Positions 1 to 34,232 of a stretch of 34,232 nucleotides of DNA are shown piece by piece. How positions within the stretch are numbered: position 1 is the stretch's first letter; each line of letters starts with the position of its first letter. The translations under genes were made by a program, and so were the position numbers. Below the pieces are notes generated by a model. That model saw nothing but the letters and a program-made list of their open reading frames with translations. It did no database searches and had not been told where the DNA came from. The stretch is from a virus. The stretch lies in IMG/VR virus record IMGVR_UViG_3300050015_000530, positions 1 through 34,232 of that record; one strand, given 5' to 3'.

Positions 1-28
1 AGGTCAACTAACTAACAATTAACGAATT

Positions 29-466
29 ATGGGATACAATTTATTCTTAGACGATGTTCGCATGCCGAAGGATACCTTCGACTACATGAAACTGCCAATT
101 TACATATCTGTCGATTGGAGTATCGTCAGGAATTATTATGCCTTTAAAGCAATAGTTGAAGGCAAAGGTATTCCGGAAATCGTGAGTTTCGACCACGACC
201 TTGCAGATGAACATTATGACCCAAAAATTGTTGGTGGTGAATCATACGAACAAATCTATGACATGTTTGACGAAAAGACAGGATATCATTGTGCCAAATG
301 GCTTATCGACTATTGTATAGGCATCAATGAAAAACTTCCTACTGAAATCTTCATTCACTCAATGAATCCAGCAGGAAGTATGAATATCAAGTCACTGTTT
401 GATACTTATTCTAAAGTATTTGGCGAAAGGGTGTATGTTTATATGTTACCTTCTTCCAGAAGATGA
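29..466 (+). CDS. cREC-type (cyclic-phosphate processing receiver) domain protein
   Basis: This 145-residue protein matches my memory of the cREC receiver-like family (PF20274). It opens with a hydrophobic strand followed by LFLDDVRMP (acidic pair near residues 8-9), has an internal VSFDHDL acidic motif near residue 53, and ends with an IHSMNPAG-type His motif near residue 110. In the family literature cREC domains are predicted to act on cyclic-phosphate RNA ends in RNA-repair settings, which suits a genome with an RNA ligase and dozens of tRNAs. No enzymatic activity can be proved from sequence. The 3' end overlaps the convergent gene at 446-1552 by 21 nt. The start follows an A-rich leader with no Shine-Dalgarno site. 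Confidence 0.7.
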   Translation: MGYNLFLDDVRMPKDTFDYMKLPIYISVDWSIVRNYYAFKAIVEGKGIPEIVSFDHDLADEHYDPKIVGGESYEQIYDMFDEKTGYHCAKWLIDYCIGINEKLPTEIFIHSMNPAGSMNIKSLFDTYSKVFGERVYVYMLPSSRR

Positions 467-1552
467 ACCACCACCGCCAGAACTTCTACTTGAACCACCC
501 GAACTACCTGCAGAACTATTTGAATTACTTCCGCTTGAGAAATTCGAACCAGAACTTCTACGCTCCATTCCACCACCATTAAAATTACTTTGATTACTAT
601 TGTTGTAACTTCTTGTGGGTTCGCTGTAACTTCTTGTTGGTGCAGTATAGCTTCTTGTTGGTTGGGTATAAGTACGTGATTGAGTACTTGTTTCTGTACG
701 TCTGTTACCAGTGTTACTTATGTTACCCATGTTACTGTTTCTATTAACATCAGTAGTTCTACTGTTGTTGAATTGTGGTCTTGTGCTCATTCGTGGATTA
801 TTATATGAGGGACTATATGACCTACGGTTTTCATTATACATGGGTCTATTTTGTGGAGTGACATTACGATTTGCTTGTGGTACAATACGTCTTTCTTGTG
901 AATTAGTCCTATTATTATATGTACTTGATAGGTTTGACGGTCTTTCTCTGCGACCATATTCTGGTCTCTGTTGAAAGTTGCTATTGTTGTGACTATAATA
1001 GTTATTATGATTGTAGTTATTGTGCCAACCATAATTCCAATTGTTGAATCTCCAAGGATTCCAATAATTATACCCGAAGTAGAAATTATTGTAATATGGA
1101 TAATTCCAATAAGGATAACCACCAAATCTCATATCCCAATAGAAATCATATGGGTCATACATCCAGTTTGAATAATACCACGGATTGCCGTACATCCAAT
1201 AATTAAATCCACCATGATAAAATCTACCTATATTATATGAGTAGAAAAATGGGTCATAATTATATTCGTATGTAACTTTAATCTCTGGATTCTGTTTTAC
1301 AAGAGTATCTACAATTACATCGACATCTGCTTTTTTATGCTTCTTAAGTCTTGAAGCACCTTTTCCTGGTTGATAATATAAATCATCATACTCAGTGGTT
1401 TGTTTTTTTGTTACCTCAGTACTTGAAGTCGTTTGACTTTTTGCGATTGAGTCTTCTTTAGCTTGTACGTATTTTTCGTAATTGCTTTTCTTTTGTGCTG
1501 ATAATGTTATAGCTAACAGCGCAAACAATGTTATTAATAATAGTCTTTTCAT
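446..1552 (-). CDS. Secreted Tyr/Asn/Gly/Ser-rich low-complexity protein
   Basis: I start this 368-residue protein at the ATG at 1552 because it opens a clear signal peptide: MKRLLL, a hydrophobic core, then an LSA/Q cleavage site near residue 19. An in-frame upstream ATG at 1582 would add ten residues ahead of the signal and is unlikely. Residues about 100-180 are rich in Tyr, Trp, Asn and Gly (FGGYPYWNYPYYNNF), then Arg/Asn/Ser-rich repeats including three PTRSY-type units, and a Gly/Ser-rich tail. Similar low-complexity exported proteins are common in Bacteroidota, so it may be a host-derived cargo gene or an envelope-modifying protein. CTATTTAT lies 18 nt upstream of the start. Function unknown. 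Confidence 0.75.
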   Translation of the reverse strand: MKRLLLITLFALLAITLSAQKKSNYEKYVQAKEDSIAKSQTTSSTEVTKKQTTEYDDLYYQPGKGASRLKKHKKADVDVIVDTLVKQNPEIKVTYEYNYDPFFYSYNIGRFYHGGFNYWMYGNPWYYSNWMYDPYDFYWDMRFGGYPYWNYPYYNNFYFGYNYWNPWRFNNWNYGWHNNYNHNNYYSHNNSNFQQRPEYGRRERPSNLSSTYNNRTNSQERRIVPQANRNVTPQNRPMYNENRRSYSPSYNNPRMSTRPQFNNSRTTDVNRNSNMGNISNTGNRRTETSTQSRTYTQPTRSYTAPTRSYSEPTRSYNNSNQSNFNGGGMERRSSGSNFSSGSNSNSSAGSSGGSSRSSGGGGSSSGRR

Positions 1553-1570
1553 ATTATATGTTTTATACAG

Positions 1571-1578
1571 ATAAATAG
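1571..1578 (-). promoter_or_regulatory. GTATTTAT-class element (variant CTATTTAT)
   Basis: On the minus strand CTATTTAT ends 18 nt before the start codon at 1552. Position and orientation match the other copies in the window. The first base departs from consensus. Confidence 0.5.
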
Positions 1579-1671
1579 GCAATTACTATGCCAAAAGCAG
1601 ATAATTTTCAAGCATTAACCTGATGTTAACCAGAAAAAAATAAAAATATTTTAAAAATAATTGCATTTTTA

Positions 1672-1701
1672 TTTGGAATTAAGAAAACTTTACTATCTTT
1701 G
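1672..1701 (+). promoter_or_regulatory. Bacteroidota-type promoter of tRNA block 1
   Basis: TTTG at 1672-1675 and TATCTTTG at 1694-1701 are 18 nt apart, close to the Bacteroidota -33/-7 consensus. It drives the leader ORF at 1747 and, by read-through, the first tRNA block. The downstream CCAAGTATTTAA is repeated after the promoter at 26949. Confidence 0.8.
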
Positions 1702-1746
1702 CCAAGTATTTAAATGAAAGACTTAACAAATTTAAAAGATAAAACA

Positions 1747-1839
1747 ATGAAAAAGTTACTCGACATATTGGCAGCAGTCCTCATGGTGGATGTCCTATTA
1801 TGGGCAGCCGAAGAGGATAAGCTATGTACAGTCGGGTAA
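1747..1839 (+). CDS. 30-codon leader ORF ahead of tRNA block 1
   Basis: A short ORF (MKKLLDILAA ... DKLCTVG) begins 46 nt after the -7 element and ends just before a terminator. I see no known family. Its last codons (1829-1837, CAGTCGGGT, running into the stop codon) are perfectly complementary to the 5' arm of the terminator at 1881-1889, so translation to the stop would cover an anti-terminator strand. The leader ORF at 20903 also has exactly 30 codons. The sequence fits a leader peptide better than a functional protein, although a small host-takeover peptide is possible. Confidence 0.6.
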   Translation: MKKLLDILAAVLMVDVLLWAAEEDKLCTVG

Positions 1840-1880
1840 TACTTTGAATATTACAACCTCCTTTCTTTAATAAAAAGAAA

Positions 1881-1911
1881 ACCCGACTGATGAAAATTAG
1901 TCGGGTTTTTT
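1881..1911 (+). terminator. Attenuator-like intrinsic terminator 1
   Basis: ACCCGACT (1881-1888) pairs with AGTCGGGT (1899-1906), followed by a T-run. The 5' arm can instead pair over nine bases with 1829-1837 at the end of the leader ORF, giving mutually exclusive terminator and anti-terminator folds. tRNA block 1 begins 42 nt downstream. Confidence 0.8.
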
Positions 1912-1952
1912 GTTTTTTGAAAGGAGAAAGTTCTTTGACATGCTGGAAATTT

Positions 1953-2040
1953 GGTCTCAGGAGCTGCTTTGGTGTGGCTGCCGGGTTGTCACCCCGGAAC
2001 AGAGAAATCTGACAGGCGGGTTCGAATCCCGCTGGGACCG
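1953..2040 (+). tRNA. tRNA with GTC anticodon and a long variable arm (Asp-like, class II shape)
   Basis: The acceptor GGTCTCA/TGGGACC has discriminator G, the D-stem is AGCT/GGCT, the anticodon stem CCGGG/CCCGG closes loop TTGTCAC (anticodon GTC), and the T-arm is GCGGG/CCCGC. The variable region is 18 nt with a CAGA/TCTG stem, a class II (Ser/Leu/Tyr) shape unexpected for Asp. Identity is therefore uncertain. No CCA is encoded. Confidence 0.75.
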
Positions 2041-2054
2041 CCCTATGGTCGTTT

Positions 2055-2088
2055 TCTGTACTTCTCAGTATTTATTGAGAAATACAGA
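2055..2088 (+). promoter_or_regulatory. GTATTTAT element in hairpin loop before the GIY-YIG gene
   Basis: TCTGTA-c-TTCTCA pairs with TGAGAA-a-TACAGA (12 pairs, one C/A mismatch). The eight-base loop (2068-2075) is exactly GTATTTAT. The start codon follows two bases after the hairpin. The same leader recurs at 3262 and 29730. Confidence 0.75.
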
Positions 2089-2090
2089 TT

Positions 2091-2735
2091 ATGGCACGAA
2101 AAGAAAAACAATACCATTTCATTTATAAGACAACAAATTTATTGAACGGTAAATATTATTACGGAATGCATTCAACCGATAAATTAAATGACGGTTATTA
2201 CGGGTCGGGCAGAAGATTAAAACGTTCTTTAAATAAATATGGAAAAGAAAATCATGTTGTTGAAGTACTTGAACACTTTCCAAATAGGAAAGAGTTGATT
2301 GAACGTGAAAGGGAGATTATTAATTTGAATGAAATTGCAAAAGATGAATGTATGAATTTAATGGTCGGTGGTACAGGTGGATTTATTTCGGAAGAACAAC
2401 AACATCATCGTTCAGTTTGTGGTGGAAGAGCAACCGCAAGTAGACTTCTAATTGATGCCGAATTTCGTGAACAACATAGATTATCAACATCTAATAATAT
2501 GAAATTGCAACATCAGTTGGGTAAGATAAAATATGATACGTTCACAAATAAGAAACATTCTGAAGAATCGAAACGAATAATGTCAACTAAAGCAAGTATA
2601 CGTACTGGCGACAAAAATTCACAATATGGTACATGTTGGATAACAAAAGACGGAATAAATAAAAAAATAAAAATAGAAAATTTAGATACTTTTATTCTTA
2701 GTGACTGGACTAAAGGTAGAATAATACTCTCGTAG
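2091..2735 (+). CDS. GIY-YIG homing endonuclease (SegA-like), copy 1
   Basis: This 214-residue protein has the GIY-YIG core: YHFIY at residues 8-12, YYYG near 20, GYYGSGRRL with the catalytic-type Arg, and ERE..NLNE supplying the acidic residue near 75. The C-terminal third holds NUMOD3-like DNA-binding repeats (KHSEESKRIMS, GDKNSQYGTCWIT). It is a free-standing homing endonuclease that would nick or cut near a tRNA target. The stop codon (2733-2735) lies inside the following tRNA gene, so the last residues are encoded by tRNA sequence. It is paralogous to the genes at 3298 and 29766, and the shared leader suggests the cassette moves as a unit. Confidence 0.9.
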   Translation: MARKEKQYHFIYKTTNLLNGKYYYGMHSTDKLNDGYYGSGRRLKRSLNKYGKENHVVEVLEHFPNRKELIEREREIINLNEIAKDECMNLMVGGTGGFISEEQQHHRSVCGGRATASRLLIDAEFREQHRLSTSNNMKLQHQLGKIKYDTFTNKKHSEESKRIMSTKASIRTGDKNSQYGTCWITKDGINKKIKIENLDTFILSDWTKGRIILS

Positions 2736-2800
2736 GCTTCTTGGTGAAGAACTTGGCTGTCACCCATGTAAAATAGAGGGTTCGAACCCCTCCGGGAGTG
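2726..2800 (+). tRNA. tRNA-Asp(GTC), imperfect
   Basis: The acceptor ACTCTCG/CGGGAGT has discriminator G and the T-arm GAGGG/CCCTC is complete. The anticodon loop is CTGTCAC, with one T/T mismatch in the anticodon stem. The D-arm pairs poorly (CTTC/GAAG is out of register). The 5' acceptor strand is also the 3' end of the GIY-YIG gene, so this may be a tRNA damaged by the insertion. Confidence 0.6.
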
Positions 2801-2913
2801 CAAATCCAACCGAAAGACAAGTAGGTTACTGATGAAGCGGGGTTCGTATGCCCCAAACGTGCGGAGGTCGTGCTCTAACGTGCTCGGTGCAAAAAACAGT
2901 TTGGGGTTATTTT
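2801..2913 (+). other. Inter-tRNA spacer with inverted repeat
   Basis: No gene is seen. CCCCAAAC (2851-2858) can pair with GTTTGGGG (2899-2906). GGGGTTCGTATGCCCC (2839-2854) forms a competing T-arm-like hairpin, but no full tRNA fold fits. Confidence 0.45.
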
Positions 2914-2985
2914 CGAGGTCGTAGTTTAATGGTCAGAATGCTGCCCTGTCACGGCAGAGAAGGGGTTCGAGTCCCACGGCTTCGG
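2914..2985 (+). tRNA. tRNA-Asp(GTC), weak T-stem
   Basis: The acceptor CGAGGTC/GGCTTCG pairs with wobbles and discriminator G. The anticodon arm CTGCC-CTGTCAC-GGCAG is perfect (GTC). The T-stem has only three good pairs around TTCGAGT, so it may be decaying. It is the third GTC gene in 1 kb. Confidence 0.7.
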
Positions 2986-2990
2986 CAAAA

Positions 2991-3103
2991 TTACCGCTAT
3001 AACGGTAAAAATGTATGAAAAAGTGCATTATATGATACTTTTTAACACATTTTAACAGAAAATTACTGTTATAGCAGTAAAAAGTGCAATATATGATACT
3101 TTT
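2991..3103 (+). repeat. Paired hairpins with complementary loops plus a direct repeat
   Basis: Hairpin 2991-3008 (TTACCG, loop CTATAA, CGGTAA) and hairpin 3063-3080 (TTACTG, loop TTATAG, CAGTAA) have loops that are exact reverse complements. The stems differ by a compensated base pair. Each hairpin is followed by a near-identical 25-base unit containing AAGTGCAnTATATGATACTT. This fills most of the 180-base gap before the next tRNA. Confidence 0.7.
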
Positions 3104-3167
3104 GTATGCATTTACATATAATTGCATAAAAACACATAAATTCATATGCATTTGCATATAATTAAAT

Positions 3168-3248
3168 GCTGCGTTATACAAATGGCTAAAGTAGGCAGAC
3201 CTTCAATCTGTCCCGAAAGGTTCGTGGGTTCGAATCCCACACGCTGTA
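3168..3248 (+). tRNA. tRNA with TTC anticodon (Glu-like), C33, long variable arm
   Basis: The acceptor GCTGCGT/ACGCTGT has one T/T mismatch and discriminator A. Stem GCAGA/TCTGT closes loop CCTTCAA, giving TTC with C instead of the near-universal T at position 33. The variable arm (CCCGAAAGG) is class II-like. The T-arm GTGGG/CCCAC is perfect. Amino-acid identity is uncertain. Confidence 0.65.
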
Positions 3249-3261
3249 CTCTTGGTCGTTT

Positions 3262-3295
3262 TCTGTACTTCTCAGTATTTATTGAGAAATACAGA
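3262..3295 (+). promoter_or_regulatory. GTATTTAT element in hairpin loop before the GIY-YIG gene, copy 2
   Basis: Identical in structure to 2055-2088. GTATTTAT at 3275-3282 occupies the loop and the ATG follows two bases after the stem. Confidence 0.75.
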
Positions 3296-3297
3296 TT

Positions 3298-3939
3298 ATG
3301 GCAAGAAAAGAAAAACAATACCATTTCATATATAAGACAACAAATTTATTGAATGGTAAATATTATTATGGAATGCATTCCACTGATAATCTCAACGATG
3401 GATATTATGGGTCTGGAAAAAGATTAAAATATTCAATAAATAAATATGGTAAAGAAAATCATATTGTAGTACAACTTGAATTTCTTCCGGACAGAAAATC
3501 ATTAATTGAACGAGAGAAACTCTTAATTGATTTAAATGAAGTGGCAAAAGAAAAATGCATGAATTTGAGAATTGGTGGTAGTGGTGGATTACTTGGATTG
3601 CCGGAAGAAACAATAAAAAGAATTCGTAAGGGTGCATCAGAATTTATGACAAATTTGTGGAAAGACAAAAATTTCATTGATGGTCACGTTAAACGCTCAA
3701 GCAGAAGAATGAAGTGGTTAAATGAAACTCACGTAATAAAACATGACACTTTCACAAATAAAAAACACACAGATGAAACAAAAAGATTAATGTCAGTTAA
3801 GGCAAGTAAACATATTGGTGACAAAAATTCTCAATATGGTACTTGTTGGGTAACAAAAGATGGCATTAATAAAAAAATAAAAAATAACGATTTACTTATG
3901 TTTACCAATAATGGTTGGCATAAAGGTCGAATAATATAA
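3298..3939 (+). CDS. GIY-YIG homing endonuclease (SegA-like), copy 2
   Basis: A 213-residue paralogue of the gene at 2091. It has the same N-terminus (MARKEKQYHFIYKTTNLLNG), GIY-YIG core, acidic IERE segment and C-terminal GDKNSQYGTCWVT repeat. The middle (residues about 100-150) differs, as expected for divergent target recognition. It follows the Glu-like tRNA at 3168 and precedes a structured spacer rather than a tRNA, and its stop TAA is its own. Confidence 0.9.
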   Translation: MARKEKQYHFIYKTTNLLNGKYYYGMHSTDNLNDGYYGSGKRLKYSINKYGKENHIVVQLEFLPDRKSLIEREKLLIDLNEVAKEKCMNLRIGGSGGLLGLPEETIKRIRKGASEFMTNLWKDKNFIDGHVKRSSRRMKWLNETHVIKHDTFTNKKHTDETKRLMSVKASKHIGDKNSQYGTCWVTKDGINKKIKNNDLLMFTNNGWHKGRII

Positions 3940-4003
3940 GTGTTGAAACGATAAGAGAGTACTACTGACTACCAGTAGCCAACCTAAATCGGTTCAACGT
4001 TAT
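3940..4003 (+). other. Structured inter-tRNA spacer
   Basis: GTTGAA (3942-3947) pairs with TTCAAC (3993-3998) and encloses hairpin CTACTG/CAGTAG (3962-3978). No protein or tRNA fits. Confidence 0.5.
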
Positions 4004-4075
4004 GCTCGGTTCTTCTAACGGTAAGGAAAATAGACTCTCAATCTAAGAATGCGGTTTCGACTACCGCACCGAGTA
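4004..4075 (+). tRNA. tRNA-Glu(CTC)
   Basis: The acceptor GCTCGGT/ACCGAGT has discriminator A and CCA follows at 4076-4078. The anticodon loop CTCTCAA reads CTC on an ATAGA/TCTAA stem with one mismatch. The T-arm GCGGT/ACCGC is perfect. Confidence 0.8.
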
Positions 4076-4081
4076 CCAAAT

Positions 4082-4154
4082 GTTCGGTTCGTCTAATGGT
4101 CAGGACATCACCCTTTCACGGTGGGGATTATGGGTTCGAGTCCCAGTTTTCCCA
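4082..4154 (+). tRNA. tRNA-Glu(TTC) with unpaired acceptor stem
   Basis: The D-arm, anticodon arm (TCACC-CTTTCAC-GGTGG) and TTCGAGT loop are typical tRNA-Glu, and CCA follows. However, the 5' strand GTTCGGT does not pair with the 3' strand TTTTCCC. It resembles the 5' strand of the adjacent tRNA-Glu(CTC), which suggests conversion from that gene. Probably non-functional unless edited. Confidence 0.65.
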
Positions 4155-4159
4155 CCAAT

Positions 4160-4233
4160 GCATCTTTAACTCAGTTCGGAAGAGTGTCTATATGACATGT
4201 AGAAAGTCGGGGGTTCAAATCCCTCAAGATGCA
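4160..4233 (+). tRNA. tRNA-Val(GAC)
   Basis: The acceptor GCATCTT/AAGATGC is perfect with discriminator A. The D-stem is ACTC/GAGT, the anticodon loop ATGACAT gives GAC, and the T-arm GGGGG/CCCTC is present. Confidence 0.88.
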
Positions 4234-4241
4234 CAACACAT

Positions 4242-4315
4242 GGGAGTTTAGTTTAGTTGGTAAAAGCGTCTGGCTTACATCCAGAAGACCGGTGGTTCGA
4301 ATCCATCAACTCCTA
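4242..4315 (+). tRNA. tRNA-Val(TAC)
   Basis: The acceptor GGGAGTT/AACTCCT has a terminal G-T wobble and discriminator A. The anticodon arm TCTGG-CTTACAT-CCAGA is perfect (TAC). The T-arm GGTGG/CCATC is present. Confidence 0.92.
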
Positions 4316-4372
4316 CAATATCGGCTTAAACGCCTATAAACGCCTTTTATAGGTTCTACAACCTATAAACAA

Positions 4373-4456
4373 CCGATTGTGGTGGAATTGGCAGACACGC
4401 CAGACTAAGAATCTGGTGCCAGCAATGGTTTGTGGGTTCGACTCCCACCAATCGGA
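4373..4456 (+). tRNA. tRNA-Leu(AAG)
   Basis: The acceptor CCGATTG/CAATCGG is perfect with discriminator A. Stem CCAGA/TCTGG closes CTAAGAA (AAG), and the class II variable arm is proper. A34 Leu tRNAs are uncommon in bacteria and would need inosine to read beyond CUU. A short hairpin (CCTATAAA/TTTATAGG) lies just upstream at 4333-4353. Confidence 0.88.
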
Positions 4457-4459
4457 CAA

Positions 4460-4550
4460 AATCTAATTGACAATGAACAGCGTTCCCTGACGTTGTGCTG
4501 GTCGTCTAACAAGGCGGCTCACCAGCTTGCAAGGTGTGGCTTATTAGATT
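4460..4550 (+). ncRNA. Putative three-way-junction RNA between tRNAs
   Basis: Three helices fold without conflict. AATCTAAT (4460) pairs with ATTAGATT (4543) as closing stem, ACAGCG (4477) with CGTTGT (4491), and GCTGGT (4497) with ACCAGC (4521). No TTCRANT loop is present, so it is not a canonical tRNA. It may be a remnant, a processing signal or a small RNA. Confidence 0.5.
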
Positions 4551-4555
4551 TATAT

Positions 4556-4637
4556 ACGGGCATCGTCTAATGGTAAGACACTCTCCGTCCAAGGGGAGAA
4601 ATAGGCTGCAGTCAGGGTTCAAATCCCCTTGTCCGTG
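4556..4637 (+). tRNA. tRNA-Gly(TCC)-like, G33, long variable region
   Basis: The acceptor ACGGGCA/TGTCCGT has discriminator G, and D-stem GTCT/AGAC is good. By standard numbering the loop is CGTCCAA (TCC) with G at position 33. A six-pair stem CTCTCC/GGGGAG would instead leave a six-base loop. The T-stem is imperfect. Identity and function are doubtful. Confidence 0.55.
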
Positions 4638-4642
4638 CAAAT

Positions 4643-4725
4643 GCGGGTGTGATGGAATGGTTAAGACATGCGTGCCTTAGAAGCACGTGCCGAAAGGCGT
4701 GGGGGTTCGACTCCCTTCATCCCTA
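4643..4725 (+). tRNA. tRNA-Leu(TAG)
   Basis: The anticodon arm CGTGC-CTTAGAA-GCACG is perfect (TAG). The class II variable arm TGCCGAAAGGCG is well formed. The acceptor GCGGGTG/CATCCCT has a C2/C71 mismatch. Discriminator A. Confidence 0.82.
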
Positions 4726-4759
4726 CTAAAAGTAAACAAAATTGTTTAGTTTATAAAAT

Positions 4760-4833
4760 GCAGGTGTAGTCGAATTGGTATAGACAACACGCTCAGACCG
4801 TGAAATTTGCGAGTTCGAATCTCGCCACCTGTA
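4760..4833 (+). tRNA. tRNA with CAG anticodon (Leu codon) but class I shape
   Basis: The acceptor GCAGGTG/CACCTGT has discriminator A, the loop is CTCAGAC (CAG) and the T-arm GCGAG/CTCGC is perfect. The variable region is only five bases. Genuine Leu tRNAs have a long arm, so either charging or identity is unusual. Confidence 0.8.
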
Positions 4834-4916
4834 CAAAATCGACTGTTATAGTTTTGACCGTGAGTTCTATAATGAAAATTTAAAGACTGATGGTGACACT
4901 CTGAGAGAAGAGACAC

Positions 4917-4990
4917 GGGGAATTCGCTTAGTTGGCTAAAGCATCTGCCTTGCACGCAGAAAATCAAGGGTTCGACTCCCTTATTCTCCA
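4917..4990 (+). tRNA. tRNA-Ala(TGC)
   Basis: The acceptor GGGGAAT/ATTCTCC has discriminator A and CCA is encoded at 4991-4993. The anticodon arm TCTGC-CTTGCAC-GCAGA is perfect. The T-arm AAGGG/CCCTT is present. Confidence 0.93.
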
Positions 4991-5000
4991 CCAAACATTC

Positions 5001-5023
5001 TGAGTTCAAGTCCAATCTTTTCC
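5001..5023 (+). pseudogene. Orphan tRNA 3'-end remnant
   Basis: GAGTTCAAGTCC followed by TTTTCCA resembles a T-loop and 3' acceptor strand without a 5' half. It lies between tRNA-Ala and the HNH gene. Its similarity to the 3' part of tRNA-Glu at 4082 suggests a fragment left or carried by the insertion. Confidence 0.35.
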
Positions 5024-5054
5024 AGAATTTAATGTATTTATGTAAAAAGAAAAG
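5017..5054 (+). promoter_or_regulatory. GTATTTAT element flanked by a hairpin before the HNH gene
   Basis: CTTTTC (5017-5022) and GAAAAG (5049-5054) flank GTATTTAT at 5034-5041. The start codon follows at 5056. Confidence 0.6.
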
Positions 5055-5055
5055 T

Positions 5056-5808
5056 ATGATTAAAGTAATTTGCACACAATGCAACAATGAATTTGAAAAA
5101 TCTGAATCTGAATATAAACGAACTGAAAAAAGAAATCAGAATCATTTTTGCTCAAATAAGTGCTATAATGAGTTCAGAAGCATAAATTCAATTACACATT
5201 GCAAATTTTGTGGTACTGAACTAAAATCAAAGAACTTTTGTTCAAATAGTTGTGCTGCATCCTATAATAATAAGCACAGAATTGTAAACGATAGAAAATT
5301 TTCAGATGGTGGAATAAAAAATATTGTAGATGCAAGACATATTAAATTGAATATTTTACTTATCGAGTACAACAAAAATCCTAAATTTTGTAGAGAATGT
5401 AATTTAATGTTATCATACCGAAATAGAAACCGGAAATTTTGTTCGATTGAATGTAAAAGAAAGTATGAAAGAAAAAATTTGAATGAATATCAAAAATATT
5501 ATAAAGAATGTCAATTTGATTTCAATTTATCTGATTATCCAAATAAATTTAATTTCAAATTGATTGAAGAATATGGTTGGTATCGACCAAAAAATCATGG
5601 TAATAATTTAACTGGAATTAGTAGAGACCATATGATTTCAATAAAATATGGATATGAAAATAACATTAGTCATGAAATAATTAAACATCCGGCTAATTGC
5701 CAACTAATGATACATAATGAAAATGTTCGAAAACATAAGGGATGTTCAATTACTTTAAATGAATTGTTGAATAAAATAAACATTTGGGGCAGTGGTGACA
5801 ACGGCTAA
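5056..5808 (+). CDS. HNH homing endonuclease with N-terminal zinc fingers
   Basis: I start this 250-residue protein at the ATG at 5056, 14 nt after GTATTTAT. Successive Cys clusters (CTQCNNEFEKS, CSNKC, CKFCG, CSNSCAASYNN, CRECN, CSIECKRKYE) form treble-clef-like zinc fingers. The C-terminal part has an HNH-type SRDHMISIKYG ... HPANCQLM ... NENVRKHKG signature. The last six residues and the stop lie inside the tRNA-Ala gene at 5786, so the ORF overlaps that tRNA by 23 nt. This is expected for a free-standing mobile endonuclease sitting next to its presumed target. Confidence 0.85.
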   Translation: MIKVICTQCNNEFEKSESEYKRTEKRNQNHFCSNKCYNEFRSINSITHCKFCGTELKSKNFCSNSCAASYNNKHRIVNDRKFSDGGIKNIVDARHIKLNILLIEYNKNPKFCRECNLMLSYRNRNRKFCSIECKRKYERKNLNEYQKYYKECQFDFNLSDYPNKFNFKLIEEYGWYRPKNHGNNLTGISRDHMISIKYGYENNISHEIIKHPANCQLMIHNENVRKHKGCSITLNELLNKINIWGSGDNG

Positions 5809-5858
5809 CACGATGCGCTTGCACCGCATAGATGGGGTTTCGATTACCCCCTGCTCCA
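5786..5858 (+). tRNA. tRNA-Ala(TGC), second copy
   Basis: The acceptor GGGGCAG/CTGCTCC has discriminator A. The anticodon arm ATGCG-CTTGCAC-CGCAT is perfect and the T-arm is GGGGT/ACCCC. The first 23 bases are also coding sequence of the HNH gene. Confidence 0.88.
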
Positions 5859-5863
5859 CAAAT

Positions 5864-5937
5864 GGTCCAATACTTCAATCGGCAGAGGGGAACGGCTTAA
5901 ACCCGTTATAGTGTGGGTTCGAATCCCACTTGGACTA
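5864..5937 (+). tRNA. tRNA with TAA anticodon (Leu codon) but class I shape
   Basis: The acceptor GGTCCAA/TTGGACT has discriminator A and CCA is encoded at 5938-5940. The anticodon arm AACGG-CTTAAAC-CCGTT gives TAA. The variable region is only five bases, unlike normal Leu tRNAs. The T-arm GTGGG/CCCAC is perfect. Confidence 0.83.
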
Positions 5938-5984
5938 CCAAAATTGCCGGAAGCTGCCGGATAGGTAAAATCAAATAATTTTAT

Positions 5985-5992
5985 TATCTTTG
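5985..5992 (+). promoter_or_regulatory. Possible Bacteroidota -7 element
   Basis: TATCTTTG lies about 55 nt before the Vsr-like gene, but no TTTG is found at the expected -33 distance. Weak. Confidence 0.35.
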
Positions 5993-6026
5993 CACGCAAG
6001 AAAGTATTCGAAAAATAAAATTTGAA

Positions 6027-6034
6027 GTATTTAT
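6027..6034 (+). promoter_or_regulatory. GTATTTAT-class element
   Basis: GTATTTAT ends 12 nt before the start codon at 6047. Only a weak flanking GAA/TTC inverted repeat is visible here. Confidence 0.6.
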
Positions 6035-6046
6035 AATAAAATTCAT

Positions 6047-6721
6047 ATGATACCACAATATACCGAAGAAGAATTTAAATTAGCAAAGTCAACAGACCTT
6101 TTGCCATGTAAATGTGTTATCTGTAATAACACATTTTATAAGCAGAAACGGGTGATAAATAGGACCACCACCAATTACGATAGAAATACGGGTGATTTTT
6201 GTTCCAGGGAATGTAAAAGAAAATCAGAAGGTGGTTTTGAAAGCGTTACTTGTGCAAATTGTGGTAAGATAATAATTAAACACTCTTCCGCAATAAAAAA
6301 ATCAAAAACTGGAAATCATTTCTGCTCAAAATCTTGTGCTGTTTCATACAATAATACACATAAGACTACGGGTAATCGTAGGTCAAAACTTGAAATGTAC
6401 ATTGAAAATTACTTAAAGTCAGCACATCCGGATATCGAAGTGCTATTCAACGACAAGCAAACAATTAATTCAGAGTTAGATATATTTTTACCAAAGCATA
6501 AACTTGCATTTGAACTTAGTGGAATATTTCACTACGAACCAATATTTGGTAAAGAAAAACTGACCCAAATTCAGAATAATGATAATAGAAAATTCCAAGC
6601 CTGTTTAGAAAAGGGAATTGAATTATGTATCATCAACACATCTGAATTAAAATATTTTAAAGAAAAAAACGCAGTAAAATATTTAAACATTATACTGCAG
6701 GTTATAAATACACATCGGTAG
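6047..6721 (+). CDS. Vsr/EDxHD-like homing endonuclease with zinc fingers, copy 1
   Basis: This 224-residue protein starts with a conserved leader segment (EEEFKLAKSTDLLPCKC) and zinc-finger Cys pairs (CVICN, CSRECKRKS, CANCGK, CSKSCAVSYNN). A PD-(D/E)XK-like nuclease core follows: NRRSKLEMYIE, NSELDIFLPKHKLAFELSG, IFHYEPIFG and NDNRKFQACLEKGIEL. The ELDI...FEL...HY arrangement resembles very-short-patch-repair type homing endonucleases. Paralogues lie on the minus strand at 12984-13679 and 21550-22242. The stop TAG (6719-6721) falls in the following tRNA, so the natural C-terminus may be about residue 220. Confidence 0.85.
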   Translation: MIPQYTEEEFKLAKSTDLLPCKCVICNNTFYKQKRVINRTTTNYDRNTGDFCSRECKRKSEGGFESVTCANCGKIIIKHSSAIKKSKTGNHFCSKSCAVSYNNTHKTTGNRRSKLEMYIENYLKSAHPDIEVLFNDKQTINSELDIFLPKHKLAFELSGIFHYEPIFGKEKLTQIQNNDNRKFQACLEKGIELCIINTSELKYFKEKNAVKYLNIILQVINTHR

Positions 6722-6784
6722 TTCAGTTGGTAGAATAGTGGTCTCCAAAAGCAAAGGTCGGGAGTTCGAACCTCTCCAGACGTG
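6712..6784 (+). tRNA. tRNA-Trp(CCA), degraded
   Basis: The loop CTCCAAA gives CCA, and the D-arm and T-arm (GGGAG/CTCTC) are recognisable. The acceptor ACATCGG/CAGACGT has two mismatches and the anticodon stem GTGGT/AGCAA has two. The 5' end is shared with the end of the Vsr-like gene. Likely a decaying copy beside an insertion. Confidence 0.6.
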
Positions 6785-6810
6785 CAAAATAAATTTTCAT
6801 TTAATGTATA

Positions 6811-6866
6811 GTTTTGCTGTTCGAGAATGTATTTATATAAAAATATAAAATCATGAACAGCAAAAC
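6811..6866 (+). promoter_or_regulatory. Twelve-base-pair hairpin enclosing GTATTTAT and holding the HNH start codon
   Basis: GTTTTGCTGTTC (6811-6822) is the perfect complement of GAACAGCAAAAC (6855-6866). The 3' strand begins at the G of the ATG at 6853 and covers the first codons. GTATTTAT (6829-6836) lies in the loop. RNA started inside the loop would lack the 5' strand and free the start codon. Confidence 0.8.
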
Positions 6867-7599
6867 CGATAATTTTTCAAATGAAGAAATAAAAGAAATA
6901 CTTTCTGAATGTAAATCATTTAGAGAAGTATTGTCAAAAATTGGATATAATAGTAATGGAAGTGGTGGTTATTCATTACTCAAACAACAATTAAAAAAAC
7001 GCAATATAATTATACCAAAATATCATTATTATGGTAGTGGTAATAAATATAATAGAGTCAATTTATTAGAAATTTTGGTTGAAAATTCAACATATACAAA
7101 CAGAGCAGTATTAAAAACTCGTTTAGTTAAAGAAGGATTATTAGAATATAAATGTAAGTGCGGTAATAGAGGTGTTTGGGAAGGAAAAAAATTATCATTA
7201 CAATTAGAGCATAAAAATGGAATTAATAATGACAATAGAATTGAAAATCTTGAATTTTTATGTCCAAATTGTCACACTCAATCAAAGACATTTGCTGGTA
7301 AAAACAATAAGTGTTCATTAAGAAAAAAAATAAAAAAAGCACAAATAAAATTATTTAAAGAAATTAAACATTGTATATGTGGTGCTGAAATAAAGAATGA
7401 AAGCACTGTCTGTCAAAAATGTCATCACGAAAATTTACGAAAAATTAAAATAAGACCAACTTATGGTGAACTAATAAATGACATTACTTTTTTTGGTGGA
7501 TATACTGCAACAGGAAAAAAATATGGTGTTTCTGACAATACAATACGTAAATGGCTTAATTTCTATGAAAAACAAATATCAAATACGTCTGTCGTCTAA
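6853..7599 (+). CDS. HNH homing endonuclease
   Basis: A 248-residue protein with an N-terminal HTH-like region (SFREVLSKIGYNSNGSGGY), then LKTRLVKEGLLEYKCKCG, LQLEHKNGINNDNRIENLEFLCPNCHTQSKTF, which is the classic HNH/treble-clef core with Cys pairs near residues 101-103 and 138-141. A second zinc pair (CICGAE, CQKCH) and a C-terminal HTH (TGKKYGVSDNTIRKWLN) follow. The final codons lie in the tRNA-Gly gene at 7585, overlapping it by 15 nt. Start choice is supported by the hairpin and GTATTTAT. Confidence 0.9.
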   Translation: MNSKTDNFSNEEIKEILSECKSFREVLSKIGYNSNGSGGYSLLKQQLKKRNIIIPKYHYYGSGNKYNRVNLLEILVENSTYTNRAVLKTRLVKEGLLEYKCKCGNRGVWEGKKLSLQLEHKNGINNDNRIENLEFLCPNCHTQSKTFAGKNNKCSLRKKIKKAQIKLFKEIKHCICGAEIKNESTVCQKCHHENLRKIKIRPTYGELINDITFFGGYTATGKKYGVSDNTIRKWLNFYEKQISNTSVV

Positions 7600-7656
7600 C
7601 GGCTAAGATAGCGGCTTCCAACCCCGTGGATGAGGTTTCGATTACTTCCAGACGTG
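7585..7656 (+). tRNA. tRNA-Gly(TCC) with enlarged anticodon loop
   Basis: The acceptor ACGTCTG/CAGACGT is perfect with discriminator G and the T-arm is GAGGT/ACTTC. The anticodon region CGG-CTTCCAACC-CCG reads TCC but closes best as a nine-base loop with two extra C residues. Extra bases here recall frameshift-suppressor tRNAs. Confidence 0.65.
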
Positions 7657-7659
7657 CAA

Positions 7660-7793
7660 TGATGTGATAGTAAAAATCGCAGGTATGCGTAGCAGATTAG
7701 CGTTCTCTCCAAAGGAACTAAAAGTATAATCACCACTGAGGGCATTCATTTGTACCCAAGAGCAGTATCAGTTAGCTACGCACTACCACATCA
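7660..7793 (+). ncRNA. Putative 134-nt structured RNA
   Basis: TGATGTG (7660) pairs with CACATCA (7787). GGTA-TGCGTAGC (7682-7693) pairs with GCTACGCA-c-TACC (7775-7787) over 12 pairs with one bulge; the two helices share only the base at 7787. The interior is unassigned. No ORF or tRNA fits. Strand is inferred from the neighbouring tRNAs. Confidence 0.55.
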
Positions 7794-7824
7794 GACAAGT
7801 AGTAATAACTAATAAGAAAGGAGC

Positions 7825-7941
7825 ATGCCTTCAAAATCAGATTTAGGTATCGTAAAACATTGTGGTGGAGATTTGTACATTACAATTATTTCCACAAGCA
7901 ACTCTTTAAAAGGTACTACGTACAAAGAGGTAGAAAGCTAA
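7825..7941 (+). CDS. Short hypothetical ORF with a strong ribosome site
   Basis: A 38-codon ORF (MPSKSDLGIVKHCGGDLYI ...) is preceded by AAGAAAGGAG, one of few strong Shine-Dalgarno sites here. The coherent, basic coding-like frame from 7860 overlaps it in another frame, so one of the two may be false or a frameshift may join them. No family recognised. Confidence 0.4.
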   Translation: MPSKSDLGIVKHCGGDLYITIISTSNSLKGTTYKEVES

Positions 7942-8048
7942 CACCAAAACAAATTAAAAAGTACGAATTTTACAAAAAACTCGATGATTTAATCACCTTG
8001 AGAAAGGTTGATTGGTTGCGAGATTTCATCTGGAGATTAGAACCTTAG
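7860..8048 (+). CDS. Hypothetical basic protein
   Basis: This frame is open from upstream of 7812 and looks protein-like (KLTPKQIKKYEFYKKLDDL ... FIWRLEP), but it has no ATG; the first start is TTG at 7860. It is rich in Lys, Arg, Tyr and Phe. The ATG with a good ribosome site at 7825 is out of frame, so a frameshift (programmed or a sequence error) is possible. Function unknown. Confidence 0.45.
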   Translation: MWWRFVHYNYFHKQLFKRYYVQRGRKLTPKQIKKYEFYKKLDDLITLRKVDWLRDFIWRLEP

Positions 8049-8079
8049 AAATTATTTTCGTATTTATCTGTAACATTTC

Positions 8080-8110
8080 TTGTTTTATTACGTATAATAC
8101 AGTAATTTTG
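8080..8110 (+). promoter_or_regulatory. Bacteroidota-type promoter, near-leaderless start
   Basis: TTG at 8080-8082 and TAATTTTG at 8103-8110 are separated by 20 nt. The start codon at 8115 is only four bases after the -7 element, implying a leaderless or nearly leaderless message. Confidence 0.6.
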
Positions 8111-8114
8111 ACAA

Positions 8115-8354
8115 ATGAAAAAGACTGTCATACAAAAAATAATTGCAGATATTGAGGTAATTAATTCCAGAGGAATCGAATTAACCCCCAAAGGTATTCT
8201 GATTATTTTGGAAAACAGTCTTGGTGACGAAAAGAAACAGATAATGGATGCTTTTGAGGAAGGTGTAGGTTATGAACAATCACTACTTGGTAAAGTAGAT
8301 TATCCTGCTTCAAGGTATTATCACGGCACGTTTGAAACAAATAAAAGGGAATAA
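8115..8354 (+). CDS. Hypothetical phage protein (79 aa)
   Basis: The first gene of a tight run of small genes to 10121. It is acidic and helical (IIADIEVINSRGIELTPKGI ... GDEKKQIMDAFEEGVGYEQ). Its stop overlaps the next start as TAATG, so the two are translationally coupled. I recognise no family. Confidence 0.75.
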   Translation: MKKTVIQKIIADIEVINSRGIELTPKGILIILENSLGDEKKQIMDAFEEGVGYEQSLLGKVDYPASRYYHGTFETNKRE

Positions 8355-9094
8355 TGTATATCATTGCAAAGAAGAAAGATTATTATGATGGTGTTGCCGG
8401 GACTACAGGTATCGACAAAACTATTGTATATGAGCGTGAAATTCAAGAATTCGAAGGCGAAGATATGCCAAAAGTGTTTAGAAGTAAAGGTTACTTCACT
8501 AATTTCAGGGAAAGAGAAAACAATCCACTCTATAAATTAGGTAATTCTCACATAAAACACGAATATTGGAAAAAAATTCCCCGTCATTCATATTTTCTCA
8601 TTGGCTTTTGTGGAAAACTTTACGTTGGCTTTAAACTTTACAGTCTTATAGACACAGAAGAATATAACAACGTAATTACAACAATCACATATGACCACGA
8701 TTATATGATTGAACTTTTCGAAAACAAAACATACGGTGGATATTTTCAAGACAATCTGAATAGCGTATTACATTACGATGCATTACATTGGTTCAGAGAT
8801 ATGAAAACACCGTGCTTTGTATATGACCAAGACTTTGGTGGAATCGACCATATTGACCTAAAACATTATGGCTATAATCCACACTCAAAATTTATTGTTA
8901 ATCCACTTTTAAAAGATTATCAGTTTTATAAGGTCTTCGATGCTGTTCAAGCATTTCAAGAAGTATCAATGTTTATGGGTGGTGTACTTGGCAGGGGAGA
9001 AAAGGAAATTGTTGAAGTGGCAGATAAATATAAAATTGCACAACACGGCTTTAATAAATGGAGTTTTAGAAAAGAATCAACAGATAAAAAATAG
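8354..9094 (+). CDS. Hypothetical phage protein (246 aa)
   Basis: A 246-residue soluble protein with no signal or membrane segment. It has a Tyr-rich N-terminus, a SYFLIGFCGKLYVGF strand pair near 75-92, YDHDYMIELF, an acidic VYDQDFGGIDHIDLKHYGY segment and a C-terminal KDYQFYKVFDAVQAFQEVS ... GGVLGRGE block. It resembles conserved hypothetical proteins of large phages in general feel, but I cannot name a function. It sits between coupled small genes, so it is probably early or middle expressed from the promoter at 8080. Confidence 0.8.
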   Translation: MYIIAKKKDYYDGVAGTTGIDKTIVYEREIQEFEGEDMPKVFRSKGYFTNFRERENNPLYKLGNSHIKHEYWKKIPRHSYFLIGFCGKLYVGFKLYSLIDTEEYNNVITTITYDHDYMIELFENKTYGGYFQDNLNSVLHYDALHWFRDMKTPCFVYDQDFGGIDHIDLKHYGYNPHSKFIVNPLLKDYQFYKVFDAVQAFQEVSMFMGGVLGRGEKEIVEVADKYKIAQHGFNKWSFRKESTDKK

Positions 9095-9096
9095 TT

Positions 9097-9324
9097 ATGG
9101 TAACAAGAAAAGAAGTACTGGAGTTCGTTGAAAATAATTTAATGAACCTAACCGAAGAAAGAAAAAATTTCAGTGAAACTGATAGTCTTGATAAAATCGA
9201 ACTCGTCATTGAATGTGAAAGGGAATACAACCTTGAAATTGACGAAAATGATGTTCTACCAGACTTCGATACCGAAATGTTTGTAGACTTTCTCATGAAA
9301 AAAATCAAAGAAAATGAAAGTTAA
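9097..9324 (+). CDS. Acyl-carrier-protein-like protein
   Basis: This 75-residue acidic protein has the length and helix pattern of an acyl carrier protein. TDSLDKIELVIECEREYNLEI (residues 28-48) aligns by eye with the DSL-x-x-(V/I)EL-(V/I)-x-x-(F/Y) signature, with Ser30 at the 4'-phosphopantetheine position. VDFLMKKI at the end resembles helix 4. A carrier protein would hold a thioester-linked acyl or aminoacyl group. No ketosynthase or ligase partner is visible nearby, so the role is unknown. The downstream ATG overlaps its end by 11 nt. Confidence 0.65.
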   Translation: MVTRKEVLEFVENNLMNLTEERKNFSETDSLDKIELVIECEREYNLEIDENDVLPDFDTEMFVDFLMKKIKENES

Positions 9325-9526
9325 GATAGGTGATAAGATTTACGATGCCAATGAAGAACCCGTCATGTTGATATTTGAAAGTGACATACAAAGAATCGCA
9401 GTTGGTCAGCACTTAATTAACATGCCAGACGGTGGACGCAAATATTGCATGTATCCTGACAGTATGGACCACGAAGTTGTGAGAGACTTCATGAAAACTG
9501 ATAGTGATGATAAAAAACCTGAGTGA
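9314..9526 (+). CDS. Hypothetical small phage protein (70 aa)
   Basis: It overlaps the carrier-like gene by 11 nt. A beta-rich start (MKVKIGDKIYDANEEPVMLI) suggests a small barrel-like domain. The tail is very acidic (DSDDKKPE). No family assigned. Confidence 0.7.
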   Translation: MKVKIGDKIYDANEEPVMLIFESDIQRIAVGQHLINMPDGGRKYCMYPDSMDHEVVRDFMKTDSDDKKPE

Positions 9527-9710
9527 TATTCTAAAACTTAAACCCACCAAATTAAGTGAAGTGGTAATTGACATAGAATCGCTTAGACCACAAAAGGGAA
9601 ATACAGGCATCAAGATTTATGGGTCTTTGGAATTTTGTAGAAAATTTGAGGAAATATTAAATGGAACGGGAACTACACAAAATACACATAATACCCGCAA
9701 GGTTCATTGA
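9507..9710 (+). CDS. Hypothetical small protein (67 aa)
   Basis: It starts at ATG 9507 (a GTG directly precedes it), overlapping the upstream gene by 20 nt and the downstream gene by 50 nt. The first two thirds look genuine (LSDILKLKPTKLSEVVIDIE ... FCRKFEEIL), while the His/Thr-rich tail overlaps the next gene. Function unknown. Confidence 0.55.
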   Translation: MIKNLSDILKLKPTKLSEVVIDIESLRPQKGNTGIKIYGSLEFCRKFEEILNGTGTTQNTHNTRKVH

Positions 9711-9924
9711 AAAACACCCCAAGGGTTATGTAATCAGGTGTTATATTCAAGAAGATATGCTGGAAGACAGACTATTTGACGAGTATTCGCTGATGGGAAT
9801 GAAAAATCCCAAGTATTTATTTATCGGCATAATGTCGGGTGTAGGATTTTCTCAGTGTAATTTTGTACAGGCAGATGAATACGAAAAAATGTTTAAAAGA
9901 AAATGGAAAAGTTTGACGAAATAA
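9661..9924 (+). CDS. Hypothetical phage protein (87 aa)
   Basis: A small mixed alpha/beta protein (MERELHKIHIIPARFIEK ... YLFIGIMSGVGFSQC ... YEKMFKRKWKSL). It overlaps both neighbours in the compressed array. No family recognised. Confidence 0.65.
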   Translation: MERELHKIHIIPARFIEKHPKGYVIRCYIQEDMLEDRLFDEYSLMGMKNPKYLFIGIMSGVGFSQCNFVQADEYEKMFKRKWKSLTK

Positions 9925-10121
9925 GAGAAAGACTTTGGACTTCATTCGGTGTGATGAAACCCGCAGACAGTGGTGATTTATCAGACATTGGAAATGAAAT
10001 TGGTACAATTGTTGGACAATATTGTGACGAAGAGAATAGTATTGAAGATTTTATAAGAGGTTTAAGACACGGGAAATCACTGATTGATGGTACGCATGAT
10101 AAAGCGTATCCGTTTATTTAA
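9903..10121 (+). CDS. Hypothetical phage protein (72 aa)
   Basis: The last gene of the small-gene run, overlapping the preceding gene by 22 nt. Acidic and helical (MEKFDEIRERLWTSFGVM ... EDFIRGLRHGKSLIDG). It ends seven bases before the tmRNA gene. No family recognised. Confidence 0.7.
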   Translation: MEKFDEIRERLWTSFGVMKPADSGDLSDIGNEIGTIVGQYCDEENSIEDFIRGLRHGKSLIDGTHDKAYPFI

Positions 10122-10128
10122 AATAATT

Positions 10129-10479
10129 GGGGCAGCCTGGATTTGACAGCGTGGCAGAGTGGTATAGTAAGCAAGTGGTAGTTGAATCAGACTACGTTAA
10201 AAAGGTTCAAAACAACAAACGCAGAAGACATAATGTCTATTCCAACTTCTCTCACGAGAGGTAAAGCAGTATTCGCAAGACAAGCTGAACTTGCAATCGC
10301 AGCATAGGAATCAAAAAATTCGGCAAAGAACCCCGAACTCGATAGGGATAAATTCGAGACGGTTTGCGAATGAACCGTTGAAATCATTCGACATTTTGTT
10401 GGTTTAGGAAAATCAAATAAACTTGTAGAAAACGTATTAGTCGCATGACTGGACAAGGGTTCAACTCCCTTCTGCTCCA
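10129..10479 (+). ncRNA. ssrA: tmRNA with an unusually long tag reading frame
   Basis: The tRNA-like ends GGGGCAG/CTGCTCC with discriminator A, the 5' CTGGATTTGACAGCG block and the 3' T-arm AAGGG-TTCAACT-CCCTT identify tmRNA for trans-translation rescue of stalled ribosomes. After AACAACAAAC the likely resume codon is GCA at 10221. The frame is open to TAG at 10305-10307 and encodes 28 residues ending in AELAIAA. Usual tags have about 8-12 residues with ALAA-like ends. The ending fits a protease-recognition tag; the length is odd. Confidence 0.9.
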
Positions 10480-10502
10480 CTTCCACAAACTTTTCCGCAC
10501 TT

Positions 10503-10530
10503 CCACAGTATTTATAATAAAATATTGTGG
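10503..10530 (+). promoter_or_regulatory. GTATTTAT element inside a hairpin before the HNH gene
   Basis: CCACAGTATTT (10503-10513) pairs with AAATATTGTGG (10520-10530) with one G-T wobble. The motif overlaps the 5' strand and loop, and the ATG follows at 10534. Confidence 0.65.
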
Positions 10531-10533
10531 AAG

Positions 10534-11076
10534 ATGGAAAAGTATAAAAGAAAAACAGCAGTAGTTATATGTTATAACTGCAATACTCCGTTTGAAAAAG
10601 CGGTTTCAGAAATAAAAAGAACGGAAGCAAAAGGTAAAAAACATTATTGCTCCCAAAGTTGCCTTGGAAAAACAAATATTAAAAATCTGGGCATTTGGAT
10701 AGGAAAGGGAAATGTTGATAATTTTAATGGTAAAACTCAAAGAGACCAATTTACTGGTTTTCGGGAATTTATAAGGAGAGCAAAACGAAGAAAAAACTTG
10801 GGTGATTTAACATTAGACGATTTGCTTGAACAATGGAATAAACAAAACGGTAAATGTCCATACACAGGAATTGAACTTAAGTTACCTCAAGCAAGAAAAA
10901 GACATCAGATGTTTGAAATGGCATCGCTTGACCGAGTTGATTCGAATAAACCATATGAAAAAAATAATGTGGTGTTTGTGTCAACACCAATAAACTACAT
11001 GAAAAATTCGATGACCGAAGAAGAAACAGTTGCTTTTTGCAAAAAAATTGCGTTATTTTGGATAAATAAATTATGA
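10534..11076 (+). CDS. HNH homing endonuclease
   Basis: I use the ATG at 10534, 18 nt after GTATTTAT; a TTG nine bases upstream is the alternative. The 180-residue protein begins with a zinc-finger-like CYNCNTPFEKAVSEIKRTE ... CSQSC segment shared with other endonucleases here. It then has GKCPYTGIEL and MASLDRVDSNKPYEKNNV-VFVS, an HNH variant common in phage homing enzymes. The stop overlaps the next start as ATGA. It lies just downstream of the tmRNA, itself a tRNA-like target. Confidence 0.85.
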   Translation: MEKYKRKTAVVICYNCNTPFEKAVSEIKRTEAKGKKHYCSQSCLGKTNIKNLGIWIGKGNVDNFNGKTQRDQFTGFREFIRRAKRRKNLGDLTLDDLLEQWNKQNGKCPYTGIELKLPQARKRHQMFEMASLDRVDSNKPYEKNNVVFVSTPINYMKNSMTEEETVAFCKKIALFWINKL

Positions 11077-11264
11077 CTGACGAAGAAATAAATAAACTTG
11101 ACAGAGCGAAAGAAGCAATACTTTTTGTGCTCTACATGAATCATCCAAATACTATGAAAAAAAGGGATGTTGAAGCCAAAATATTAGCAGACGGACTACT
11201 TAAAATGTCAGATAAAGAATTTGATGAATATAAAAGAAAATTTGAACTAACAAAATTAAATTAA
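11073..11264 (+). CDS. Hypothetical small protein (63 aa)
   Basis: It overlaps the HNH gene by four bases (ATGA) and lies two bases before the next gene. Helical and charged (MTDEEINKLDRAKEAILFVL ... DEYKRKFELTKLN). No family recognised. Confidence 0.7.
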   Translation: MTDEEINKLDRAKEAILFVLYMNHPNTMKKRDVEAKILADGLLKMSDKEFDEYKRKFELTKLN

Positions 11265-11266
11265 TT

Positions 11267-11698
11267 ATGAGTTTGGATTACAAAAAAATGAAAAAATGGG
11301 CAGAATCTCCAGAAGGTATTGCTGTTCGTAATGAGTTTATTGAAAAAATGGCAAAGAAATTAAAAATTGCCGAAGGTCGTTATAAACGTTTCGAAGAATG
11401 GTTGAAAAACAATGACTTTGAGGCATTGATGTTCAGAGTAATTCACGAGCATGGTGATGACTACCAGGAAAAATGTATGCACAAGGGTTATGAGCCATAT
11501 CCAAACAACAAATTAGGATTTCTCATTGACTATCTTGTACATAATTTTGAGCCAATCGAAGTTCCGGAAATCGAACCTGAACATTTTCCAAGTACGATTT
11601 ATTTTTTCAAAGGATATTATTTTCAGACGATTTGCGGACAGGGTTGCTTTCACAGGATATACAATAAAGAAGACATGCGAATGGTATTGCAAGTATGA
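11267..11698 (+). CDS. Hypothetical phage protein (143 aa)
   Basis: A soluble 143-residue protein with a helical N-terminal half (KKMKKWAESPEGIAVRNEFI ... YKRFEEWLKNNDFEALMF) and a Tyr/Phe/Cys-containing C-terminal half (YFFKGYYFQTICGQGCFHRI). It is coupled to the downstream HNH gene by an ATGA overlap. Function unknown. Confidence 0.75.
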   Translation: MSLDYKKMKKWAESPEGIAVRNEFIEKMAKKLKIAEGRYKRFEEWLKNNDFEALMFRVIHEHGDDYQEKCMHKGYEPYPNNKLGFLIDYLVHNFEPIEVPEIEPEHFPSTIYFFKGYYFQTICGQGCFHRIYNKEDMRMVLQV

Positions 11699-12147
11699 AT
11701 AAAATTAAAAATAGAATAACTGACGAAAATTTTATTGCTGTCTGTGAATCATCGACAAGTATGGCACAAGCTGCGGCAACGCTGAAAATACATTTTAATA
11801 GTTTCAAAAAAAGGGCGAAAGAATTAAATTGTTATAACACAAATCAGTCGGGAAGTGGAACGCATAAAAGGTCTGGACGACTTATACCGATTGAAGAAAT
11901 TATTTTTGAGGGAAAACATCCAGAATATCAGACGTTTAAATTAAAAAATCGGTTAGTCAAAGAAGGTTATAAAAAAAACGAGTGTGAAGAATGTGGACAA
12001 ACAGATGTTTGGAATAACGAAAAACTTGAAATGGAATTAGACCATATTGACGGAAATCGGACTAATCATTTATTAAAAAATTTAAAAATGTTATGTCCTA
12101 ATTGTCATAGTCAAACAAAAACATTTTGTGGTAAGAATAAAACATAA
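11695..12147 (+). CDS. HNH homing endonuclease
   Basis: A 150-residue protein with an N-terminal HTH-like segment (SMAQAAATLKIHFNSFKKRA) and an HNH core: FKLKNRLVKEGYKKNECEECG, LEMELDHIDGNRTNHLLKNL, MLCPNCHSQTKTFCGKN. No GTATTTAT precedes it; it depends on coupling to the upstream gene. It ends one base before the tRNA-Leu at 12149, whose anticodon loop carries an insertion. Confidence 0.9.
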   Translation: MNKIKNRITDENFIAVCESSTSMAQAAATLKIHFNSFKKRAKELNCYNTNQSGSGTHKRSGRLIPIEEIIFEGKHPEYQTFKLKNRLVKEGYKKNECEECGQTDVWNNEKLEMELDHIDGNRTNHLLKNLKMLCPNCHSQTKTFCGKNKT

Positions 12148-12148
12148 T

Positions 12149-12255
12149 GGCGTAGTGGTGGAATTGGTAGACACGCTGGACTTAGTGCTTTAATCAGAGC
12201 AAATCAAATCCAGTGGGCAGTAATGTCCGTGTGGGTTCGACTCCCATCTTCGCTA
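12149..12255 (+). tRNA. tRNA-Leu(TAG) with a 21-nt hairpin inserted in the anticodon loop
   Basis: The Leu-type D-arm, class II variable arm, T-arm GTGGG/CCCAT and acceptor GGCGTAG/CTTCGCT (one mismatch, discriminator A) are clear. Stem CTGGA/TCCAG closes a 28-base loop: CTTAG, then 21 extra bases, then AA. Removing the insert gives CTTAGAA (TAG). The insert folds as TGCTTT/AGAGCA with a four-base loop. Function requires removal of the insert or tolerance of it. Confidence 0.75.
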
Positions 12256-12259
12256 CACA

Positions 12260-12267
12260 GTATTTAT
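12260..12267 (+). promoter_or_regulatory. GTATTTAT-class element
   Basis: GTATTTAT ends 14 nt before the start codon at 12282, directly after tRNA-Leu. Confidence 0.65.
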
Positions 12268-12281
12268 AGTAAAATATAATC

Positions 12282-12614
12282 ATGACTAAAATGAAAAATC
12301 CGTTTAAGAGCAAAAAGGAAGAAGTAAGTACTCCTGCTCCCGTTGAAAAAAAACTTAAAGTTCCTGTTGACATTTTGTTGGAAGAATGTATTAAAGGTGT
12401 TATTCATGAGGTCGCAAAAGAACATCATGCAGAAGCAAAAGAAATTATCAGATTGGGAAGCGATGATGACCGCAAAGAATTTCTTAAATATTACAAAGAA
12501 GACAAAGGCAACATCTGCTGTTTAGTTCTCGACAGAATTAAACGTGATTTAATAGCCAACGGTAAGATGGCATACGATAAAGAAGCTGCATTCGGACATC
12601 CATTTATGTTGTAA
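12282..12614 (+). CDS. Hypothetical phage protein (110 aa)
   Basis: A Lys-rich N-terminus with a Pro/Val linker precedes a helical domain (VDILLEECIKGVIHEVAKEH ... DDDRKEFLKYYKED ... CCLVLDRIKRDLIANGKMAY). It is coupled to the next gene by TAATG. No family recognised. Confidence 0.75.
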   Translation: MTKMKNPFKSKKEEVSTPAPVEKKLKVPVDILLEECIKGVIHEVAKEHHAEAKEIIRLGSDDDRKEFLKYYKEDKGNICCLVLDRIKRDLIANGKMAYDKEAAFGHPFML

Positions 12615-12814
12615 TGTTACCCTACGGAAAAAGTCCAAAAATGCGGTATAATTATACCGATTGTCACCCCAAAAGACTCAGGAAGTTATTGGGCGGTGGT
12701 AGATGGGTTAATTGGTGGGAAACTGAACTTGGTGACATAGATAAGGGTGCTGAAAGGCAACGAGTTAAAGAAGAATTAAAACGAGAGGTAAATGACGAAT
12801 ATAATCAAAGGTAA
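12614..12814 (+). CDS. Hypothetical small protein (66 aa)
   Basis: A basic, Trp-containing peptide (HPKRLRKLLGGGRWVNWWET) with a charged helical tail. It starts on the previous stop (TAATG) and overlaps the next small gene. Function unknown. Confidence 0.6.
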   Translation: MLPYGKSPKMRYNYTDCHPKRLRKLLGGGRWVNWWETELGDIDKGAERQRVKEELKREVNDEYNQR

Positions 12815-12914
12815 ACAGCCAATACGTGATGAGAATGACTGTGGTTGTGGTAAGCCGTTAAAAGTGACTGACCCCCGGAGAAAAATTATTCGGAAGATAC
12901 CGAAGAAGAAATAA
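12792..12914 (+). CDS. Hypothetical very small protein (40 aa)
   Basis: MTNIIKGKQPIRDENDCGCG ... PKKK overlaps the preceding gene by 23 nt. It has a single CGC pair and a strongly basic tail. The coupled layout supports translation, but nothing shows function. Confidence 0.5.
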   Translation: MTNIIKGKQPIRDENDCGCGKPLKVTDPRRKIIRKIPKKK

Positions 12915-12950
12915 CCATCCTCATGTGGTGGAACTGATAATTTCAAAAAT

Positions 12951-13032
12951 GTCCTTGTGTTGTAATTGGTAGCCAAGATAGTTTCAAAAACTATTGTCGT
13001 AAGACGTGCGGGTTCGACTCCCGCCAAGGACA
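12951..13032 (+). tRNA. tRNA-Leu(CAA)
   Basis: The acceptor GTCCTTG/CAAGGAC is perfect with discriminator A. The anticodon arm ATAGT-TTCAAAA-ACTAT gives CAA. The class II variable arm GTCGTAAGACG and T-arm GCGGG/CCCGC are complete. The tail of the convergent Vsr-like ORF runs antisense through its 3' half. Confidence 0.88.
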
Positions 13033-13679
13033 CTAATAATAATATTTAAATATTTTATTGCGGTTTGTTCTTTGAAATATTTTTGTTGTGATGTATCAAT
13101 AATGCACAATTCAATACCATGTTCTAAACAGGCTTGAAATTTACGATTATCGTTATCTCGAATTTGAATCAATTTTTCTTGACCATAAATTGGTTCATAA
13201 TGAAATATACCGTTAAGTTCAAAAGCGAGTTTGAATTTAGGTATATAAATATCAAGTTCGGAATTAATTATATTTTTGTTATTGAATAATATTTCAAAAT
13301 CCGGATATAATAAATTTAATTGATTCTCAAGATATTTTTCAAGTTTTGACCTACGATTACCTTTAGTTTTATGTGTGTTATTATATTTTGCGGCACAAGA
13401 CCTTGAGCAAAAATTATTCTTGTTCTTACTTATTTCACTTGGGAATTTTTCGAACTCACCATTACAATTGGAACAAAATACTTTTTCTTTTTTTATTTTA
13501 GATAAATTTCTACAATTGTTTGAACAATACATACCTTTTGCTCTTGTATTAACATTCAATACTTTTTGAATTCCATGCTTTGTCATATAAAAAATATTAT
13601 TACATTTGTAACACTGACACGGTAGTTTATCTTGTGATAGTGCATTTAAAAATTCAGATTCAGAATATAATGGTTTCAT
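12984..13679 (-). CDS. Vsr/EDxHD-like homing endonuclease, copy 2
   Basis: A 231-residue paralogue of 6047-6721: N-terminal SESEFLNALSQDKLPCQCYK, zinc-finger Cys pairs (CYKCN, CSNNCRN, CSNCNGE, CSRSCAAKYNN), then NRRSKLEKYLE, NSELDIYIPKFKLAFELNG, IFHYEPIYG and NDNRKFQACLE. The last 13 or so residues (GGSRTRTSYDNSF) are antisense to tRNA-Leu(CAA) and lack counterparts in the paralogues, so the gene reads into the tRNA. GTATTTAT lies 11 nt before the start. Confidence 0.85.
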   Translation of the reverse strand: MKPLYSESEFLNALSQDKLPCQCYKCNNIFYMTKHGIQKVLNVNTRAKGMYCSNNCRNLSKIKKEKVFCSNCNGEFEKFPSEISKNKNNFCSRSCAAKYNNTHKTKGNRRSKLEKYLENQLNLLYPDFEILFNNKNIINSELDIYIPKFKLAFELNGIFHYEPIYGQEKLIQIRDNDNRKFQACLEHGIELCIIDTSQQKYFKEQTAIKYLNIIISVLGGSRTRTSYDNSF

Positions 13680-13690
13680 GATTTTTTAAT

Positions 13691-13698
13691 ATAAATAC
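13691..13698 (-). promoter_or_regulatory. GTATTTAT-class element
   Basis: On the minus strand GTATTTAT ends 11 nt before the start at 13679. TTTC/GAAA could form a weak flanking stem. Confidence 0.6.
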
Positions 13699-13759
13699 TT
13701 CGAAATTTGAATTTCTATTCCTAATGTGAAGACTTTTAAAATAAATCAATAAAATAATA

Positions 13760-13767
13760 GTATTTAT
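13760..13767 (+). promoter_or_regulatory. GTATTTAT-class element
   Basis: GTATTTAT ends 17 nt before the ATG at 13785. Confidence 0.65.
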
Positions 13768-13784
13768 AGGAAATATCAGAATTT

Positions 13785-14018
13785 ATGGTAACTTTGATGG
13801 GCAGAAAAGTATTTGAAAAACTTAACGAACAGAAAGGCAAAGTGTTAGGTAAGAAAATGGACGAAATTGATGAATTACTTCGACCATATACCAAGATATT
13901 GCCAAATGGATTTGAAGAAGTAGAAATACCGGATGCAGAAGTTGCTGAAAAATACGAAAAACTCAATCAAGAATTTCACGAGATTGTAGAAGAAATAAAT
14001 TTAATGGATAAAAACTAA
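13785..14018 (+). CDS. Hypothetical phage protein (77 aa)
   Basis: An acidic, coiled-coil-like small protein (KVFEKLNEQKGKVLGKKMDE ... VAEKYEKLNQEFHEIVEEIN). The ATG at 13785 suits the promoter spacing; an ATG at 13797 is the alternative. No family recognised. Confidence 0.7.
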   Translation: MVTLMGRKVFEKLNEQKGKVLGKKMDEIDELLRPYTKILPNGFEEVEIPDAEVAEKYEKLNQEFHEIVEEINLMDKN

Positions 14019-14022
14019 TAAA

Positions 14023-14071
14023 ATGAAAAAAGAAAGGGCATCAGTCTTCTAAGTAACTTAAACTTAGAAGA
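14023..14071 (+). promoter_or_regulatory. Nine-codon upstream ORF and 10-bp hairpin before gene 14074
   Basis: ATG at 14023 opens MKKERASVF and stops at 14050-14052. TCTTCTAAGT (14045-14054) pairs perfectly with ACTTAGAAGA (14062-14071), putting that stop codon in the 5' strand. The next start codon follows three bases after the hairpin. A ribosome on the short ORF would melt the hairpin. Confidence 0.5.
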
Positions 14072-14073
14072 TT

Positions 14074-14376
14074 ATGAAAGTAAAAACAATCAAAGATTCG
14101 ACCACCAATCGTGGTGAATTTAACCGTGCCTACAAAGCACACCTTGAAAGAAAAAATAAAATACGTTGCAGTTATTGCAAGTATCACCGTAATGAAAATC
14201 GCACCACTAATTTATATTGGGGTGATGAAAAGCACTTAAAGTATCCTAATTGGAAGCTGATTTCTAAGAACGAGAAACAGTGGATGGAAAAACCAATGAG
14301 AATTGAAATAAACCGTAGGGTTCGTTTCGATGCAATCATTGAAACCTATGAGTTCATTTTCACATTTCCAGCATGA
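14074..14376 (+). CDS. Conserved-looking phage protein with CxxC (100 aa)
   Basis: A basic protein with an RCSYCKYHRNENR motif near residues 31-43 and a Trp/Lys-rich YPNWKLISKNEKQWMEKPMR segment, then a beta-rich end. It resembles small conserved phage proteins that carry this CSYC-Y-H segment; function unknown. A nine-codon ORF and hairpin directly upstream may control translation. Confidence 0.75.
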   Translation: MKVKTIKDSTTNRGEFNRAYKAHLERKNKIRCSYCKYHRNENRTTNLYWGDEKHLKYPNWKLISKNEKQWMEKPMRIEINRRVRFDAIIETYEFIFTFPA

Positions 14377-14381
14377 CGCAT

Positions 14382-14454
14382 AGCGACATCGCTCTAATGG
14401 CTAAGACACTTCTCTCATAAGGAAGGAATCAGGGTTCGATTCCCGGTGTCGCTA
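14382..14454 (+). tRNA. tRNA with CAT anticodon (Met or Ile2)
   Basis: The acceptor AGCGACA/TGTCGCT is perfect with discriminator A. The anticodon arm CTTCT-CTCATAA-GGAAG gives CAT. The T-stem has one A/G mismatch. Elongator Met versus lysidine-modified Ile cannot be settled here; paired 1-72 argues against initiator. Confidence 0.85.
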
Positions 14455-14456
14455 CA

Positions 14457-14487
14457 AATAAAAAAACCTGTCGAATTCGACAGGTTT
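14457..14487 (-). terminator. Terminator of the minus-strand operon
   Basis: AAACCTGTCGAA/TTCGACAGGTTT is a perfect palindrome at 14464-14487. On the minus strand it is followed by a T-run, so it ends the 16776-14502 operon. It may also weakly stop transcription leaving tRNA-Met. Confidence 0.8.
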
Positions 14488-14501
14488 AAATTTCCAGTGT
14501 G

Positions 14502-14687
14502 TTATTTTGATGATTTGGTAAACCATTTCCATCCCCAAAAACCTACGTTTGCCATAATTGTCAGTGCTAATAGCACTTCAATACCCGTAAATCCCTTTTC
14601 GAATATGTGTGAGTAGGCAATACCAATAATAAGTGGGTTCAAAATAAACAACCAATTTTCTTTAAGCCAAGTTAATAATTTTCCCAT
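14502..14687 (-). CDS. Small two-helix membrane protein (61 aa)
   Basis: The start at 14687 sits 15 nt after a minus-strand GTATTTAT. Two hydrophobic segments (WLFILNPLIIGIAYSHIF and VLLALTIMANVGFWGWKW) flank a short loop, with a basic tail. Size and topology fit a phage inner-membrane or holin-like protein, but there is no specific motif. It is the last gene before the terminator. Confidence 0.65.
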   Translation of the reverse strand: MGKLLTWLKENWLFILNPLIIGIAYSHIFEKGFTGIEVLLALTIMANVGFWGWKWFTKSSK

Positions 14688-14702
14688 TGTTTTAATTTTT
14701 AT

Positions 14703-14710
14703 ATAAATAC
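14703..14710 (-). promoter_or_regulatory. GTATTTAT-class element
   Basis: Minus-strand GTATTTAT ends 15 nt before the start at 14687. This gives the membrane protein its own signal inside the operon. Confidence 0.65.
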
Positions 14711-14718
14711 AGTTATTT

Positions 14719-15105
14719 TTAGTGAAATATCGGAGTATCTTTATACTGCTCAATATCTTCTTTCCATTGTTGTGCTTCAGGTGTACCGATTTCTTCAAGT
14801 CTTCTGAGCAATATTGGAATTTCTTCTCTGTGAAAATTGAAAATTCTTCTGTTACCCAACGAACTGTTTTTTATTTCGAACTTACTCTTGGTAAAACCTT
14901 CAAGATGTGAGTCAATACCTTGATTAACTACCTCAGTAAATAATTTATCATCCGGACTACCAACAGGTGTTGTTATCGGCAAGAAATCCGGATTTGTTAC
15001 CTCTTCCTCTTTTTCATTAGATATTCCCTCATTAAGTTTGGGGTTGAACGATTTGTCAAGTCTTTGCATGACTTCGAAAAGTCTTTGTTTGTCGTATGTT
15101 TTCAT
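14719..15105 (-). CDS. Protein with KQRLFEVM N-terminal tag (128 aa)
   Basis: The first 25 residues (MKTYDKQRLFEVMQRLDKSF, then NPKLNE) match the starts of the proteins at 15485 and 19361, while the rest differs. The tag is an amphipathic helix ending in Leu-x-Glu, like T4 capsid-targeting sequences cleaved by the prohead protease. The body is acidic and helical (REEIPILLRRLEEIGTPEAQ). I infer a minor virion or internal-head protein; no enzymatic motif is visible. Confidence 0.7.
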   Translation of the reverse strand: MKTYDKQRLFEVMQRLDKSFNPKLNEGISNEKEEEVTNPDFLPITTPVGSPDDKLFTEVVNQGIDSHLEGFTKSKFEIKNSSLGNRRIFNFHREEIPILLRRLEEIGTPEAQQWKEDIEQYKDTPIFH

Positions 15106-15110
15106 GTTGC

Positions 15111-15485
15111 CTATTGTTTAAAGGGTTCATTCTGTAATTCGTTTGGTGTACCATTAGAATTCAGTTCACCAGTAATAAATTCTTGTTGTTCGGGTGCTAA
15201 CCACCAACTAACTGTTTCTGCAGGTGTTTGTAGTATGTCATAATCTACACCCAAGAAATTGTTTTGAAAAAACTGAATTAATTCTGCCTTTTCGTTTACA
15301 TTATTATTACCCTGAATGAAATCCATAACTTCTTGATACCACTTATATTGTGGAGAATCTTGTGGATTTACATATTTAGCGTGACCTGGAAAATCATTTA
15401 AGATTTTCTTATAGGTATTTTGACTGAAATTGGGTGCTACCCTTTCCATGACTTCGAAAAGTCTTTGTTTGTTATCTCTTTTCAT
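15111..15485 (-). CDS. Protein with KQRLFEVM N-terminal tag (124 aa)
   Basis: It begins MKRDNKQRLFEVMERVAPNF, the same tag as its downstream neighbour. The remainder is unrelated: YKKILNDFPGHAKYVNPQDS, a helical middle and a Trp-Trp-containing WWLAPEQQEFITGEL. It lies one base from the upstream gene stop and five from the next start, so it is in one operon. Likely a virion-associated protein by the tag argument; function unknown. Confidence 0.7.
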   Translation of the reverse strand: MKRDNKQRLFEVMERVAPNFSQNTYKKILNDFPGHAKYVNPQDSPQYKWYQEVMDFIQGNNNVNEKAELIQFFQNNFLGVDYDILQTPAETVSWWLAPEQQEFITGELNSNGTPNELQNEPFKQ

Positions 15486-15486
15486 A

Positions 15487-16323
15487 TTAACTGATATCTT
15501 CTACTTCCCATTCTGAGGCGTTTGACGCTGCATCTTCGCTTACTACCGTTGGTACGCCTCTATTTATTTTTATGTTTTTAACTATTTTCTGGTCAAGAAG
15601 TTTAGCAAGTTCATTATCGTTTAAAGGTGTATATGAAAAACCTTTCTGATAGCTTCTTGATATTCTGTGTTTTAATAATTCAGGGTCATTGGACTCAACA
15701 ACAGTGACTTCAACACTACGATATCTGCCTCTGTTTACCAGAGATTCAAGTGTGTTAAAAAATTTGTCGCTTTCTACTTGATATGTACTTGGTGTTGTAA
15801 CATTGAGATAATATCTACCGTCAATGTGTAAAATTATCGCCATTAATGTTTTGCCTTGAGCACCTACTTTTGTTTGGTCAGACATACTAATTTCTTCACC
15901 GTTACTCACGTTTATATTAAATCCCAAACCCATGCCATTTATTCTTCTGGCTTGACTGAGAAAACTCCACTGATGATTACCCTTTTCACCACGGAATGTC
16001 TGCCAGACATGAATCATTTCGTGAGCCAAAGTATCTCGGAATTGCCTGTATGATAGTTTGTAAAAACTTGACATCGAAAGATGTTGAACCTTTCTTTCAC
16101 CCGTAATTCTATTGTGTATGGATGAAACATGACCCAATGAAGTTTTTCTGTTATCCCACTTTAGCGGAACTTCACCCAATGAGTCGTTGAAAAGTAACTT
16201 GTTTAGCTTATTATATTCTTCACGTAGATTAATTTCCTGTGGATTAATAATATCCTCACTACCATATTCCTTCTCATTAAGAAACCCACCAATTTCTTCC
16301 TTTATTATGGAAATTATGCCCAT
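15487..16323 (-). CDS. SprT-like zinc metallopeptidase with IIKEE N-terminal tag
   Basis: This 278-residue protein carries HEMIHVWQ (HExxH at residues 101-105) after a SprT-like region (NKLLFNDSLGEVPLKWDN, then TSLGHVSS) and a downstream GNHQWSFLSQARRINGMG segment, as in SprT-family proteases. The first 17 residues (MGIISIIKEEIGGFLNE) are a short tag shared with 16776, 19772 and 20288 and end in Leu-Asn-Glu. I infer a packaged or injected protease acting on DNA-bound or host proteins. The C-terminal 120 residues are unassigned. Confidence 0.8.
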   Translation of the reverse strand: MGIISIIKEEIGGFLNEKEYGSEDIINPQEINLREEYNKLNKLLFNDSLGEVPLKWDNRKTSLGHVSSIHNRITGERKVQHLSMSSFYKLSYRQFRDTLAHEMIHVWQTFRGEKGNHQWSFLSQARRINGMGLGFNINVSNGEEISMSDQTKVGAQGKTLMAIILHIDGRYYLNVTTPSTYQVESDKFFNTLESLVNRGRYRSVEVTVVESNDPELLKHRISRSYQKGFSYTPLNDNELAKLLDQKIVKNIKINRGVPTVVSEDAASNASEWEVEDIS

Positions 16324-16326
16324 GAC

Positions 16327-16776
16327 TTAAAATGTTACTTCACAAATATTAGTTTTGAAATCAAAGTCTAATTCTCTCACAAATAAAAATCCACCGTTTT
16401 CAATCTCAACTTCGTTTACTTGAAATCTCCATTTGGTATCGGTGATATTCTTTGGTGTTTCCTGTGTAAGTGCATCGGTGTGTTTATCAAACATCTGCAT
16501 GATGTATTGACCCTCAACACTCTCAACCTCAATATTAAACTTATATATTCCTTCGGGATTTACTAAGAAGCTAACTCCCCAATGAACCATGATTTTGGAC
16601 CTTTGTATACCTGTGTCAAAGTCTGCCGTAAATGGTTCGTAGTTATAAAAATCGGCATTAACCATCTGTGCAAACCTGAGTCTGTCGTCTTTTACGAGCG
16701 TTGATGCAGGTTTATCTGTTGCAGTTTCACGGACCATATCGGTCAATTCTTCCTTAATAATGGATTTAATGCTCAT
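16327..16776 (-). CDS. Protein with IIKEE N-terminal tag (149 aa)
   Basis: The first gene of the minus-strand operon, starting 16 nt after GTATTTAT. MSIKSIIKEELTDMVRE matches the neighbouring tag. The rest is beta-rich (KIMVHWGVSFLVNPEGIYKF, FNIEVESVEG, WRFQVNEVEIENGGFLFV), suggesting a small beta-sandwich. No known family. Probably virion-associated if the tag is a targeting sequence. Confidence 0.7.
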   Translation of the reverse strand: MSIKSIIKEELTDMVRETATDKPASTLVKDDRLRFAQMVNADFYNYEPFTADFDTGIQRSKIMVHWGVSFLVNPEGIYKFNIEVESVEGQYIMQMFDKHTDALTQETPKNITDTKWRFQVNEVEIENGGFLFVRELDFDFKTNICEVTF

Positions 16777-16792
16777 GTAAACAATATTTTTT

Positions 16793-16800
16793 ATAAATAC
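16793..16800 (-). promoter_or_regulatory. GTATTTAT-class element of the minus-strand operon
   Basis: Minus-strand GTATTTAT ends 16 nt before the start at 16776. It heads the 16776-14502 operon. Confidence 0.7.
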
Positions 16801-16832
16801 TTGATATTATATGAAATTCTTTTATACATTTG
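16801..16832 (+). promoter_or_regulatory. Bacteroidota-type promoter
   Basis: TTG at 16801 and TACATTTG at 16825-16832 are 21 nt apart. It drives the methyltransferase and RNA-ligase genes, and lies back to back with the minus-strand element. Confidence 0.65.
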
Positions 16833-16852
16833 CACTTATTATATTTGAGTGA

Positions 16853-17386
16853 ATGAAGTATTCGATGGTTCATCAGAAGTACACGTCAGCAAAAACCTCA
16901 ATTAAACAAGTCCCGGCAGGTTTTAACATTGTTGACAAACATTTTGGTTGGCAGGCAAACACAGTCAATTTAGACATCGGTGGTGGAAAATATGACTTGA
17001 TGACTGAAGAATTACGGAAGAAAGGTGTAGAGAATTTAGTCTACGACCCATTCAATAGAAGTCTGGTACATAATATGAAAATTATTTACAGACTTGAACT
17101 TGAAGAAAATGATGTCGATACTGTGACGATGTTTAATTTGTTAAATGTCATTGCAGAACACGAAATACAGTTAAACGCCTTAAAGATGGCGAATGACACA
17201 CTAAAGAAGGGTGGAATGCTCTACGTTAGGTCAACATATAAGAATCCCGCAAAGGTGTCGGGAGTGACCAAATCGGGAACATTTCAACACTATAAAACCC
17301 AGAAGGAATATCTCGAAATAGTTCGAGAGGTATTCCCCAAGGCAGAATTGAAATTTGGAATTATTTATGTAAAGAAAGGAGAATGA
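16853..17386 (+). CDS. Class I SAM-dependent methyltransferase
   Basis: A 177-residue Rossmann-type methyltransferase: VNLDIGGGKYDLMTEEL (motif I near residues 38-54), LVYDPFNRS (motif II with the acidic residue), DTVTMFNLLNVIAEHEIQ (motif IV region) and DTLKKGGMLYVRS (post-motif strand). The substrate is unknown. It is immediately followed by the RNA ligase (next start two bases after its stop, with AAAGGAG ahead), so an RNA substrate, as in bacterial Hen1-type repair, is possible but unproven. Confidence 0.8.
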   Translation: MKYSMVHQKYTSAKTSIKQVPAGFNIVDKHFGWQANTVNLDIGGGKYDLMTEELRKKGVENLVYDPFNRSLVHNMKIIYRLELEENDVDTVTMFNLLNVIAEHEIQLNALKMANDTLKKGGMLYVRSTYKNPAKVSGVTKSGTFQHYKTQKEYLEIVREVFPKAELKFGIIYVKKGE

Positions 17387-17387
17387 A

Positions 17388-18488
17388 ATGAAAGTACTTG
17401 AAAAAATCGATTGGTCAGTGTTGAACACTTACATCGACAACAACCTTATTATGGCAAACAAGCACCCAGAGTATGACATCTGGATTCTCAACTATTCTCC
17501 AAAGGTTCAGTCAAAGAAATTCTGGGATGACTACACACTGTCATGCAGAGGTTTAGTCATTGACGCTGACGGTAAAATTCTTGCACGTCCATTCAGAAAG
17601 TTCAAGAACTATGAGGAACACGACCCATCAGAAATCGACATGTCGAAGAAATTCGAAGTGTTCGAAAAAATGGATGGTTCACTCATCATATTGTTCTATT
17701 ACGAAGCACGTATGGAATGGATAATTGCCTCAAGAGGTTCATTCATTTCAGAACAAATGCTTGAAGCACAAAAAATGATTAATGCTTCAATATATGACAC
17801 ATTAAACATGCGCTTGACATACTTGTTTGAAATAATCTATCCAGAAAACCGTATCGTGGTTGACTATGGTAAGAGAAGGGAACTTGTTTTACTTACAGTA
17901 ATTGAAACGTCTACTGGTTACGAAGTGCCTTACCAAAGCGTACTTCCTACTTACTCGAAATACTTCACAGTCGTTAAGAAATACGATGTAACAATCAATA
18001 ATTTAAATGACTTAAGAAGAGTTGAGGAAGATAACAAAGAAGGATTTGTTGTGAGGTTCGAAGATGGTTTCAGAGTAAAAGTTAAGTTTGCAGAATACGT
18101 CAGATTACACGGTATTCTCACAAATGTCTCAAATTTAACGATTTGGGAACACTTGAAGAGTAACTACAACTTTGACGAACTACTTGACAGAGTTCCAGAC
18201 GAATTTTATGACTGGCTACAAAAGACTGTAAATATTTTGCAATCACAATACAATGATATCGAAAGAAATGCATTGAGAGAATTTCAAATCATTTACCATG
18301 TGAACGGTGTTACAGAACGTCCTGCATTCGCTGCGCAAGCAACTAAATCAGACTTACGTTCAATACTATTCAAGTTGTACGACAAAAGGTCATACAGTGA
18401 AATAATCTGGAAGATGATTCGACCAGTTTACAGCAAACCATTTAAAGATGGTCTCGAAGTCCAAGACTTTGAGTCAGAAGTATTATAA
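17388..18488 (+). CDS. T4 Rnl1-like RNA ligase
   Basis: A 366-residue ATP-dependent RNA ligase. Motif I is EKMDGSLI with the adenylated Lys at residue 94 (T4 Rnl1 uses Lys99), motif III/IIIa is FEIIYPENRIVVDYG, motif IV is KEGFVVRF and motif V is RVKVKFAEYVRLH. The upstream LSCRGLVID and ARPFRKFKNY segments also match the family. Such ligases rejoin tRNAs cut in the anticodon loop by host nucleases such as PrrC. It is the second gene of an operon with the methyltransferase and is closed by an intrinsic terminator. Confidence 0.93.
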   Translation: MKVLEKIDWSVLNTYIDNNLIMANKHPEYDIWILNYSPKVQSKKFWDDYTLSCRGLVIDADGKILARPFRKFKNYEEHDPSEIDMSKKFEVFEKMDGSLIILFYYEARMEWIIASRGSFISEQMLEAQKMINASIYDTLNMRLTYLFEIIYPENRIVVDYGKRRELVLLTVIETSTGYEVPYQSVLPTYSKYFTVVKKYDVTINNLNDLRRVEEDNKEGFVVRFEDGFRVKVKFAEYVRLHGILTNVSNLTIWEHLKSNYNFDELLDRVPDEFYDWLQKTVNILQSQYNDIERNALREFQIIYHVNGVTERPAFAAQATKSDLRSILFKLYDKRSYSEIIWKMIRPVYSKPFKDGLEVQDFESEVL

Positions 18489-18511
18489 AGCGGAGATTTC
18501 TCCGCTTTTTT
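18487..18511 (+). terminator. Intrinsic terminator after the RNA ligase
   Basis: AAGCGGAG/CTCCGCTT with a four-base loop, followed by a T-run. Confidence 0.88.
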
Positions 18512-18513
18512 AT

Positions 18514-18540
18514 GTATTTATGGTAAACGAAATTACCATG
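18514..18540 (+). promoter_or_regulatory. GTATTTAT element plus start-codon hairpin
   Basis: GTATTTAT (18514-18521) ends 16 nt before the ATG at 18538. ATGGTAA (18520-18526) pairs with TTACCAT (18533-18539), placing the start codon in a stem. Confidence 0.6.
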
Positions 18541-19359
18541 AAGATACTTAATTTAATTACCAGACACTTCGAACCAGAAGTAAAACCTATTGTAAGAAAA
18601 TATGGTTGGAAAAAAGACTTACATGACCCACGTGACTTGCGATATAAAGTCAGTGCACCTGATGCACCGAGAGTATTACCACCACTTGTGGACCTCAGAC
18701 CTTTATGCCCACCTGTTTATGACCAAGCTGACCTTGGAAGTTGTACGGGAAACGCATTAGCATCAGCATTCCAGTTTGAACAAATGAGGCAAAAAGTACC
18801 GAATTGGATTCCTTCAAGACTTTTCATTTACTATAATGAAAGAGTAATTGAAAAAACAGTTAATGAAGATGCGGGTGCACAGATACGTAACGGTATTAAA
18901 AGTCTTGTTGATATGGGTGTTTGTCCTGAAACAATGTGGCAATATATTCCGGGTAAATTCACGAAAAAACCCTGCAATTGCTGTTATAGAGAAGCATTGA
19001 ATAATCAAGTTCTCCAATATGAAAGAATTGCAGAGCACACATTACAAGGAGTAAAAGAAGCAAATGCAGATGGCTTTCCAGTTACTTTTGGTTTTACTGT
19101 TTATGACTCAATGGAAACCGAAGAAGTCGCTAAAACAGGTATGGTGCCAGTTCCTGGTCCAAACGATAAACCAGTTGGTGGTCATGCAGTTAAAGCGGTT
19201 GGCTATGATGACAGTAAAGAATGTTTTATTGTAAAAAATAGTTGGGGTACTACTTGGGGTATACAGGGTTATTTCTATTTACCTTATTGGTATTTTACAA
19301 CACCAAGTGCTGCAAACGATTTCTGGGTAATGAAATTAGTTGAGTCTAAAAACAAATAA
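18538..19359 (+). CDS. Papain-family (C1) cysteine peptidase
   Basis: A 273-residue C1A-like protease with YDQADLGSCTGNALASA (oxyanion Gln63 and nucleophile Cys69), GGHAVKAVGYD (His216) and VKNSWGTTWG (Asn234), the full Gln-Cys-His-Asn set. I start at ATG 18538, which fits the promoter spacing; an in-frame ATG at 18520 overlaps the motif. Residues 1-45 may be a propeptide-like or targeting segment. There is no signal peptide, so it probably acts in the cytoplasm or virion. It precedes the tagged genes at 19361-20794. Confidence 0.9.
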   Translation: MKILNLITRHFEPEVKPIVRKYGWKKDLHDPRDLRYKVSAPDAPRVLPPLVDLRPLCPPVYDQADLGSCTGNALASAFQFEQMRQKVPNWIPSRLFIYYNERVIEKTVNEDAGAQIRNGIKSLVDMGVCPETMWQYIPGKFTKKPCNCCYREALNNQVLQYERIAEHTLQGVKEANADGFPVTFGFTVYDSMETEEVAKTGMVPVPGPNDKPVGGHAVKAVGYDDSKECFIVKNSWGTTWGIQGYFYLPYWYFTTPSAANDFWVMKLVESKNK

Positions 19360-19360
19360 A

Positions 19361-19771
19361 ATGAAAAAATATAACAAACAAAGACTTTTCGAAGTCATGC
19401 AAAGAGTTGCACCCGATTTTACAGGTATGGTATCTGAAGCAAATAACTCAAGCAGATTAGATGCTTCAACTCGTAGTAAAATTAACAGGGAATTGTCAAA
19501 ACTTCCAAATTATCACGAAGGAATTCCATTGGATTTGATTGAAAACATATTAGAAAAATATGGCTTGGTAATACTTCAAGAAGACAATACTGCCTATGAG
19601 GGCATCTTTACGGGCGAAGAAGGTCGTGCACAAATTGCACTTGGCTATATAAACACTGGACATGATGAAAATGGTCTAACAGCCTATAAGCCAATAGATA
19701 ACAGTATGTTAATTATGACTTGGTATAAAATGGGAAGTGGAAAATATGAAATTGTTTCTTATTTATCATAA
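19361..19771 (+). CDS. Protein with KQRLFEVM N-terminal tag (136 aa)
   Basis: The start at 19361 gives MKKYNKQRLFEVMQRVAPDF, the tag also seen at 15105 and 15485 on the other strand. An upstream in-frame ATG at 19340 overlaps the peptidase gene and is less likely. The body contains LPNYHEGIPLDLIENILEKY and a beta-rich second half (RAQIALGYINTG, SMLIMTWYKMG). Function unknown; virion targeting is inferred from the tag. Confidence 0.7.
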   Translation: MKKYNKQRLFEVMQRVAPDFTGMVSEANNSSRLDASTRSKINRELSKLPNYHEGIPLDLIENILEKYGLVILQEDNTAYEGIFTGEEGRAQIALGYINTGHDENGLTAYKPIDNSMLIMTWYKMGSGKYEIVSYLS

Positions 19772-20287
19772 ATGAAAAACATTGTTGACATCATAAAAGA
19801 AGAAATTGATGATTTGCGGTATCAGTTGGCAGGATATAAACACGATGAAAAATTAGTATCCTATAATAAGGTATATCATGTAACACCAATACAAATAGCA
19901 AACGAAATATTATTAAAAGGAATAATTAAAAATAGTCCGTCAAGCCAAGAACCAGAAGCAATATATTTAACCTCAGATATTCACGGTGCTGTTTTATTAT
20001 GTAAACGATTGAGTGAAGCAAAGAGAATAAAAACTGATTGGGTTATATTAAAAATAAATTCAACTAATTTGAAACTATATAAAGACCCATATTCCATTAA
20101 AGAAGCAGGAATTTACACTTATGACAATATTCCCAAAGAATTAATTAAATTTGAAACAATTGTTGATGGTGAAATATTAAAAAATAACAATAACTGGAAA
20201 TTATTTTGGAATTGGTGGTTTTGGGGGTCTGGCACAAAACCAGACTTTATAAAGAAATTCGCTTTAAATCAATATAATATAAAATAA
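19772..20287 (+). CDS. ADP-ribosyltransferase-like protein with IIKEE tag
   Basis: A 171-residue protein starting MKNIVDIIKEEIDDLRYQ. The body follows an ART-like layout: VYHVTPIQIANEILLKGI (His-containing first strand and helix), AIYLTSDIHGAVLLCKRL (Tyr strand and helix), WVILKINSTNLKL and YTYDNIPKELIKF. This recalls KptA/DarT-like or toxin ART folds, but the catalytic triad is not certain. The start directly abuts the previous stop. It may modify host proteins or nucleic acid, as T4 Alt does after injection. Confidence 0.55.
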   Translation: MKNIVDIIKEEIDDLRYQLAGYKHDEKLVSYNKVYHVTPIQIANEILLKGIIKNSPSSQEPEAIYLTSDIHGAVLLCKRLSEAKRIKTDWVILKINSTNLKLYKDPYSIKEAGIYTYDNIPKELIKFETIVDGEILKNNNNWKLFWNWWFWGSGTKPDFIKKFALNQYNIK

Positions 20288-20794
20288 ATGAAAAGTGTTG
20301 TCGATATTATAAAAGAAGTGATTGCTGAAGACTATAATCATAGTAATTACTTAAAGTGGAAACGACAAAACGTAACCATTAGAGGTATGCAGGAAGTAGG
20401 TAAAGAAAATAATGGAATGGCTTCTTTTGGTCAGGGTTTGTACACAGCAGCATTAGGTAATAAAGAATTGGCAAGAAAATATGGTAAAGTATATTTTGTT
20501 GTTGGTGCTATACCAAAACATCCCAAAATTGTTAATAATTGGAATGAAGCAGAAATTTTTACACAAAAAGTAGTAATGCTTTATGGTAAAGAAAATGGTA
20601 TTGACGATTATTTTGATGCAAAAAGAGATTTTGACACAAAAACAAACGTTAAAGACGAAATGCTTAAATTAGGATATGATGGTTTAGTAATTAAGGGTCG
20701 TGAAATGGTAAATTATACTCCCGATAACGATAATATCCGATATTTCAACAACGAAAATGAATTAATGAATTATTACGAATATGTTGTTTCATAA
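20288..20794 (+). CDS. Putative ADP-ribosyltransferase (polyvalent-protein type) with IIKEE tag
   Basis: A 168-residue protein beginning MKSVVDIIKEVIAEDYNH. It then shows MASFGQGLYTAALGNKELARKYG, VYFVVGAIPKHP, a helical middle, and MLKLGYDGLVIKGREMVNYT followed by DNIRYF, a pattern of small ART domains found in phage polyvalent proteins (G-x-GLY-T ... GYDG-VI ... E ... Y-P). It abuts the preceding ART-like gene with no gap. The tag and pairing suggest an injected effector. Confidence 0.6.
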   Translation: MKSVVDIIKEVIAEDYNHSNYLKWKRQNVTIRGMQEVGKENNGMASFGQGLYTAALGNKELARKYGKVYFVVGAIPKHPKIVNNWNEAEIFTQKVVMLYGKENGIDDYFDAKRDFDTKTNVKDEMLKLGYDGLVIKGREMVNYTPDNDNIRYFNNENELMNYYEYVVS

Positions 20795-20831
20795 TAAATT
20801 AGAAAATAATTTAAAAATAATTACGATTTTA

Positions 20832-20862
20832 TTTGCAAGTCCGGTATTTATTACTACATTTG
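20832..20862 (+). promoter_or_regulatory. Bacteroidota-type promoter of the Tyr/Lys tRNA block
   Basis: TTTG at 20832-20835 and TACATTTG at 20855-20862 are 19 nt apart. The AT-rich sequence upstream closely resembles that before the promoter at 1672. Confidence 0.82.
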
Positions 20863-20902
20863 TCCCTTGATATTTAAAATAAACAAGATAAAGAATAAAG
20901 CA

Positions 20903-20995
20903 ATGAGAACTTTTGGAAAATATTATTACGGTAAAAAATCTTATAAAAAGCAGTTTATAAGAATCGGGAATACTATGTCCAAAACGCAAAGTTAA
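20903..20995 (+). CDS. 30-codon leader ORF ahead of the Tyr/Lys tRNA block
   Basis: MRTFGKYYYGKKSYKK ... GNTMSKTQS is basic and Tyr/Lys-rich (three consecutive Tyr and seven Lys), matching the Tyr and Lys tRNAs downstream. GAATCGGG (20961-20968) inside it is perfectly complementary to the 5' arm of the following terminator. It is the same length as the leader at 1747. A leader peptide is more likely than a functional protein. Confidence 0.6.
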   Translation: MRTFGKYYYGKKSYKKQFIRIGNTMSKTQS

Positions 20996-21025
20996 TGGAA
21001 ACATAACAAGTGTGTAAAATACATG

Positions 21026-21053
21026 AACCCGATTCGAAAGATTCGGGTTTTTT
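21026..21053 (+). terminator. Attenuator-like intrinsic terminator 2
   Basis: AACCCGATTC pairs with GATTCGGGTT (one mismatch) around GAAA, then a T-run. The competing pairing of CCCGATTC with 20961-20968 in the leader ORF has eight perfect pairs. tRNA-Tyr begins nine bases later. Confidence 0.8.
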
Positions 21054-21061
21054 GTTTTTAT

Positions 21062-21146
21062 GTGGGTACGGTCACGGTGGTGGAGTGACTTCGGTCTGTA
21101 AAACCGAAACAAAGAAACACAGGGGGTTCGAATCCCTCTACCCTCA
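21062..21146 (+). tRNA. tRNA-Tyr(GTA), copy 1
   Basis: The anticodon arm TCGGT-CTGTAAA-ACCGA is perfect (GTA). The variable region is long as in bacterial Tyr. The T-arm is GGGGG/CCCTC. The acceptor GTGGGTA/TACCCTC has a T2/T71 mismatch. Discriminator A. Confidence 0.82.
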
Positions 21147-21152
21147 CAAATT

Positions 21153-21265
21153 GGGAATGTGGCAGAGTGGTATGTGCAGACTGAATTGGTATACTACGTG
21201 GGTTTACAACCTTAACACGTAGAAGGGGTCTGATAAGTACGTGAGTTCGAATCTCACCATCCTCA
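21153..21265 (+). tRNA. tRNA-like gene with a complex internal insertion
   Basis: The acceptor GGGAATG/CATCCTC (one A/C mismatch, discriminator A), a Ser-like D-arm GCAGAGTGGTATGTGC and a perfect T-arm GTGAG/CTCAC bracket an oversized centre. There CAGAC/GTCTG encloses a second D-like stretch AATTGGTATAC and a long arm CTACGTG/CACGTAG topped by GGTTTACAACC. The anticodon cannot be assigned. It may be a chimera of two tRNAs. Confidence 0.5.
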
Positions 21266-21270
21266 CAAAT

Positions 21271-21349
21271 GGAAATGTTGGGTGCTGGAATACCCAAGAG
21301 TCTGTAAAACTCCCGCTTCGGCATGTTGGTTCGAGTCCAACCATTTCCA
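21271..21349 (+). tRNA. tRNA-Tyr(GTA), copy 2
   Basis: The acceptor GGAAATG/CATTTCC is perfect with discriminator A. Stem GAGT/ACTC closes CTGTAAA (GTA). The variable arm CCGCTTCGGC and T-arm GTTGG/CCAAC are complete. Confidence 0.9.
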
Positions 21350-21357
21350 CAAAAATT

Positions 21358-21430
21358 GCGCTTGTAACTCAGTTGGTAGAGTAACGGACCTTTAATCCGT
21401 GAGTCGAGGGTTCGACCCCCTCCGGGCGCA
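21358..21430 (+). tRNA. tRNA-Lys(TTT) with C33
   Basis: The acceptor GCGCTTG/CGGGCGC has discriminator A. Stem ACGGA/TCCGT closes CCTTTAA, giving TTT with C instead of T at position 33. The T-arm GAGGG/CCCTC is perfect. Confidence 0.83.
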
Positions 21431-21435
21431 CATAA

Positions 21436-21506
21436 ACATCCGTAGCAAAGGGGATATGCCCCAGGTTTTTACCCTGGTGACGTGGGTTCGATTCCTACCG
21501 GATGTA
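21436..21506 (+). tRNA. tRNA-Lys(TTT)
   Basis: The acceptor ACATCCG/CGGATGT is perfect with discriminator A. The anticodon arm CCAGG-TTTTTAC-CCTGG gives TTT. The T-arm is GTGGG/CCTAC. Confidence 0.85.
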
Positions 21507-21512
21507 CAATAA

Positions 21513-21584
21513 GCATTCGTGGCAGAATGGCGATGTTCTTGACTCTTAATCAAGATGATAAGGGTTCGATTCCCTTCGAATGCA
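21513..21584 (+). tRNA. tRNA-Lys(CTT)
   Basis: The acceptor GCATTCG/CGAATGC is perfect with discriminator A. The anticodon arm CTTGA-CTCTTAA-TCAAG gives CTT. The T-arm is AAGGG/CCCTT. The convergent Vsr-like ORF ends antisense to its 3' half. Confidence 0.92.
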
Positions 21585-22242
21585 CAATATTTTTTATGAT
21601 TTTTAAATATTTTTCAGAAGTTTGTTTTTTAAAATAAATTTGTTGAGAAGTATCTATAATACATAAATCAATCTCCTTCTCTAAACATGCTTGAAATTTC
21701 CGGTTATCGTTATTTTGAATCTGCAACAATTTGTCTTGACCATAAATTGGTTCATAATGAAATATGCCATTTAATTCAAATGCGAGTTTTAATGAAGGTA
21801 TGTAAATATCCAGTTCCGAATTAATGACATCCTTGTTATTAAATAATATTTTTAGTTCAGGATATGATGATTTTAACTGTTCTTCAAGAAATATTTCAAG
21901 TTTAGACCTACGATTACCTTTAGTTTTGTGTGTATTATTATATGTTGTAGCACATGTTTGCGAGCAAAAATGATTACCATGTTTAGATTTTTTTATTTGT
22001 GATTGTTTTTTTAAAATTTCTTTATTACAATTAGTACATTTAATTTTTACTTGCGTAATTTGTGCCATAGATTGACATTGTTTGGAACAATAATTACCAA
22101 TTCTATGGTGATTTGGATTTAATGATGCTTGTAAATCATGTTTAGTTTGACAATATGTTGCATCACAATAAGCGCATTTACAAGGCAATAAATCTTTCGA
22201 TTCTGCCAATTCAAATTCTTCTTCTGTGTATAATGGTATCAT
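21550..22242 (-). CDS. Vsr/EDxHD-like homing endonuclease, copy 3
   Basis: A 230-residue paralogue of 6047-6721 and 12984-13679. It starts MIPLYTEEEFELAESKDLLP and has Cys pairs CAYCD, CSKQC, CTNCNK and CSQTCATTYNN, then NRRSKLEIFLE, NSELDIYIPSLKLAFELNG, IFHYEPIYG and NDNRKFQACLE. The final residues (SKGIEPLSS) are antisense to tRNA-Lys(CTT), so the ORF reads into the tRNA. The start lies 12 nt after a hairpin-borne GTATTTAT. Confidence 0.87.
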   Translation of the reverse strand: MIPLYTEEEFELAESKDLLPCKCAYCDATYCQTKHDLQASLNPNHHRIGNYCSKQCQSMAQITQVKIKCTNCNKEILKKQSQIKKSKHGNHFCSQTCATTYNNTHKTKGNRRSKLEIFLEEQLKSSYPELKILFNNKDVINSELDIYIPSLKLAFELNGIFHYEPIYGQDKLLQIQNNDNRKFQACLEKEIDLCIIDTSQQIYFKKQTSEKYLKIIKNIVHSKGIEPLSS

Positions 22243-22248
22243 TTAAAT

Positions 22249-22269
22249 TTTAATATAAATACTATTAAA
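22249..22269 (-). promoter_or_regulatory. GTATTTAT element in hairpin loop
   Basis: On the minus strand TTTAATA and TATTAAA (seven pairs) enclose the seven-base loop GTATTTA. The full motif occupies 22255-22262. Confidence 0.6.
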
Positions 22270-22285
22270 TTCTTGAAAATCTAAT

Positions 22286-22306
22286 TTCGAGTTCCATCGG
22301 GGTCAC
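22286..22306 (+). pseudogene. Orphan tRNA 3'-end remnant
   Basis: TTCGAGT (T-loop-like) followed by TCCATC and GGGGTCA looks like the T-arm and 3' acceptor of a tRNA with no 5' half. It lies just outside the Vsr-like gene on the side opposite tRNA-Lys. Confidence 0.35.
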
Positions 22307-22312
22307 AACATG

Positions 22313-22352
22313 AAGACTTACTAAATATAATGTTTGGTAAGTCTTTTATTTT
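22313..22352 (+). terminator. Intrinsic-terminator-like hairpin
   Basis: AAGACTTAC pairs with GTAAGTCTT (nine pairs) followed by TTATTTT. No clear gene feeds it; it may insulate the VWA gene. Confidence 0.55.
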
Positions 22353-22392
22353 GAGCCACTTATTATTTTTATTTAGTCTAATTAAAAATAGC

Positions 22393-22423
22393 TTGCATTT
22401 CTAAAAGAAATGCATTATATTTG
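22393..22423 (+). promoter_or_regulatory. Bacteroidota-type promoter with an operator-like palindrome
   Basis: TTG (22393) and TATATTTG (22416-22423) are 20 nt apart. The spacer is filled by the perfect palindrome GCATTTCT-aaa-AGAAATGC (22395-22413), which would suit a repressor site controlling the VWA gene. Confidence 0.72.
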
Positions 22424-22458
22424 GGGTAAAATAATTTTATGCTTAAGTATTATGAGAA

Positions 22459-23325
22459 ATGGCTAAAGAAAAAAAGTTGGTAAAGACCACTACCACAACA
22501 AAAAAAGAGGTCAAACCTAAGAAAAAAGTAACCACAACAGTTGTCACAACTACAGTGACCGAAGAAATAATCTCCAACGAAAGAACCCATATCATCTGTG
22601 TATTGGACCGCAGTGGTTCGATGGGTGGAATCATGAGTGATTCAATTGGTGGATTCAACGAATTCCTAAGACAACAGAAGGCTTTGCCTGGCGAAGCAAC
22701 TATTACTGTTCATCTGTTTGATGACAAACATGATTGCATTTATGATTATGTTAACATCAAAAACGCCAACGAACTTACAAGAGACATTTGGTATCCAAGA
22801 GGTACAACCGCATTGTATGATGCAATCGGTAGAGCGATTAATAAAGACAAAGCAAGATTTGTTGGCATGGGTAAAGAAGCACCTTCAAAGGTCCTTGTTT
22901 GCGTTGTAACTGACGGTCTTGAAAATGCGAGTACTGAATTTAAACGTGAAGACATTCAGAAACTCATTAAGGCATGCGAGAATGACGATTGGAACTTCAT
23001 TTATCTTGCAGCTAATCAGAATGCATTCGCAGTTGGTACATCATTCGGCATAAGCGGTGGTAACACAATCACATATTCTGCAAACTCTGTTGGCGTTGCA
23101 AACATGTCAGCAACACTTAATTGTGTAGCTACTTCATACAGAAGTATGAGTTCAAAGAGTGCTGATTTTAAAACAAGGTCAAAATCTTTGATTGACAATC
23201 AGGATGACGATAAAAATGTTCAGGATTTTAACTCTGGAACTATCACAACAAACGGAAATACTGGACAAGCATTTACCGTTTCAAATACAACTAACAATGT
23301 AGTCGTTGATAACGACAAAAAATAA
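22459..23325 (+). CDS. VWA-domain (MIDAS) protein
   Basis: A 288-residue protein with a Lys/Thr-rich N-terminal 40 residues and then a von Willebrand A fold: CVLDRSGSM (DxSxS at 50-54), PRGTTALYDA (MIDAS Thr near 116) and VCVVTDGLENAS (Asp152). Residues about 165-200 complete the fold (WNFIYLAANQNAFAVG). The Asn/Thr/Ser-rich tail is low complexity. There is no signal peptide. VWA proteins bind metal and protein partners; T4-like and large phages encode some of unknown role. It is a single gene flanked by its own promoter and terminator. Confidence 0.85.
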   Translation: MAKEKKLVKTTTTTKKEVKPKKKVTTTVVTTTVTEEIISNERTHIICVLDRSGSMGGIMSDSIGGFNEFLRQQKALPGEATITVHLFDDKHDCIYDYVNIKNANELTRDIWYPRGTTALYDAIGRAINKDKARFVGMGKEAPSKVLVCVVTDGLENASTEFKREDIQKLIKACENDDWNFIYLAANQNAFAVGTSFGISGGNTITYSANSVGVANMSATLNCVATSYRSMSSKSADFKTRSKSLIDNQDDDKNVQDFNSGTITTNGNTGQAFTVSNTTNNVVVDNDKK

Positions 23326-23365
23326 AGAATTTTTTTTCTGTTTTTGTATCTATTTCGTTTTTTTT

Positions 23366-23391
23366 AAGGGCACTTTCGAGTGCCCTTTTTT
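23366..23391 (+). terminator. Intrinsic terminator after the VWA gene
   Basis: AAGGGCACT-ttcg-AGTGCCCTT followed by a T-run. Confidence 0.92.
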
Positions 23392-23458
23392 CTTAAATGT
23401 CTGTGAGTAAATTCGTTAAAATTTATTTAAATATTTTTGCACTTATTTGAATAAACCC

Positions 23459-23489
23459 TTGTATTTATGAAGGCTTATGAATATATTTG
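23459..23489 (+). promoter_or_regulatory. Bacteroidota-type promoter of the NrdJ gene
   Basis: TTG (23459) and TATATTTG (23482-23489) are 20 nt apart. A second -7-like TATTTTTG lies at 23432. A GTATTTAT overlaps the -33 box but is too far from the start to match its class. Confidence 0.65.
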
Positions 23490-23521
23490 CCAACATAATT
23501 TTATAAAAAATTATTAAACGA

Positions 23522-26086
23522 ATGACAGAAAAAAATCTCAAAACTTACAGCAAACAAGAAATCGAAAAAGCAACTCTCCCTTATTTTAAAGGTGACGAAA
23601 TGGCAACAGCAGTTTGGATTAAAAAATACTGCTTAAAAGACGAAAAAAACTACTACGAATTAACACCCGATGACATGCATCGGAGAATTGCCAGAGAACT
23701 GGCAAGAATTGAGGCAAAATACCCCAATCCACTCTCAGAAGAACTGATTTACGAAACACTTAAAAACTTTAAACGAATTGTACCACAAGGAAGTCCTATG
23801 TCAGGAATTGGCAATAATTTCCAAGTGGTATCTTTGTCTAATTGTTTTGTTATCGGAAATGGTAAAGAGGGTGACAGTTATGGCGGTATATTGAAAATCG
23901 ACCAAGAACAGGTCCAATTAATGAAACGCAGGGGTGGTGTCGGACATGATTTATCACACATCAGACCATCGGGAAGTCCCGTTAAAAACTCCGCAATTAC
24001 TTCAACAGGTATTGTTCCTTTCATGGAAAGATATTCAAACAGTACAAGAGAAGTAGCACAGGATGGTCGCAGGGGCGCACTGATGTTAAGTGTTTCAATT
24101 AATCATCCAGACTCAGAAGCATTTATTGATGCTAAAATGACTCCGGGAAAAATTACGGGTGCAAATGTGTCAGTGAAACTTACTGATAAGTTTATGGAAG
24201 CTGCAACACAGGGAACTACATTTATTCAACAGCATCCAATTGTAGGTGAAGCTAAGTACACGAAAAAAATCGATGCACAAAAACTTTGGAAGAAAATTAT
24301 TTACAATGCGTGGAAATCTGCAGAACCTGGAATTTTATTCTGGGACCAAATCATGCGTGAAAGCATTCCCGATTGTTATGCCGACTTGGGTTATGAAACT
24401 GTAAGTACAAATCCTTGTGGTGAAATTCCTTTATGCGCAGATGATAGTTGTAGATTATTATGTGTAAATCTTTACGGGTATGTTGTTAATCCATTCACAG
24501 TTGACGCATACTTTGATTGGGATTTATTTATGAGTGATGTAATTACTGCTCAAAGATACATGGACGACATTATTGACTTAGAAATAGAAAAAATTGATGC
24601 AATACTTGCAAAGATTAAATCAGACCCCGAAGACGAATTCTTAAAATTAATGGAAATTCGTCTATGGGAAAGAATCAGAGATAAAACCGAAAGAGGTCGT
24701 AGAACAGGATTAGGCGTAACTGCAGAAGGCGATATGCTTGCAGCATTAGGATTTACATATGGCACTGACAAAGCAACAGATTTTAGCGAAAATATTCATA
24801 AGACACTCAAATTAAATGCTTATAAGTCAAGTGTTAACATGGCAAAAGAACGTGGTGCATTCGCAATATATGATGCACAGCGTGAAATATATAATCCGTT
24901 TATTCAAAGAATTGCCAGTGAAGACCCCGTACTATACGACAGAATGGTTAAATATGGCAGAAGAAATATCGCCTTACTTACAATTGCTCCAACAGGTACT
25001 GCAAGTCTTATGACCCAAACTACTTCGGGTATTGAGTCAGTATATCTTCCCGTTTATATGAGAAGAAGAAAAATCAATCCACAGGAAAAAGATGCACGCA
25101 TTGATTTTGTCGATGACGAAGGAATTGCATGGCAGGAATATCCCGTATTTCACTATCAGTTTGACACATGGTTACAGGCAAACGGTTATGATGTTAATGT
25201 GGTTAAGTCAATGACAAAAGAACAGCGTGCGGAAATTATAAAGAAATCTCCGTATCATAAAGCAAGTGCAAATGATGTTGATTGGGTTAAAAAGGTTGAA
25301 ATGCAGGGTCGTATACAAAAACACGTGGACCATTCAATCTCAGTAACAGTTAATCTACCCAAGGATGTTACCGAAGAAACCGTTTCTAAGGTATATGAGA
25401 CCGCTTGGAAAACTGGTTGTAAAGGTTGTACTGTTTATCGTGATGGCTCACGTAGCGGTGTTCTTCTTGCAGAAACAGACAGGAAAGACGAAAAGTTTCA
25501 TGAAGTTCATGCACCGAAACGTCCGAAAAGACTTAAAGGCGAAATACACAGATTCCAAAATGCTTTGGAAAAGTGGATTGCTGTCGTTGGTATTAAGGAT
25601 GGCAGACCATATGAAATCTTCACAGGTAAACTTGAAAACGGTCTAAGCAAATTACCGCCAACAGTTAAAGATTGTGAAGTCGTTAAGAACATCATTGAAA
25701 AAGAGGAATTGGATGAAAATGGCGTAATGGTTAAAGTAAGAATCAAACGTTATGACATTGAATATATTGACAGTGATGGTGTTAAACAAACACATACAGG
25801 ACTTAATCATGCATTTAACCCAGAGTTTTGGAACTATGCTAAGTTAATCTCTGGAATTATGAGACATGGAATGCCAATTCTTAAACAATATGAACTTATT
25901 GAATCCCTGAACTTTAGTCAAGATTATATTAACACATGGAAAAACGGTGTAGCTCGTACAATAAAAAAATATATTAAAGATGGTGAGAAGGGCAAAGGCA
26001 AGTGTCCTGAGTGTGGTAGTGAAGACCTAATATACCAAGAAGGTTGCCTTATTTGTAAGGCGTGTGGGTCAAGTAAATGTGGATAA
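23522..26086 (+). CDS. nrdJ: Class II (adenosylcobalamin-dependent) ribonucleotide reductase
   Basis: An 854-residue NrdJ-type reductase converting ribonucleotides to deoxyribonucleotides using B12. It has the N-terminal ATP-cone-free start, SPMSGIGNNFQVVSLSNCFVI with the substrate-site Cys, GGVGHDLSHIRPSGSPVKN, STNPCGEIPLCADDSCRLLCVN (near residue 297, NPCGE glycyl/thiyl region) and APTGTASLMTQTTSG (near 489). The C-terminal zinc ribbon CPECGSEDL ... CKACGSSKCG is typical of NrdJ. The length is near the family norm. Oxygen independence but B12 need suggests a host with cobalamin supply. No NrdD or NrdG is seen. Confidence 0.95.
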   Translation: MTEKNLKTYSKQEIEKATLPYFKGDEMATAVWIKKYCLKDEKNYYELTPDDMHRRIARELARIEAKYPNPLSEELIYETLKNFKRIVPQGSPMSGIGNNFQVVSLSNCFVIGNGKEGDSYGGILKIDQEQVQLMKRRGGVGHDLSHIRPSGSPVKNSAITSTGIVPFMERYSNSTREVAQDGRRGALMLSVSINHPDSEAFIDAKMTPGKITGANVSVKLTDKFMEAATQGTTFIQQHPIVGEAKYTKKIDAQKLWKKIIYNAWKSAEPGILFWDQIMRESIPDCYADLGYETVSTNPCGEIPLCADDSCRLLCVNLYGYVVNPFTVDAYFDWDLFMSDVITAQRYMDDIIDLEIEKIDAILAKIKSDPEDEFLKLMEIRLWERIRDKTERGRRTGLGVTAEGDMLAALGFTYGTDKATDFSENIHKTLKLNAYKSSVNMAKERGAFAIYDAQREIYNPFIQRIASEDPVLYDRMVKYGRRNIALLTIAPTGTASLMTQTTSGIESVYLPVYMRRRKINPQEKDARIDFVDDEGIAWQEYPVFHYQFDTWLQANGYDVNVVKSMTKEQRAEIIKKSPYHKASANDVDWVKKVEMQGRIQKHVDHSISVTVNLPKDVTEETVSKVYETAWKTGCKGCTVYRDGSRSGVLLAETDRKDEKFHEVHAPKRPKRLKGEIHRFQNALEKWIAVVGIKDGRPYEIFTGKLENGLSKLPPTVKDCEVVKNIIEKEELDENGVMVKVRIKRYDIEYIDSDGVKQTHTGLNHAFNPEFWNYAKLISGIMRHGMPILKQYELIESLNFSQDYINTWKNGVARTIKKYIKDGEKGKGKCPECGSEDLIYQEGCLICKACGSSKCG

Positions 26087-26098
26087 AAAATGTAAATA

Positions 26099-26129
26099 TT
26101 TGCTTATTGTAAAATTTTATATATCTTTG
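26099..26129 (+). promoter_or_regulatory. Bacteroidota-type promoter
   Basis: TTTG (26099-26102) and TATCTTTG (26122-26129) are 19 nt apart. Ends 21 nt before the helicase-fragment start. Confidence 0.8.
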
Positions 26130-26150
26130 TGATTCATTTAACTGTAACAT

Positions 26151-26420
26151 ATGAATAATTGGTTCGAAAGTAGAAATCTCAAGGTATTAGCATACCAAAC
26201 AGAAACAATAAACAAAGTCAAAGATAGTCTAAGCAGTCAGGAAATAACAGTACTGGCTGCTTGTCCATCGGCAGGTAAAACAATAATGGCAATTCATTGC
26301 ATTGAGGACTTTTTGCAGAAGAATCCCGATTCAAAGGTAATTGTATTGGCACATGGTACAACGATTCTCCGTACACAATTTCATGATGTATTGGAAGAAA
26401 TCAAACCAGACTTCACATAA
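26151..26420 (+). pseudogene. Truncated SF2 helicase (N-terminal 89 aa)
   Basis: MNNWFESRNLKVLAYQTETI resembles a Q-motif-like start, followed by VLAACPSAGKTIMAIHCIED (Walker A) and KVIVLAHGTTILRTQF (motif Ia), the front end of a UvsW/type III-restriction-like SF2 helicase. The frame then stops at 26418; motifs II-VI are absent. The sequence continues in another frame as an unrelated coding segment, so this is a deletion or rearrangement remnant. It still has a good promoter and might make a short protein. Confidence 0.7.
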
Positions 26421-26466
26421 CGGCTTTGCTCCGCTTGTTGACTTGGAAGAGTCTACCGACTTCTAC

Positions 26467-26874
26467 ATGTCAGTGAATCTTGCAACAAAAATCAAAGGTC
26501 TTTCAAGTCTTGGTAAGGTTGAAGATGTAGTTACCAAACTGAAAAGTGGTGCATCGTTGAAGCCGGGTGAAGCTATTATGGCTGACCCAGTGAAAAAATA
26601 TCTTGCCGTACTTGATTCAGAACTTTACACTGCTTCAACACCTGACCTGCAGAAAGAAATGTTGAAAAACTATCTTACAAGCAAGTCAACCGAGTCAAAT
26701 AAGAAGAAGAGAAACGCTATGCAGGAAATTGCACAGATTAAATTCTCTCTTATTCTTAGCAAAAAATGGTTCAAGGAATTCAAAACTTTTGATGAGAATA
26801 CCCTGAATCTTAAACTTGACGGACAGGATTTAGCATTTACTTTCGACATGAGTGAAAAAGAAGTTAAAATCTAA
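26467..26874 (+). CDS. C-terminal fragment of an unidentified phage protein
   Basis: Coding-like sequence in this frame begins near 26417 (NGFAPLVDLEESTDFY) without a start, just where the helicase frame ends. The first usable ATG is at 26467, giving 135 residues. Helical, Lys-rich segments (LATKIKGLSSLGKVEDVVTK, PGEAIMADPVKKYLAVLD, NYLTSKSTESNKKKRNAMQE) end in a beta-rich GQDLAFTFDMSEKEVKI. Probably the tail of a larger ancestral gene. It may be expressed by reinitiation. Function unknown. Confidence 0.6.
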   Translation: MSVNLATKIKGLSSLGKVEDVVTKLKSGASLKPGEAIMADPVKKYLAVLDSELYTASTPDLQKEMLKNYLTSKSTESNKKKRNAMQEIAQIKFSLILSKKWFKEFKTFDENTLNLKLDGQDLAFTFDMSEKEVKI

Positions 26875-26898
26875 ACTTCAGATTTACAGATACTTAAA

Positions 26899-26928
26899 AA
26901 CCTCAGAAAATTTTCTGAGGTTTTTTTT
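26899..26928 (+). terminator. Intrinsic terminator
   Basis: AACCTCAGAAAA pairs with TTTTCTGAGGTT followed by a T-run. Confidence 0.92.
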
Positions 26929-26948
26929 ATAAAATAATTTGAAAAAAG

Positions 26949-26979
26949 TTTGGTGGTAATGAAAGTTTATTTATCTTTG
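26949..26979 (+). promoter_or_regulatory. Bacteroidota-type promoter of tRNA block 3
   Basis: TTTG (26949-26952) and TATCTTTG (26972-26979) are 19 nt apart. It is followed by CCAAGTATTTAA, as at the 1672 promoter. Confidence 0.85.
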
Positions 26980-27020
26980 CCAAGTATTTAATAGAAAACG
27001 AACACATAATTTTTAGACTA

Positions 27021-27140
27021 ATGAAAACGTACAGGAACATATCAAGCATTTCAACATCGACCACAAGTCGTAATGGAAATGGTATATTCTGTTCAGATTT
27101 CACAGGCAGAAATATTATGGATGGGGTTATGGTGATATAA
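27021..27140 (+). CDS. 39-codon leader ORF ahead of tRNA block 3
   Basis: MKTYRNISSISTSTTSRNGN ... MDGVMVI is rich in Ser, Thr, Asn and Ile, the kinds of tRNA encoded downstream. GGGGTT (27123-27128) near its end is complementary to AACCCC (27175-27180), which overlaps the 5' arm of the next terminator. Same architecture as the leaders at 1747 and 20903. Confidence 0.55.
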   Translation: MKTYRNISSISTSTTSRNGNGIFCSDFTGRNIMDGVMVI

Positions 27141-27177
27141 TTGACTGGTAAATAAAAAACCACAATAAAATCAGAAC

Positions 27178-27210
27178 CCCGAAAATCCAAAGTTTTCGGG
27201 TTTTTTTTTG
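27178..27210 (+). terminator. Attenuator-like intrinsic terminator 3
   Basis: CCCGAAAA (27178-27185) pairs with TTTTCGGG (27193-27200), then a run of nine T. Its 5' arm partly overlaps the alternative pairing with the leader ORF. tRNA-Thr starts 13 nt later. Confidence 0.82.
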
Positions 27211-27222
27211 TTCTTTACATAT

Positions 27223-27293
27223 GTCGGGATAATTTAGGGGTAGAATGCTTGTTTGGTATTCAAGTAACACCAGTTCGAATCTGGTTCTCGGCT
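27223..27293 (+). tRNA. tRNA-Thr(GGT)
   Basis: The acceptor GTCGGGA/TCTCGGC has discriminator T, as in the other Thr tRNAs here. Stem CTTGT/TCAAG (one mismatch) closes TTGGTAT (GGT). The T-arm ACCAG/CTGGT is perfect. Confidence 0.82.
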
Positions 27294-27310
27294 CAAAATA
27301 AAATATAACT

Positions 27311-27364
27311 CTCACAGGTTATAAACACAAAATATAACTCTTGCAAGTTATATCAAACTGTGAG
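27311..27364 (+). other. Structured inter-tRNA spacer
   Basis: CTCACAG (27311) pairs with CTGTGAG (27358) and encloses hairpin ATATAACT/AGTTATAT (27332-27353). The AAAATATAACTCT segment occurs twice. No gene. Confidence 0.5.
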
Positions 27365-27390
27365 GATGTTCATTGACATGCTGGTTTTAC

Positions 27391-27465
27391 GCACGGATGG
27401 TCGAGTGGTCAAAGGCAACGGTCTGCAAAACCGTACAATCGTGGGTTCGAATCCCACTCCGTGCT
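27391..27465 (+). tRNA. tRNA-Cys(GCA)
   Basis: The acceptor GCACGGA/TCCGTGC is perfect with Cys-type discriminator T. The anticodon arm ACGGT-CTGCAAA-ACCGT and T-arm GTGGG/CCCAC are perfect. Confidence 0.95.
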
Positions 27466-27498
27466 CAAACAATATAAAGTAGTCGTATGCTATTGGAC

Positions 27499-27584
27499 AC
27501 TCCGGGCGGTTAAACACCGGAGTCAACAGAGATAGACAGACAAAATTATTGGGTGTGTCATCATCTAACCTGCTCTGACACACC
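27499..27584 (+). other. Structured inter-tRNA spacer with two strong hairpins
   Basis: ACTCCGG/CCGGAGT (27499-27523) and GGTGTGTCA/TGACACACC (27552-27584) are perfect stems. No T-run follows either on this strand. No ORF or tRNA fits. Confidence 0.5.
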
Positions 27585-27590
27585 AAAAAT

Positions 27591-27666
27591 GTTCCTGTCG
27601 TACAATAACTGGTAAGACCGCAGGCTGTTAACCTGAACAATGTAGGTTCGAATCCTACCGGGAACG
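27591..27666 (+). tRNA. tRNA-Asn(GTT), copy 1
   Basis: The acceptor GTTCCTG/CGGGAAC has discriminator G. The anticodon loop CTGTTAA gives GTT on GCAGG/CCTGA (one mismatch). The T-arm GTAGG/CCTAC is perfect. Confidence 0.88.
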
Positions 27667-27678
27667 CAAATTAATGTA

Positions 27679-27800
27679 TGAGATATCAGTCATAATAGAC
27701 CAAATTCCTTATAATGTATGATATCTCACTCAATAATGTCGGGAATAACCTACATTAAATTCAAAATTTGAGATAATGTGGAATAATCCCAACAAAATGA
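27679..27800 (+). other. Hairpin-rich spacer before the HNH gene
   Basis: TGAGATATCA (27679) and TGATATCTCA (27719) are perfect complements. CTACATT and AATGTGG pair further downstream. No gene is seen. Confidence 0.45.
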
Positions 27801-27821
27801 CGACTTTTTTATGATGTAGTA

Positions 27822-27845
27822 CTATTTATTATCATAAAATGATAA
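27822..27845 (+). promoter_or_regulatory. GTATTTAT-class element (CTATTTAT) and hairpin before the HNH gene
   Basis: CTATTTAT (27822-27829) ends 19 nt before the ATG at 27849. TTATCAT-aaa-ATGATAA forms a seven-pair hairpin between them. Confidence 0.5.
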
Positions 27846-27848
27846 GAT

Positions 27849-28310
27849 ATGGTTCTAAGAAATAAAATAATCGAACTGAGGCAACAGGGAAAAAGCTATA
27901 GAGAAATCGAAAAGGAATTACAATGTTCAAAGTCAATGATTTCCATTTATTGTAGAAAATCAGGATTGGGTGGTGATGGTAGAACGAATTTAAGTGATGA
28001 AGATAAAAGAATTGCAAATTATCAACACGTTAAATCTCATCGACAAAAAATAAAAGAAAGAGCAATTGAATATAAAGGTGGAAAATGTGAGAAATGTGGA
28101 TATAAAAAATGTAATAGAGCACTTGAATTTCATCATACGAGTCCCAATGAAAAAGATTTTACAATATCGAAATATTCTGTATTGTCTTGGAATAAAGTGA
28201 AAATTGAGTTGGATAAATGTATTTTAATTTGTGCAAATTGTCACAGAGAATTACATGATGATGAATATTTAAATAATAGGGATGTATTCCCTCTGTCTGA
28301 TAAGCAGTAG
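27849..28310 (+). CDS. HNH homing endonuclease with HTH
   Basis: A 153-residue protein. The N-terminal HTH (GKSYREIEKELQCSKSMISI) is followed by a compact HNH/treble-clef: KGGKCEKCGYKK, ALEFHHTSPNEKDFTIS, WNKVKIELDKCILICANCHR, ELHDDEY. The C-terminal FPLSDKQ and the stop are encoded by sequence that also looks like the anticodon arm of a tRNA-Ile, so the ORF ends inside that tRNA-like gene. Confidence 0.88.
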   Translation: MVLRNKIIELRQQGKSYREIEKELQCSKSMISIYCRKSGLGGDGRTNLSDEDKRIANYQHVKSHRQKIKERAIEYKGGKCEKCGYKKCNRALEFHHTSPNEKDFTISKYSVLSWNKVKIELDKCILICANCHRELHDDEYLNNRDVFPLSDKQ

Positions 28311-28354
28311 AAAGGATAGTTGGTCACACGTGGGTTCAACTCCCACCCTCCCTA
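28278..28354 (+). tRNA. Rearranged tRNA-Ile(GAT)-like gene
   Basis: The acceptor AGGGATG/CCTCCCT (one mismatch, discriminator A) and a perfect T-arm GTGGG/CCCAC are present, and loop CTGATAA (GAT) sits on TCTGT/GCAGT. Only seven bases separate the acceptor from the anticodon arm, and a D-loop-like ATAGTTGGTC lies 3' of it. The order is acceptor, anticodon, D-like, T. It overlaps the HNH end. Confidence 0.45.
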
Positions 28355-28367
28355 CAAATAATAAAAT

Positions 28368-28440
28368 GGGCGTATCGTCTAAGTGGTTAGGATGTATCTC
28401 TGATAAGGATGCGATGATGGTTCAAATCCACCTATGCCCA
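28368..28440 (+). tRNA. tRNA-Ile(GAT)
   Basis: The acceptor GGGCGTA/TATGCCC has discriminator A. The anticodon arm TATCT-CTGATAA-GGATG gives GAT. The T-stem has one A/C mismatch. A perfect AAACCTT/AAGGTTT hairpin follows at 28442-28459. Confidence 0.83.
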
Positions 28441-28482
28441 CAAACCTTGACGAAGGTTTAATGTTGCAACACGTAGTAGCCA

Positions 28483-28556
28483 TCCTATAGTAGCATATTA
28501 TCGGCAAAATGCTGCCCGTAGAAGGGTGTATGTAGGTTCAAATCCTATCGTAGGAG
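28483..28556 (+). tRNA. tRNA-like gene with six-base anticodon loop
   Basis: The acceptor TCCTATA/CGTAGGA (one mismatch, discriminator G), D-stem AGCAT/ATGCT and T-arm GTAGG/CCTAT are good. The anticodon stem TGCCC/GGGTG leaves only GTAGAA as loop, so the anticodon cannot be assigned (AGA or TAG depending on register). Confidence 0.5.
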
Positions 28557-28567
28557 CGTTACTTTTT

Positions 28568-28656
28568 GGAGAGTTGGCAGAGTCCGGCTTATTGCACCAG
28601 TCTTGAAAACTGACGACCCCGCAAGGGGTCCGGGGGTTCGAATCCCTCACTCTCCG
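28568..28656 (+). tRNA. tRNA-Ser(TGA)
   Basis: The acceptor GGAGAGT/ACTCTCC is perfect with discriminator G. Stem CAGT/ACTG closes CTTGAAA (TGA). The long variable arm GACCCCGCAAGGGGTC is strong. The T-arm is GGGGG/CCCTC. Confidence 0.95.
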
Positions 28657-28660
28657 CAAA

Positions 28661-28904
28661 GTTAAGTGCATTGGATATCATCACTTGACCTCACCGCACC
28701 TTAAAGAACTCATGACTCTTTAGTGGTGTAAAAGTTCTGGCTTGCATAAGAAGCTGCCCTAATGTTCAGTGGGATTCTTTGGGTTTGTACACTTAGTACA
28801 CGTACTTGGCAATACGACAAGACTTGATTAATTCTCCGAGACATTCCAAGGTACTTGTAATAGTAATTCCGGGAATCGTGAGTATAAGGCTCACACCAGA
28901 ACTT
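28661..28904 (+). ncRNA. Putative large structured RNA region (about 245 nt)
   Basis: The gap between tRNA-Ser and tRNA-Phe holds nested helices: GTTAAGTG/CACTTGAC (28661, 28682), TAAAGA/TCTTTA (28702, 28717), the closing stem AAGTTCTGG/CCAGAACTT (28732, 28896), GTACTTGG/CCAAgGTAC (28802, 28846) and GTGAG/CTCAC near 28878. No credible protein is present on either strand. The fold matches no RNA family I can recall. Confidence 0.5.
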
Positions 28905-28909
28905 AAATT

Positions 28910-28981
28910 GAGGACGTAGCTGAGTTGGTTTAGCGATGCCCTGAAAAGGCATAGAGACAGGTTCGATTCCTGTAGTCCCCA
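28910..28981 (+). tRNA. tRNA-Phe(GAA), imperfect acceptor
   Basis: The anticodon arm ATGCC-CTGAAAA-GGCAT and T-arm ACAGG/CCTGT are perfect (GAA). CCA is encoded at 28982-28984. The acceptor GAGGACG/AGTCCCC has two mismatches. Confidence 0.78.
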
Positions 28982-28988
28982 CCACAAT

Positions 28989-29006
28989 GTAACTCAGTGG
29001 TTGTAC
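28989..29006 (+). pseudogene. Orphan tRNA D-arm-like remnant
   Basis: TGTAACTCAGTGGTTGTAC resembles a 5' acceptor end plus D-arm with no following anticodon or T-arm. It lies between tRNA-Phe and the HNH leader. Confidence 0.3.
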
Positions 29007-29018
29007 TTTTCGTGAAAA

Positions 29019-29050
29019 CCATAGTATTTACTATAAAATAATAACTATGG
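29019..29050 (+). promoter_or_regulatory. GTATTTAC element in a hairpin that contains the start codon
   Basis: CCATAGT (29019-29025) pairs with ACTATGG (29044-29050), and the ATG at 29047 is inside the 3' strand. GTATTTAC (29024-29031) spans the stem-loop junction. Confidence 0.65.
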
Positions 29051-29559
29051 AATATAACGATTTAAAAAAGTATGTCGAACTGGGTTTTTCACACAGACAA
29101 ATGGCAATAGAATTAAACTGTTCACAAACAACAGTAAAATATTGGTTAAAAAAGTATGACTTAAAAACAAGATTTCATCTTCAAAAAAGAGAAAAAAACG
29201 TCCACTGTATTCTATGTGGCAATGAATTGAAGGATAATTCAAGAAATAGAAGTCGATGTAATTCCTGTACAACAAGAATTCGAAGATATAGAACCAAATT
29301 AAAGGCAATTGAACTTTTAGGTGGTAAATGTAATAGATGTGGATGGTCGGGAAATATTGCAGCATTTGAGTTTCATCATTCAAATGATGATAAAGAATAT
29401 GGTGTTGGGGGCATGTGGCATAAGTCTTGGGAATTAATGAAAAAGGAAGCACTAAAGTGCGAATTATTGTGTTCAAACTGCCATAGAATTGAACATACTA
29501 AATATGATAAAGATGAAAATTTCATGACAGCAGTTAATAATTATAACATGGTGACATAG
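29047..29559 (+). CDS. HNH homing endonuclease with HTH
   Basis: A 170-residue relative of 27849-28310. It has an N-terminal HTH (LGFSHRQMAIELNCSQTTVKYW), a zinc finger CILCGNEL ... RCNSCTTRIRR, then LLGGKCNRCGWSG, AAFEFHHSNDDKEYG, and LKCELLCSNCHRIEHTKYDK. The stop TAG (29557-29559) lies at positions 8-10 of the following tRNA-Phe, so the last residues (NMVT) come from its acceptor strand. Confidence 0.88.
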   Translation: MEYNDLKKYVELGFSHRQMAIELNCSQTTVKYWLKKYDLKTRFHLQKREKNVHCILCGNELKDNSRNRSRCNSCTTRIRRYRTKLKAIELLGGKCNRCGWSGNIAAFEFHHSNDDKEYGVGGMWHKSWELMKKEALKCELLCSNCHRIEHTKYDKDENFMTAVNNYNMVT

Positions 29560-29622
29560 CAAAGGTGGTCTATGCGGGGGACTGAAAATCCTTAGATGTT
29601 GGTTCGACTCCAACTGTCACCA
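29550..29622 (+). tRNA. tRNA-Phe(GAA), copy 2
   Basis: The acceptor GGTGACA/TGTCACC is perfect with discriminator A. Stem GGGGA/TCCTT closes CTGAAAA (GAA). The T-arm GTTGG/CCAAC is perfect. The first ten bases overlap the HNH ORF. Confidence 0.9.
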
Positions 29623-29631
29623 CAACAATAC

Positions 29632-29717
29632 GCAGGTGTCGCATAGTGGTCGATTGCGCCAGCCTTCCAAGCTGGAAAGATAGTATCACAACGTGGGTTC
29701 GAATCCCACTACCTGCT
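29632..29717 (+). tRNA. tRNA-Gly(TCC) with long variable region
   Basis: The acceptor GCAGGTG/TACCTGC has Gly-type discriminator T. The anticodon arm CCAGC-CTTCCAA-GCTGG and T-arm GTGGG/CCCAC are perfect. The 17-base variable region (with GAT/ATC) is unusual for Gly. A GIY-YIG cassette begins a few bases later. Confidence 0.85.
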
Positions 29718-29729
29718 CCCTGGTCGTTT

Positions 29730-29763
29730 TCTGTACTTCTCAGTATTTATTGAGAAATACAGA
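29730..29763 (+). promoter_or_regulatory. GTATTTAT element in hairpin loop before the GIY-YIG gene, copy 3
   Basis: Same 12-pair hairpin and GTATTTAT loop (29743-29750) as at 2055 and 3262. Confidence 0.75.
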
Positions 29764-29765
29764 TT

Positions 29766-30422
29766 ATGGCACGAAAAGAAAAACAATACCATTTCATTTA
29801 TAAGACAACTAACTTATTGAGTGGTAAATATTATTACGGAATGCATTCTACTAATAATCTCAATGATGGTTATTATGGTTCTGGAAGAAGATTAAGACGT
29901 TCTTTGAATAAACACGGTAAAGAAAATCATGTTGTTGAGTATATTGAATTTCTTCCGGATAGGATTACATTATGTAATCGTGAAAAAGAGATTGTTAATT
30001 TAAATGAAATTGCAAAAGAAAATTGTATGAACCTAATGATTGGTGGACAAGGCGGCTATGTATCTGATACTGCATCGAAATTAGGGTGGCAAAAAATGGA
30101 TGAAATACTTTTTAATAAATATGGATTAAATTGTCATAGTATAGTTTCAAAGAATTATTATGATTCACTTACCACAGAAGAATTGTTATTACATAAGAAA
30201 AAAATCAGTGAAGGACTAAAAAATGCTGAATTTAATTGTAAAACATTTCTCGGTAAAAACCATTCGGTAAGTACCATTAATAAAATGAGAAAGAATAAAA
30301 ACATCGGAAATAAAAATTCACAATTCGGCACTTGTTGGATAACAAATGGATGTGACAATACAAAAATCAATAGAAACGATAAACTACCAATAAATTGGAA
30401 ATATGGTAGAACTTTGAAATAA
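29766..30422 (+). CDS. GIY-YIG homing endonuclease (SegA-like), copy 3
   Basis: A 218-residue paralogue of 2091 and 3298 with the same first 20 residues and core (YHFIYKTTNLLSGKYYYGMH, GYYGSGRRLRRSLNKHG, NREKEIVNLNE). The middle third is divergent. NUMOD3-like SVSTINKMRKNKNIGNKNSQ precedes a CWIT segment. It lies between tRNA-Gly and tRNA-Ile(TAT) and stops six bases before the latter. The shared leader implies recent spread of one cassette. Confidence 0.9.
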   Translation: MARKEKQYHFIYKTTNLLSGKYYYGMHSTNNLNDGYYGSGRRLRRSLNKHGKENHVVEYIEFLPDRITLCNREKEIVNLNEIAKENCMNLMIGGQGGYVSDTASKLGWQKMDEILFNKYGLNCHSIVSKNYYDSLTTEELLLHKKKISEGLKNAEFNCKTFLGKNHSVSTINKMRKNKNIGNKNSQFGTCWITNGCDNTKINRNDKLPINWKYGRTLK

Positions 30423-30428
30423 TTAAAT

Positions 30429-30501
30429 GGTGATGTGGCGCAATGGTCAGCGCAGGTGTCTTATAAGCACAAGGTTGTGGGTTCAAGTCCCACCTTCACT
30501 A
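30429..30501 (+). tRNA. tRNA-Ile(TAT)
   Basis: The acceptor GGTGATG/CTTCACT has one mismatch and discriminator A. The loop CTTATAA gives TAT, which reads AUA directly. The T-arm GTGGG/CCCAC is perfect. Confidence 0.82.
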
Positions 30502-30502
30502 C

Positions 30503-30579
30503 AAACACAGTGCTCATAGTACGAAACTGTTATAAAGGAGCAGTTAAACTCGAAATCCATAAGGAAATCGGCTGTGTTT
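30503..30579 (+). ncRNA. Putative three-way-junction RNA between tRNAs
   Basis: AAACACAG (30503) pairs with CTGTGTTT (30572) as closing stem. TGCTC/GAGCA (30511, 30538) and a CGA..TCC/GGA..TCG hairpin (30551-30570) lie inside. The layout resembles 4460-4550 without sequence similarity. No TTCRANT loop. Confidence 0.45.
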
Positions 30580-30586
30580 ATCAAAT

Positions 30587-30658
30587 GCTTCGATAGCTCA
30601 ATGGTAGAGCAATTGACTGTTAATCAATAGGTTATGGGTTCAAGTCCCTTTCGGAGCG
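30587..30658 (+). tRNA. tRNA-Asn(GTT), copy 2
   Basis: The acceptor GCTTCGA/TCGGAGC has discriminator G. D-stem GCTC/GAGC is perfect and TTGA/TCAA closes CTGTTAA (GTT). The T-stem has one mismatch. Confidence 0.9.
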
Positions 30659-30666
30659 CAAAACAC

Positions 30667-30696
30667 TTGCAATGTTCGGATTTTTTCTTATCTTTG
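30667..30696 (+). promoter_or_regulatory. Bacteroidota-type promoter
   Basis: TTG (30667-30669) and TATCTTTG (30689-30696) are 19 nt apart. It heads the gene run from 30733. Confidence 0.75.
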
Positions 30697-30732
30697 CTTT
30701 TTAAAATAATTATTAATTAAAATTTAAAGCAA

Positions 30733-31098
30733 ATGTTACACAGAGGAAGCAGAACAATCAACGTAAAAAAAGCGGAATTAATCGCAAAAATCAATGAGAA
30801 CAAAGCAAATCACATTGTAGAGTATAACAAAGCAGTTATCGCCTACAAAGAAGAAGCACTCAAACAATTAGCCGAATTAACCAAGAAGGTTGAAGAAGGT
30901 AAATTAGGTGTTACCTTGGATTTAGTTACACCGATTGACAATTCGGCAAACTATGACAAGATAATCGAAATGTTTAATTGGGAAGTCAATGAAATCGTTG
31001 AACTCAAACAAGACGAATTCATTGAGTATGTCCAGGATGAAACCGATTTCGCTGTAAGTGCAAAATATTCAAACACATTCTACGCAAGTGTCCGATAA
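30733..31098 (+). CDS. Hypothetical phage protein (121 aa)
   Basis: A helical N-terminal half (NVKKAELIAKINENKANHIV ... EEALKQLAELTKKVEEGKLG) is followed by DLVTPIDNSANYDKIIEMFN and an acidic end. Coiled-coil-like with no enzyme motif. It has its own host-type promoter 36 nt upstream, so it may be early expressed. No family named. Confidence 0.78.
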   Translation: MLHRGSRTINVKKAELIAKINENKANHIVEYNKAVIAYKEEALKQLAELTKKVEEGKLGVTLDLVTPIDNSANYDKIIEMFNWEVNEIVELKQDEFIEYVQDETDFAVSAKYSNTFYASVR

Positions 31099-31114
31099 TC
31101 AGACTAAAATAAAA

Positions 31115-31264
31115 ATGTCAGAAACTCCCCCAAAAATAAAATTGGGGGAAGTTTTTGAAGTTGAAGGTAGACTTTACGCAATACAAGTACCTGCAACAGC
31201 AAGCCAGGAAACACGTTTAGATGGTGGAAGAGAAATTTTTGAATTTTTTTATATGCAGGAATAA
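31115..31264 (+). CDS. Hypothetical small protein (49 aa)
   Basis: I start at ATG 31115 (MSETPPKIKLGEVFEVEGRL); the frame is open further upstream but overlaps the previous gene. Beta-rich, ending in an acidic FEFFYMQE. Function unknown. Confidence 0.6.
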   Translation: MSETPPKIKLGEVFEVEGRLYAIQVPATASQETRLDGGREIFEFFYMQE

Positions 31265-31290
31265 ACGCCCATGAGGAAGTATTTAATTAT

Positions 31291-31476
31291 ATGGAATCAA
31301 AAAGCGTATCTTGGGAAATTGAGTATAAAGTAGTTGAAACAGGAAAAACTGGGACAATGAAAATAGACCTTCATTTTAATAAGGAAAAAAATATCGCAAA
31401 GTGGTTTAAATCATGCTACTCTGGAAAAAACGGTAAAAAACAATGTGAATTTTTAAACGCAAAAATAATTGGATGA
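31291..31476 (+). CDS. Hypothetical small protein (61 aa)
   Basis: A beta-rich start (SVSWEIEYKVVETGKTGTMK) and a Lys/Cys-rich middle (KWFKSCYSGKNGKKQCEFL). It overlaps the next start by four bases (ATGA). No family recognised. Confidence 0.65.
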   Translation: MESKSVSWEIEYKVVETGKTGTMKIDLHFNKEKNIAKWFKSCYSGKNGKKQCEFLNAKIIG

Positions 31477-31817
31477 AAAAATATTTGTTTGTAGGCGAAA
31501 GACGTAGTAATCTTGCAATTAAAATGAATGTAACTTGGGTTGACAGACGACTCGCTGCAGCTCATCTTTCAAAAGCAGTCGAAGCCATTGGAATTAATTG
31601 GGACGAATGTGACTTTAAAAACGTCTTCGAGGACAAAATCGAGGACATAATGTCTTCGAAGTGTATTATCATAGCAATGGGCAGAAAAGTCGAGAGAGAA
31701 CTTAAAAAGGCAGGAATTCAACACGAATTTATTTATCATCCTGCAACACGTGGAGCAGTAAGAAATATTGAAAAATACAAACAACACGTAAAAGAAAGAA
31801 TTGAGCACATAGTATAA
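31473..31817 (+). CDS. UDG-superfamily-like protein (114 aa)
   Basis: The KKYLFVGERRSNLAIKMNVT start resembles the FVGE-x-P-x-x-A motif of uracil-DNA-glycosylase-like folds. IIIAMGRKVERELKKAGI and HEFIYHPATRGAVRNIEKY match the later strand and HP motif. It is short for an active glycosylase and the catalytic acidic or Asn residues are not evident, so activity is doubtful. It ends just before tRNA-Thr(CGT). Confidence 0.55.
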   Translation: MKKYLFVGERRSNLAIKMNVTWVDRRLAAAHLSKAVEAIGINWDECDFKNVFEDKIEDIMSSKCIIIAMGRKVERELKKAGIQHEFIYHPATRGAVRNIEKYKQHVKERIEHIV

Positions 31818-31818
31818 T

Positions 31819-31891
31819 GCCGGAATAATTCAATGGTAGAATGCCTGTTCCGTAAACAGGACGCTTACAGGTTCGAGTCCTGTTTCTGGCT
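31819..31891 (+). tRNA. tRNA-Thr(CGT) with C33
   Basis: The acceptor GCCGGAA/TTCTGGC has discriminator T. Stem CCTGT/ACAGG closes TCCGTAA (CGT) with C at position 33. The T-arm ACAGG/CCTGT is perfect. Confidence 0.88.
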
Positions 31892-31903
31892 CAAAATAAG
31901 ATT

Positions 31904-32368
31904 ATGAGAAAACCAAATGCAAATTGTGTAGATTGTGGTAAGCCATTATATCGCAGACCAAGTGAACTTATTAAGTGGAAAAAAGTTTATTGTATGAAAT
32001 GTCAAAAATTACACATGAATGATGCAGCAAAAATAAAAAATGACAGTCAATATATAAACTATATTATAAAGTGGAAAGCAGATATTGTAGATGGAATGAA
32101 AGGAAAATATCAAATTTCTTCACACATAGTAAGATATTTACGTGAAAAATTTGGTTGTAAATGTAGTAAGTGTGGATGGAATGAAGTAAATCCTTATACT
32201 GGAAAAATACCCTTAGAAACTGAACACATTGACGGTAATTTCAGAAACAACAAAGAAGAAAACTTAGATTTATTATGTCCTAATTGCCATAGCCTAACAC
32301 CTACATACAAAGGTGCTAACAGAGGTAATGGAAGAAAAGAAAGAAAAAAATATGCCGATATGCCATAG
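31904..32368 (+). CDS. HNH homing endonuclease
   Basis: A 154-residue protein with an N-terminal zinc finger (CVDCGKPLYRRPSELIKWKK ... CMKCQK), then KFGCKCSKCGWNE and the HNH core PLETEHIDGNFRNNKEENLD, LLCPNCHSLTPTYKGANRGN, a frequent phage type. No GTATTTAT is upstream; it starts 13 nt after tRNA-Thr(CGT). The stop TAG lies 16 bases into tRNA-Thr(TGT), so the final ADMP is tRNA-encoded. It lies between two Thr isoacceptors. Confidence 0.9.
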   Translation: MRKPNANCVDCGKPLYRRPSELIKWKKVYCMKCQKLHMNDAAKIKNDSQYINYIIKWKADIVDGMKGKYQISSHIVRYLREKFGCKCSKCGWNEVNPYTGKIPLETEHIDGNFRNNKEENLDLLCPNCHSLTPTYKGANRGNGRKERKKYADMP

Positions 32369-32436
32369 TGGTCGATTGGGCTGGTTTTGTAAACCAGATG
32401 GTAAAACGCACCGGGGGTTCGAATCCCTCTATCGGC
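32353..32436 (+). tRNA. tRNA-Thr(TGT) with long variable region
   Basis: The acceptor GCCGATA/TATCGGC is perfect with discriminator T. The anticodon arm CTGGT-TTTGTAA-ACCAG gives TGT. The 15-base variable region is class II-like. The T-arm is GGGGG/CCCTC. The first 16 bases overlap the HNH ORF. Confidence 0.87.
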
Positions 32437-32452
32437 TCAAATTCAATTAGTT

Positions 32453-32680
32453 ATGGAAAAACTACCGAGTGAAAATCATGAAGAAAAATTCTTGGCAAAG
32501 TTAAGGTCAAGATTTAAAGTATATGTTGACATAACACCACATCTTGTAAAAGTTGCAATTGTCACATTAATTGTTTTTCTTTGCTCAATGTTTGTATGGT
32601 ATAGTTTTCTCCGTCCAGACCCAAGTAAAACAGTAATTGAAAACGTAATTCAACAATTTAAGAAAAATGAAATACACTAA
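32453..32680 (+). CDS. Single-pass membrane protein (75 aa)
   Basis: A charged N-terminal 40 residues, then one strong hydrophobic helix (VKVAIVTLIVFLCSMFVWYS) and a C-terminal amphipathic segment (TVIENVIQQFKKNEI). N-in topology is likely from flanking Lys/Arg. The size could suit a spanin- or holin-like protein, but there is no specific motif. It overlaps the downstream HNH start by 14 nt. Confidence 0.7.
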   Translation: MEKLPSENHEEKFLAKLRSRFKVYVDITPHLVKVAIVTLIVFLCSMFVWYSFLRPDPSKTVIENVIQQFKKNEIH

Positions 32681-33272
32681 AGAAGAATTTGAAAAATTAA
32701 TACTTGTAGATAAAATATCATATCGAGAAATTGGTCGTATATATGGCATATCTGATGCGTATGTGAAAAAACTGAGTAAAAGATTGGGTGTCATGTTACC
32801 CGTTAGGTCAAAATTTCCAGAAAATTTTGTTCCTGCAAATAAAGGTCAGCACAAATCACCAACATATAAAACAATAATTTGTAAAAATTGTAATAAAATA
32901 ATATCACCTTCAACGTGGAATAAACAACAATTTTGTGATAAAAATTGTGCTGGTGAATATAAATCGAAAAAAGTTTACGAGAATTATTTATTGAATCCGG
33001 ATAAATATTGTAGAGCGTCATATTCTCCAGGTCATTTTAAAAAATTTATATTGGCAGAACAAAACAATAAATGTGTTATATGTGGATTGGATAATGTTTG
33101 GAATGGTAAAATATTAATATTTATTTTAGACCATATTGACGGTGATGCCTCAAATAATAGGCGTGAAAATATTAGAATGATTTGCCCTAATTGTGATACT
33201 CAATTGGATACATATAAATCGAAAAATAAAAATTCTGCAAGAAAAGAAAGATATTTATTAATGAAAAAATAA
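32667..33272 (+). CDS. HNH homing endonuclease with HTH
   Basis: A 201-residue protein: N-terminal HTH (ISYREIGRIYGISDAYVKKL), zinc finger ICKNCNKIISPSTWNKQQFC-DKNC, and HNH core NNKCVICGLDNVWN, IFILDHIDGDASNNRRENIR, MICPNCDTQLDTYKS. The usual CPNCH His is Asp here (NCD), so the zinc site may be weakened. No GTATTTAT precedes it. It ends two bases before the rearranged tRNA-Arg(TCT). Confidence 0.88.
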   Translation: MKYTKEEFEKLILVDKISYREIGRIYGISDAYVKKLSKRLGVMLPVRSKFPENFVPANKGQHKSPTYKTIICKNCNKIISPSTWNKQQFCDKNCAGEYKSKKVYENYLLNPDKYCRASYSPGHFKKFILAEQNNKCVICGLDNVWNGKILIFILDHIDGDASNNRRENIRMICPNCDTQLDTYKSKNKNSARKERYLLMKK

Positions 33273-33274
33273 AT

Positions 33275-33349
33275 GGCTGTGTATCACAACGGTCTTCTAA
33301 ACCGTTTTAGTGTAATTGGATGATGTGGGTTCGAGTCCCATCACGGCTA
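33275..33349 (+). tRNA. Rearranged tRNA-Arg(TCT) without a D-arm in the normal place
   Basis: The acceptor GGCTGTG/CACGGCT (discriminator A), anticodon arm ACGGT-CTTCTAA-ACCGT (TCT) and T-arm GTGGG/CCCAT are all good. Only TATCACA lies between acceptor and anticodon arm. A D-arm-like GTGTAATTGGATGAT lies between the anticodon and T-arms, as if the arms were swapped. ATCA (33283) could pair with TGAT (33321). Confidence 0.6.
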
Positions 33350-33355
33350 CAATAT

Positions 33356-33427
33356 GCTCTTATAGTTTAATGGATAGAATGGGAATTTCCTAAATTTTCG
33401 ATTCGGGTTCGATTCCCGGTAAGAGTA
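33356..33427 (+). tRNA. tRNA-Arg(CCT)
   Basis: The acceptor GCTCTTA/TAAGAGT has discriminator A. Stem GGAAT/ATTTT closes TTCCTAA (CCT). The D-arm is normal and the T-arm is TCGGG/CCCGG. Confidence 0.85.
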
Positions 33428-33442
33428 CTAAAAACAATTGAT

Positions 33443-33592
33443 ATGGCAAACGTGATATGTCCAATGTGTGGTCATCTTGTGTATGCTACAGACGGTACAG
33501 AATTTGTTGTTTGTAAAGAATGTAATTACGTAATTTATATACCATATGAAGCACACGATAGAAAGGATGAAGAATCCCTTGGTGATTCTTGA
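33443..33592 (+). CDS. Zinc-ribbon protein (49 aa)
   Basis: MANVICPMCGHLVY ... FVVCKECNYVIY is a classic two-CxxC zinc ribbon (Cys 6, 9, 24, 27), followed by an acidic tail. The reading frame overlaps the next gene by 26 nt. Similar mini-ribbons bind nucleic acid or act as structural modules; role unknown. Confidence 0.7.
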   Translation: MANVICPMCGHLVYATDGTEFVVCKECNYVIYIPYEAHDRKDEESLGDS

Positions 33593-33755
33593 TGATAATC
33601 GGAAACCAATAACGACAAACGGTTATGCCTTTATTGACGAGAGTGGTCATACAATAATAATCGTTTACGGTGAAGGTCGCAGAGACGCAATGTCAAAGTA
33701 TTTATCCGAAGACGGTGATTTGTTGGGAATAAAGTATAAAATAATGCCTTTGTAG
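33567..33755 (+). CDS. Hypothetical small protein (62 aa)
   Basis: I start at ATG 33567, which has GAAAGG just upstream; an earlier in-frame ATG at 33546 is possible. Beta-rich (PLVILDDNRKPITTNGYAFI ... TIIIVYGEGRRDAMSKYL). The stop TAG lies ten bases into tRNA-Arg(TCG). No family recognised. Confidence 0.65.
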   Translation: MKNPLVILDDNRKPITTNGYAFIDESGHTIIIVYGEGRRDAMSKYLSEDGDLLGIKYKIMPL

Positions 33756-33820
33756 CATAATGGACAATGCGCTTGTCTTCGAAACAAGGTCTTATGCGGG
33801 TTCGAGTCCTGCCAGGGGTA
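33746..33820 (+). tRNA. tRNA-Arg(TCG)
   Basis: The acceptor GCCTTTG/CAGGGGT pairs with wobbles and discriminator A. The anticodon arm CTTGT-CTTCGAA-ACAAG is perfect (TCG). The T-arm is GCGGG/CCTGC. The first ten bases overlap the preceding ORF. Confidence 0.88.
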
Positions 33821-33823
33821 CAA

Positions 33824-34117
33824 ATGAGAACAACGGAATTAATACCAGTGTTTGTTGACCAATTGCCTCTTGAAGTCGAAGAAGGTAAGATGTATATTAC
33901 AGATAAATATGGTATATCTGTCCATCTTTGTGCTTGTGGTTGTGGTGAAAAAACTTTTCTACCGTTCAGACATATAATTGAGGGTCAAGAGCATGGATGG
34001 GTTCATTCAATTCAAGACGGTAAAGTTTCTACAACACCGTCAATAGGTAATTGGTTGTGGGAGAATCCTTATCATGCACATTATTTTATAGTGAATAACA
34101 AAATAGTTTGGTGTTAA
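33824..34117 (+). CDS. DUF6527-like protein (97 aa)
   Basis: The start at 33824 gives MRTTELIPVFVDQLPLEVEE; an earlier in-frame ATG lies in the tRNA. The protein carries SVHLCACGCGEKTFLPF, a WVHSIQDGKVSTTPSIGNWL segment and a final YHAHYFIVNNKIVWC, the layout I recall for DUF6527 (H-x-C-x-CGCG ... PSIGN ... SHYFI-x-NG-x-V-x-W). That family co-occurs with bacterial ubiquitin-like conjugation operons (BubE-type). A phage copy could counter such a system. It stops three bases before tRNA-Arg(ACG). Confidence 0.55.
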   Translation: MRTTELIPVFVDQLPLEVEEGKMYITDKYGISVHLCACGCGEKTFLPFRHIIEGQEHGWVHSIQDGKVSTTPSIGNWLWENPYHAHYFIVNNKIVWC

Positions 34118-34120
34118 TAT

Positions 34121-34195
34121 GCACCCGTAGCATAATTGGATTAGTGCATTGGTCTACGAAACCAAAGGTTGTGAGTTCGAATCTCACCGGGTGTA
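34121..34195 (+). tRNA. tRNA-Arg(ACG)
   Basis: The acceptor GCACCCG/CGGGTGT has discriminator A. Stem TTGGT/ACCAA closes CTACGAA (ACG, normally A34 deaminated to inosine by TadA). The T-arm GTGAG/CTCAC is perfect. Confidence 0.92.
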
Positions 34196-34212
34196 CAAAA
34201 CAAAACTCAAAC

Positions 34213-34220
34213 GTATTTAT
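34213..34220 (+). promoter_or_regulatory. GTATTTAT-class element at window edge
   Basis: GTATTTAT followed by an A-rich stretch. By analogy a gene start should lie just beyond the window. Confidence 0.5.
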
Positions 34221-34232
34221 ATTAAAGGTTTG

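What the first reader, a model, noticed from the sequence alone, without database searches (positions are those of the whole stretch)
1672..1911. Attenuator-like leader 1 in front of a phage tRNA block
A host-type promoter, a 30-codon ORF and an intrinsic terminator precede the first tRNAs. The end of the ORF (1829-1837) is perfectly complementary over nine bases to the 5' arm of the terminator (1881-1889), while the terminator stem has eight GC-core pairs. A ribosome reaching the stop would mask the anti-terminator strand; a stalled or absent ribosome would allow read-through into the tRNAs. This suggests tRNA transcription that responds to translation efficiency during infection. Classical attenuation regulates biosynthesis operons; its use for a phage tRNA array would be new to me.
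Basis: partly seen in the sequence, partly recalled or inferred. Interest (0 to 1): 0.85.

Follow-up and report, generated by a model that had tools for sequence, protein, structure and literature searches.

The report
Phage tRNA operons with codon-sensing attenuators
In a group of very large bacterial viruses, each cluster of viral tRNA genes sits behind a tiny gene whose codons call for the same amino acids as the tRNAs that follow, next to an RNA switch placed so that the tRNAs would be made when ribosomes run short of them; such amino-acid-sensing switches were known for bacterial biosynthesis genes and a tRNA-synthetase operon, but not, as far as I could find, for viral tRNAs.

Summary
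The window (IMG/VR fragment, probably a Bacteroidota jumbo phage) has three such leaders, before tRNA blocks at 1952, 21062 and 27223; relatives add a fourth. Each is promoter, 24-40-codon ORF, strands 2/3/4 and terminator. A structural detector that ignored peptide content, run on 2.4 Mb of 21 phage contigs, gave 43 strong hits, all leaders just upstream of tRNA blocks. Control codons stop 9-16 nt before strand 2, about a ribosome's leading edge. In two more distant huge phages tRNAs are grouped differently and the leaders change to match (combined P 4e-20; correct assignment is the best of 40,320). In one of them, tRNA-synthetase genes carry cognate leaders too: IleRS IIII, LeuRS LLLPL, ValRS VVVNV, AsnRS/ArgRS NNRNR. 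Best explanation: ribosome-mediated transcription attenuation that turns on tRNA or synthetase genes when ribosomes stall on the cognate codons. All evidence is sequence and computed folding; no transcription data. No prior description found in the open-access library. New variant of a known kind.

The parts
1672..1701 (+). Leader 1 promoter: TTTG (1672-1675), 18-nt spacer, TATCTTTG (1694-1701)
   Evidence: TAnnTTTG found upstream of 45 of 47 distinct leaders, spacer 19 nt in 28
1747..1839 (+). Leader 1 ORF MKKLLDILAAVLMVDVLLWAAEEDKLCTVG*; control codons for Asp, Glu, Val, Leu, Ala, Trp (Met)
   Evidence: conserved in relatives
1755..1764 (+). Strand 1 (GTTACTCGAC), pairs with 1831-1840 to form the protector 1:2
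   Evidence: -33.8 kcal/mol for the 1:2 hairpin
1829..1837 (+). Strand 2 (CAGTCGGGT), antiterminator
1881..1889 (+). Strand 3 (ACCCGACTG), 5' arm of the terminator
1898..1906 (+). Strand 4 (TAGTCGGGT), 3' arm of the terminator
1876..1918 (+). Intrinsic terminator of leader 1 with T tract
1952..14455 (+). tRNA block 1 (Asp x3, Glu, Val x2, Leu, Ala x2, Trp x2, Met; tmRNA at 10129-10480) with homing endonucleases and other genes between; includes a second promoter-like site at 5985
20832..20862 (+). Leader 2 promoter: TTTG (20832-20835), TACATTTG (20855-20862)
20903..20995 (+). Leader 2 ORF MRTFGKYYYGKKSYKKQFIRIGNTMSKTQS*; control codons for Tyr and Lys
20961..20968 (+). Leader 2 strand 2 (GAATCGGG), complementary to 21028-21035
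21026..21055 (+). Leader 2 terminator
21062..21585 (+). tRNA block 2 (Tyr x3 counting one at 21153-21265 found by Rfam only, Lys x3)
26949..26979 (+). Leader 3 promoter: TTTG (26949-26952), TATCTTTG (26972-26979)
27021..27140 (+). Leader 3 ORF MKTYRNISSISTSTTSRNGNGIFCSDFTGRNIMDGVMVI*; control codons for Thr, Cys, Asn, Ile, Ser, Phe, Gly, Arg
27123..27128 (+). Leader 3 strand 2 (GGGGTT), complementary to 27175-27180
27173..27208 (+). Leader 3 terminator
27223..34196 (+). tRNA block 3 (Thr, Cys, Ile, Ser, Phe, Gly, Asn, Arg; continues to the end of the window)

Best explanation
Each leader is a ribosome-mediated transcription attenuator, of the trp/his kind in mechanism, that controls a phage tRNA operon. 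A ribosome translates a short ORF whose codons before the decision point are cognate to the tRNAs encoded downstream. If those aminoacyl-tRNAs are plentiful it passes the control codons and its leading edge covers strand 2, strand 3 pairs with strand 4, and transcription ends before the tRNAs. If any is scarce the ribosome stalls 9 nt or more before strand 2, strand 2 pairs with strand 3 before strand 4 is made, and the operon is transcribed. The product refills the pool that caused the stall, so the loop is a negative feedback on tRNA supply. Shown here: the sequence layout, the match between peptide and tRNA set, the geometry, conservation, re-matching in phages with other tRNA groupings, and the computed structures. 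Inferred: transcription, translation, stalling and read-through.
For: Peptide-block match: own-set fractions over 9-13 distinct peptides per type are .71 vs .33 expected (DEVLAWM).32 vs .14 (KY).82 vs .45 (TCNISFGR).37 vs .08 (PHQ); 0 of 200,000 random partitions of the 20 amino acids reach the observed 71/119. The match stops at the decision point.81/.50/.89/.57 upstream.34/.11/.63/.03 downstream. The last control codon lies 9-16 nt from strand 2 in the 46 distinct leaders listed. Folding over 46 units: P(2:3 before strand 4) .95-1.00 with a ribosome mid-control, P(3:4) .91-.99 past it (window leaders). Specific detector hits. Re-matching in LR745206.1 and LR756500.1: His/Phe/Trp/Lys, Arg/Ser, Glu/Tyr/Ile/Gly/Met, Asn/Arg/Leu/Val/Ile/Thr/Met, Pro/Asp/Gln, His/Glu/Val/Trp/Leu, Lys/Met/Phe, Ala/Leu/Pro/Tyr/Gln/Gly/Thr; Fisher P 4e-20, own assignment best of 40,320. 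Cognate leaders before synthetase genes in LR745206.1. Matched change in strands 2, 3 and 4 between G008 and G020 (GTCGGG/CCCGAC/GTCGGG to GTCGAG/CTCGAC/GTCGAG). Several rare codons over-represented among control codons, e.g. GAG .53 vs .09, CTC .23 vs .02, CCC .35 vs .06, CGC .26 vs .02.
Against: No transcriptome, reporter or protein evidence. At full equilibrium 3:4 beats 2:3 in leaders 1 and 4, so the decision must be kinetic. Promoter-like sites inside blocks 1 and 3 (5985, 30689) could serve the distal tRNAs without the leader. Strand 2/3 covariation reaches significance only for TCNISFGR (3/20,000) and weakly DEVLAW (392/20,000), not KY or PHQ, where the strands hardly vary, and the test ignores relatedness. 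Leaders of one type share ancestry, so counts across phages are not independent. KY leaders also hold conserved non-cognate residues (GNTMSK) that I do not explain. The PHQ, HisRS and AspRS leaders have few control codons or weaker pairing.
Confidence: 0.91

Rival explanations
1. General translation sensor: the ribosome's presence or speed, whatever the codon, sets read-through.
For: The structural switch alone would work with any codons.
Against: Leader composition follows the downstream tRNA set in every lineage and the bias ends at the decision point.
Confidence: 0.04
2. The leader ORF encodes a functional small protein and the hairpin is just the end of the upstream unit or a transcription insulator.
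For: The peptides of one type are well conserved; leader 1 looks like a short hydrophobic helix.
Against: The peptides differ completely between block types and change with the tRNA grouping in distant phages; a strand complementary to the terminator arm lies in the coding sequence in nearly all of them.
Confidence: 0.03
3. Same attenuators, but the signal that matters is amino-acid starvation of the host cell rather than loss or shortage of tRNA molecules.
For: Classical attenuators answer to amino-acid supply (PMC1183508); both situations lower aminoacyl-tRNA.
Against: Making more tRNA does not cure lack of an amino acid; no amino-acid biosynthesis gene was seen to carry such a leader in the phages scanned, but I did not search for those genes specifically.
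Confidence: 0.25
4. The tRNA blocks are transcribed mainly from internal or upstream promoters and the leaders only fine-tune them.
For: TATCTTTGC sites at 5985 and 30689 inside blocks 1 and 3; blocks run up to 12 kb with protein genes between tRNAs.
Against: Those two sites lie just before protein ORFs at 6047 and 30734; the KY and PHQ blocks are compact and close behind their leaders.
Confidence: 0.2

Closest known systems
Ribosome-mediated attenuators of amino-acid biosynthesis operons (trp, his, leu, thr, ilvGMEDA, pheA)
   Same: Leader ORF with regulatory codons, alternative 1:2, 2:3, 3:4 pairings, intrinsic terminator, decision by ribosome position (PMC1183508)
   Different: The regulated product is tRNA itself; one leader surveys up to eight amino acids at once and covers the set encoded in its operon; several leaders partition the 20 amino acids; it sits in a phage
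pheST attenuator of E. coli (phenylalanyl-tRNA synthetase operon)
   Same: Attenuation of a gene for the translation machinery by tRNA-Phe supply (references in PMC4082710); the synthetase leaders of LR745206.1 are of this kind
   Different: pheST has one amino acid and is bacterial; here several synthetase genes of one phage and its tRNA operons carry separate cognate leaders
T-box riboswitches
   Same: Sense tRNA charging and control synthetase genes (own knowledge)
   Different: T-boxes bind tRNA directly without translation; no T-box match in the window, and here the sensor is a translated ORF
Phage tRNAs as anti-defence (T5/SP15 tRNA-Tyr against retron-Eco7 PtuAB; tRNA-Lys against PrrC)
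   Same: Phage-borne tRNAs replace host tRNAs that defences destroy (PMC11555353; PMC10264068)
   Different: There a strong promoter is invoked; no regulated, codon-sensing expression is described

Membership tests
Ribosome-mediated transcription attenuator | Short leader ORF with several regulatory codons cognate to the operon's product | tested here: met
   'product' here is the tRNA set or the synthetase
Ribosome-mediated transcription attenuator | Mutually exclusive antiterminator (2:3) and terminator (3:4) before the first structural gene | tested here: met
   (computed folding)
Ribosome-mediated transcription attenuator | Stall at a control codon leaves strand 2 free; passage masks it | tested here: met
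   Last control codon 9-16 nt before strand 2; switch of computed pairing at that point
Ribosome-mediated transcription attenuator | Protector pairing 1:2 that disfavours 2:3 without translation | tested here: inconclusive
   Mean probability .56-.73 without a ribosome, but leaders 1 and 2 still favour 2:3 at equilibrium before strand 4
Ribosome-mediated transcription attenuator | Read-through rises when the cognate aminoacyl-tRNA is limiting | not testable with these tools
   Needs a reporter or RNA-seq
Amino-acid biosynthesis operon attenuator | Controls genes that make the sensed amino acid | tested here: not met
   Downstream genes are tRNAs or synthetases
T-box riboswitch | Rfam T-box structure with tRNA-binding specifier loop | tested here: not met
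   Rfam scan of the window: tRNA and tmRNA only

The most novel reading that the evidence does not exclude
The leaders form a phage-wide alarm for tRNA destruction. Huge phages partition the 20 amino acids among tRNA and synthetase operons, each silenced by its own attenuator, and when a host defence or the phage's own takeover removes particular tRNAs, only the operon that replaces them is released. The separate Lys+Tyr operon fits: tRNA-Lys and tRNA-Tyr are the targets of PrrC and of PtuAB of retron-Eco7 (PMC11555353).
Probability: 0.4. Interest if true: 0.96.

Novelty: new variant of a known kind. Interest (0 to 1): 0.93.

Why it matters
Why phages carry many tRNAs has been argued over for decades, between codon compensation and evasion of tRNA-cleaving defences (PMC10264068, PMC11025619). 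These leaders say what the phage itself measures: the supply of exactly those aminoacyl-tRNAs whose genes follow. That makes the question testable, since each leader is a ready-made reporter for depletion of a named set of tRNAs during infection. It would also be the first case I know of in which attenuation controls tRNA genes, in which one leader surveys up to eight amino acids, and in which a virus runs a coordinated attenuation regulon over tRNAs and synthetases. The peptide-to-tRNA match is a strong sequence signature for finding more of them in metagenomes.

Tried and rejected
Relatives in annotated phages: no DNA match of the leader region, none of the KY leader; the neighbouring VWA gene gives only <60% (best listed 37%) matches, mostly in enterobacterial phages. 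Genome contigs (GTDB): no relative of the VWA gene, so no host link from there. One degenerate KY pattern was miswritten and found nothing, the corrected one found 26 stretches. The cultured Bacteroides phage DAC19, a distant relative by ribonucleotide reductase, has only four tRNA matches and no such leader before its Gln-Met-Leu cluster. T-box and other Rfam leaders: no match. Stop-codon recoding as a reason to distrust the ORFs: TAG ends about 4-7% of long ORFs in the four largest contigs, so no sign of recoding there, and the leaders I read base by base end in TAA or TGA (and sequence). The first detector missed leaders with G-U in the 2:3 pairing or off-limit spacing; reading the upstream ORFs found most of them. 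Literature: ten searches found no phage tRNA attenuator, but subscription papers are not held.

Full report
What was checked. The three competing hairpins fold at -33.8 (1:2), -17.2 (2:3) and -22.0 kcal/mol (3:4), all well below shuffled sequence.

Three leaders in the window. The same layout occurs before the tRNA blocks at 21062 and 27223. Their peptides are MRTFGKYYYGKKSYKKQFIRIGNTMSKTQS and MKTYRNISSISTSTTSRNGNGIFCSDFTGRNIMDGVMVI. The first stands before tRNA-Tyr and tRNA-Lys genes, the second before Thr, Cys, Ile, Ser, Phe, Gly, Asn and Arg genes. Leader 1, MKKLLDILAAVLMVDVLLWAAEEDKLCTVG, stands before Asp, Glu, Val, Leu, Ala, Trp and Met genes. Each peptide is made largely of the amino acids of its own block. 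Relatives carry a fourth leader, MKRLTNIQPQPQQHPQMSEWGSYA, before Pro, His and Gln genes. Together the four blocks cover all 20 amino acids without overlap.

Relatives. A shared promoter string and neighbouring genes led to further IMG/VR contigs, of which 21 including the window were read whole or nearly so. Contigs up to 365 kb have the same order of blocks: PHQ, DEVLAW(M) with tmRNA in several, KY, TCNISFGR. A detector that looks only for a terminator, a small ORF and a segment in that ORF's 3' part complementary to the terminator arm found 68 hits in 2.41 Mb on both strands. Of these 59 lie within 700 nt upstream of a tRNA. Of 43 hits with at least 8 bp, 42 do, and the last is the PHQ leader of its phage at 766 nt. 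Most leaders missed by the detector are seen by reading the upstream ORFs, for example MFTFGTYYYGKKSYKKQLMRIGNAVFKIQC before Lys/Tyr tRNAs in G008 and the divergent MKKGNTYYKKYYYKHYVCKTGNTVLLSEKETDN before Tyr/Lys in G016. In G011 no leader was found before its single tRNA-Tyr.

Statistics. Over the distinct peptides of each type the own-set fraction is .71.32.82 and .37 against .33.14.45 and .08 expected from the phage proteome. For one set of four leaders (three from the window, PHQ from G003) binomial P values are 2e-6, 5e-3, 2e-5 and 3e-5, and none of 200,000 random partitions of the amino acids does as well. Leaders of one type are related by descent, so peptides of different phages are not independent trials; the single-set test avoids this.

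Geometry. In the 46 distinct leaders listed, the last cognate codon lies 9-16 nt before strand 2 (9 nt was the cut used). With that codon in the A site the ribosome's leading edge just reaches strand 2. Upstream of that point 81%, 50%, 89% and 57% of residues are cognate (DEVLAW, KY, TCNISFGR, PHQ), downstream 34%, 11%, 63% and 3%. Folding of the RNA in front of a ribosome agrees. With the ribosome in mid-control the antiterminator forms with probability .95-1.00 before strand 4 exists, and with the ribosome past the control codons the terminator forms with .91-.99. Without a ribosome strand 2 is paired upstream with probability .56-.73, but in leaders 1 and 2 it still prefers strand 3 at equilibrium, so the no-translation state is open. 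Final equilibrium favours 3:4 in leaders 1 and 4, so the choice must be kinetic; I recall the same for trp, but did not test it.

Evolution of the strands. Strand 2 lies in or at the end of coding sequence, yet tracks strand 3. For TCNISFGR leaders own pairs are more stable than cross pairs (-15.2 against -13.0 kcal/mol; 3 of 20,000 permutations as good), for DEVLAW 392 of 20,000; KY and PHQ strands hardly vary. The permutations ignore relatedness. A clear single case: G020 has GTCGAG/CTCGAC/GTCGAG in strands 2/3/4 where its close relative G008 has GTCGGG/CCCGAC/GTCGGG.

Phages with other groupings. The best RNR matches led to two huge phage genomes in the annotated collection, LR745206.1 (634,780 bp) and LR756500.1 (462,018 bp). 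Their tRNAs are grouped differently, and the leaders found by the same kind of detector match the new groups: MTTMNLNMTMNLTLNVVNITLCNIR... before Asn, Arg, Leu, Val, Ile, Thr, Met...APVNPQPQDQDPM... before Pro, Asp, Gln; MTTNSTHKNFSKSHKWFS... before His, Phe, Trp, Lys; MKTINNTSKSSSRSSS... before Arg, Ser; MNTITNIASYESYYEEG... before Glu, Tyr, Ile, Gly, Met; and in LR756500.1 MKTLSTYPLGQAQTLGTP... before Ala, Leu, Pro, Tyr, Gln, Gly, Thr. Eight leaders give a combined P of 4e-20, and the true assignment is the best of all 40,320. The tRNA sets were taken from ARAGORN up to the next leader or the next large gap, a choice of mine that is least certain for LR756500.1.

Synthetase genes. In LR745206.1 a leader MKTMTINNRNRLTDII with its own terminator stands before an asparaginyl-tRNA synthetase (NF003037, 414.1 bits, cut-off 414) and an arginyl-tRNA synthetase-like gene (PF00750 above its cut-off; TIGR00456 below). 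Others: MNFNTIIIIRYSIPWSIPIG before IleRS (TIGR00392, 674 bits, above cut-off), MINNNVNILLLPLT before a short LeuRS-like gene (TIGR00396, 390 bits, below cut-off), MKTINLNNLVVVNVSV before a ValRS-like gene (below cut-off), MKNIRLNDDRFLLTNCKADW before AspRS (NF003483, above cut-off), MRALHTYKITIDLG before a HisRS-like gene (below cut-off; only one His codon). The LeuRS leader's strand 2 lies just after its stop codon and includes a G-U pair, read by eye.

How it most likely works. Ribosome-mediated attenuation with the operon's own tRNA set as the signal, giving negative feedback on tRNA supply. The physiological trigger is not shown. It could be codon demand, loss of host tRNAs, cleavage of tRNAs by defences, or amino-acid shortage. 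The Lys+Tyr block is suggestive because tRNA-Lys and tRNA-Tyr are known targets of PrrC and PtuAB (PMC11555353).

Host. The window is an IMG/VR fragment of unknown host. The promoter form TTTG-N19-TAnnTTTG upstream of most leaders points to Bacteroidota, from my own knowledge of that motif. PMC7162821 states that its phage genomes above 634 kb were all predicted to replicate in Bacteroidetes; that LR745206.1 is one of them is my inference from its length.

Known or new. The mechanism class is old (PMC1183508). Attenuation of a synthetase operon is known for pheST (PMC4082710). I found no report of attenuation of tRNA genes, of leaders that survey up to eight amino acids, or of such control in a phage, in ten searches of the open-access library; the huge-phage paper of 2020 has no mention of leaders or attenuation. 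I therefore call it a new variant of a known kind, with high interest.

Noticed in passing
G008 268386, G009 148036, G010 293630, G012 24623, G015 37955, G017 36791, G002 43842 (oriented contig coordinates): A tRNA with CTA anticodon (labelled Pyl by ARAGORN, probably an amber suppressor) sits behind the last tRNA block in seven contigs, although TAG still ends about 4-7% of long ORFs in the four largest contigs; role unclear.
   Followed up: partly
window 2091-2735, 3298-3939, 29766-30422, 6853-7599, 5032-5808: Putative homing endonucleases lie between tRNA genes: GIY-YIG (2091, Pfam), two similar copies by eye (3298, 29766), HNH (6853, just under Pfam's cut-off), and 5032 (no Pfam match, Cys-rich).
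   Followed up: partly
window 10129-10480: A phage tmRNA gene with tag AEDIMSIPTSLTRGKAVFARQAELAIAA in block 1; in LR756500.1 a tmRNA directly follows its own attenuator-like leader MLQRFDMHMIAKFSGKSSLG with a 10-bp 2:3 pairing.
   Followed up: partly
window 26341-26874: Only the C-terminal part of a VWA-domain protein gene (about 750 aa in relatives) remains, between the ribonucleotide reductase gene and leader 3.
   Followed up: no
window 4556-4638: A tRNA-like gene that ARAGORN leaves unnamed because it reads a four-base anticodon (ccaa); could be a tRNA-Trp(CCA) with a shifted loop.
   Followed up: no
LR745206.1: ORFs at 404831, 345425 and on the minus strand at reverse-complement position 599072: Several synthetase genes are shorter than normal (LeuRS-like 422 aa, ValRS-like 443 aa, HisRS-like 211 aa); whether these are mini-enzymes, split genes or broken is open.
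   Followed up: no
window 5985-5993 and 30689-30697: Promoter-like TATCTTTGC sites inside tRNA blocks 1 and 3, each just before a protein ORF; distal tRNAs might be transcribed from them.
   Followed up: partly

What the first reader, a model, noticed from the sequence alone, without database searches (positions are those of the whole stretch)
12149..12255. 21-nt hairpin inserted in the anticodon loop of tRNA-Leu(TAG)
All arms of a class II Leu tRNA are intact, but the anticodon loop is 28 bases. Deleting the 21-base insert between positions 36 and 37 restores CTTAGAA. The insert makes its own six-pair hairpin. It is far too small for a group I intron. An endonuclease cut plus the phage RNA ligase could in principle splice it, giving a bacterial-virus version of enzymatic tRNA splicing.
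Basis: partly seen in the sequence, partly recalled or inferred. Interest (0 to 1): 0.72.

Follow-up and report, generated by a model that had tools for sequence, protein, structure and literature searches.

The report
Tiny intron-like insert in phage tRNA
A bacterial virus carries a leucine tRNA gene whose anticodon is split by a 21-letter hairpin that recurs in other viruses; if the viruses really cut it out and rejoin the tRNA, it would be an enzyme-spliced tRNA intron in a bacterial virus.

Summary
The tRNA at 12149-12255 has a 28-nt anticodon loop holding a 21-nt hairpin insert. The identity is corrected: in 12 related phages the same syntenic gene is an uninterrupted tRNA-Leu(UAA) with loop CTTAAAA, and cutting out 12185-12205 (CTTA|21 nt|AAA) restores that loop. 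L003 matches the window's exons at 85 of 87 positions. So it is Leu(UAA), not Leu(UAG).

The same-length insert sits at the same site in three other phage lineages; stem pairing is kept, the 6-nt loop varies. On a tree the carriers are not one clade. A Leu-pattern scan of 84,980 cellular genomes gave one hit, a true group I intron in the same tRNA whose HNH gene is 42% identical to the HNH gene 2 nt upstream of the window tRNA. That HNH family sat beside tRNA-Leu or its remains in all 12 loci inspected.

Best reading: a mini-intron at a homing site, removed by a nuclease and rejoined by the phage Rnl1-type ligase. Removal is inferred. Archaeal-type tRNA endonuclease, RtcB and RNase III were not found in the records searched. 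Main rival: an unspliced scar that protects against the HNH enzyme. Only RNA data can decide.

The parts
12149..12184 (+). 5' exon of tRNA-Leu(UAA), ending C32-U33-U34-A35
   Evidence: RF00005 and ARAGORN; orthologues with CTTAAAA
12185..12205 (+). 21-nt insert GTGCTTTAATCAGAGCAAATC, intron-like
   Evidence: Alignment A1 and pair table; same length in L006/L014, L019, L005
12186..12201 (+). inner hairpin of the insert: 5 conserved pairs, 6-nt variable loop (a sixth pair in the window only)
   Evidence: fold; pairs; one compensatory pair and one U.G to U-A change
12206..12255 (+). 3' exon of tRNA-Leu(UAA), starting A36-A37-A38; discriminator base at 12255
11695..12147 (+). HNH endonuclease gene of a tRNA-Leu-linked family, ends 2 nt before the tRNA
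   Evidence: PF01844 3.1e-5; 42% identical to HNH in a group I intron of a Saprospiraceae tRNA-Leu; beside tRNA-Leu in 12 of 12 loci inspected
17388..18488 (+). T4 Rnl1-type RNA ligase, candidate joining enzyme
   Evidence: PF09511 1e-19; TIGR02308 94 bits, under its 242-bit cut-off
21153..21266 (+). second tRNA with an enlarged anticodon loop (46 nt between CAGAC and GTCTG, inner 7-bp hairpin)
   Evidence: homologue L001 13124-13236 with two compensatory pairs and identical hairpin loop

Best explanation
The 21-nt sequence is a mini-intron in the anticodon of tRNA-Leu(UAA). Shown: it sits between A35 and A36, forms its own 5-bp hairpin with a 6-nt loop, and recurs at the same site and length in four phage lineages, while 12 related lineages have the uninterrupted gene at the same place. 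Inferred: the precursor is cut at CUUA^G and C^AAA, both inside the internal loop between the anticodon stem and the insert's hairpin, by a phage or host ribonuclease. The two halves, held together by the tRNA body, are joined by the phage Rnl1-type ligase to give CUUAAAA. Also inferred: the insert occupies the target of a tRNA-Leu-specific HNH homing endonuclease, so it shields the gene, and spread by gene conversion together with that enzyme explains its patchy distribution.
For: Orthologous sites: 4 lineages with the insert (window, L006/L014, L019, L005) and 12 without; all 12 read CTTAAAA. Window exons are 97.7% identical to insert-free L003. All four keep CTTA on the left and AAA on the right, as excision requires. 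Over the whole structure 97.4% of pair cells pair and 11 of 29 pairs change on both sides; the insert hairpin keeps 100%, with one two-sided change and one U.G to U-A. Three random stem substitutions would keep all five pairs in 108 of 3240 cases, 3.3%. UUA is the commonest Leu codon, 165 of 407 in 27 window ORFs, and this is the only class II Leu(UAA) seen in the window. Rnl1-type ligase present. A second, unrelated 26-nt hairpin insert splits tRNA-Leu(UAA) in four other phage lineages, again restoring CTTAAAA, and in L043 the interrupted tRNA lies 55 nt downstream of an Rnl1-type ligase, 45% identical to the window's. HNH-tRNA-Leu link in 12 of 12 loci inspected and group I introns at the same anticodon in L084 and L096.
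Against: No transcript was seen. No splicing endonuclease found: PF01974 0 of 8, RtcB 0 of 13, RNase III 0 of 9, though most records are fragments. The fold shows no bulge-helix-bulge. A kinase hit (AAA_33) occurs in 3 of 13 records; the one in an insert-bearing record is a 178-aa protein without a phosphatase domain. Insert-free relatives carry the same ligase. The HNH gene is absent beside the tRNA in two of four carriers, L005 and L019, and present beside uninterrupted tRNA-Leu(UAA) in L085 and L089-L093. Hairpin covariation rests on one two-sided pair in four sequences.
Confidence: 0.45

Rival explanations
1. Unspliced homing scar. The 21-nt insert destroys the target of the tRNA-Leu-specific HNH endonuclease and is copied between phages by gene conversion. 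The tRNA is inactive and the host supplies Leu(UAA).
For: HNH family beside tRNA-Leu in 12 of 12 inspected loci, some with broken-off 5' halves of tRNA-Leu upstream; HNH 2 nt from the tRNA in the window and next to it in L006/L014; patchy distribution, AU p = 0.0175 against one clade.
Against: Body, hairpin and exact flanks are maintained in all four carriers; carriers L005 and L019 have no neighbouring HNH; several uninterrupted tRNAs live next to the HNH.
Confidence: 0.27
2. The insert stays in the mature RNA and has a function of its own, for example a tRNA that resists or baits host anticodon nucleases.
For: Phage tRNAs that differ in the anticodon loop from host tRNAs are reported to evade tRNA-cutting defences (PMC10264068, title and passages seen); the hairpin is conserved.
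Against: The anticodon is split, so decoding is not possible as it stands; nothing but splicing requires the flanks to stay CTTA and AAA. That paper's held text has no 'insertion' or 'intron'.
Confidence: 0.12
3. Shrunken relic of a group I intron (its P1 region) that once sat in this tRNA.
For: Group I introns at the same anticodon in L084 and L096; the insert resembles the first 25 nt of the L084 intron: scores reached by 37, 9, 126 and 454 of 2000 shuffles for window, L006, L019, L005.
Against: The resemblance is weak and absent for L005; no group I match in the window; the insert ends in C, not the terminal G of group I (rule recalled); constant length and kept pairing do not look like decay.
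Confidence: 0.1
4. Assembly or sequencing artefact, or a pseudogene by chance.
For: The record is a metagenomic virus fragment of 34,232 bases.
Against: Same-length insert in four lineages from separate records with lineage-specific sequence.
Confidence: 0.02

Closest known systems
Group I self-splicing introns of tRNA-Leu(UAA) (bacteria; here L084 Saprospiraceae MAG and viral L096)
   Same: Same tRNA, same anticodon, excision restores CTTAAAA; linked to the same HNH family.
   Different: They are about 200 nt or more with a catalytic core (RF00028, 50.7 and 52.2 bits); the insert is 21 nt with no core.
Archaeal and eukaryal enzymatically spliced tRNA introns
   Same: Short, structured, in the anticodon loop, would need endonuclease plus ligase.
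   Different: No bulge-helix-bulge in the fold, position 35/36 instead of the usual 37/38 (recalled), no PF01974 or RtcB gene found. [quoted passage not shown]
T4 Pnkp/Rnl1 repair of tRNA cut by the anticodon nuclease PrrC
   Same: Phage Rnl1-family ligase rejoining halves in an anticodon loop (PMC3400036).
   Different: Repair removes nothing; here 21 nt must be cut out, and no kinase-phosphatase was found in the window.
Free-standing HNH homing endonucleases of phages
   Same: HNH gene beside its presumed target gene.
   Different: An insert of constant length with a kept hairpin inside a structural RNA is not part of that kind as I know it (recalled).

Membership tests
Group I intron | catalytic core (RF00028) | tested here: not met
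   no RF00028 match in the window at gathering or at 12000-12400 up to E = 1; L084 and L096 match as positive controls
Group I intron | terminal G at the 3' splice site | tested here: not met
   insert ends in C in all four carriers
Archaeal/eukaryal tRNA intron | bulge-helix-bulge at the splice sites | tested here: not met
   minimum-free-energy fold gives a 5 x 7 internal loop, no two 3-nt bulges 4 bp apart
Archaeal/eukaryal tRNA intron | tRNA-splicing endonuclease (PF01974) | tested here: inconclusive
   0 of 8 viral records, 4 of the 8 over 200 kb; fragments and hosts not covered
Archaeal/eukaryal tRNA intron | intron removed, exons joined | not testable with these tools
   needs RNA
T4-type tRNA repair | Rnl1-family ligase | tested here: met
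   PF09511 1e-19, 71.7 bits, cut-off 28.3; TIGR02308 94 bits, below its equivalog cut-off of 242
T4-type tRNA repair | polynucleotide kinase-phosphatase | tested here: inconclusive
   AAA_33 in 3 of 13 records, none in the window; the L005-phage protein is 178 aa, kinase-like only
HNH homing endonuclease at tRNA-Leu | HNH domain and constant neighbourhood of tRNA-Leu | tested here: met
   PF01844; 12 of 12 loci inspected out of 14 returned, the other 2 being near-copies
HNH homing endonuclease at tRNA-Leu | cuts the uninterrupted anticodon-loop DNA | not testable with these tools
   needs enzyme assay

The most novel reading that the evidence does not exclude
Bacterial viruses have evolved enzymatic tRNA splicing: at least two unrelated classes of tiny hairpin introns (21 and 26 nt, perhaps also other forms in other tRNAs) interrupt anticodon loops of phage tRNAs and are removed by a nuclease and rejoined by the phage Rnl1 ligase. 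Rnl1 would then be a splicing ligase as well as a repair ligase, and a tRNA could be made conditional on nuclease activity during infection.
Probability: 0.35. Interest if true: 0.88.

Novelty: new variant of a known kind. Interest (0 to 1): 0.7.

Why it matters
The review I read states that bacterial tRNA introns are self-splicing group I elements, while protein-spliced ones belong to archaea and eukaryotes (PMC3400036, passages). A 21-nt, structured, orthologously present-or-absent insert in a bacterial virus is too small for group I, so if the tRNA is used it must be spliced by proteins. That would give the common phage RNA ligases a second role and offer a small system for studying how enzymatic tRNA splicing can arise. 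If it is a scar instead, it is a clean case of a mobile nuclease shaping a structural RNA.

Tried and rejected
Leu(TAG) identity: rejected by syntenic orthologues and by the separate Leu(TAG) gene at 4643-4726. Group I intron: rejected by size and by no RF00028 match in the window. Bulge-helix-bulge intron: not in the fold. Insert and HNH gene as a fixed pair: rejected as a rule, since two carriers lack the HNH and several non-carriers have it. Kinase as part of a T4-type set: left open; the hit in the L005 phage carries the same N-terminal leader as several window proteins and lacks a phosphatase. RNase III as the cutter: the 26-nt class, if excised to restore CTTAAAA, would leave a 2-nt 3' overhang like an RNase III product (inference from the pair table), but no phage RNase III was found (0 of 9) and the 21-nt class does not have this geometry.

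Wider searches: pattern scans of viral contigs gave three viral lineages besides the window for the 21-nt class. In one search, 12 stretches matched: 4 were known copies and 8 were unrelated DNA without a tRNA. In one search, 36 stretches matched; most are ordinary tRNAs or coding DNA. The genome-contig scan gave one hit, a group I intron; its pattern fixes the D-loop GGTAGACAC, and no known carrier was in that collection as a control. A model of the arm (R1) found the five known copies in 37 loci and nothing else below E = 0.5, and 0 of 395 genomes of the phylum of the L084 genome under stricter filters, which the tool says shows nothing by itself. phages collection: no near match. Family B alignment A5 was misaligned for one row, so its pairs were read by hand.

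Papers: searches listed no report of such inserts; the library lacks most subscription papers and preprints. Read only as passages: PMC3706429, PMC10865867, PMC10264068, PMC3400036; the others only as listings.

Full report
What is there. RF00005 matches 12149-12255 at 42 bits with every arm present. ARAGORN finds the gene only when introns are allowed and then reports 21 inserted bases. The anticodon stem is CTGGA/TCCAG, the loop is CTTAGTGCTTTAATCAGAGCAAATCAAA, 28 nt. The stretch 12174-12216 around the anticodon arm folds better than 200 of 200 shuffles, z = -3.88. The record is a 34,232-base viral fragment.

Which tRNA it is. Searching viral contigs with the window's RNA ligase gave 16 loci and with the gene upstream of the tRNA (w11267) 23 loci. 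In 12 lineages with the same gene order (L001, L003, L007, L008, L011, L058, L059, L061, L063, L064, L067, L069) the gene is an uninterrupted tRNA-Leu with loop CTTAAAA. Other loci with no Leu(UAA) at that place, or not assessed, are not counted. Removing 12185-12205 turns the window gene into that tRNA; against L003 85 of 87 bases agree. So this is tRNA-Leu(UAA). UUA is the commonest Leu codon in the window, 165 of 407.

The insert is a family. The same site holds exactly 21 nt in L006/L014, L019 and L005. Sequences: GTGCTTTAATCAGAGCAAATC, GTGCTTCGAATAGAGCAAATC, GTGCTTCAGATAAAGCAAATC, GTACTTCATACAAAGTAACCC. Shared plan: G, five pairs around a variable 6-nt loop, then four bases ending in C, then AAA. 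All hairpin cells pair; one pair changes on both sides and one from U.G to U-A. Three random substitutions in this stem would keep all pairs in 3.3% of cases, so the support for the hairpin is moderate. Over the tRNA and hairpin together 11 of 29 pairs have two-sided changes, against 3.4 in shuffles, but many may predate the insert. Mismatches are not clearly more frequent in carriers: T5/T68 in window and L006, also in insert-free L058 and L059; one more in the L006 anticodon stem.

Distribution. A tree of six concatenated proteins (23 rows, 17 scored: 5 with, of which L006 and L014 are near-copies, and 12 without) needs three changes; one clade for the carriers is rejected with AU p = 0.0175. 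Support is modest: 7 of 20 inner branches are starred, and these force at least two changes. So the insert was gained, lost or moved more than once.

The neighbourhood. The HNH gene 11695-12147 stops 2 nt before the tRNA. Its relatives in viral contigs (14 loci, 12 inspected, 2 near-copies left out) all lie within about 100 nt of a tRNA-Leu, a 5' half of one, or a tRNA-Leu split by a group I intron. Its relative in a Saprospiraceae MAG (42% identical) sits inside a group I intron in tRNA-Leu(UAA) (RF00028 50.7 bits); L096 has a group I intron in the same tRNA with the HNH outside (52.2 bits). So the anticodon of tRNA-Leu(UAA) looks like a homing site for this HNH family (cutting itself is inferred). 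But L005 and L019 have the insert without the HNH next to it, and L085 and L089-L093 have the HNH beside an uninterrupted Leu(UAA); in L093 the HNH reading frame is broken.

A second class. The general Leu pattern also found a 26-nt insert in tRNA-Leu(UAA) of L028/L047, L030/L041, L040 and L043. Taking it out restores CTTAAAA; two insert pairs vary with pairing kept. In L043 the tRNA follows an Rnl1-type ligase directly on the same strand. Rnl1-type ligase is found in 3 of 8 records that were searched for it, which include L039 and L021; three of the misses are contigs under 17 kb. L039 has a 41-nt insert.

Other enlarged anticodon loops. Among 299 tRNAs called in 23 loci of the window's clade, ARAGORN reports an insert in 11, of which 4 are the 21-nt class, 4 are 12-24 nt (window 21153, L003, L007, L009) and 3 are 2-3 nt and probably noise. 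The 21153 gene has a homologue in L001 with two compensatory changes in a 7-bp hairpin and an identical 15-nt hairpin loop; which amino acid it serves I could not settle.

Enzymes. Ligase yes. PF01974 0 of 8, RtcB 0 of 13, RNase III 0 of 9, AAA_33 kinase 3 of 13. Records are mostly fragments and hosts are unknown, so absence is weak.

Weighing. For splicing: exact restoration of one and the same loop in four lineages, kept flanks, kept body, kept hairpin, codon demand, ligase. Against: no RNA evidence, no cutter, and a ready alternative in the HNH story. The two are compatible: an insert that shields the site and is then spliced out. I give the spliced mini-intron 0.45 and the unspliced scar 0.27.

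Known or new. I found no paper describing such inserts in the held library. Against group I introns, and against the bulge-helix-bulge of archaeal-type introns, the defining features tested are not met. I therefore call it a new variant of a known kind (tRNA introns), with the stronger claim, protein splicing of phage tRNA, left to RNA data.

Noticed in passing
window 21153-21266; L001 13124-13236: A second tRNA with a 46-nt anticodon loop holding a covarying 7-bp hairpin and an invariant GGTTTACAACCTTAA loop, between Tyr tRNAs in the window; identity unclear.
   Followed up: partly
L003 8042-8126, L007 12864-12951, L009 2796-2884: tRNA downstream of the ligase with 12-15 extra bases in the anticodon loop in three phages.
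   Followed up: partly
L028 7552-7664, L030 643-756, L040 12501-12613, L043 2325-2436: 26-nt hairpin inserts in tRNA-Leu(UAA); in L043 directly downstream of an Rnl1-type ligase.
   Followed up: partly
window 10129-10480: Phage-encoded tmRNA (RF00023, 102 bits) close to the tRNA-Leu; also in L001, L003, L004, L011, L019.
   Followed up: no
window 14719-16776 (-), 19361-20794 (+): Seven proteins share one of two N-terminal leaders (KQRLFEVM or IIKE-type), with L/I-x-E motifs like the capsid-targeting, protease-cleaved leaders of T4 internal head proteins (recalled); one is SprT-like; a kinase in the L005 phage has the first leader.
   Followed up: partly
L093 about 2417-2448, L094 about 2404-2440, L087 about 1350: Broken-off 5' pieces of tRNA-Leu upstream of HNH or other endonuclease-like genes, most ending near the anticodon arm: likely traces of homing events.
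   Followed up: partly
window 4556-4638: tRNA called with a four-base anticodon (ccaa), i.e. an 8-nt loop.
   Followed up: no
window 5864-5940 and 4760-4834: Leu-anticodon tRNAs with short variable loops, unlike class II tRNA-Leu; similar ones in many relatives.
   Followed up: no

Follow-up and report, generated by a model that had tools for sequence, protein, structure and literature searches.

Codon-matched leaders ahead of phage tRNA arrays as candidate ribosome-mediated attenuators

The window analysed here, a stretch of 34,232 nucleotides of viral DNA, contains three units that each consist of a promoter, a short open reading frame (ORF) and a terminator, with one unit ahead of each of its tRNA arrays. 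On computational evidence it is very probable that each array is controlled by a ribosome-mediated transcription attenuator. The computed support covers the anatomy of the units, the match between leader codons and tRNA arrays, the competing RNA structures and their conservation. Ribosomes would stall in these leaders and the terminators would then be read through, and tRNA loss, caused by cleavage in host defence or by host shut-off, is inferred to be the trigger in nature, and not starvation for amino acids.

The Tyr/Lys unit and the other units of the window

Consider the unit ahead of array 2, where all features lie on the + strand. The Bacteroidota-type promoter (20832-20862) has a TTG near -33 in TTTGCAAG (20832-20839) and the -7 element TACATTTG (20855-20862). 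The leader ORF (20903-20995) encodes MRTFGKYYYGKKSYKKQFIRIGNTMSKTQS, i.e., 30 amino acids followed by a stop codon, and includes the sense segment YYYGKKSYKK (20921-20950) with the invariant columns Y8, K12, Y14, K15 and K16. Hairpin 1:2, formed by TCTTATAAA and TTTATAAGA (20939-20962), spans Tyr and Lys codons and overlaps by two bases with the antiterminator arm (region 2) GAATCGGG at 20961-20968. This arm is the perfect complement of CCCGATTC (21028-21035), the 5' arm of an intrinsic terminator (regions 3:4), AACCCGATTC-GAAA-GATTCGGGTT, which together with its T-run occupies 21026-21055 (stem 21026-21049) and has one T.T mismatch in its stem. The perfect pairing and the mismatched stem had been pointed out in a first-pass annotation of this DNA, and coordinates and bases are confirmed. 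Its description of a Tyr- and Lys-rich peptide ahead of tRNA-Tyr and tRNA-Lys is borne out as well: array 2 (21062-21585) runs Tyr, tRNA-like, Tyr, Lys, Lys, Lys, and ARAGORN identifies two Tyr and three Lys tRNAs, namely Tyr(GTA) at 21062 and 21271, Lys(TTT) at 21358 and 21436, and Lys(CTT) at 21513. The 113-nt tRNA-like gene between the two Tyr genes (21153-21265) is found by Rfam only (32.5 bits) and missed by ARAGORN; it has an apparent insertion of about 35 nt.

The proposed mechanism is as follows. Transcription would begin at the Bacteroidota-type promoter, with a ribosome trailing the RNA polymerase along the short ORF. With an ample supply of charged Tyr- and Lys-tRNAs, the ribosome would reach the stop codon and mask GAATCGGG, so that the terminator forms and the array is off. 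When either of these charged tRNAs is scarce, the ribosome would stall in YYYGKKSYKK, by which hairpin 1:2 would be opened and GAATCGGG left free. The free arm would pair with CCCGATTC and block the terminator, and the polymerase would read on into the genes for tRNA-Tyr and tRNA-Lys. Since the product of the array is the very tRNA whose shortage caused the stall, the predicted circuit provides negative feedback on tRNA supply, array by array, and such a sensor of tRNA shortage would be a natural regulator for tRNA genes.

The fold of the Tyr/Lys leader has z = -3.8, the antiterminator match in this single leader has p = 0.03 against dinucleotide shuffles, and the computed strengths of the antiterminator and terminator helices are nearly equal, -11.7 and -11.9 kcal/mol, respectively. 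Hairpin 1:2 is kept in 15 relatives, with one pair altered on both sides (GC in 11, AU in 4); this covariation is real, though based on one pair. Two relatives read the same GAATCGGG in another frame, as GAA TCG GGA and not as A GA ATC GGG, and because the bases are kept despite the change of frame, it is the nucleotides that are conserved there and not the peptide. This observation bears on the idea that the peptides act in trans, e.g., as small proteins that bind to tRNA, to a nuclease or to the ribosome, with a composition that reflects such a function. The peptides are conserved within a class, but what is conserved is mainly the sense codons and the antiterminator nucleotides, while residues past the arm are free, and we consider action in trans very improbable. 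With the Tyr/Lys leader as query, no relative was found in bacterial and archaeal genomes, and no match in GenBank phages.

That the architecture recurs, as the first-pass annotation stated, is true and was even understated, as the window has a third unit at 26972-27207. Unit 1 (1694-1909, +) has the promoter TATCTTTG at 1694-1701, an ORF at 1747-1839 encoding MKKLLDILAAVLMVDVLLWAAEEDKLCTVG, the arm CAGTCGGGT at 1829-1837 and a terminator at 1878-1909. It precedes array 1 (1952-14455, +), with Asp, Glu, Val, Leu, Ala and Trp tRNAs, tmRNA, and then Leu and Met, which is broken up by homing-endonuclease-like genes. Unit 3 (+) has the same promoter sequence TATCTTTG at 26972-26979, an ORF of 39 codons at 27021-27140 encoding MKTYRNISSISTSTTSRNGNGIFCSDFTGRNIMDGVMVI and a terminator at 27178-27200. 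It precedes array 3 (27223-34196, +), with Thr, Cys, Asn, Ile, Ser, Phe, Gly and Arg tRNAs up to the contig end. The antiterminator of unit 3 is weak (GGGGTT at 27123-27128 with AACCCC at 27175-27180), and for this single copy it is not significant (p = 0.39). For each of the three arrays, all its amino acids are present in its own leader. A leader of "exactly 30 codons" is correct for two leaders of the window and fails as a rule, the third having 39 and those of the collection described below 16 to about 60; with lengths that vary so widely, the exact length is rejected as a meaningful property.

Some further features of the arrays may be mentioned. The tmRNA gene (10129-10480) lies between the Trp and the Leu/Met tRNAs of array 1, and the order is the same in relatives. 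The tRNA at 4556-4638 has an anticodon loop that is oversized and given as 'ccaa', and similar odd calls occur in relatives. Similar GIY-YIG-like genes lie between tRNAs at 2091-2735, 3298-3939 and 29766-30422, and HNH-like genes occur at other places in arrays 1 and 3; both kinds are likely homing endonucleases. The region 26151-26874 may represent a single gene that is broken or truncated; its second ORF matches only positions 587-736 of the 736-residue phrog_2426. Array 3 ends, in four genomes (G001, G002, G004 and G008), in tRNAs with anticodon CTA (Pyl according to ARAGORN), which are possible amber suppressors.

Leader codons and the tRNAs behind them

Relatives were found via the genes that adjoin the leaders, chiefly ribonucleotide reductase, and via the tRNA regions of large records. 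A script that demands a promoter motif, a short ORF and a terminator ahead of a tRNA, and that makes no use of composition, returned 58 distinct leaders. The full collection comprises 78 leaders, taken from large phages both related and distant; many of the leaders are kin by descent, so that pooled counts overstate independence and the number of distinct lineages or partitions is perhaps six. Visual inspection of short-ORF lists played a part in choosing the 22 leaders that post-date the pipeline; in LR756502 the mechanical rules alone left one ORF per terminator. The frame control and the extended permutation test use manually reduced array sets for two of the pipeline leaders. Within the 110 nt before the start codon, 66 of the 78 leaders have the motif TAnnTTTG, compared to 6.5 expected, where the pipeline leaders had been preselected with the motif; it suggests a Bacteroidota host.

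When the 58 pipeline leaders are taken together, the fraction of residues that belong to the downstream set is 0.51, compared to 0.26 expected. When leaders and arrays are permuted within a genome, the true pairing ranks first in 19 of 19 multi-leader genomes, which, being mutually related, are not 19 independent tests; for LR745206 the rank is 1/720. With the added leaders the true pairing ranks first in 9/9 genomes (1/5040 twice), and in all nine every array amino acid is found in its own leader. Over the 78 leaders, 326 of the 328 array amino acids are represented in this way.

The Tyr/Lys leader taken alone is weak evidence, since both residues are frequent in this genome, and base composition or chance in an AT-rich genome could by itself yield peptides rich in Lys, Tyr, Asn and Ile. 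But the other five frames are at background: for the 78 leaders, the ORF frame has a matching fraction of 0.520, against 0.22 and 0.25 for the remaining forward frames, 0.23-0.29 for the reverse frames and a background of 0.254. Furthermore, leaders rich in Pro/Gln/His, in Asp/Glu/Leu/Val/Ala/Trp or in Gly/Ala/Thr/Pro occur where the matching tRNAs follow. The Pro fraction is 0.106 when the array has tRNA-Pro and 0.001 when it has not, and the Gln fraction is 0.146 with tRNA-Gln and 0.008 without; these low values, together with 0.006 for His, place non-array amino acids below background. The match also depends on position. Matching residues upstream of the antiterminator arm, the place of which was set by complementarity alone, amount to 582/767 or 76%, compared to 30% expected; the value is 35% in the three codons directly before the arm, and 27% in codons 2-5, 28% within the arm and 29% beyond it, where 24-26% is expected. 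Permutation, residue avoidance, position and frame controls together refute the base-composition reading, to which we assign next to no probability. For the split boxes (Leu, Ser, Arg), the choice of codon agrees with the anticodon box present in 62 of 91 cases, which is suggestive only.

The first-pass annotation was to be judged by whether leader codons in homologous loci correlate with the tRNAs behind them. This correlation is very strong and supports the annotation: it is present in all genomes with at least two leaders, across differing partitions of the amino acids, and is confined to the ORF frame and to the stretch upstream of the antiterminator arm.

The clade of the window has a fourth class of leader, e.g., MKNLIHIQPQPQQHPQMSEWGNYA, which precedes Pro, His and Gln. 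Some phages partition the amino acids quite differently, and there too each leader tracks its own array. LR745206 and LR756500-LR756502, which bear such leaders, are presumably huge-phage assemblies of the kind described by Al-Shayeb et al. 2020. The leaders of LR745206 are MTTNSTHKNFSKSHKWFSNQSFGTESVLSLN before His, Phe, Trp and Lys; MKTINNTSKSSSRSSSMSEIRLYS before Arg and Ser; MNTITNIASYESYYEEGNLVRRNNYVVM before Glu and Tyr; MKNLNNISIAVIGNGAGAIREWLSYGI before Ile, Gly and Ala; MTTMNLNMTMNLTLNVVNITLCNIRPTEGSDLFREIVM before Asn, Arg, Leu, Val, Ile and Thr; MKTINVNIAPVNPQPQDQDPMRKANYVFMIS before Pro, Asp and Gln; and, added later, MTTTQQIQQQQINQTD before three Gln. The last is a nested case: the Gln leader, which has no separate promoter motif, is situated within the Pro/Asp array, and the leader of that array carries Gln codons as well. 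The order is the same in LR756502, with MTTSFQQQQQQQINRTD before four Gln. That the Glu/Tyr and Ile/Gly/Ala arrays of LR756502 stand under one leader was considered and rejected, as a second leader, MKNLHNISVGVIAIGAGSVCLWLNYVS, precedes Ile. LR756500, LR756501, LR756502 and phage Lbo-JY46 hold further leaders, e.g., MLFNSNISVKFTPAPAVAFRRGTGTGTGTCVPAGCGFEGMNG before Arg, Thr, Val, Ala, Gly and Pro, and MNNILHINLLNSLCLLGIKLIG before five Leu. There are also misfits: the Ser/Tyr-rich leader MKNFNTYYSLSLSLSQPTQELYLCAY of Lbo-JY46 precedes two Leu tRNAs only, and an Ile/Cys/Asp/Asn/Tyr block of LR756501 has no leader. A similar scan of Xanthomonas phage XacN1, the crAss-like cr108_1 and Bacteroides phage DAC19 gave no such units.

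These partitions are relevant for what the leaders respond to. An attenuator for amino-acid starvation would answer uncharged tRNA as the trp and his leaders do, with more tRNA as a secondary outcome; the physics of stalling would be identical, and several leaders sense many amino acids together. However, tRNA genes as output would not relieve a shortage of amino acids, and the partition tracks tRNA gene neighbourhoods and not biosynthetic families, as for His/Phe/Trp/Lys and Pro/Asp/Gln in LR745206. We therefore regard starvation as an unlikely trigger, tRNA loss being preferred.

The leaders might, on the other hand, be independent small genes, each transcribed into a self-terminated short mRNA or sRNA that has nothing to do with the tRNAs behind it, which are transcribed separately. 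Indeed, all units have a terminator and most their own promoter, and the distance from terminator to first tRNA is often 8-40 nt. But the composition follows the array in every genome, a plain terminator needs no second complementary arm, and between the T-run and tRNA-Tyr in the window there is no room for a promoter. In addition, 42 of 43 such units in the tRNA-bearing regions scanned lie at most 700 nt upstream of a tRNA, a figure that counts as supporting evidence only, since tRNAs are dense in these regions. Small genes are accordingly as improbable as peptides that act in trans.

Antiterminator, terminator and ribosome position

An intrinsic terminator between leader ORF and tRNA array is what an attenuator has, and it is found here. 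In 44 of the 58 pipeline leaders, the 5' arm of the terminator has a complementary arm in the part of the transcript that ends with the stop codon, and the match is better than in shuffles at p <= 0.05; the antiterminator is weak in some others besides the third leader of the window. The pairing score between arm and terminator is 20.8 for own and 14.8 for swapped combinations, and none of 20,000 permutations scores as high. The arms co-vary between leaders, as in GAATCGGG/CCCGATTC, CAGTCGGGT/ACCCGACTG, GTGAAGATCAG/CTGATCTTCAC, GTTGCTTGGG/CCCAAGCAAT and CTGAGGGTT/AACCCTCAG.

To model the switch, we masked the bases under and behind the ribosome, assumed its footprint and computed probabilities at equilibrium. 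A ribosome stalled in the upstream segment gives the antiterminator a mean predicted probability of 0.94; when it is at the stop codon, the probability is 0.00 for the antiterminator and 0.95 for the terminator. In the model, the structure thus switches with the position of the ribosome. The sense codons of many leaders stop close to the codon from which the footprint starts to cover the arm.

In naked, i.e., untranslated, RNA the antiterminator is favoured in most leaders (mean 0.77), and from this follows that the absence of translation would open the array too. It is less favoured in leaders where upstream pairing shields the arm, among them some of the Pro/His/Gln and Tyr/Lys classes. The behaviour of naked RNA speaks for a switch that responds to the shutdown of translation, where any untranslated leader opens its array and the codon content is fine tuning. 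But the sense codons occupy the very stretch in which stalling frees the arm, other residues are avoided, and several leaders have a protecting 1:2 hairpin, so that a switch of this kind seems improbable, slightly more so than a response to starvation.

Known attenuators and phage tRNAs

Like the attenuators of the amino-acid operons (trp, his, leu, thr, ilv, phe), the proposed tRNA attenuators have a short ORF loaded with particular codons, mutually exclusive antiterminator and terminator, and ribosome position as the sensor, and in some classes also a protecting 1:2 hairpin. Unlike them, they would control phage tRNA arrays and not biosynthetic enzymes, and a single leader would sense from one to eight amino acids, namely those of the tRNA set behind it. 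The genes behind the leaders encode tRNAs, and none of the Rfam leader families (His_leader, Phe_leader and others) matches at gathering score; these units do not belong with the leaders of amino-acid biosynthesis. T-box riboswitches, too, respond to uncharged tRNA, and their target is often an intrinsic terminator; they contact the tRNA directly, with no need for translation, and the genes they regulate are synthetase or amino-acid genes. A T-box identity is rejected, as the Rfam T-box model has no match at gathering score in the whole window, nor at E <= 1 in the Tyr/Lys leader, and as the in-frame codon signal argues for translation.

The window also has a gene for a T4 Rnl1-type RNA ligase (17388-18488), situated between arrays 1 and 2. 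In T4, Rnl1 is a tRNA-repair enzyme. The ligase is a point of likeness to counter-defence by phage tRNAs, and ligase and tmRNA fit a phage that expects damage to translation. Phage tRNAs counter tRNA-cleaving immunity and take the place of host tRNAs (eLife 2023;12:e85183, PMC10264068; PMC11555353; PMC12409363), and as far as the abstracts of these three papers state, they treat the function of the tRNAs and not their regulation. As many as 67 tRNAs have been described in huge phages (Al-Shayeb et al. 2020, PMC7162821), in a text that does not mention attenuation or leader peptides. In a library of open-access papers, no earlier report was found of leader-peptide attenuation of tRNA genes or of phage tRNAs. 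The class of mechanism is already known; its target and circuit appear to be new.

If true, the proposal extends attenuation from the supply of amino acids to the supply of tRNA. The phage genome itself would seemingly state when each set of tRNAs is wanted, namely when the codons for that set stall a ribosome, and it could be predicted which tRNA-cleaving defence induces which tRNAs. We lean towards the wider view that large phages have a handful of tRNA regulons, each with a codon-matched attenuator, that the tRNAs made follow what is lost to host defence or shut-off, and that attenuators can nest. The leaders would then be a readout, from sequence alone, of how phage tRNA genes are grouped into transcription units.

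Such leaders have escaped annotation, as in the GenBank record of Lbo-JY46, where no leader is annotated. The stated host of this phage (PP438436.1, L143) is a cyanobacterium, Leptolyngbya, and 3/3 of its leaders have Bacteroidota-type TAnnTTTG promoters; the host assignment deserves a check.

Follow-up and report, generated by a model that had tools for sequence, protein, structure and literature searches.

What could a translated leader do for genes that are never translated? The question is raised by an IMG/VR virus record of 34,232 bases that is dense in tRNA genes and whose full length is called the window here. ARAGORN predicted 37 genes in it, one tmRNA included, and Rfam gave 39 tRNA matches plus the tmRNA. 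Three tRNA blocks, starting at 1952, 21062 and 27223, follow the same plan: upstream of each lies a promoter, next a short ORF and last an intrinsic terminator, and in all three modules the 5′ arm of the terminator can alternatively pair with the end of the ORF. Because tRNA genes are untranslated, any effect of a translated leader on them must be exerted on transcription or on the RNA, and the terminator/antiterminator pair would be the means of exerting it. The parts given below for the three modules and their operons lie on the + strand.

Module 3 begins with a promoter of the Bacteroidetes type (26949–26979), made up of TTTG (26949–26952), a 19-nt spacer and TATCTTTG (26972–26979); the Bacteroidetes consensus is TTTG, about 19 nt and TAnnTTTG. 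The start region that follows, CCAAGTATTTAA (26980–26991), had been described as common to modules 1 and 3, and an identical copy is indeed found at 1702–1713, while matches with up to two mismatches are at chance level (10 found versus 8.35 expected). The 39-codon leader ORF, MKTYRNISSISTSTTSRNGNGIFCSDFTGRNIMDGVMVI (27021–27140), contains control codons for Thr, Ser, Asn, Ile, Gly, Arg, Phe and Cys. Within it lies GGGGTT (27123–27128), the putative antiterminator 5′ strand X, and its partner Y, AACCCC (27175–27180), overlaps the 5′ arm of the intrinsic terminator (27178–27209; stem 27178–27200 plus a T run). The first tRNA of the block, tRNA-Thr, starts at 27223, 23 nt further on. Promoter, ORF and terminator were all found where the preliminary description had placed them. 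A separate terminator (26898–26923) closes the preceding gene, so that module 3 is a transcription unit of its own. Further upstream, two overlapping frames (26151–26420 and 26341–26874) resemble a single helicase-like gene interrupted by a frame break, the cause of which may be genuine decay or an error in the sequence.

The chief feature of the modules, which the preliminary description had left unsaid, is that the amino acids of each leader match the tRNAs downstream. The module 3 operon (27223–34196; ARAGORN and Rfam) reads Thr, Cys, Asn, Ile, Ser, Phe, Phe, Gly, Ile, Asn, Thr, Thr, Arg, Arg, Arg, the Asn gene at 27591 being an Rfam match whose GTT anticodon was taken from the sequence; it also holds additional weaker tRNA predictions and homing-endonuclease-like ORFs between the tRNAs, and the record ends at 34232. 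Module 1 comprises the leader ORF MKKLLDILAAVLMVDVLLWAAEEDKLCTVG (1747–1839), the antiterminator 5′ strand CAGTCGGGT (1829–1837) and a terminator (1876–1911). Its leader codons, Asp/Glu/Val/Leu/Ala/Trp, correspond to the Asp, Glu, Val, Leu, Ala and Trp tRNAs of its operon (1952–14455; ARAGORN), which further on includes the tmRNA and Leu and Met tRNAs. Module 2 has the leader ORF MRTFGKYYYGKKSYKKQFIRIGNTMSKTQS (20903–20995), the antiterminator 5′ strand GAATCGGG (20961–20968) and a terminator (21026–21055; stem 21026–21049 plus a T run). Its leader is rich in Tyr and Lys (KYYYGKKSYKK), and only Tyr and Lys tRNAs, three of each, lie downstream (21062–21585; ARAGORN and Rfam, the second Tyr at 21153 by Rfam only). 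When the match between control region and operon was compared with that of 504 windows from the long open frames of the record, it was equalled by 0, 1 and 2 of them for modules 1, 2 and 3, respectively.

Other genes are interspersed with these operons. Homing-endonuclease-like ORFs lie between or beside tRNA genes at 2091–2735 (GIY-YIG by Pfam), 6047–6721 (zinc-finger type) and 6853–7599 (HNH-like by Pfam), and further ones were assigned by look only (5032–5808, 27849–28310, 29766–30422, 31904–32368 and 32667–33272). The tmRNA (10129–10480) has the tag peptide AEDIMSIPTSLTRGKAVFARQAELAIAA, and several relatives also have tmRNAs. An RNA ligase of the T4 Rnl1 type (Pfam PF09511; 17388–18488) lies between modules 1 and 2 and is conserved in relatives; it is plausibly a tRNA-repair enzyme beside regulated tRNA operons.

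The pairing between leader and terminator varies in strength among the modules. The GGGGTT/AACCCC pairing proposed for module 3 is present, but its six exact bases alone are at chance level, a complement of this length being reached by 379 of 2000 dinucleotide shuffles. As had also been remarked, it is shorter than those of module 1 (9 exact bases, 1/2000 shuffles) and module 2 (8 exact bases, 20/2000). The six-base pair is extended by inner helices, and the whole antiterminator fold of module 3 (−15.5 kcal/mol, z −2.9) was reached by 2 of 500 shuffles; the folds of modules 1 (z −4.5) and 2 (z −4.7) were reached by none of 500. One relative (G001) carries CGGGTT/AACCCG in place of GGGGTT/AACCCC, a difference consistent with a two-sided change in the pairing strands. 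Counted with no ORF or antiterminator filter, 61 of 90 terminators located 0–300 nt before a tRNA have an upstream stretch of 7 or more bases complementary to their 5′ arm, compared with 18 of 322 control terminators that have no tRNA within 2 kb.

We then considered where a translating ribosome would leave these strands, assuming that its front edge is 13 nt downstream of where the A-site codon begins. The control codons are upstream of the antiterminator strand, and a ribosome at the ORF end is computed to mask X. In module 3, X:Y has an advantage of 1.2 to 6.3 kcal/mol over the terminator for A-site codons 3–30, with the exception of codon 12 (+0.7 kcal/mol, X:Y not favoured), and the modelled ribosome covers X from codon 31 onward. 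Antiterminators fold across the stop codon in nearly all modules; hairpins precede X in some M0 and M1 folds, and folding gave no clear antiterminator for M2 of G008. In these models terminator and antiterminator are predicted to be mutually exclusive. From the stop codon to the terminator the distance is 20–49 nt in every distinct leader, and TAnnTTTG occurs no further than 170 nt upstream in 57 of the 78 distinct leaders (13.6 in shuffles). Single-base codon differences among leaders were synonymous in 24 of 55 cases versus 12.1 expected, as counted in 15 disjoint nearest pairs; the full set of 58 pairs re-uses sequences. By this measure the leaders vary in the manner of coding sequence.

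To see how far the plan extends, relatives were sought with the RNA ligase (16 IMG/VR loci at 37–72% identity) and with an RNA ligase profile, of which the best 80 loci were used. The module detector ignored peptide content: a tRNA had to follow an intrinsic terminator at a distance of 1.5 kb or less, a short ATG ORF had to end no more than 70 nt before the terminator, and 6 or more bases of the ORF had to be complementary to the terminator 5′ arm. For each terminator the longest ORF was retained and its final 25 codons before the antiterminator were scored against an operon bounded by the next module or a gap of more than 4 kb. This gave 91 hits in 32 phage records, of which 84 modules were kept. 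The other seven had fewer than two identified tRNAs, some of them none; one of these, MITIKKYYYKKSS in G017, had only a Leu tRNA within reach and would have counted against matching. Among the 84 modules, 77 are in 25 records with at least two modules. The detector gave no module in G010, and G015 (0 tRNAs) and G016 (1 tRNA) were not taken further.

The three copies first described turned out to understate the case, as close relatives have four module types and distant phages more. The fourth type stands before Pro/His/Gln tRNAs, with leaders such as MKNLMHINPQQHPQVTEWGNYA. One distant phage has MKQFKHIMSFISCSKWASQRHIRMSRSVCMNLC before Ala, Ile, Phe, Lys, Cys, Trp, Arg, Gln, Ser, His and Met tRNAs, and another leader, MTNLFNILTIENTPNNGGGYDVPVYKQVRS, before Pro, Asn, Leu, Thr, Gly, Tyr and other tRNAs. 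A search with NrdJ led to LR745206 (634,780 bases), in which leaders starting with MTTNSTHKNFSKSHKWF and MTTMNLNMTMNLTLNVVNITLCNIR go with His/Phe/Trp/Lys and Asn/Leu/Thr/Ile/Met/Val/Arg tRNAs, respectively, MKTINNTSKSSSRSSSMSEIRLYS goes with Arg/Ser tRNAs and a leader containing SYESYYEEG with Glu/Tyr and other tRNAs. In phages of Mahaphage size the tRNAs are divided differently and the leaders match: SSSRSSS stands before Arg/Ser tRNAs, and in LR756501 MNNILHINLLNSLCLLGIKLIG precedes five Leu tRNAs and a leader containing TPAPAVAFRRGTGTGTG precedes Arg/Pro/Ala/Thr/Val/Gly tRNAs. PMC7162821 describes genomes above 634 kb as those of Mahaphages, with Bacteroidetes as predicted hosts, and the four Mahaphage-size records presumably belong to this group, to judge by their lengths. 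The GenBank records LR756501.1 and LR756503.1 have the same length (735,411 bases) and identical match positions and are therefore probably one genome deposited twice.

Other search routes were less productive. The 16-base start pattern occurred at 66 loci in viral contigs, with a module at five (L023, L030, L055, L069 and L077), and tblastn with a vWA-like protein led to the LR75650x records only. We found no module at the 18 RNA-ligase loci in genome contigs, 17 of which are from organisms that we take to be Bacteroidota, in 30 kb of Sphingomonas phage PAU (tRNA-Cys similarity, 6 tRNAs), or in the stretches examined of tRNA-rich phages of Vibrio, Stenotrophomonas and Salmonella (22, 38 and 25 tRNAs, respectively). 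The LR756500 stretch, MT835965 and LR756501 470001–520000 contained no tRNAs. As a separate observation, tRNA-like genes with a CTA anticodon, which would read UAG, occur in G005, G006, G014, G017, G023–G026 and LR756501, either at or near the end of a module-3-type operon or apart; they are possible suppressor tRNAs.

In the 25 records with at least two modules, the control region matched its own operon with a mean of 0.651, compared with 0.149 for the other operons of the same phage; the own operon fitted better in 77 of 77 leaders, the true leader–operon pairing ranked first in 25 of 25 records, and none of 1,000,000 within-record permutations reached the observed match sum. The same was true of the four Mahaphage-size records alone (18 modules; 0/1,000,000), and for G017, G018, G019 and G021 alone (10 modules) the sum was reached by 5169 of 1,000,000. 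Several different partitions of tRNAs among operons are represented, but the records are related and some leaders are identical (G006, G014), so that the modules are not independent events. About a third of control-region residues have no match to the operon tRNAs. The 77 of 77 leaders and the permutation result speak against coincidence of composition, which is rejected as to the leader–operon correlation and has a negligible chance of accounting for the modules, even though short ORFs are common in AT-rich sequence and module 3 alone was equalled by 2 of 504 windows.

The detector hit 75 of 106 tRNA blocks with at least three tRNAs. Leaders upstream of the missed blocks were read by eye and are outside the statistics. 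As predicted, the Pro/Asp/Gln block of LR745206 has the leader PQPQDQDP upstream; QDQPD is upstream of the Pro/Asp/Gln block of LR756502, MKAMILSLCLSLSLSLQK of the Leu/Ser/Cys block of LR756504 and MKRLVNIVGQPQPQHQHQ of the Pro/His/Gln blocks of G012 and G013. Reading by eye also showed the expected module types in G002, G003, G004, G007, G009, G024 and G029, and no leader upstream of the Tyr/Tyr/Met/Leu block of G018, the Pro/His/Gln block of G008 or the Asp/Glu/Val block of G028. Several other missed blocks seem to belong to the later part of a long operon, and the module 1 leader of G013 is truncated relative to that of G012.

Matching extends in places to individual codons. The LR756501 leader before five Leu tRNAs uses CTA, CTT, CTG, TTA, CTC and TTG, one of each, and hence all six Leu codons. 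We also looked at phages in which the two boxes of a six-codon amino acid are in separate operons. Leaders follow the Leu split in G012 (TTA TTA TTG and one CTA at the boundary versus CTA CTC) and G017 (TTA TTA TTG TTA versus CTA CTG CTT), and the Arg split in G019 and LR745206 (CGC versus AGA in both). The cases in G023 and G025 were uninformative and that in G026 disagrees, with CTT before a TTR tRNA; in addition, the Pro/Gln/His leader of G017 contains CTA and CTG with no Leu tRNA in the operon. Over 70 modules, the tRNAs of the own operon can read 883 of 981 matching codons versus 833.8 expected from synonymous usage in the same record (sd 11.2, maximum 871 in 2000 simulations).

Taken from the sequences, these data argue that each module is a ribosome-mediated transcription attenuator of its tRNA operon, giving tRNA-supply feedback, a reading to which we assign a probability of about 0.87. 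The preliminary description, which had seen a leader ORF with an exclusive terminator and antiterminator before tRNAs, is supported by the codon matching (77/77), the pairing (61/90 versus 18/322) and the coding-like variation of the leaders. In such an attenuator, polymerase would start at the promoter and a ribosome would translate the leader ORF behind it. When every control codon is served by abundant, charged tRNA, the ribosome would come to the ORF end and cover the antiterminator strand, the terminator would form and the tRNA genes would not be transcribed. If any of these tRNAs were scarce, uncharged or cleaved, the ribosome would stall further upstream, the ORF end would pair with the 5′ arm of the terminator and polymerase would proceed into the tRNA genes. 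The tRNAs made by readthrough would in turn relieve the stall, since it is the operon's own product that would read the control codons. We infer that stalling occurs, controls readthrough and raises it, and that shortage would turn the operon on; the trigger would be loss of host tRNAs during infection or a tRNA-cleaving defence. The RNA ligase and tmRNA in the window fit such a setting and prove nothing.

The same attenuator might instead read charging, i.e., amino-acid supply, or a general slowing of translation, and would then be an infection-state switch in which the tRNAs produced need not relieve the stall. A stalled ribosome cannot distinguish an uncharged tRNA from a missing one, and leaders mixing 8 to 11 amino acids would answer almost any shortage. 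We nevertheless consider this unlikely because the codons follow the tRNAs of their own operon, down to isoacceptor boxes of Leu and Arg in four phages and to all six Leu codons before five Leu tRNAs, a partition that a general sensor would not need. Considerably less probable is a response of the opposite sign, with translation to the ORF end opening the operon and stalling closing it. It is compatible with the sequence by itself, but the control codons are upstream of the antiterminator strand, and a ribosome at the stop codon, given its distance to the terminator, would leave the terminator free and cover the antiterminator strand. Slightly further down still we place the possibility that the leader peptides are small functional proteins that lie before tRNA blocks by chance, terminator readthrough being fixed and partial. 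The leaders vary as if under protein-level constraint and the module 1 peptides resemble a hydrophobic segment; however, composition tracks the tRNA partition across unrelated leaders, the ORF end complements the terminator 5′ arm in most cases, and one protein function does not explain KYYYGKKSYKK, SSSRSSS and LSLCLSLSLSL in the same position.

The proposed feedback attenuation of tRNA operons has relatives among known systems. In T-box riboswitches, the RNA binds the tRNA itself and uncharged tRNA sets the choice between terminator and antiterminator. The modules would share this choice but have instead a putative translated ORF with control codons, and no Rfam match, so that a T-box was rejected; only tRNA and tmRNA reached gathering scores over the window, and the five sub-threshold matches at module 3 were to unrelated families. 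Aminoacyl-tRNA synthetase operons such as pheST are under attenuation, and there too a leader peptide controls a translation component, although the genes are bacterial synthetase genes and a single amino acid is involved. In amino-acid operons (trp, his, ilv, pheA and others), the position of the ribosome chooses between antiterminator and terminator (PMC1183508). The phage modules resemble trp- and his-type attenuators in their short leader ORF, control codons cognate to the operon product and predicted exclusive antiterminator and terminator. They differ in that the products are tRNAs rather than biosynthetic enzymes, that the control codons of a single leader stand for 2 to 11 amino acids, and that several modules divide the code within one genome, with Bacteroidota-type hosts and promoters. 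Phages are known to supply tRNAs when those of the host are attacked by defences, and PMC10264068 and PMC11555353 concern tRNA sequence and supply. The words "leader" and "attenuat" are absent from the searched text of PMC7162821, PMC10264068 and PMC12482277, and in the part of the PMC literature searched we found tRNA operons under leader-peptide attenuation described neither for phages nor for cells. The class of mechanism is classical. As far as these searches go, there is no description of its application to tRNA operons, of leaders with several kinds of control codon or of a code divided among modules.

Large phages of Bacteroidota-type bacteria thus appear, from their genomes, to switch their own tRNA blocks by means of tiny genes upstream. 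A leader that lists the codons of its own operon would spell out a regulatory logic in sequence, namely to make tRNAs when their codons are slow, and this makes the idea of an on-demand tRNA supply directly testable. Regulated phage tRNA operons may be found in this way from sequence alone, and the leaders would be natural multi-codon sensors of tRNA availability. A wider proposal, which to us is evenly poised, is that huge phages divide the genetic code among attenuators to form a self-sensing tRNA supply network, in which host tRNAs that run short or are cut in the course of infection are sensed and those same tRNAs are made. Each attenuator would then act as an OR-gate over the codons of its own operon, in places at the isoacceptor level, and the network, if it exists, would be a regulated answer to tRNA depletion and to tRNA-cleaving defence.

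What the first reader, a model, noticed from the sequence alone, without database searches (positions are those of the whole stretch)
33275..33349. tRNA-Arg(TCT) with D-arm and anticodon arm in swapped order
Acceptor, anticodon arm and T-arm are near perfect, but only seven bases precede the anticodon arm and a D-arm-like stretch (GTGTAATTGGATGAT) follows it. The nearby tRNA-Arg(ACG) has the similar D-loop in the normal place, which supports the reading. Internally permuted tRNAs are known in archaea and algae with different layouts; this arrangement would be new. It lies directly after an HNH gene.
Basis: seen in the sequence. Interest (0 to 1): 0.75.

Follow-up and report, generated by a model that had tools for sequence, protein, structure and literature searches.

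The report
Phage tRNAs with internally swapped segments
Many bacteriophages, including classics such as Felix O1 and phi92, carry arginine and isoleucine tRNA genes whose two middle segments are encoded in swapped order, yet the contacts that hold a tRNA in its L shape appear to be kept, so nature seems to make tRNAs that are not cloverleaves but fold into the same shape.

Summary
Window 33275-33349 is a tRNA-Arg(TCT) whose segments run [1-9][22-47][10-21][48-73] (standard tRNA numbering). It is not a plain arm swap: the D-stem's 3' strand (CAC) stays before the anticodon arm, its 5' strand (GTG) and D-loop follow it, and the two re-pair as an extension of the anticodon stem. A second copy, tRNA-Ile(GAT), lies at 28278-28354. 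I found 133 distinct relatives, all Arg or Ile except three with anticodon CAT; one TAC copy was set aside. D-stem pairs 11-24 and 12-23 are Watson-Crick in 130 and 131 of 133 (shuffles at most 61 and 92); tertiary pair 15-48 covaries (124/133); A20 marks 65/67 Arg tRNAs. A model built without the window scores its two copies 54 and 86 bits; ordinary tRNAs there score at most 29. About 230 cultured-phage records, including Felixounavirus and phi92, match the Arg(TCT) type, mostly unannotated. In Felixounavirus, normal and permuted Arg(TCT) genes are alleles at one site. Assembly error and chance are excluded. Expression and charging are untested. I found no description in open-access literature.

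The parts
33275..33349 (+). permuted tRNA-Arg(TCT), whole gene; no encoded CCA
   Evidence: R1 54.2 bits
33275..33281 (+). acceptor stem 5' strand GGCTGTG (positions 1-7)
   Evidence: pairs with 33342-33348; MFE
33282..33283 (+). U8, A9
   Evidence: UA in 133/133 relatives (U8 required, A or G allowed at 9, by the parser)
33284..33288 (+). position 22 (T), D-stem 3' strand CAC (23-25), A26
33289..33305 (+). anticodon arm ACGGT-CTTCTAA-ACCGT, anticodon TCT at 33296-33298
33306..33309 (+). short variable linker TTTA (44-47) joining anticodon stem to D-stem 5' strand
33310..33312 (+). D-stem 5' strand GTG (10-12), pairs with CAC 33285-33287
   Evidence: MFE; covariation
33313..33324 (+). U13, A14, A15, D-loop TT, G18 G19, A20 (Arg identity base), TG, A21, U48 (Levitt partner of A15), directly before the T stem
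33325..33341 (+). T arm GTGGG-TTCGAGT-CCCAT
33342..33349 (+). acceptor stem 3' strand CACGGCT and discriminator A73
28278..28354 (+). second permuted tRNA, Ile(GAT): AGGGATG-TATTCCC-TCTGT/CTGATAA/GCAGT-AGAAAGGATAGTTGGTCACAC-T arm; G15/C48 Levitt pair
   Evidence: R1 86.5 bits; missed by ARAGORN
32667..33272 (+). HNH homing-endonuclease-like gene ending 2 nt before the permuted tRNA-Arg
   Evidence: relatives in L008 (before permuted ACG) and L005 (before normal TCT)
27849..28310 (+). HTH plus HNH-motif ORF whose 3' end overlaps the permuted tRNA-Ile by 33 nt
33356..33428 (+). normal tRNA-Arg(CCT), adjacent; comparison
34121..34196 (+). normal tRNA-Arg(ACG) with D-loop TAATTGGAT in the ordinary place; comparison

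Best explanation
These are working elongator tRNAs for arginine and isoleucine codons whose backbone connections are rewired. Segments 10-21 and 22-47 are exchanged at breakpoints 9|10, 21|22 and 47|48. Shown: the gene is encoded in this order, the D-stem pairs and the 15-48 tertiary pair are maintained by compensatory change, and the identity base A20, the acceptor stem, the anticodon and (where neighbouring tRNAs have it) the CCA end are kept. Inferred: the RNA folds into the usual L. The D-stem stacks on the anticodon stem with both strands in their usual places, now forming one long hairpin; the D-loop bridges from the top of the D-stem to the T arm, keeping the G18/G19 contacts with the T loop. 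Inferred: it is charged by ArgRS or IleRS without splicing or reordering and decodes AGA, CGN or AUN codons, for which phages commonly carry tRNAs. It most likely arose by tandem duplication of the core and loss of the outer copies, and has since spread among phages as a lineage, replacing normal genes at the same sites.
For: 133 distinct sequences: 11-24 Watson-Crick in 130, 12-23 in 131, 10-25 in 104 (shuffle maxima 61, 92, 69); 15-48 Watson-Crick in 124 (max 86), A-U in Arg and mostly G-C in Ile; A20 in 65/67 Arg, T20 in 61/63 Ile. Gapless 38-sequence alignment: covariation score 0.965 versus 0.227 shuffled and 0.10-0.17 slid; RNAalifold finds the same structure unasked. Window-free model: permuted copies 45-87 bits, all other tRNAs at most 29 in the window, relatives and cultured set; over wider loci true members fall to about 34-35 bits and odd false positives reach 34-38. 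CCA is encoded in 24/31 permuted genes where most neighbouring tRNAs encode it, 8/87 where they do not. In phi92, wV8, SSBI34, KB57 and JohannJBalmer the fetched tRNA region has no normal Arg(TCT), only the permuted one; Braelyn's permuted TCG and ACG complement its normal CCT and TCT. In Felixounavirus, finno and BPSELC-1 have a normal Arg(TCT) where Mushroom and wV8 have the permuted one, with near-identical flanks.
Against: No RNA evidence: transcription, processing, charging and ribosome use were not tested. The 3D claim rests on covariation and textbook tRNA geometry, not on coordinates. Pair 10-25 is mismatched in 29/133, and U73 occurs in 16/67 Arg copies, unusual for ArgRS substrates. 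Members were collected with D-loop/T-loop patterns, so A14, and in part A15, A20 and A21, were preselected (the pairings, anticodons and position 48 were not). Three CAT and one TAC sequences do not fit a strict Arg/Ile rule.
Confidence: 0.87

Rival explanations
1. A D-armless tRNA with an unrelated insert in the variable region, as Rfam's alignment implies.
For: Rfam aligns it that way at 36.5 bits.
Against: The 'insert' carries a D-loop with G18G19, A20 and A21, and its three bases 10-12 covary with the 5' linker in 130+ sequences. Layout is conserved. The permuted model beats the Rfam model by about 17-60 bits on the same sites.
Confidence: 0.03
2. Decayed tRNA pseudogenes or recombination scars.
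For: Phage tRNA arrays do contain broken copies; some records label these 'tRNA-OTHER'.
Against: Acceptor, D, anticodon and T stems all show compensatory double changes, anticodons are restricted to Arg/Ile with matching base 20, and the CCA end follows the neighbourhood. The permuted gene is usually the only copy of its anticodon in the fetched locus (134/141).
Confidence: 0.04
3. The gene order is repaired at RNA level (cleavage and ligation restoring 1-76 order), like circularly permuted tRNA genes. The window and several of the phages encode RNA ligases.
For: T4-type RNA ligase in the window (17388-18488); RtcB-like or RNA ligase genes in Zooman, TunaTartare and Braelyn.
Against: Several cuts and joins would be needed, no intron-like extra sequence is present, and the D-stem and 15-48 pair are already formable in gene order with direct joins 9-22 and 21-48.
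Confidence: 0.03
4. A tRNA-like decoy or regulatory RNA (Y-RNA-like, synthetase or nuclease bait) that keeps tRNA features but does not decode.
For: Viral and bacterial tRNA mimics with permuted topology exist (PMC11472068).
Against: Anticodon, position 20 and CCA agree with a decoding role; allelic exchange with a normal tRNA of the same anticodon in Felixounavirus; permuted genes fill gaps in the phage tRNA set.
Confidence: 0.06

Closest known systems
Canonical phage and bacterial elongator tRNA-Arg / tRNA-Ile
   Same: All helices, U8, A14, A21, G18G19, T loop, Levitt pair 15-48, anticodon loop, A20 for Arg, CCA usage
   Different: Segments 10-21 and 22-47 exchanged; secondary structure is acceptor + long D/anticodon hairpin + T hairpin, not a cloverleaf
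Circularly permuted tRNA genes (red/green algae, nucleomorphs, archaea; PMC3978253)
   Same: Gene order differs from mature tRNA order; a duplication-and-loss origin is proposed there too
   Different: There the 3' half precedes the 5' half, the RNA is circularised and cut with BHB splicing, and the mature tRNA is normal; here the ends are unchanged and no reordering is expected
Non-circularly permuted hammerhead ribozymes (PMC10085705)
   Same: Natural RNA whose internal segments are exchanged while the 3D contacts are kept
   Different: Ribozyme, not tRNA; that paper mentions tRNA only for circular, later-repaired permutations
D-armless or armless mitochondrial tRNAs
   Same: Short 5' linker before the anticodon stem
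   Different: They lose the D-arm; here the D-arm residues are present, relocated and base-paired
Bacterial Y RNA and plant-virus tRNA-like structures (PMC11472068)
   Same: tRNA shape reached with permuted connectivity
   Different: Mimics that are parts of other RNAs; here a stand-alone tRNA-sized gene in tRNA arrays

Membership tests
tRNA (function and fold) | 7-bp acceptor stem, 5-bp T stem with TTCRA loop, anticodon stem-loop with U33 and purine 37 | tested here: met
tRNA (function and fold) | Core contacts 8-14, 15-48, 18/19 with T loop, A21 | tested here: met
   15-48 covariation in 124/133; 8-14 and 18/19 as conserved letters, partly preselected
tRNA (function and fold) | Cloverleaf order acceptor-D-anticodon-variable-T | tested here: not met
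tRNA (function and fold) | Mature RNA, aminoacylation, decoding | not testable with these tools
   needs RNA from infected cells or in vitro assays
Circularly permuted tRNA genes | 3' half encoded upstream of 5' half with an intervening sequence and BHB junction | tested here: not met
   Acceptor strands are at their normal ends
Non-circular RNA permutations (as in type-SGC hammerheads) | Internal segments exchanged while conserved contacts are maintained | tested here: met
D-armless tRNA | D-stem absent | tested here: not met
   D-stem strands pair and covary
HNH-linked mobile tRNA unit | Adjacent homing endonuclease in most members | tested here: not met
   6/135 versus 20/1041 for normal tRNAs by a motif test; holds in the window's own clade

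The most novel reading that the evidence does not exclude
A natural, widespread class of non-circularly permuted tRNAs: functional decoding tRNAs that are not cloverleaves, restricted almost wholly to Arg and Ile, in phages of many hosts, possibly kept because the changed topology escapes tRNA- or tRNA-gene-targeting defences or selfish nucleases.
Probability: 0.82. Interest if true: 0.96.

Novelty: new variant of a known kind. Interest (0 to 1): 0.94.

Why it matters
The cloverleaf order of tRNA is treated as universal; a 2024 paper states that all known bacterial tRNAs adopt it (PMC11551756). A large family that keeps the L-shape contacts with a different backbone path would show that this order is not required for tRNA function, would be a natural case of non-circular permutation outside ribozymes, and would explain missing Arg(TCT) genes in well-studied phages. 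tRNA finders miss or mislabel them, so phage tRNA sets are being miscounted. Because members occur in phages of E. coli K-12 (JohannJBalmer) and Streptomyces venezuelae (Coruscant), it is testable now. The restriction to two isotypes is a sharp open question.

Tried and rejected
HNH-linked homing unit as a general explanation: not supported by counts, though the window clade shows it. Origin in situ from the neighbouring normal gene: 132/133 permuted tRNAs are closest to another permuted tRNA, so replacement by an older permuted lineage fits better; the set is biased by the search. Cellular use: the genome-contig scan gave 5 hits, of which 2 are real and lie on phage-like contigs in MAGs; R1 in 484 bacterial genomes found only those two and one 38-bit match at a normal tRNA-Ser. 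Isotypes beyond Arg/Ile: seeds with TAGTTGGT and TAATGGT D-loops, common in many isotypes, gave only Ile, Arg and three CAT; weak R1 hits L118 (normal tRNA) and L289 (odd) were set aside. I did not score re-ordered versions of the phage sequence; I built the model of the permuted layout and scored native sequences instead.

Full report
The observation. Window 33275-33349 reads GGCTGTG TA T CAC A ACGGT CTTCTAA ACCGT TTTA GTG T AA TT GG A TG A T GTGGG TTCGAGT CCCAT CACGGCT A. ARAGORN finds 37 genes in the window but not this one. Rfam's tRNA model accepts it at 36.5 bits by deleting the D-arm and inserting 16 nt before the T arm. The minimum-energy fold pairs CAC (33285-33287) with GTG (33310-33312), making the D-stem an extension of the anticodon stem; by energy alone this fold is not remarkable (z -1.1), so the case rests on comparison.

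What moved. In standard numbering the gene runs 1-9, 22-47, 10-21, 48-73. The 3' strand of the D-stem (23-25) stays in front of position 26 and the anticodon stem, as in any tRNA. The 5' strand (10-12), U13, A14, A15, the D-loop with G18G19A20, and A21 follow the variable linker; A21 is then joined directly to position 48 and the T stem.

A family. A viral-contig scan for a D-loop placed directly before a T arm, later repeated with TAGTTGGT and TAATGGT D-loops, followed by a descriptor requiring acceptor, anticodon and T stems, gave 133 distinct sequences after parsing: 67 Arg (TCT 29, ACG 22, TCG 13, CCT 2, CCG 1), 63 Ile (TAT 35, GAT 28) and 3 CAT; one TAC sequence was set aside. Shuffled sequence gave none in ten rounds against 192 real hits. 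The window holds a second member, tRNA-Ile(GAT) at 28278-28354.

Structure. Across the 133, 11-24 is Watson-Crick in 130 and 12-23 in 131 (shuffle maxima 61 and 92); 10-25 in 104 (max 69). Position 15 and position 48, which form the Levitt tertiary pair in ordinary tRNAs, are A-U or G-C in 124 (shuffle maximum 86): A-U in 66/67 Arg, G-C in 36 and A-U in 20 of 63 Ile. A20, the arginine identity base, is present in 65/67 Arg and absent in 61/63 Ile. Some of these letters were part of the search patterns (15, 20, and A21 in part; A14 through the parser), but the anticodons, the D-stem letters and position 48 were not. On a gapless alignment of 38 members (window left out; A2) the named structure has a covariation score of 0.965 against 0.227 shuffled and at most 0.174 slid, and RNAalifold recovers the same helices by itself. 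These 38 share a U27-U43 mismatch and a WGAAA linker between anticodon stem and D-stem, a likely structured junction.

Model test. The covariance model R1 built from A2 scores the window's two copies 86.5 and 54.2 bits, other members 45-87, and every other tRNA in the window, six relatives, eight cultured phages and two MAG loci at most 29. Over wider loci true members fall to about 35 bits and isolated false positives reach 34-38. No further isotype appeared except the TAC and CAT copies.

Cultured phages. Permuted tRNAs lie, mostly unannotated, in Streptomyces phages Coruscant, LilMartin, TunaTartare and Braelyn (three in Braelyn), Microbacterium phage Zooman, Salmonella phage SSBI34, Vibrio phage 424E50-1 and others. 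BLAST with the SSBI34 copy finds at least 80% of it in 230 of 50,697 phage records; those fetched and checked by descriptor are Felix O1 (FO1a), wV8, Mushroom, phi92, Antha (annotated tRNA-OTHER), JohannJBalmer, W70, KB57, Sugarland and Ep030, plus Ile(TAT) copies in Rhodococcus phage Peregrin and crAss-like cr130_1. This many independent isolates exclude assembly error.

Function. In phi92, wV8, SSBI34, KB57, JohannJBalmer and 424E50-1 no ordinary Arg(TCT) is found in the region read; the permuted gene fills the gap. Braelyn's ordinary set has Arg CCT and TCT and its permuted set adds TCG and ACG. Coruscant has both forms of Ile(GAT), and the window also has an ordinary Ile(GAT) next to its permuted one. 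Within fetched loci only 7/141 permuted genes have an ordinary same-anticodon neighbour. CCA is encoded in 24/31 permuted genes where most neighbours encode it and 8/87 where they do not. In Felixounavirus the site between tRNA-Ile and tRNA-Ser holds ordinary Arg(TCT) in finno and BPSELC-1 and permuted Arg(TCT) in Mushroom and wV8, with near-identical flanks: a natural allele exchange. In the window's clade related HNH genes precede ordinary TCT (L005), permuted TCT (window) and permuted ACG (L008).

Mechanism. From established tRNA geometry (general knowledge, not computed here), 9 stacks near 12-23, the 8-14-21 layer lies on the 15-48 layer, and 44-47 lie beside 10, so joins 9-22, 21-48 and 47-10 connect neighbours in space. 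I infer that the RNA folds as an L and is charged and used directly. [quoted passage not shown] 132/133 permuted tRNAs have another permuted tRNA as nearest neighbour, favouring an old lineage that spreads by gene replacement. Why Arg and Ile only, and what advantage it brings, is unknown; escape from tRNA-cutting defences or from nucleases that target tRNA genes is a guess.

Known work. Circularly permuted tRNA genes yield normal tRNAs after processing (PMC3978253). Non-circular permutation has been shown for hammerheads (PMC10085705) and noted for viral tRNA mimics (PMC11472068). A review of non-canonical tRNAs does not mention permutation, phage or rearrangement (PMC7609411), and a 2024 paper states that all known bacterial tRNAs are cloverleaves (PMC11551756). 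Ten open-access searches found no report of this class; subscription papers and most preprints were not searched.

Limits. No RNA data; no coordinate-based modelling; members were gathered with D-loop seeds, so prevalence and isotype range are lower bounds.

Noticed in passing
window 28484-28555: Degenerate tRNA-like gene (Rfam 20 bits) with a GCAT/ATGC D-stem but no proper anticodon arm; relative L005 has an odd ARAGORN call (tgaa) in about the same place (8858-8928).
   Followed up: no
window 21172-21268: tRNA-like gene between two tRNA-Tyr genes with a long extra helix (CTACGTG...CACGTAG) around a TTTACAA loop; Rfam calls it tmRNA at 18 bits.
   Followed up: no
window 12149-12255: 107-nt tRNA-like match (Rfam 42 bits) that ARAGORN misses; may contain an insert.
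   Followed up: no
window 4556-4638: tRNA with a called four-base anticodon (ccaa).
   Followed up: no
window 10129-10480: Phage-encoded tmRNA with predicted tag AEDIMSIPTSLTRGKAVFARQAELAIAA.
   Followed up: no
window 17388-18488: T4-type RNA ligase (PF09511) in a phage with a very large tRNA array.
   Followed up: partly
window 2091-2735, 3298-3939, 29766-30422: Three copies of one MARKEKQYHFIYKTTN... (GIY-YIG-like by eye) gene lying among the tRNAs.
   Followed up: no
L351:1335-1459: About 100-125-nt stretch upstream of the permuted tRNA in wV8, also found (mostly unannotated) in roughly 157-kb Salmonella/Klebsiella phages and others.
   Followed up: no
L042:2260-2346 and L047:5228-5318: Permuted Arg tRNAs with extra sequence around the anticodon arm or variable linker (87 and 91 nt).
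   Followed up: no
L129 and L130: Permuted tRNAs in 'bacterial' MAGs (Levybacteria, Marinifilum) lie on phage-like contigs, so the MAG bins hold viral sequence.
   Followed up: yes
the 38 aligned members of A2, e.g. L137:10544-10620: Conserved U27-U43 mismatch plus WGAAA linker between anticodon stem and D-stem: a probable structured junction special to the permuted fold.
   Followed up: partly
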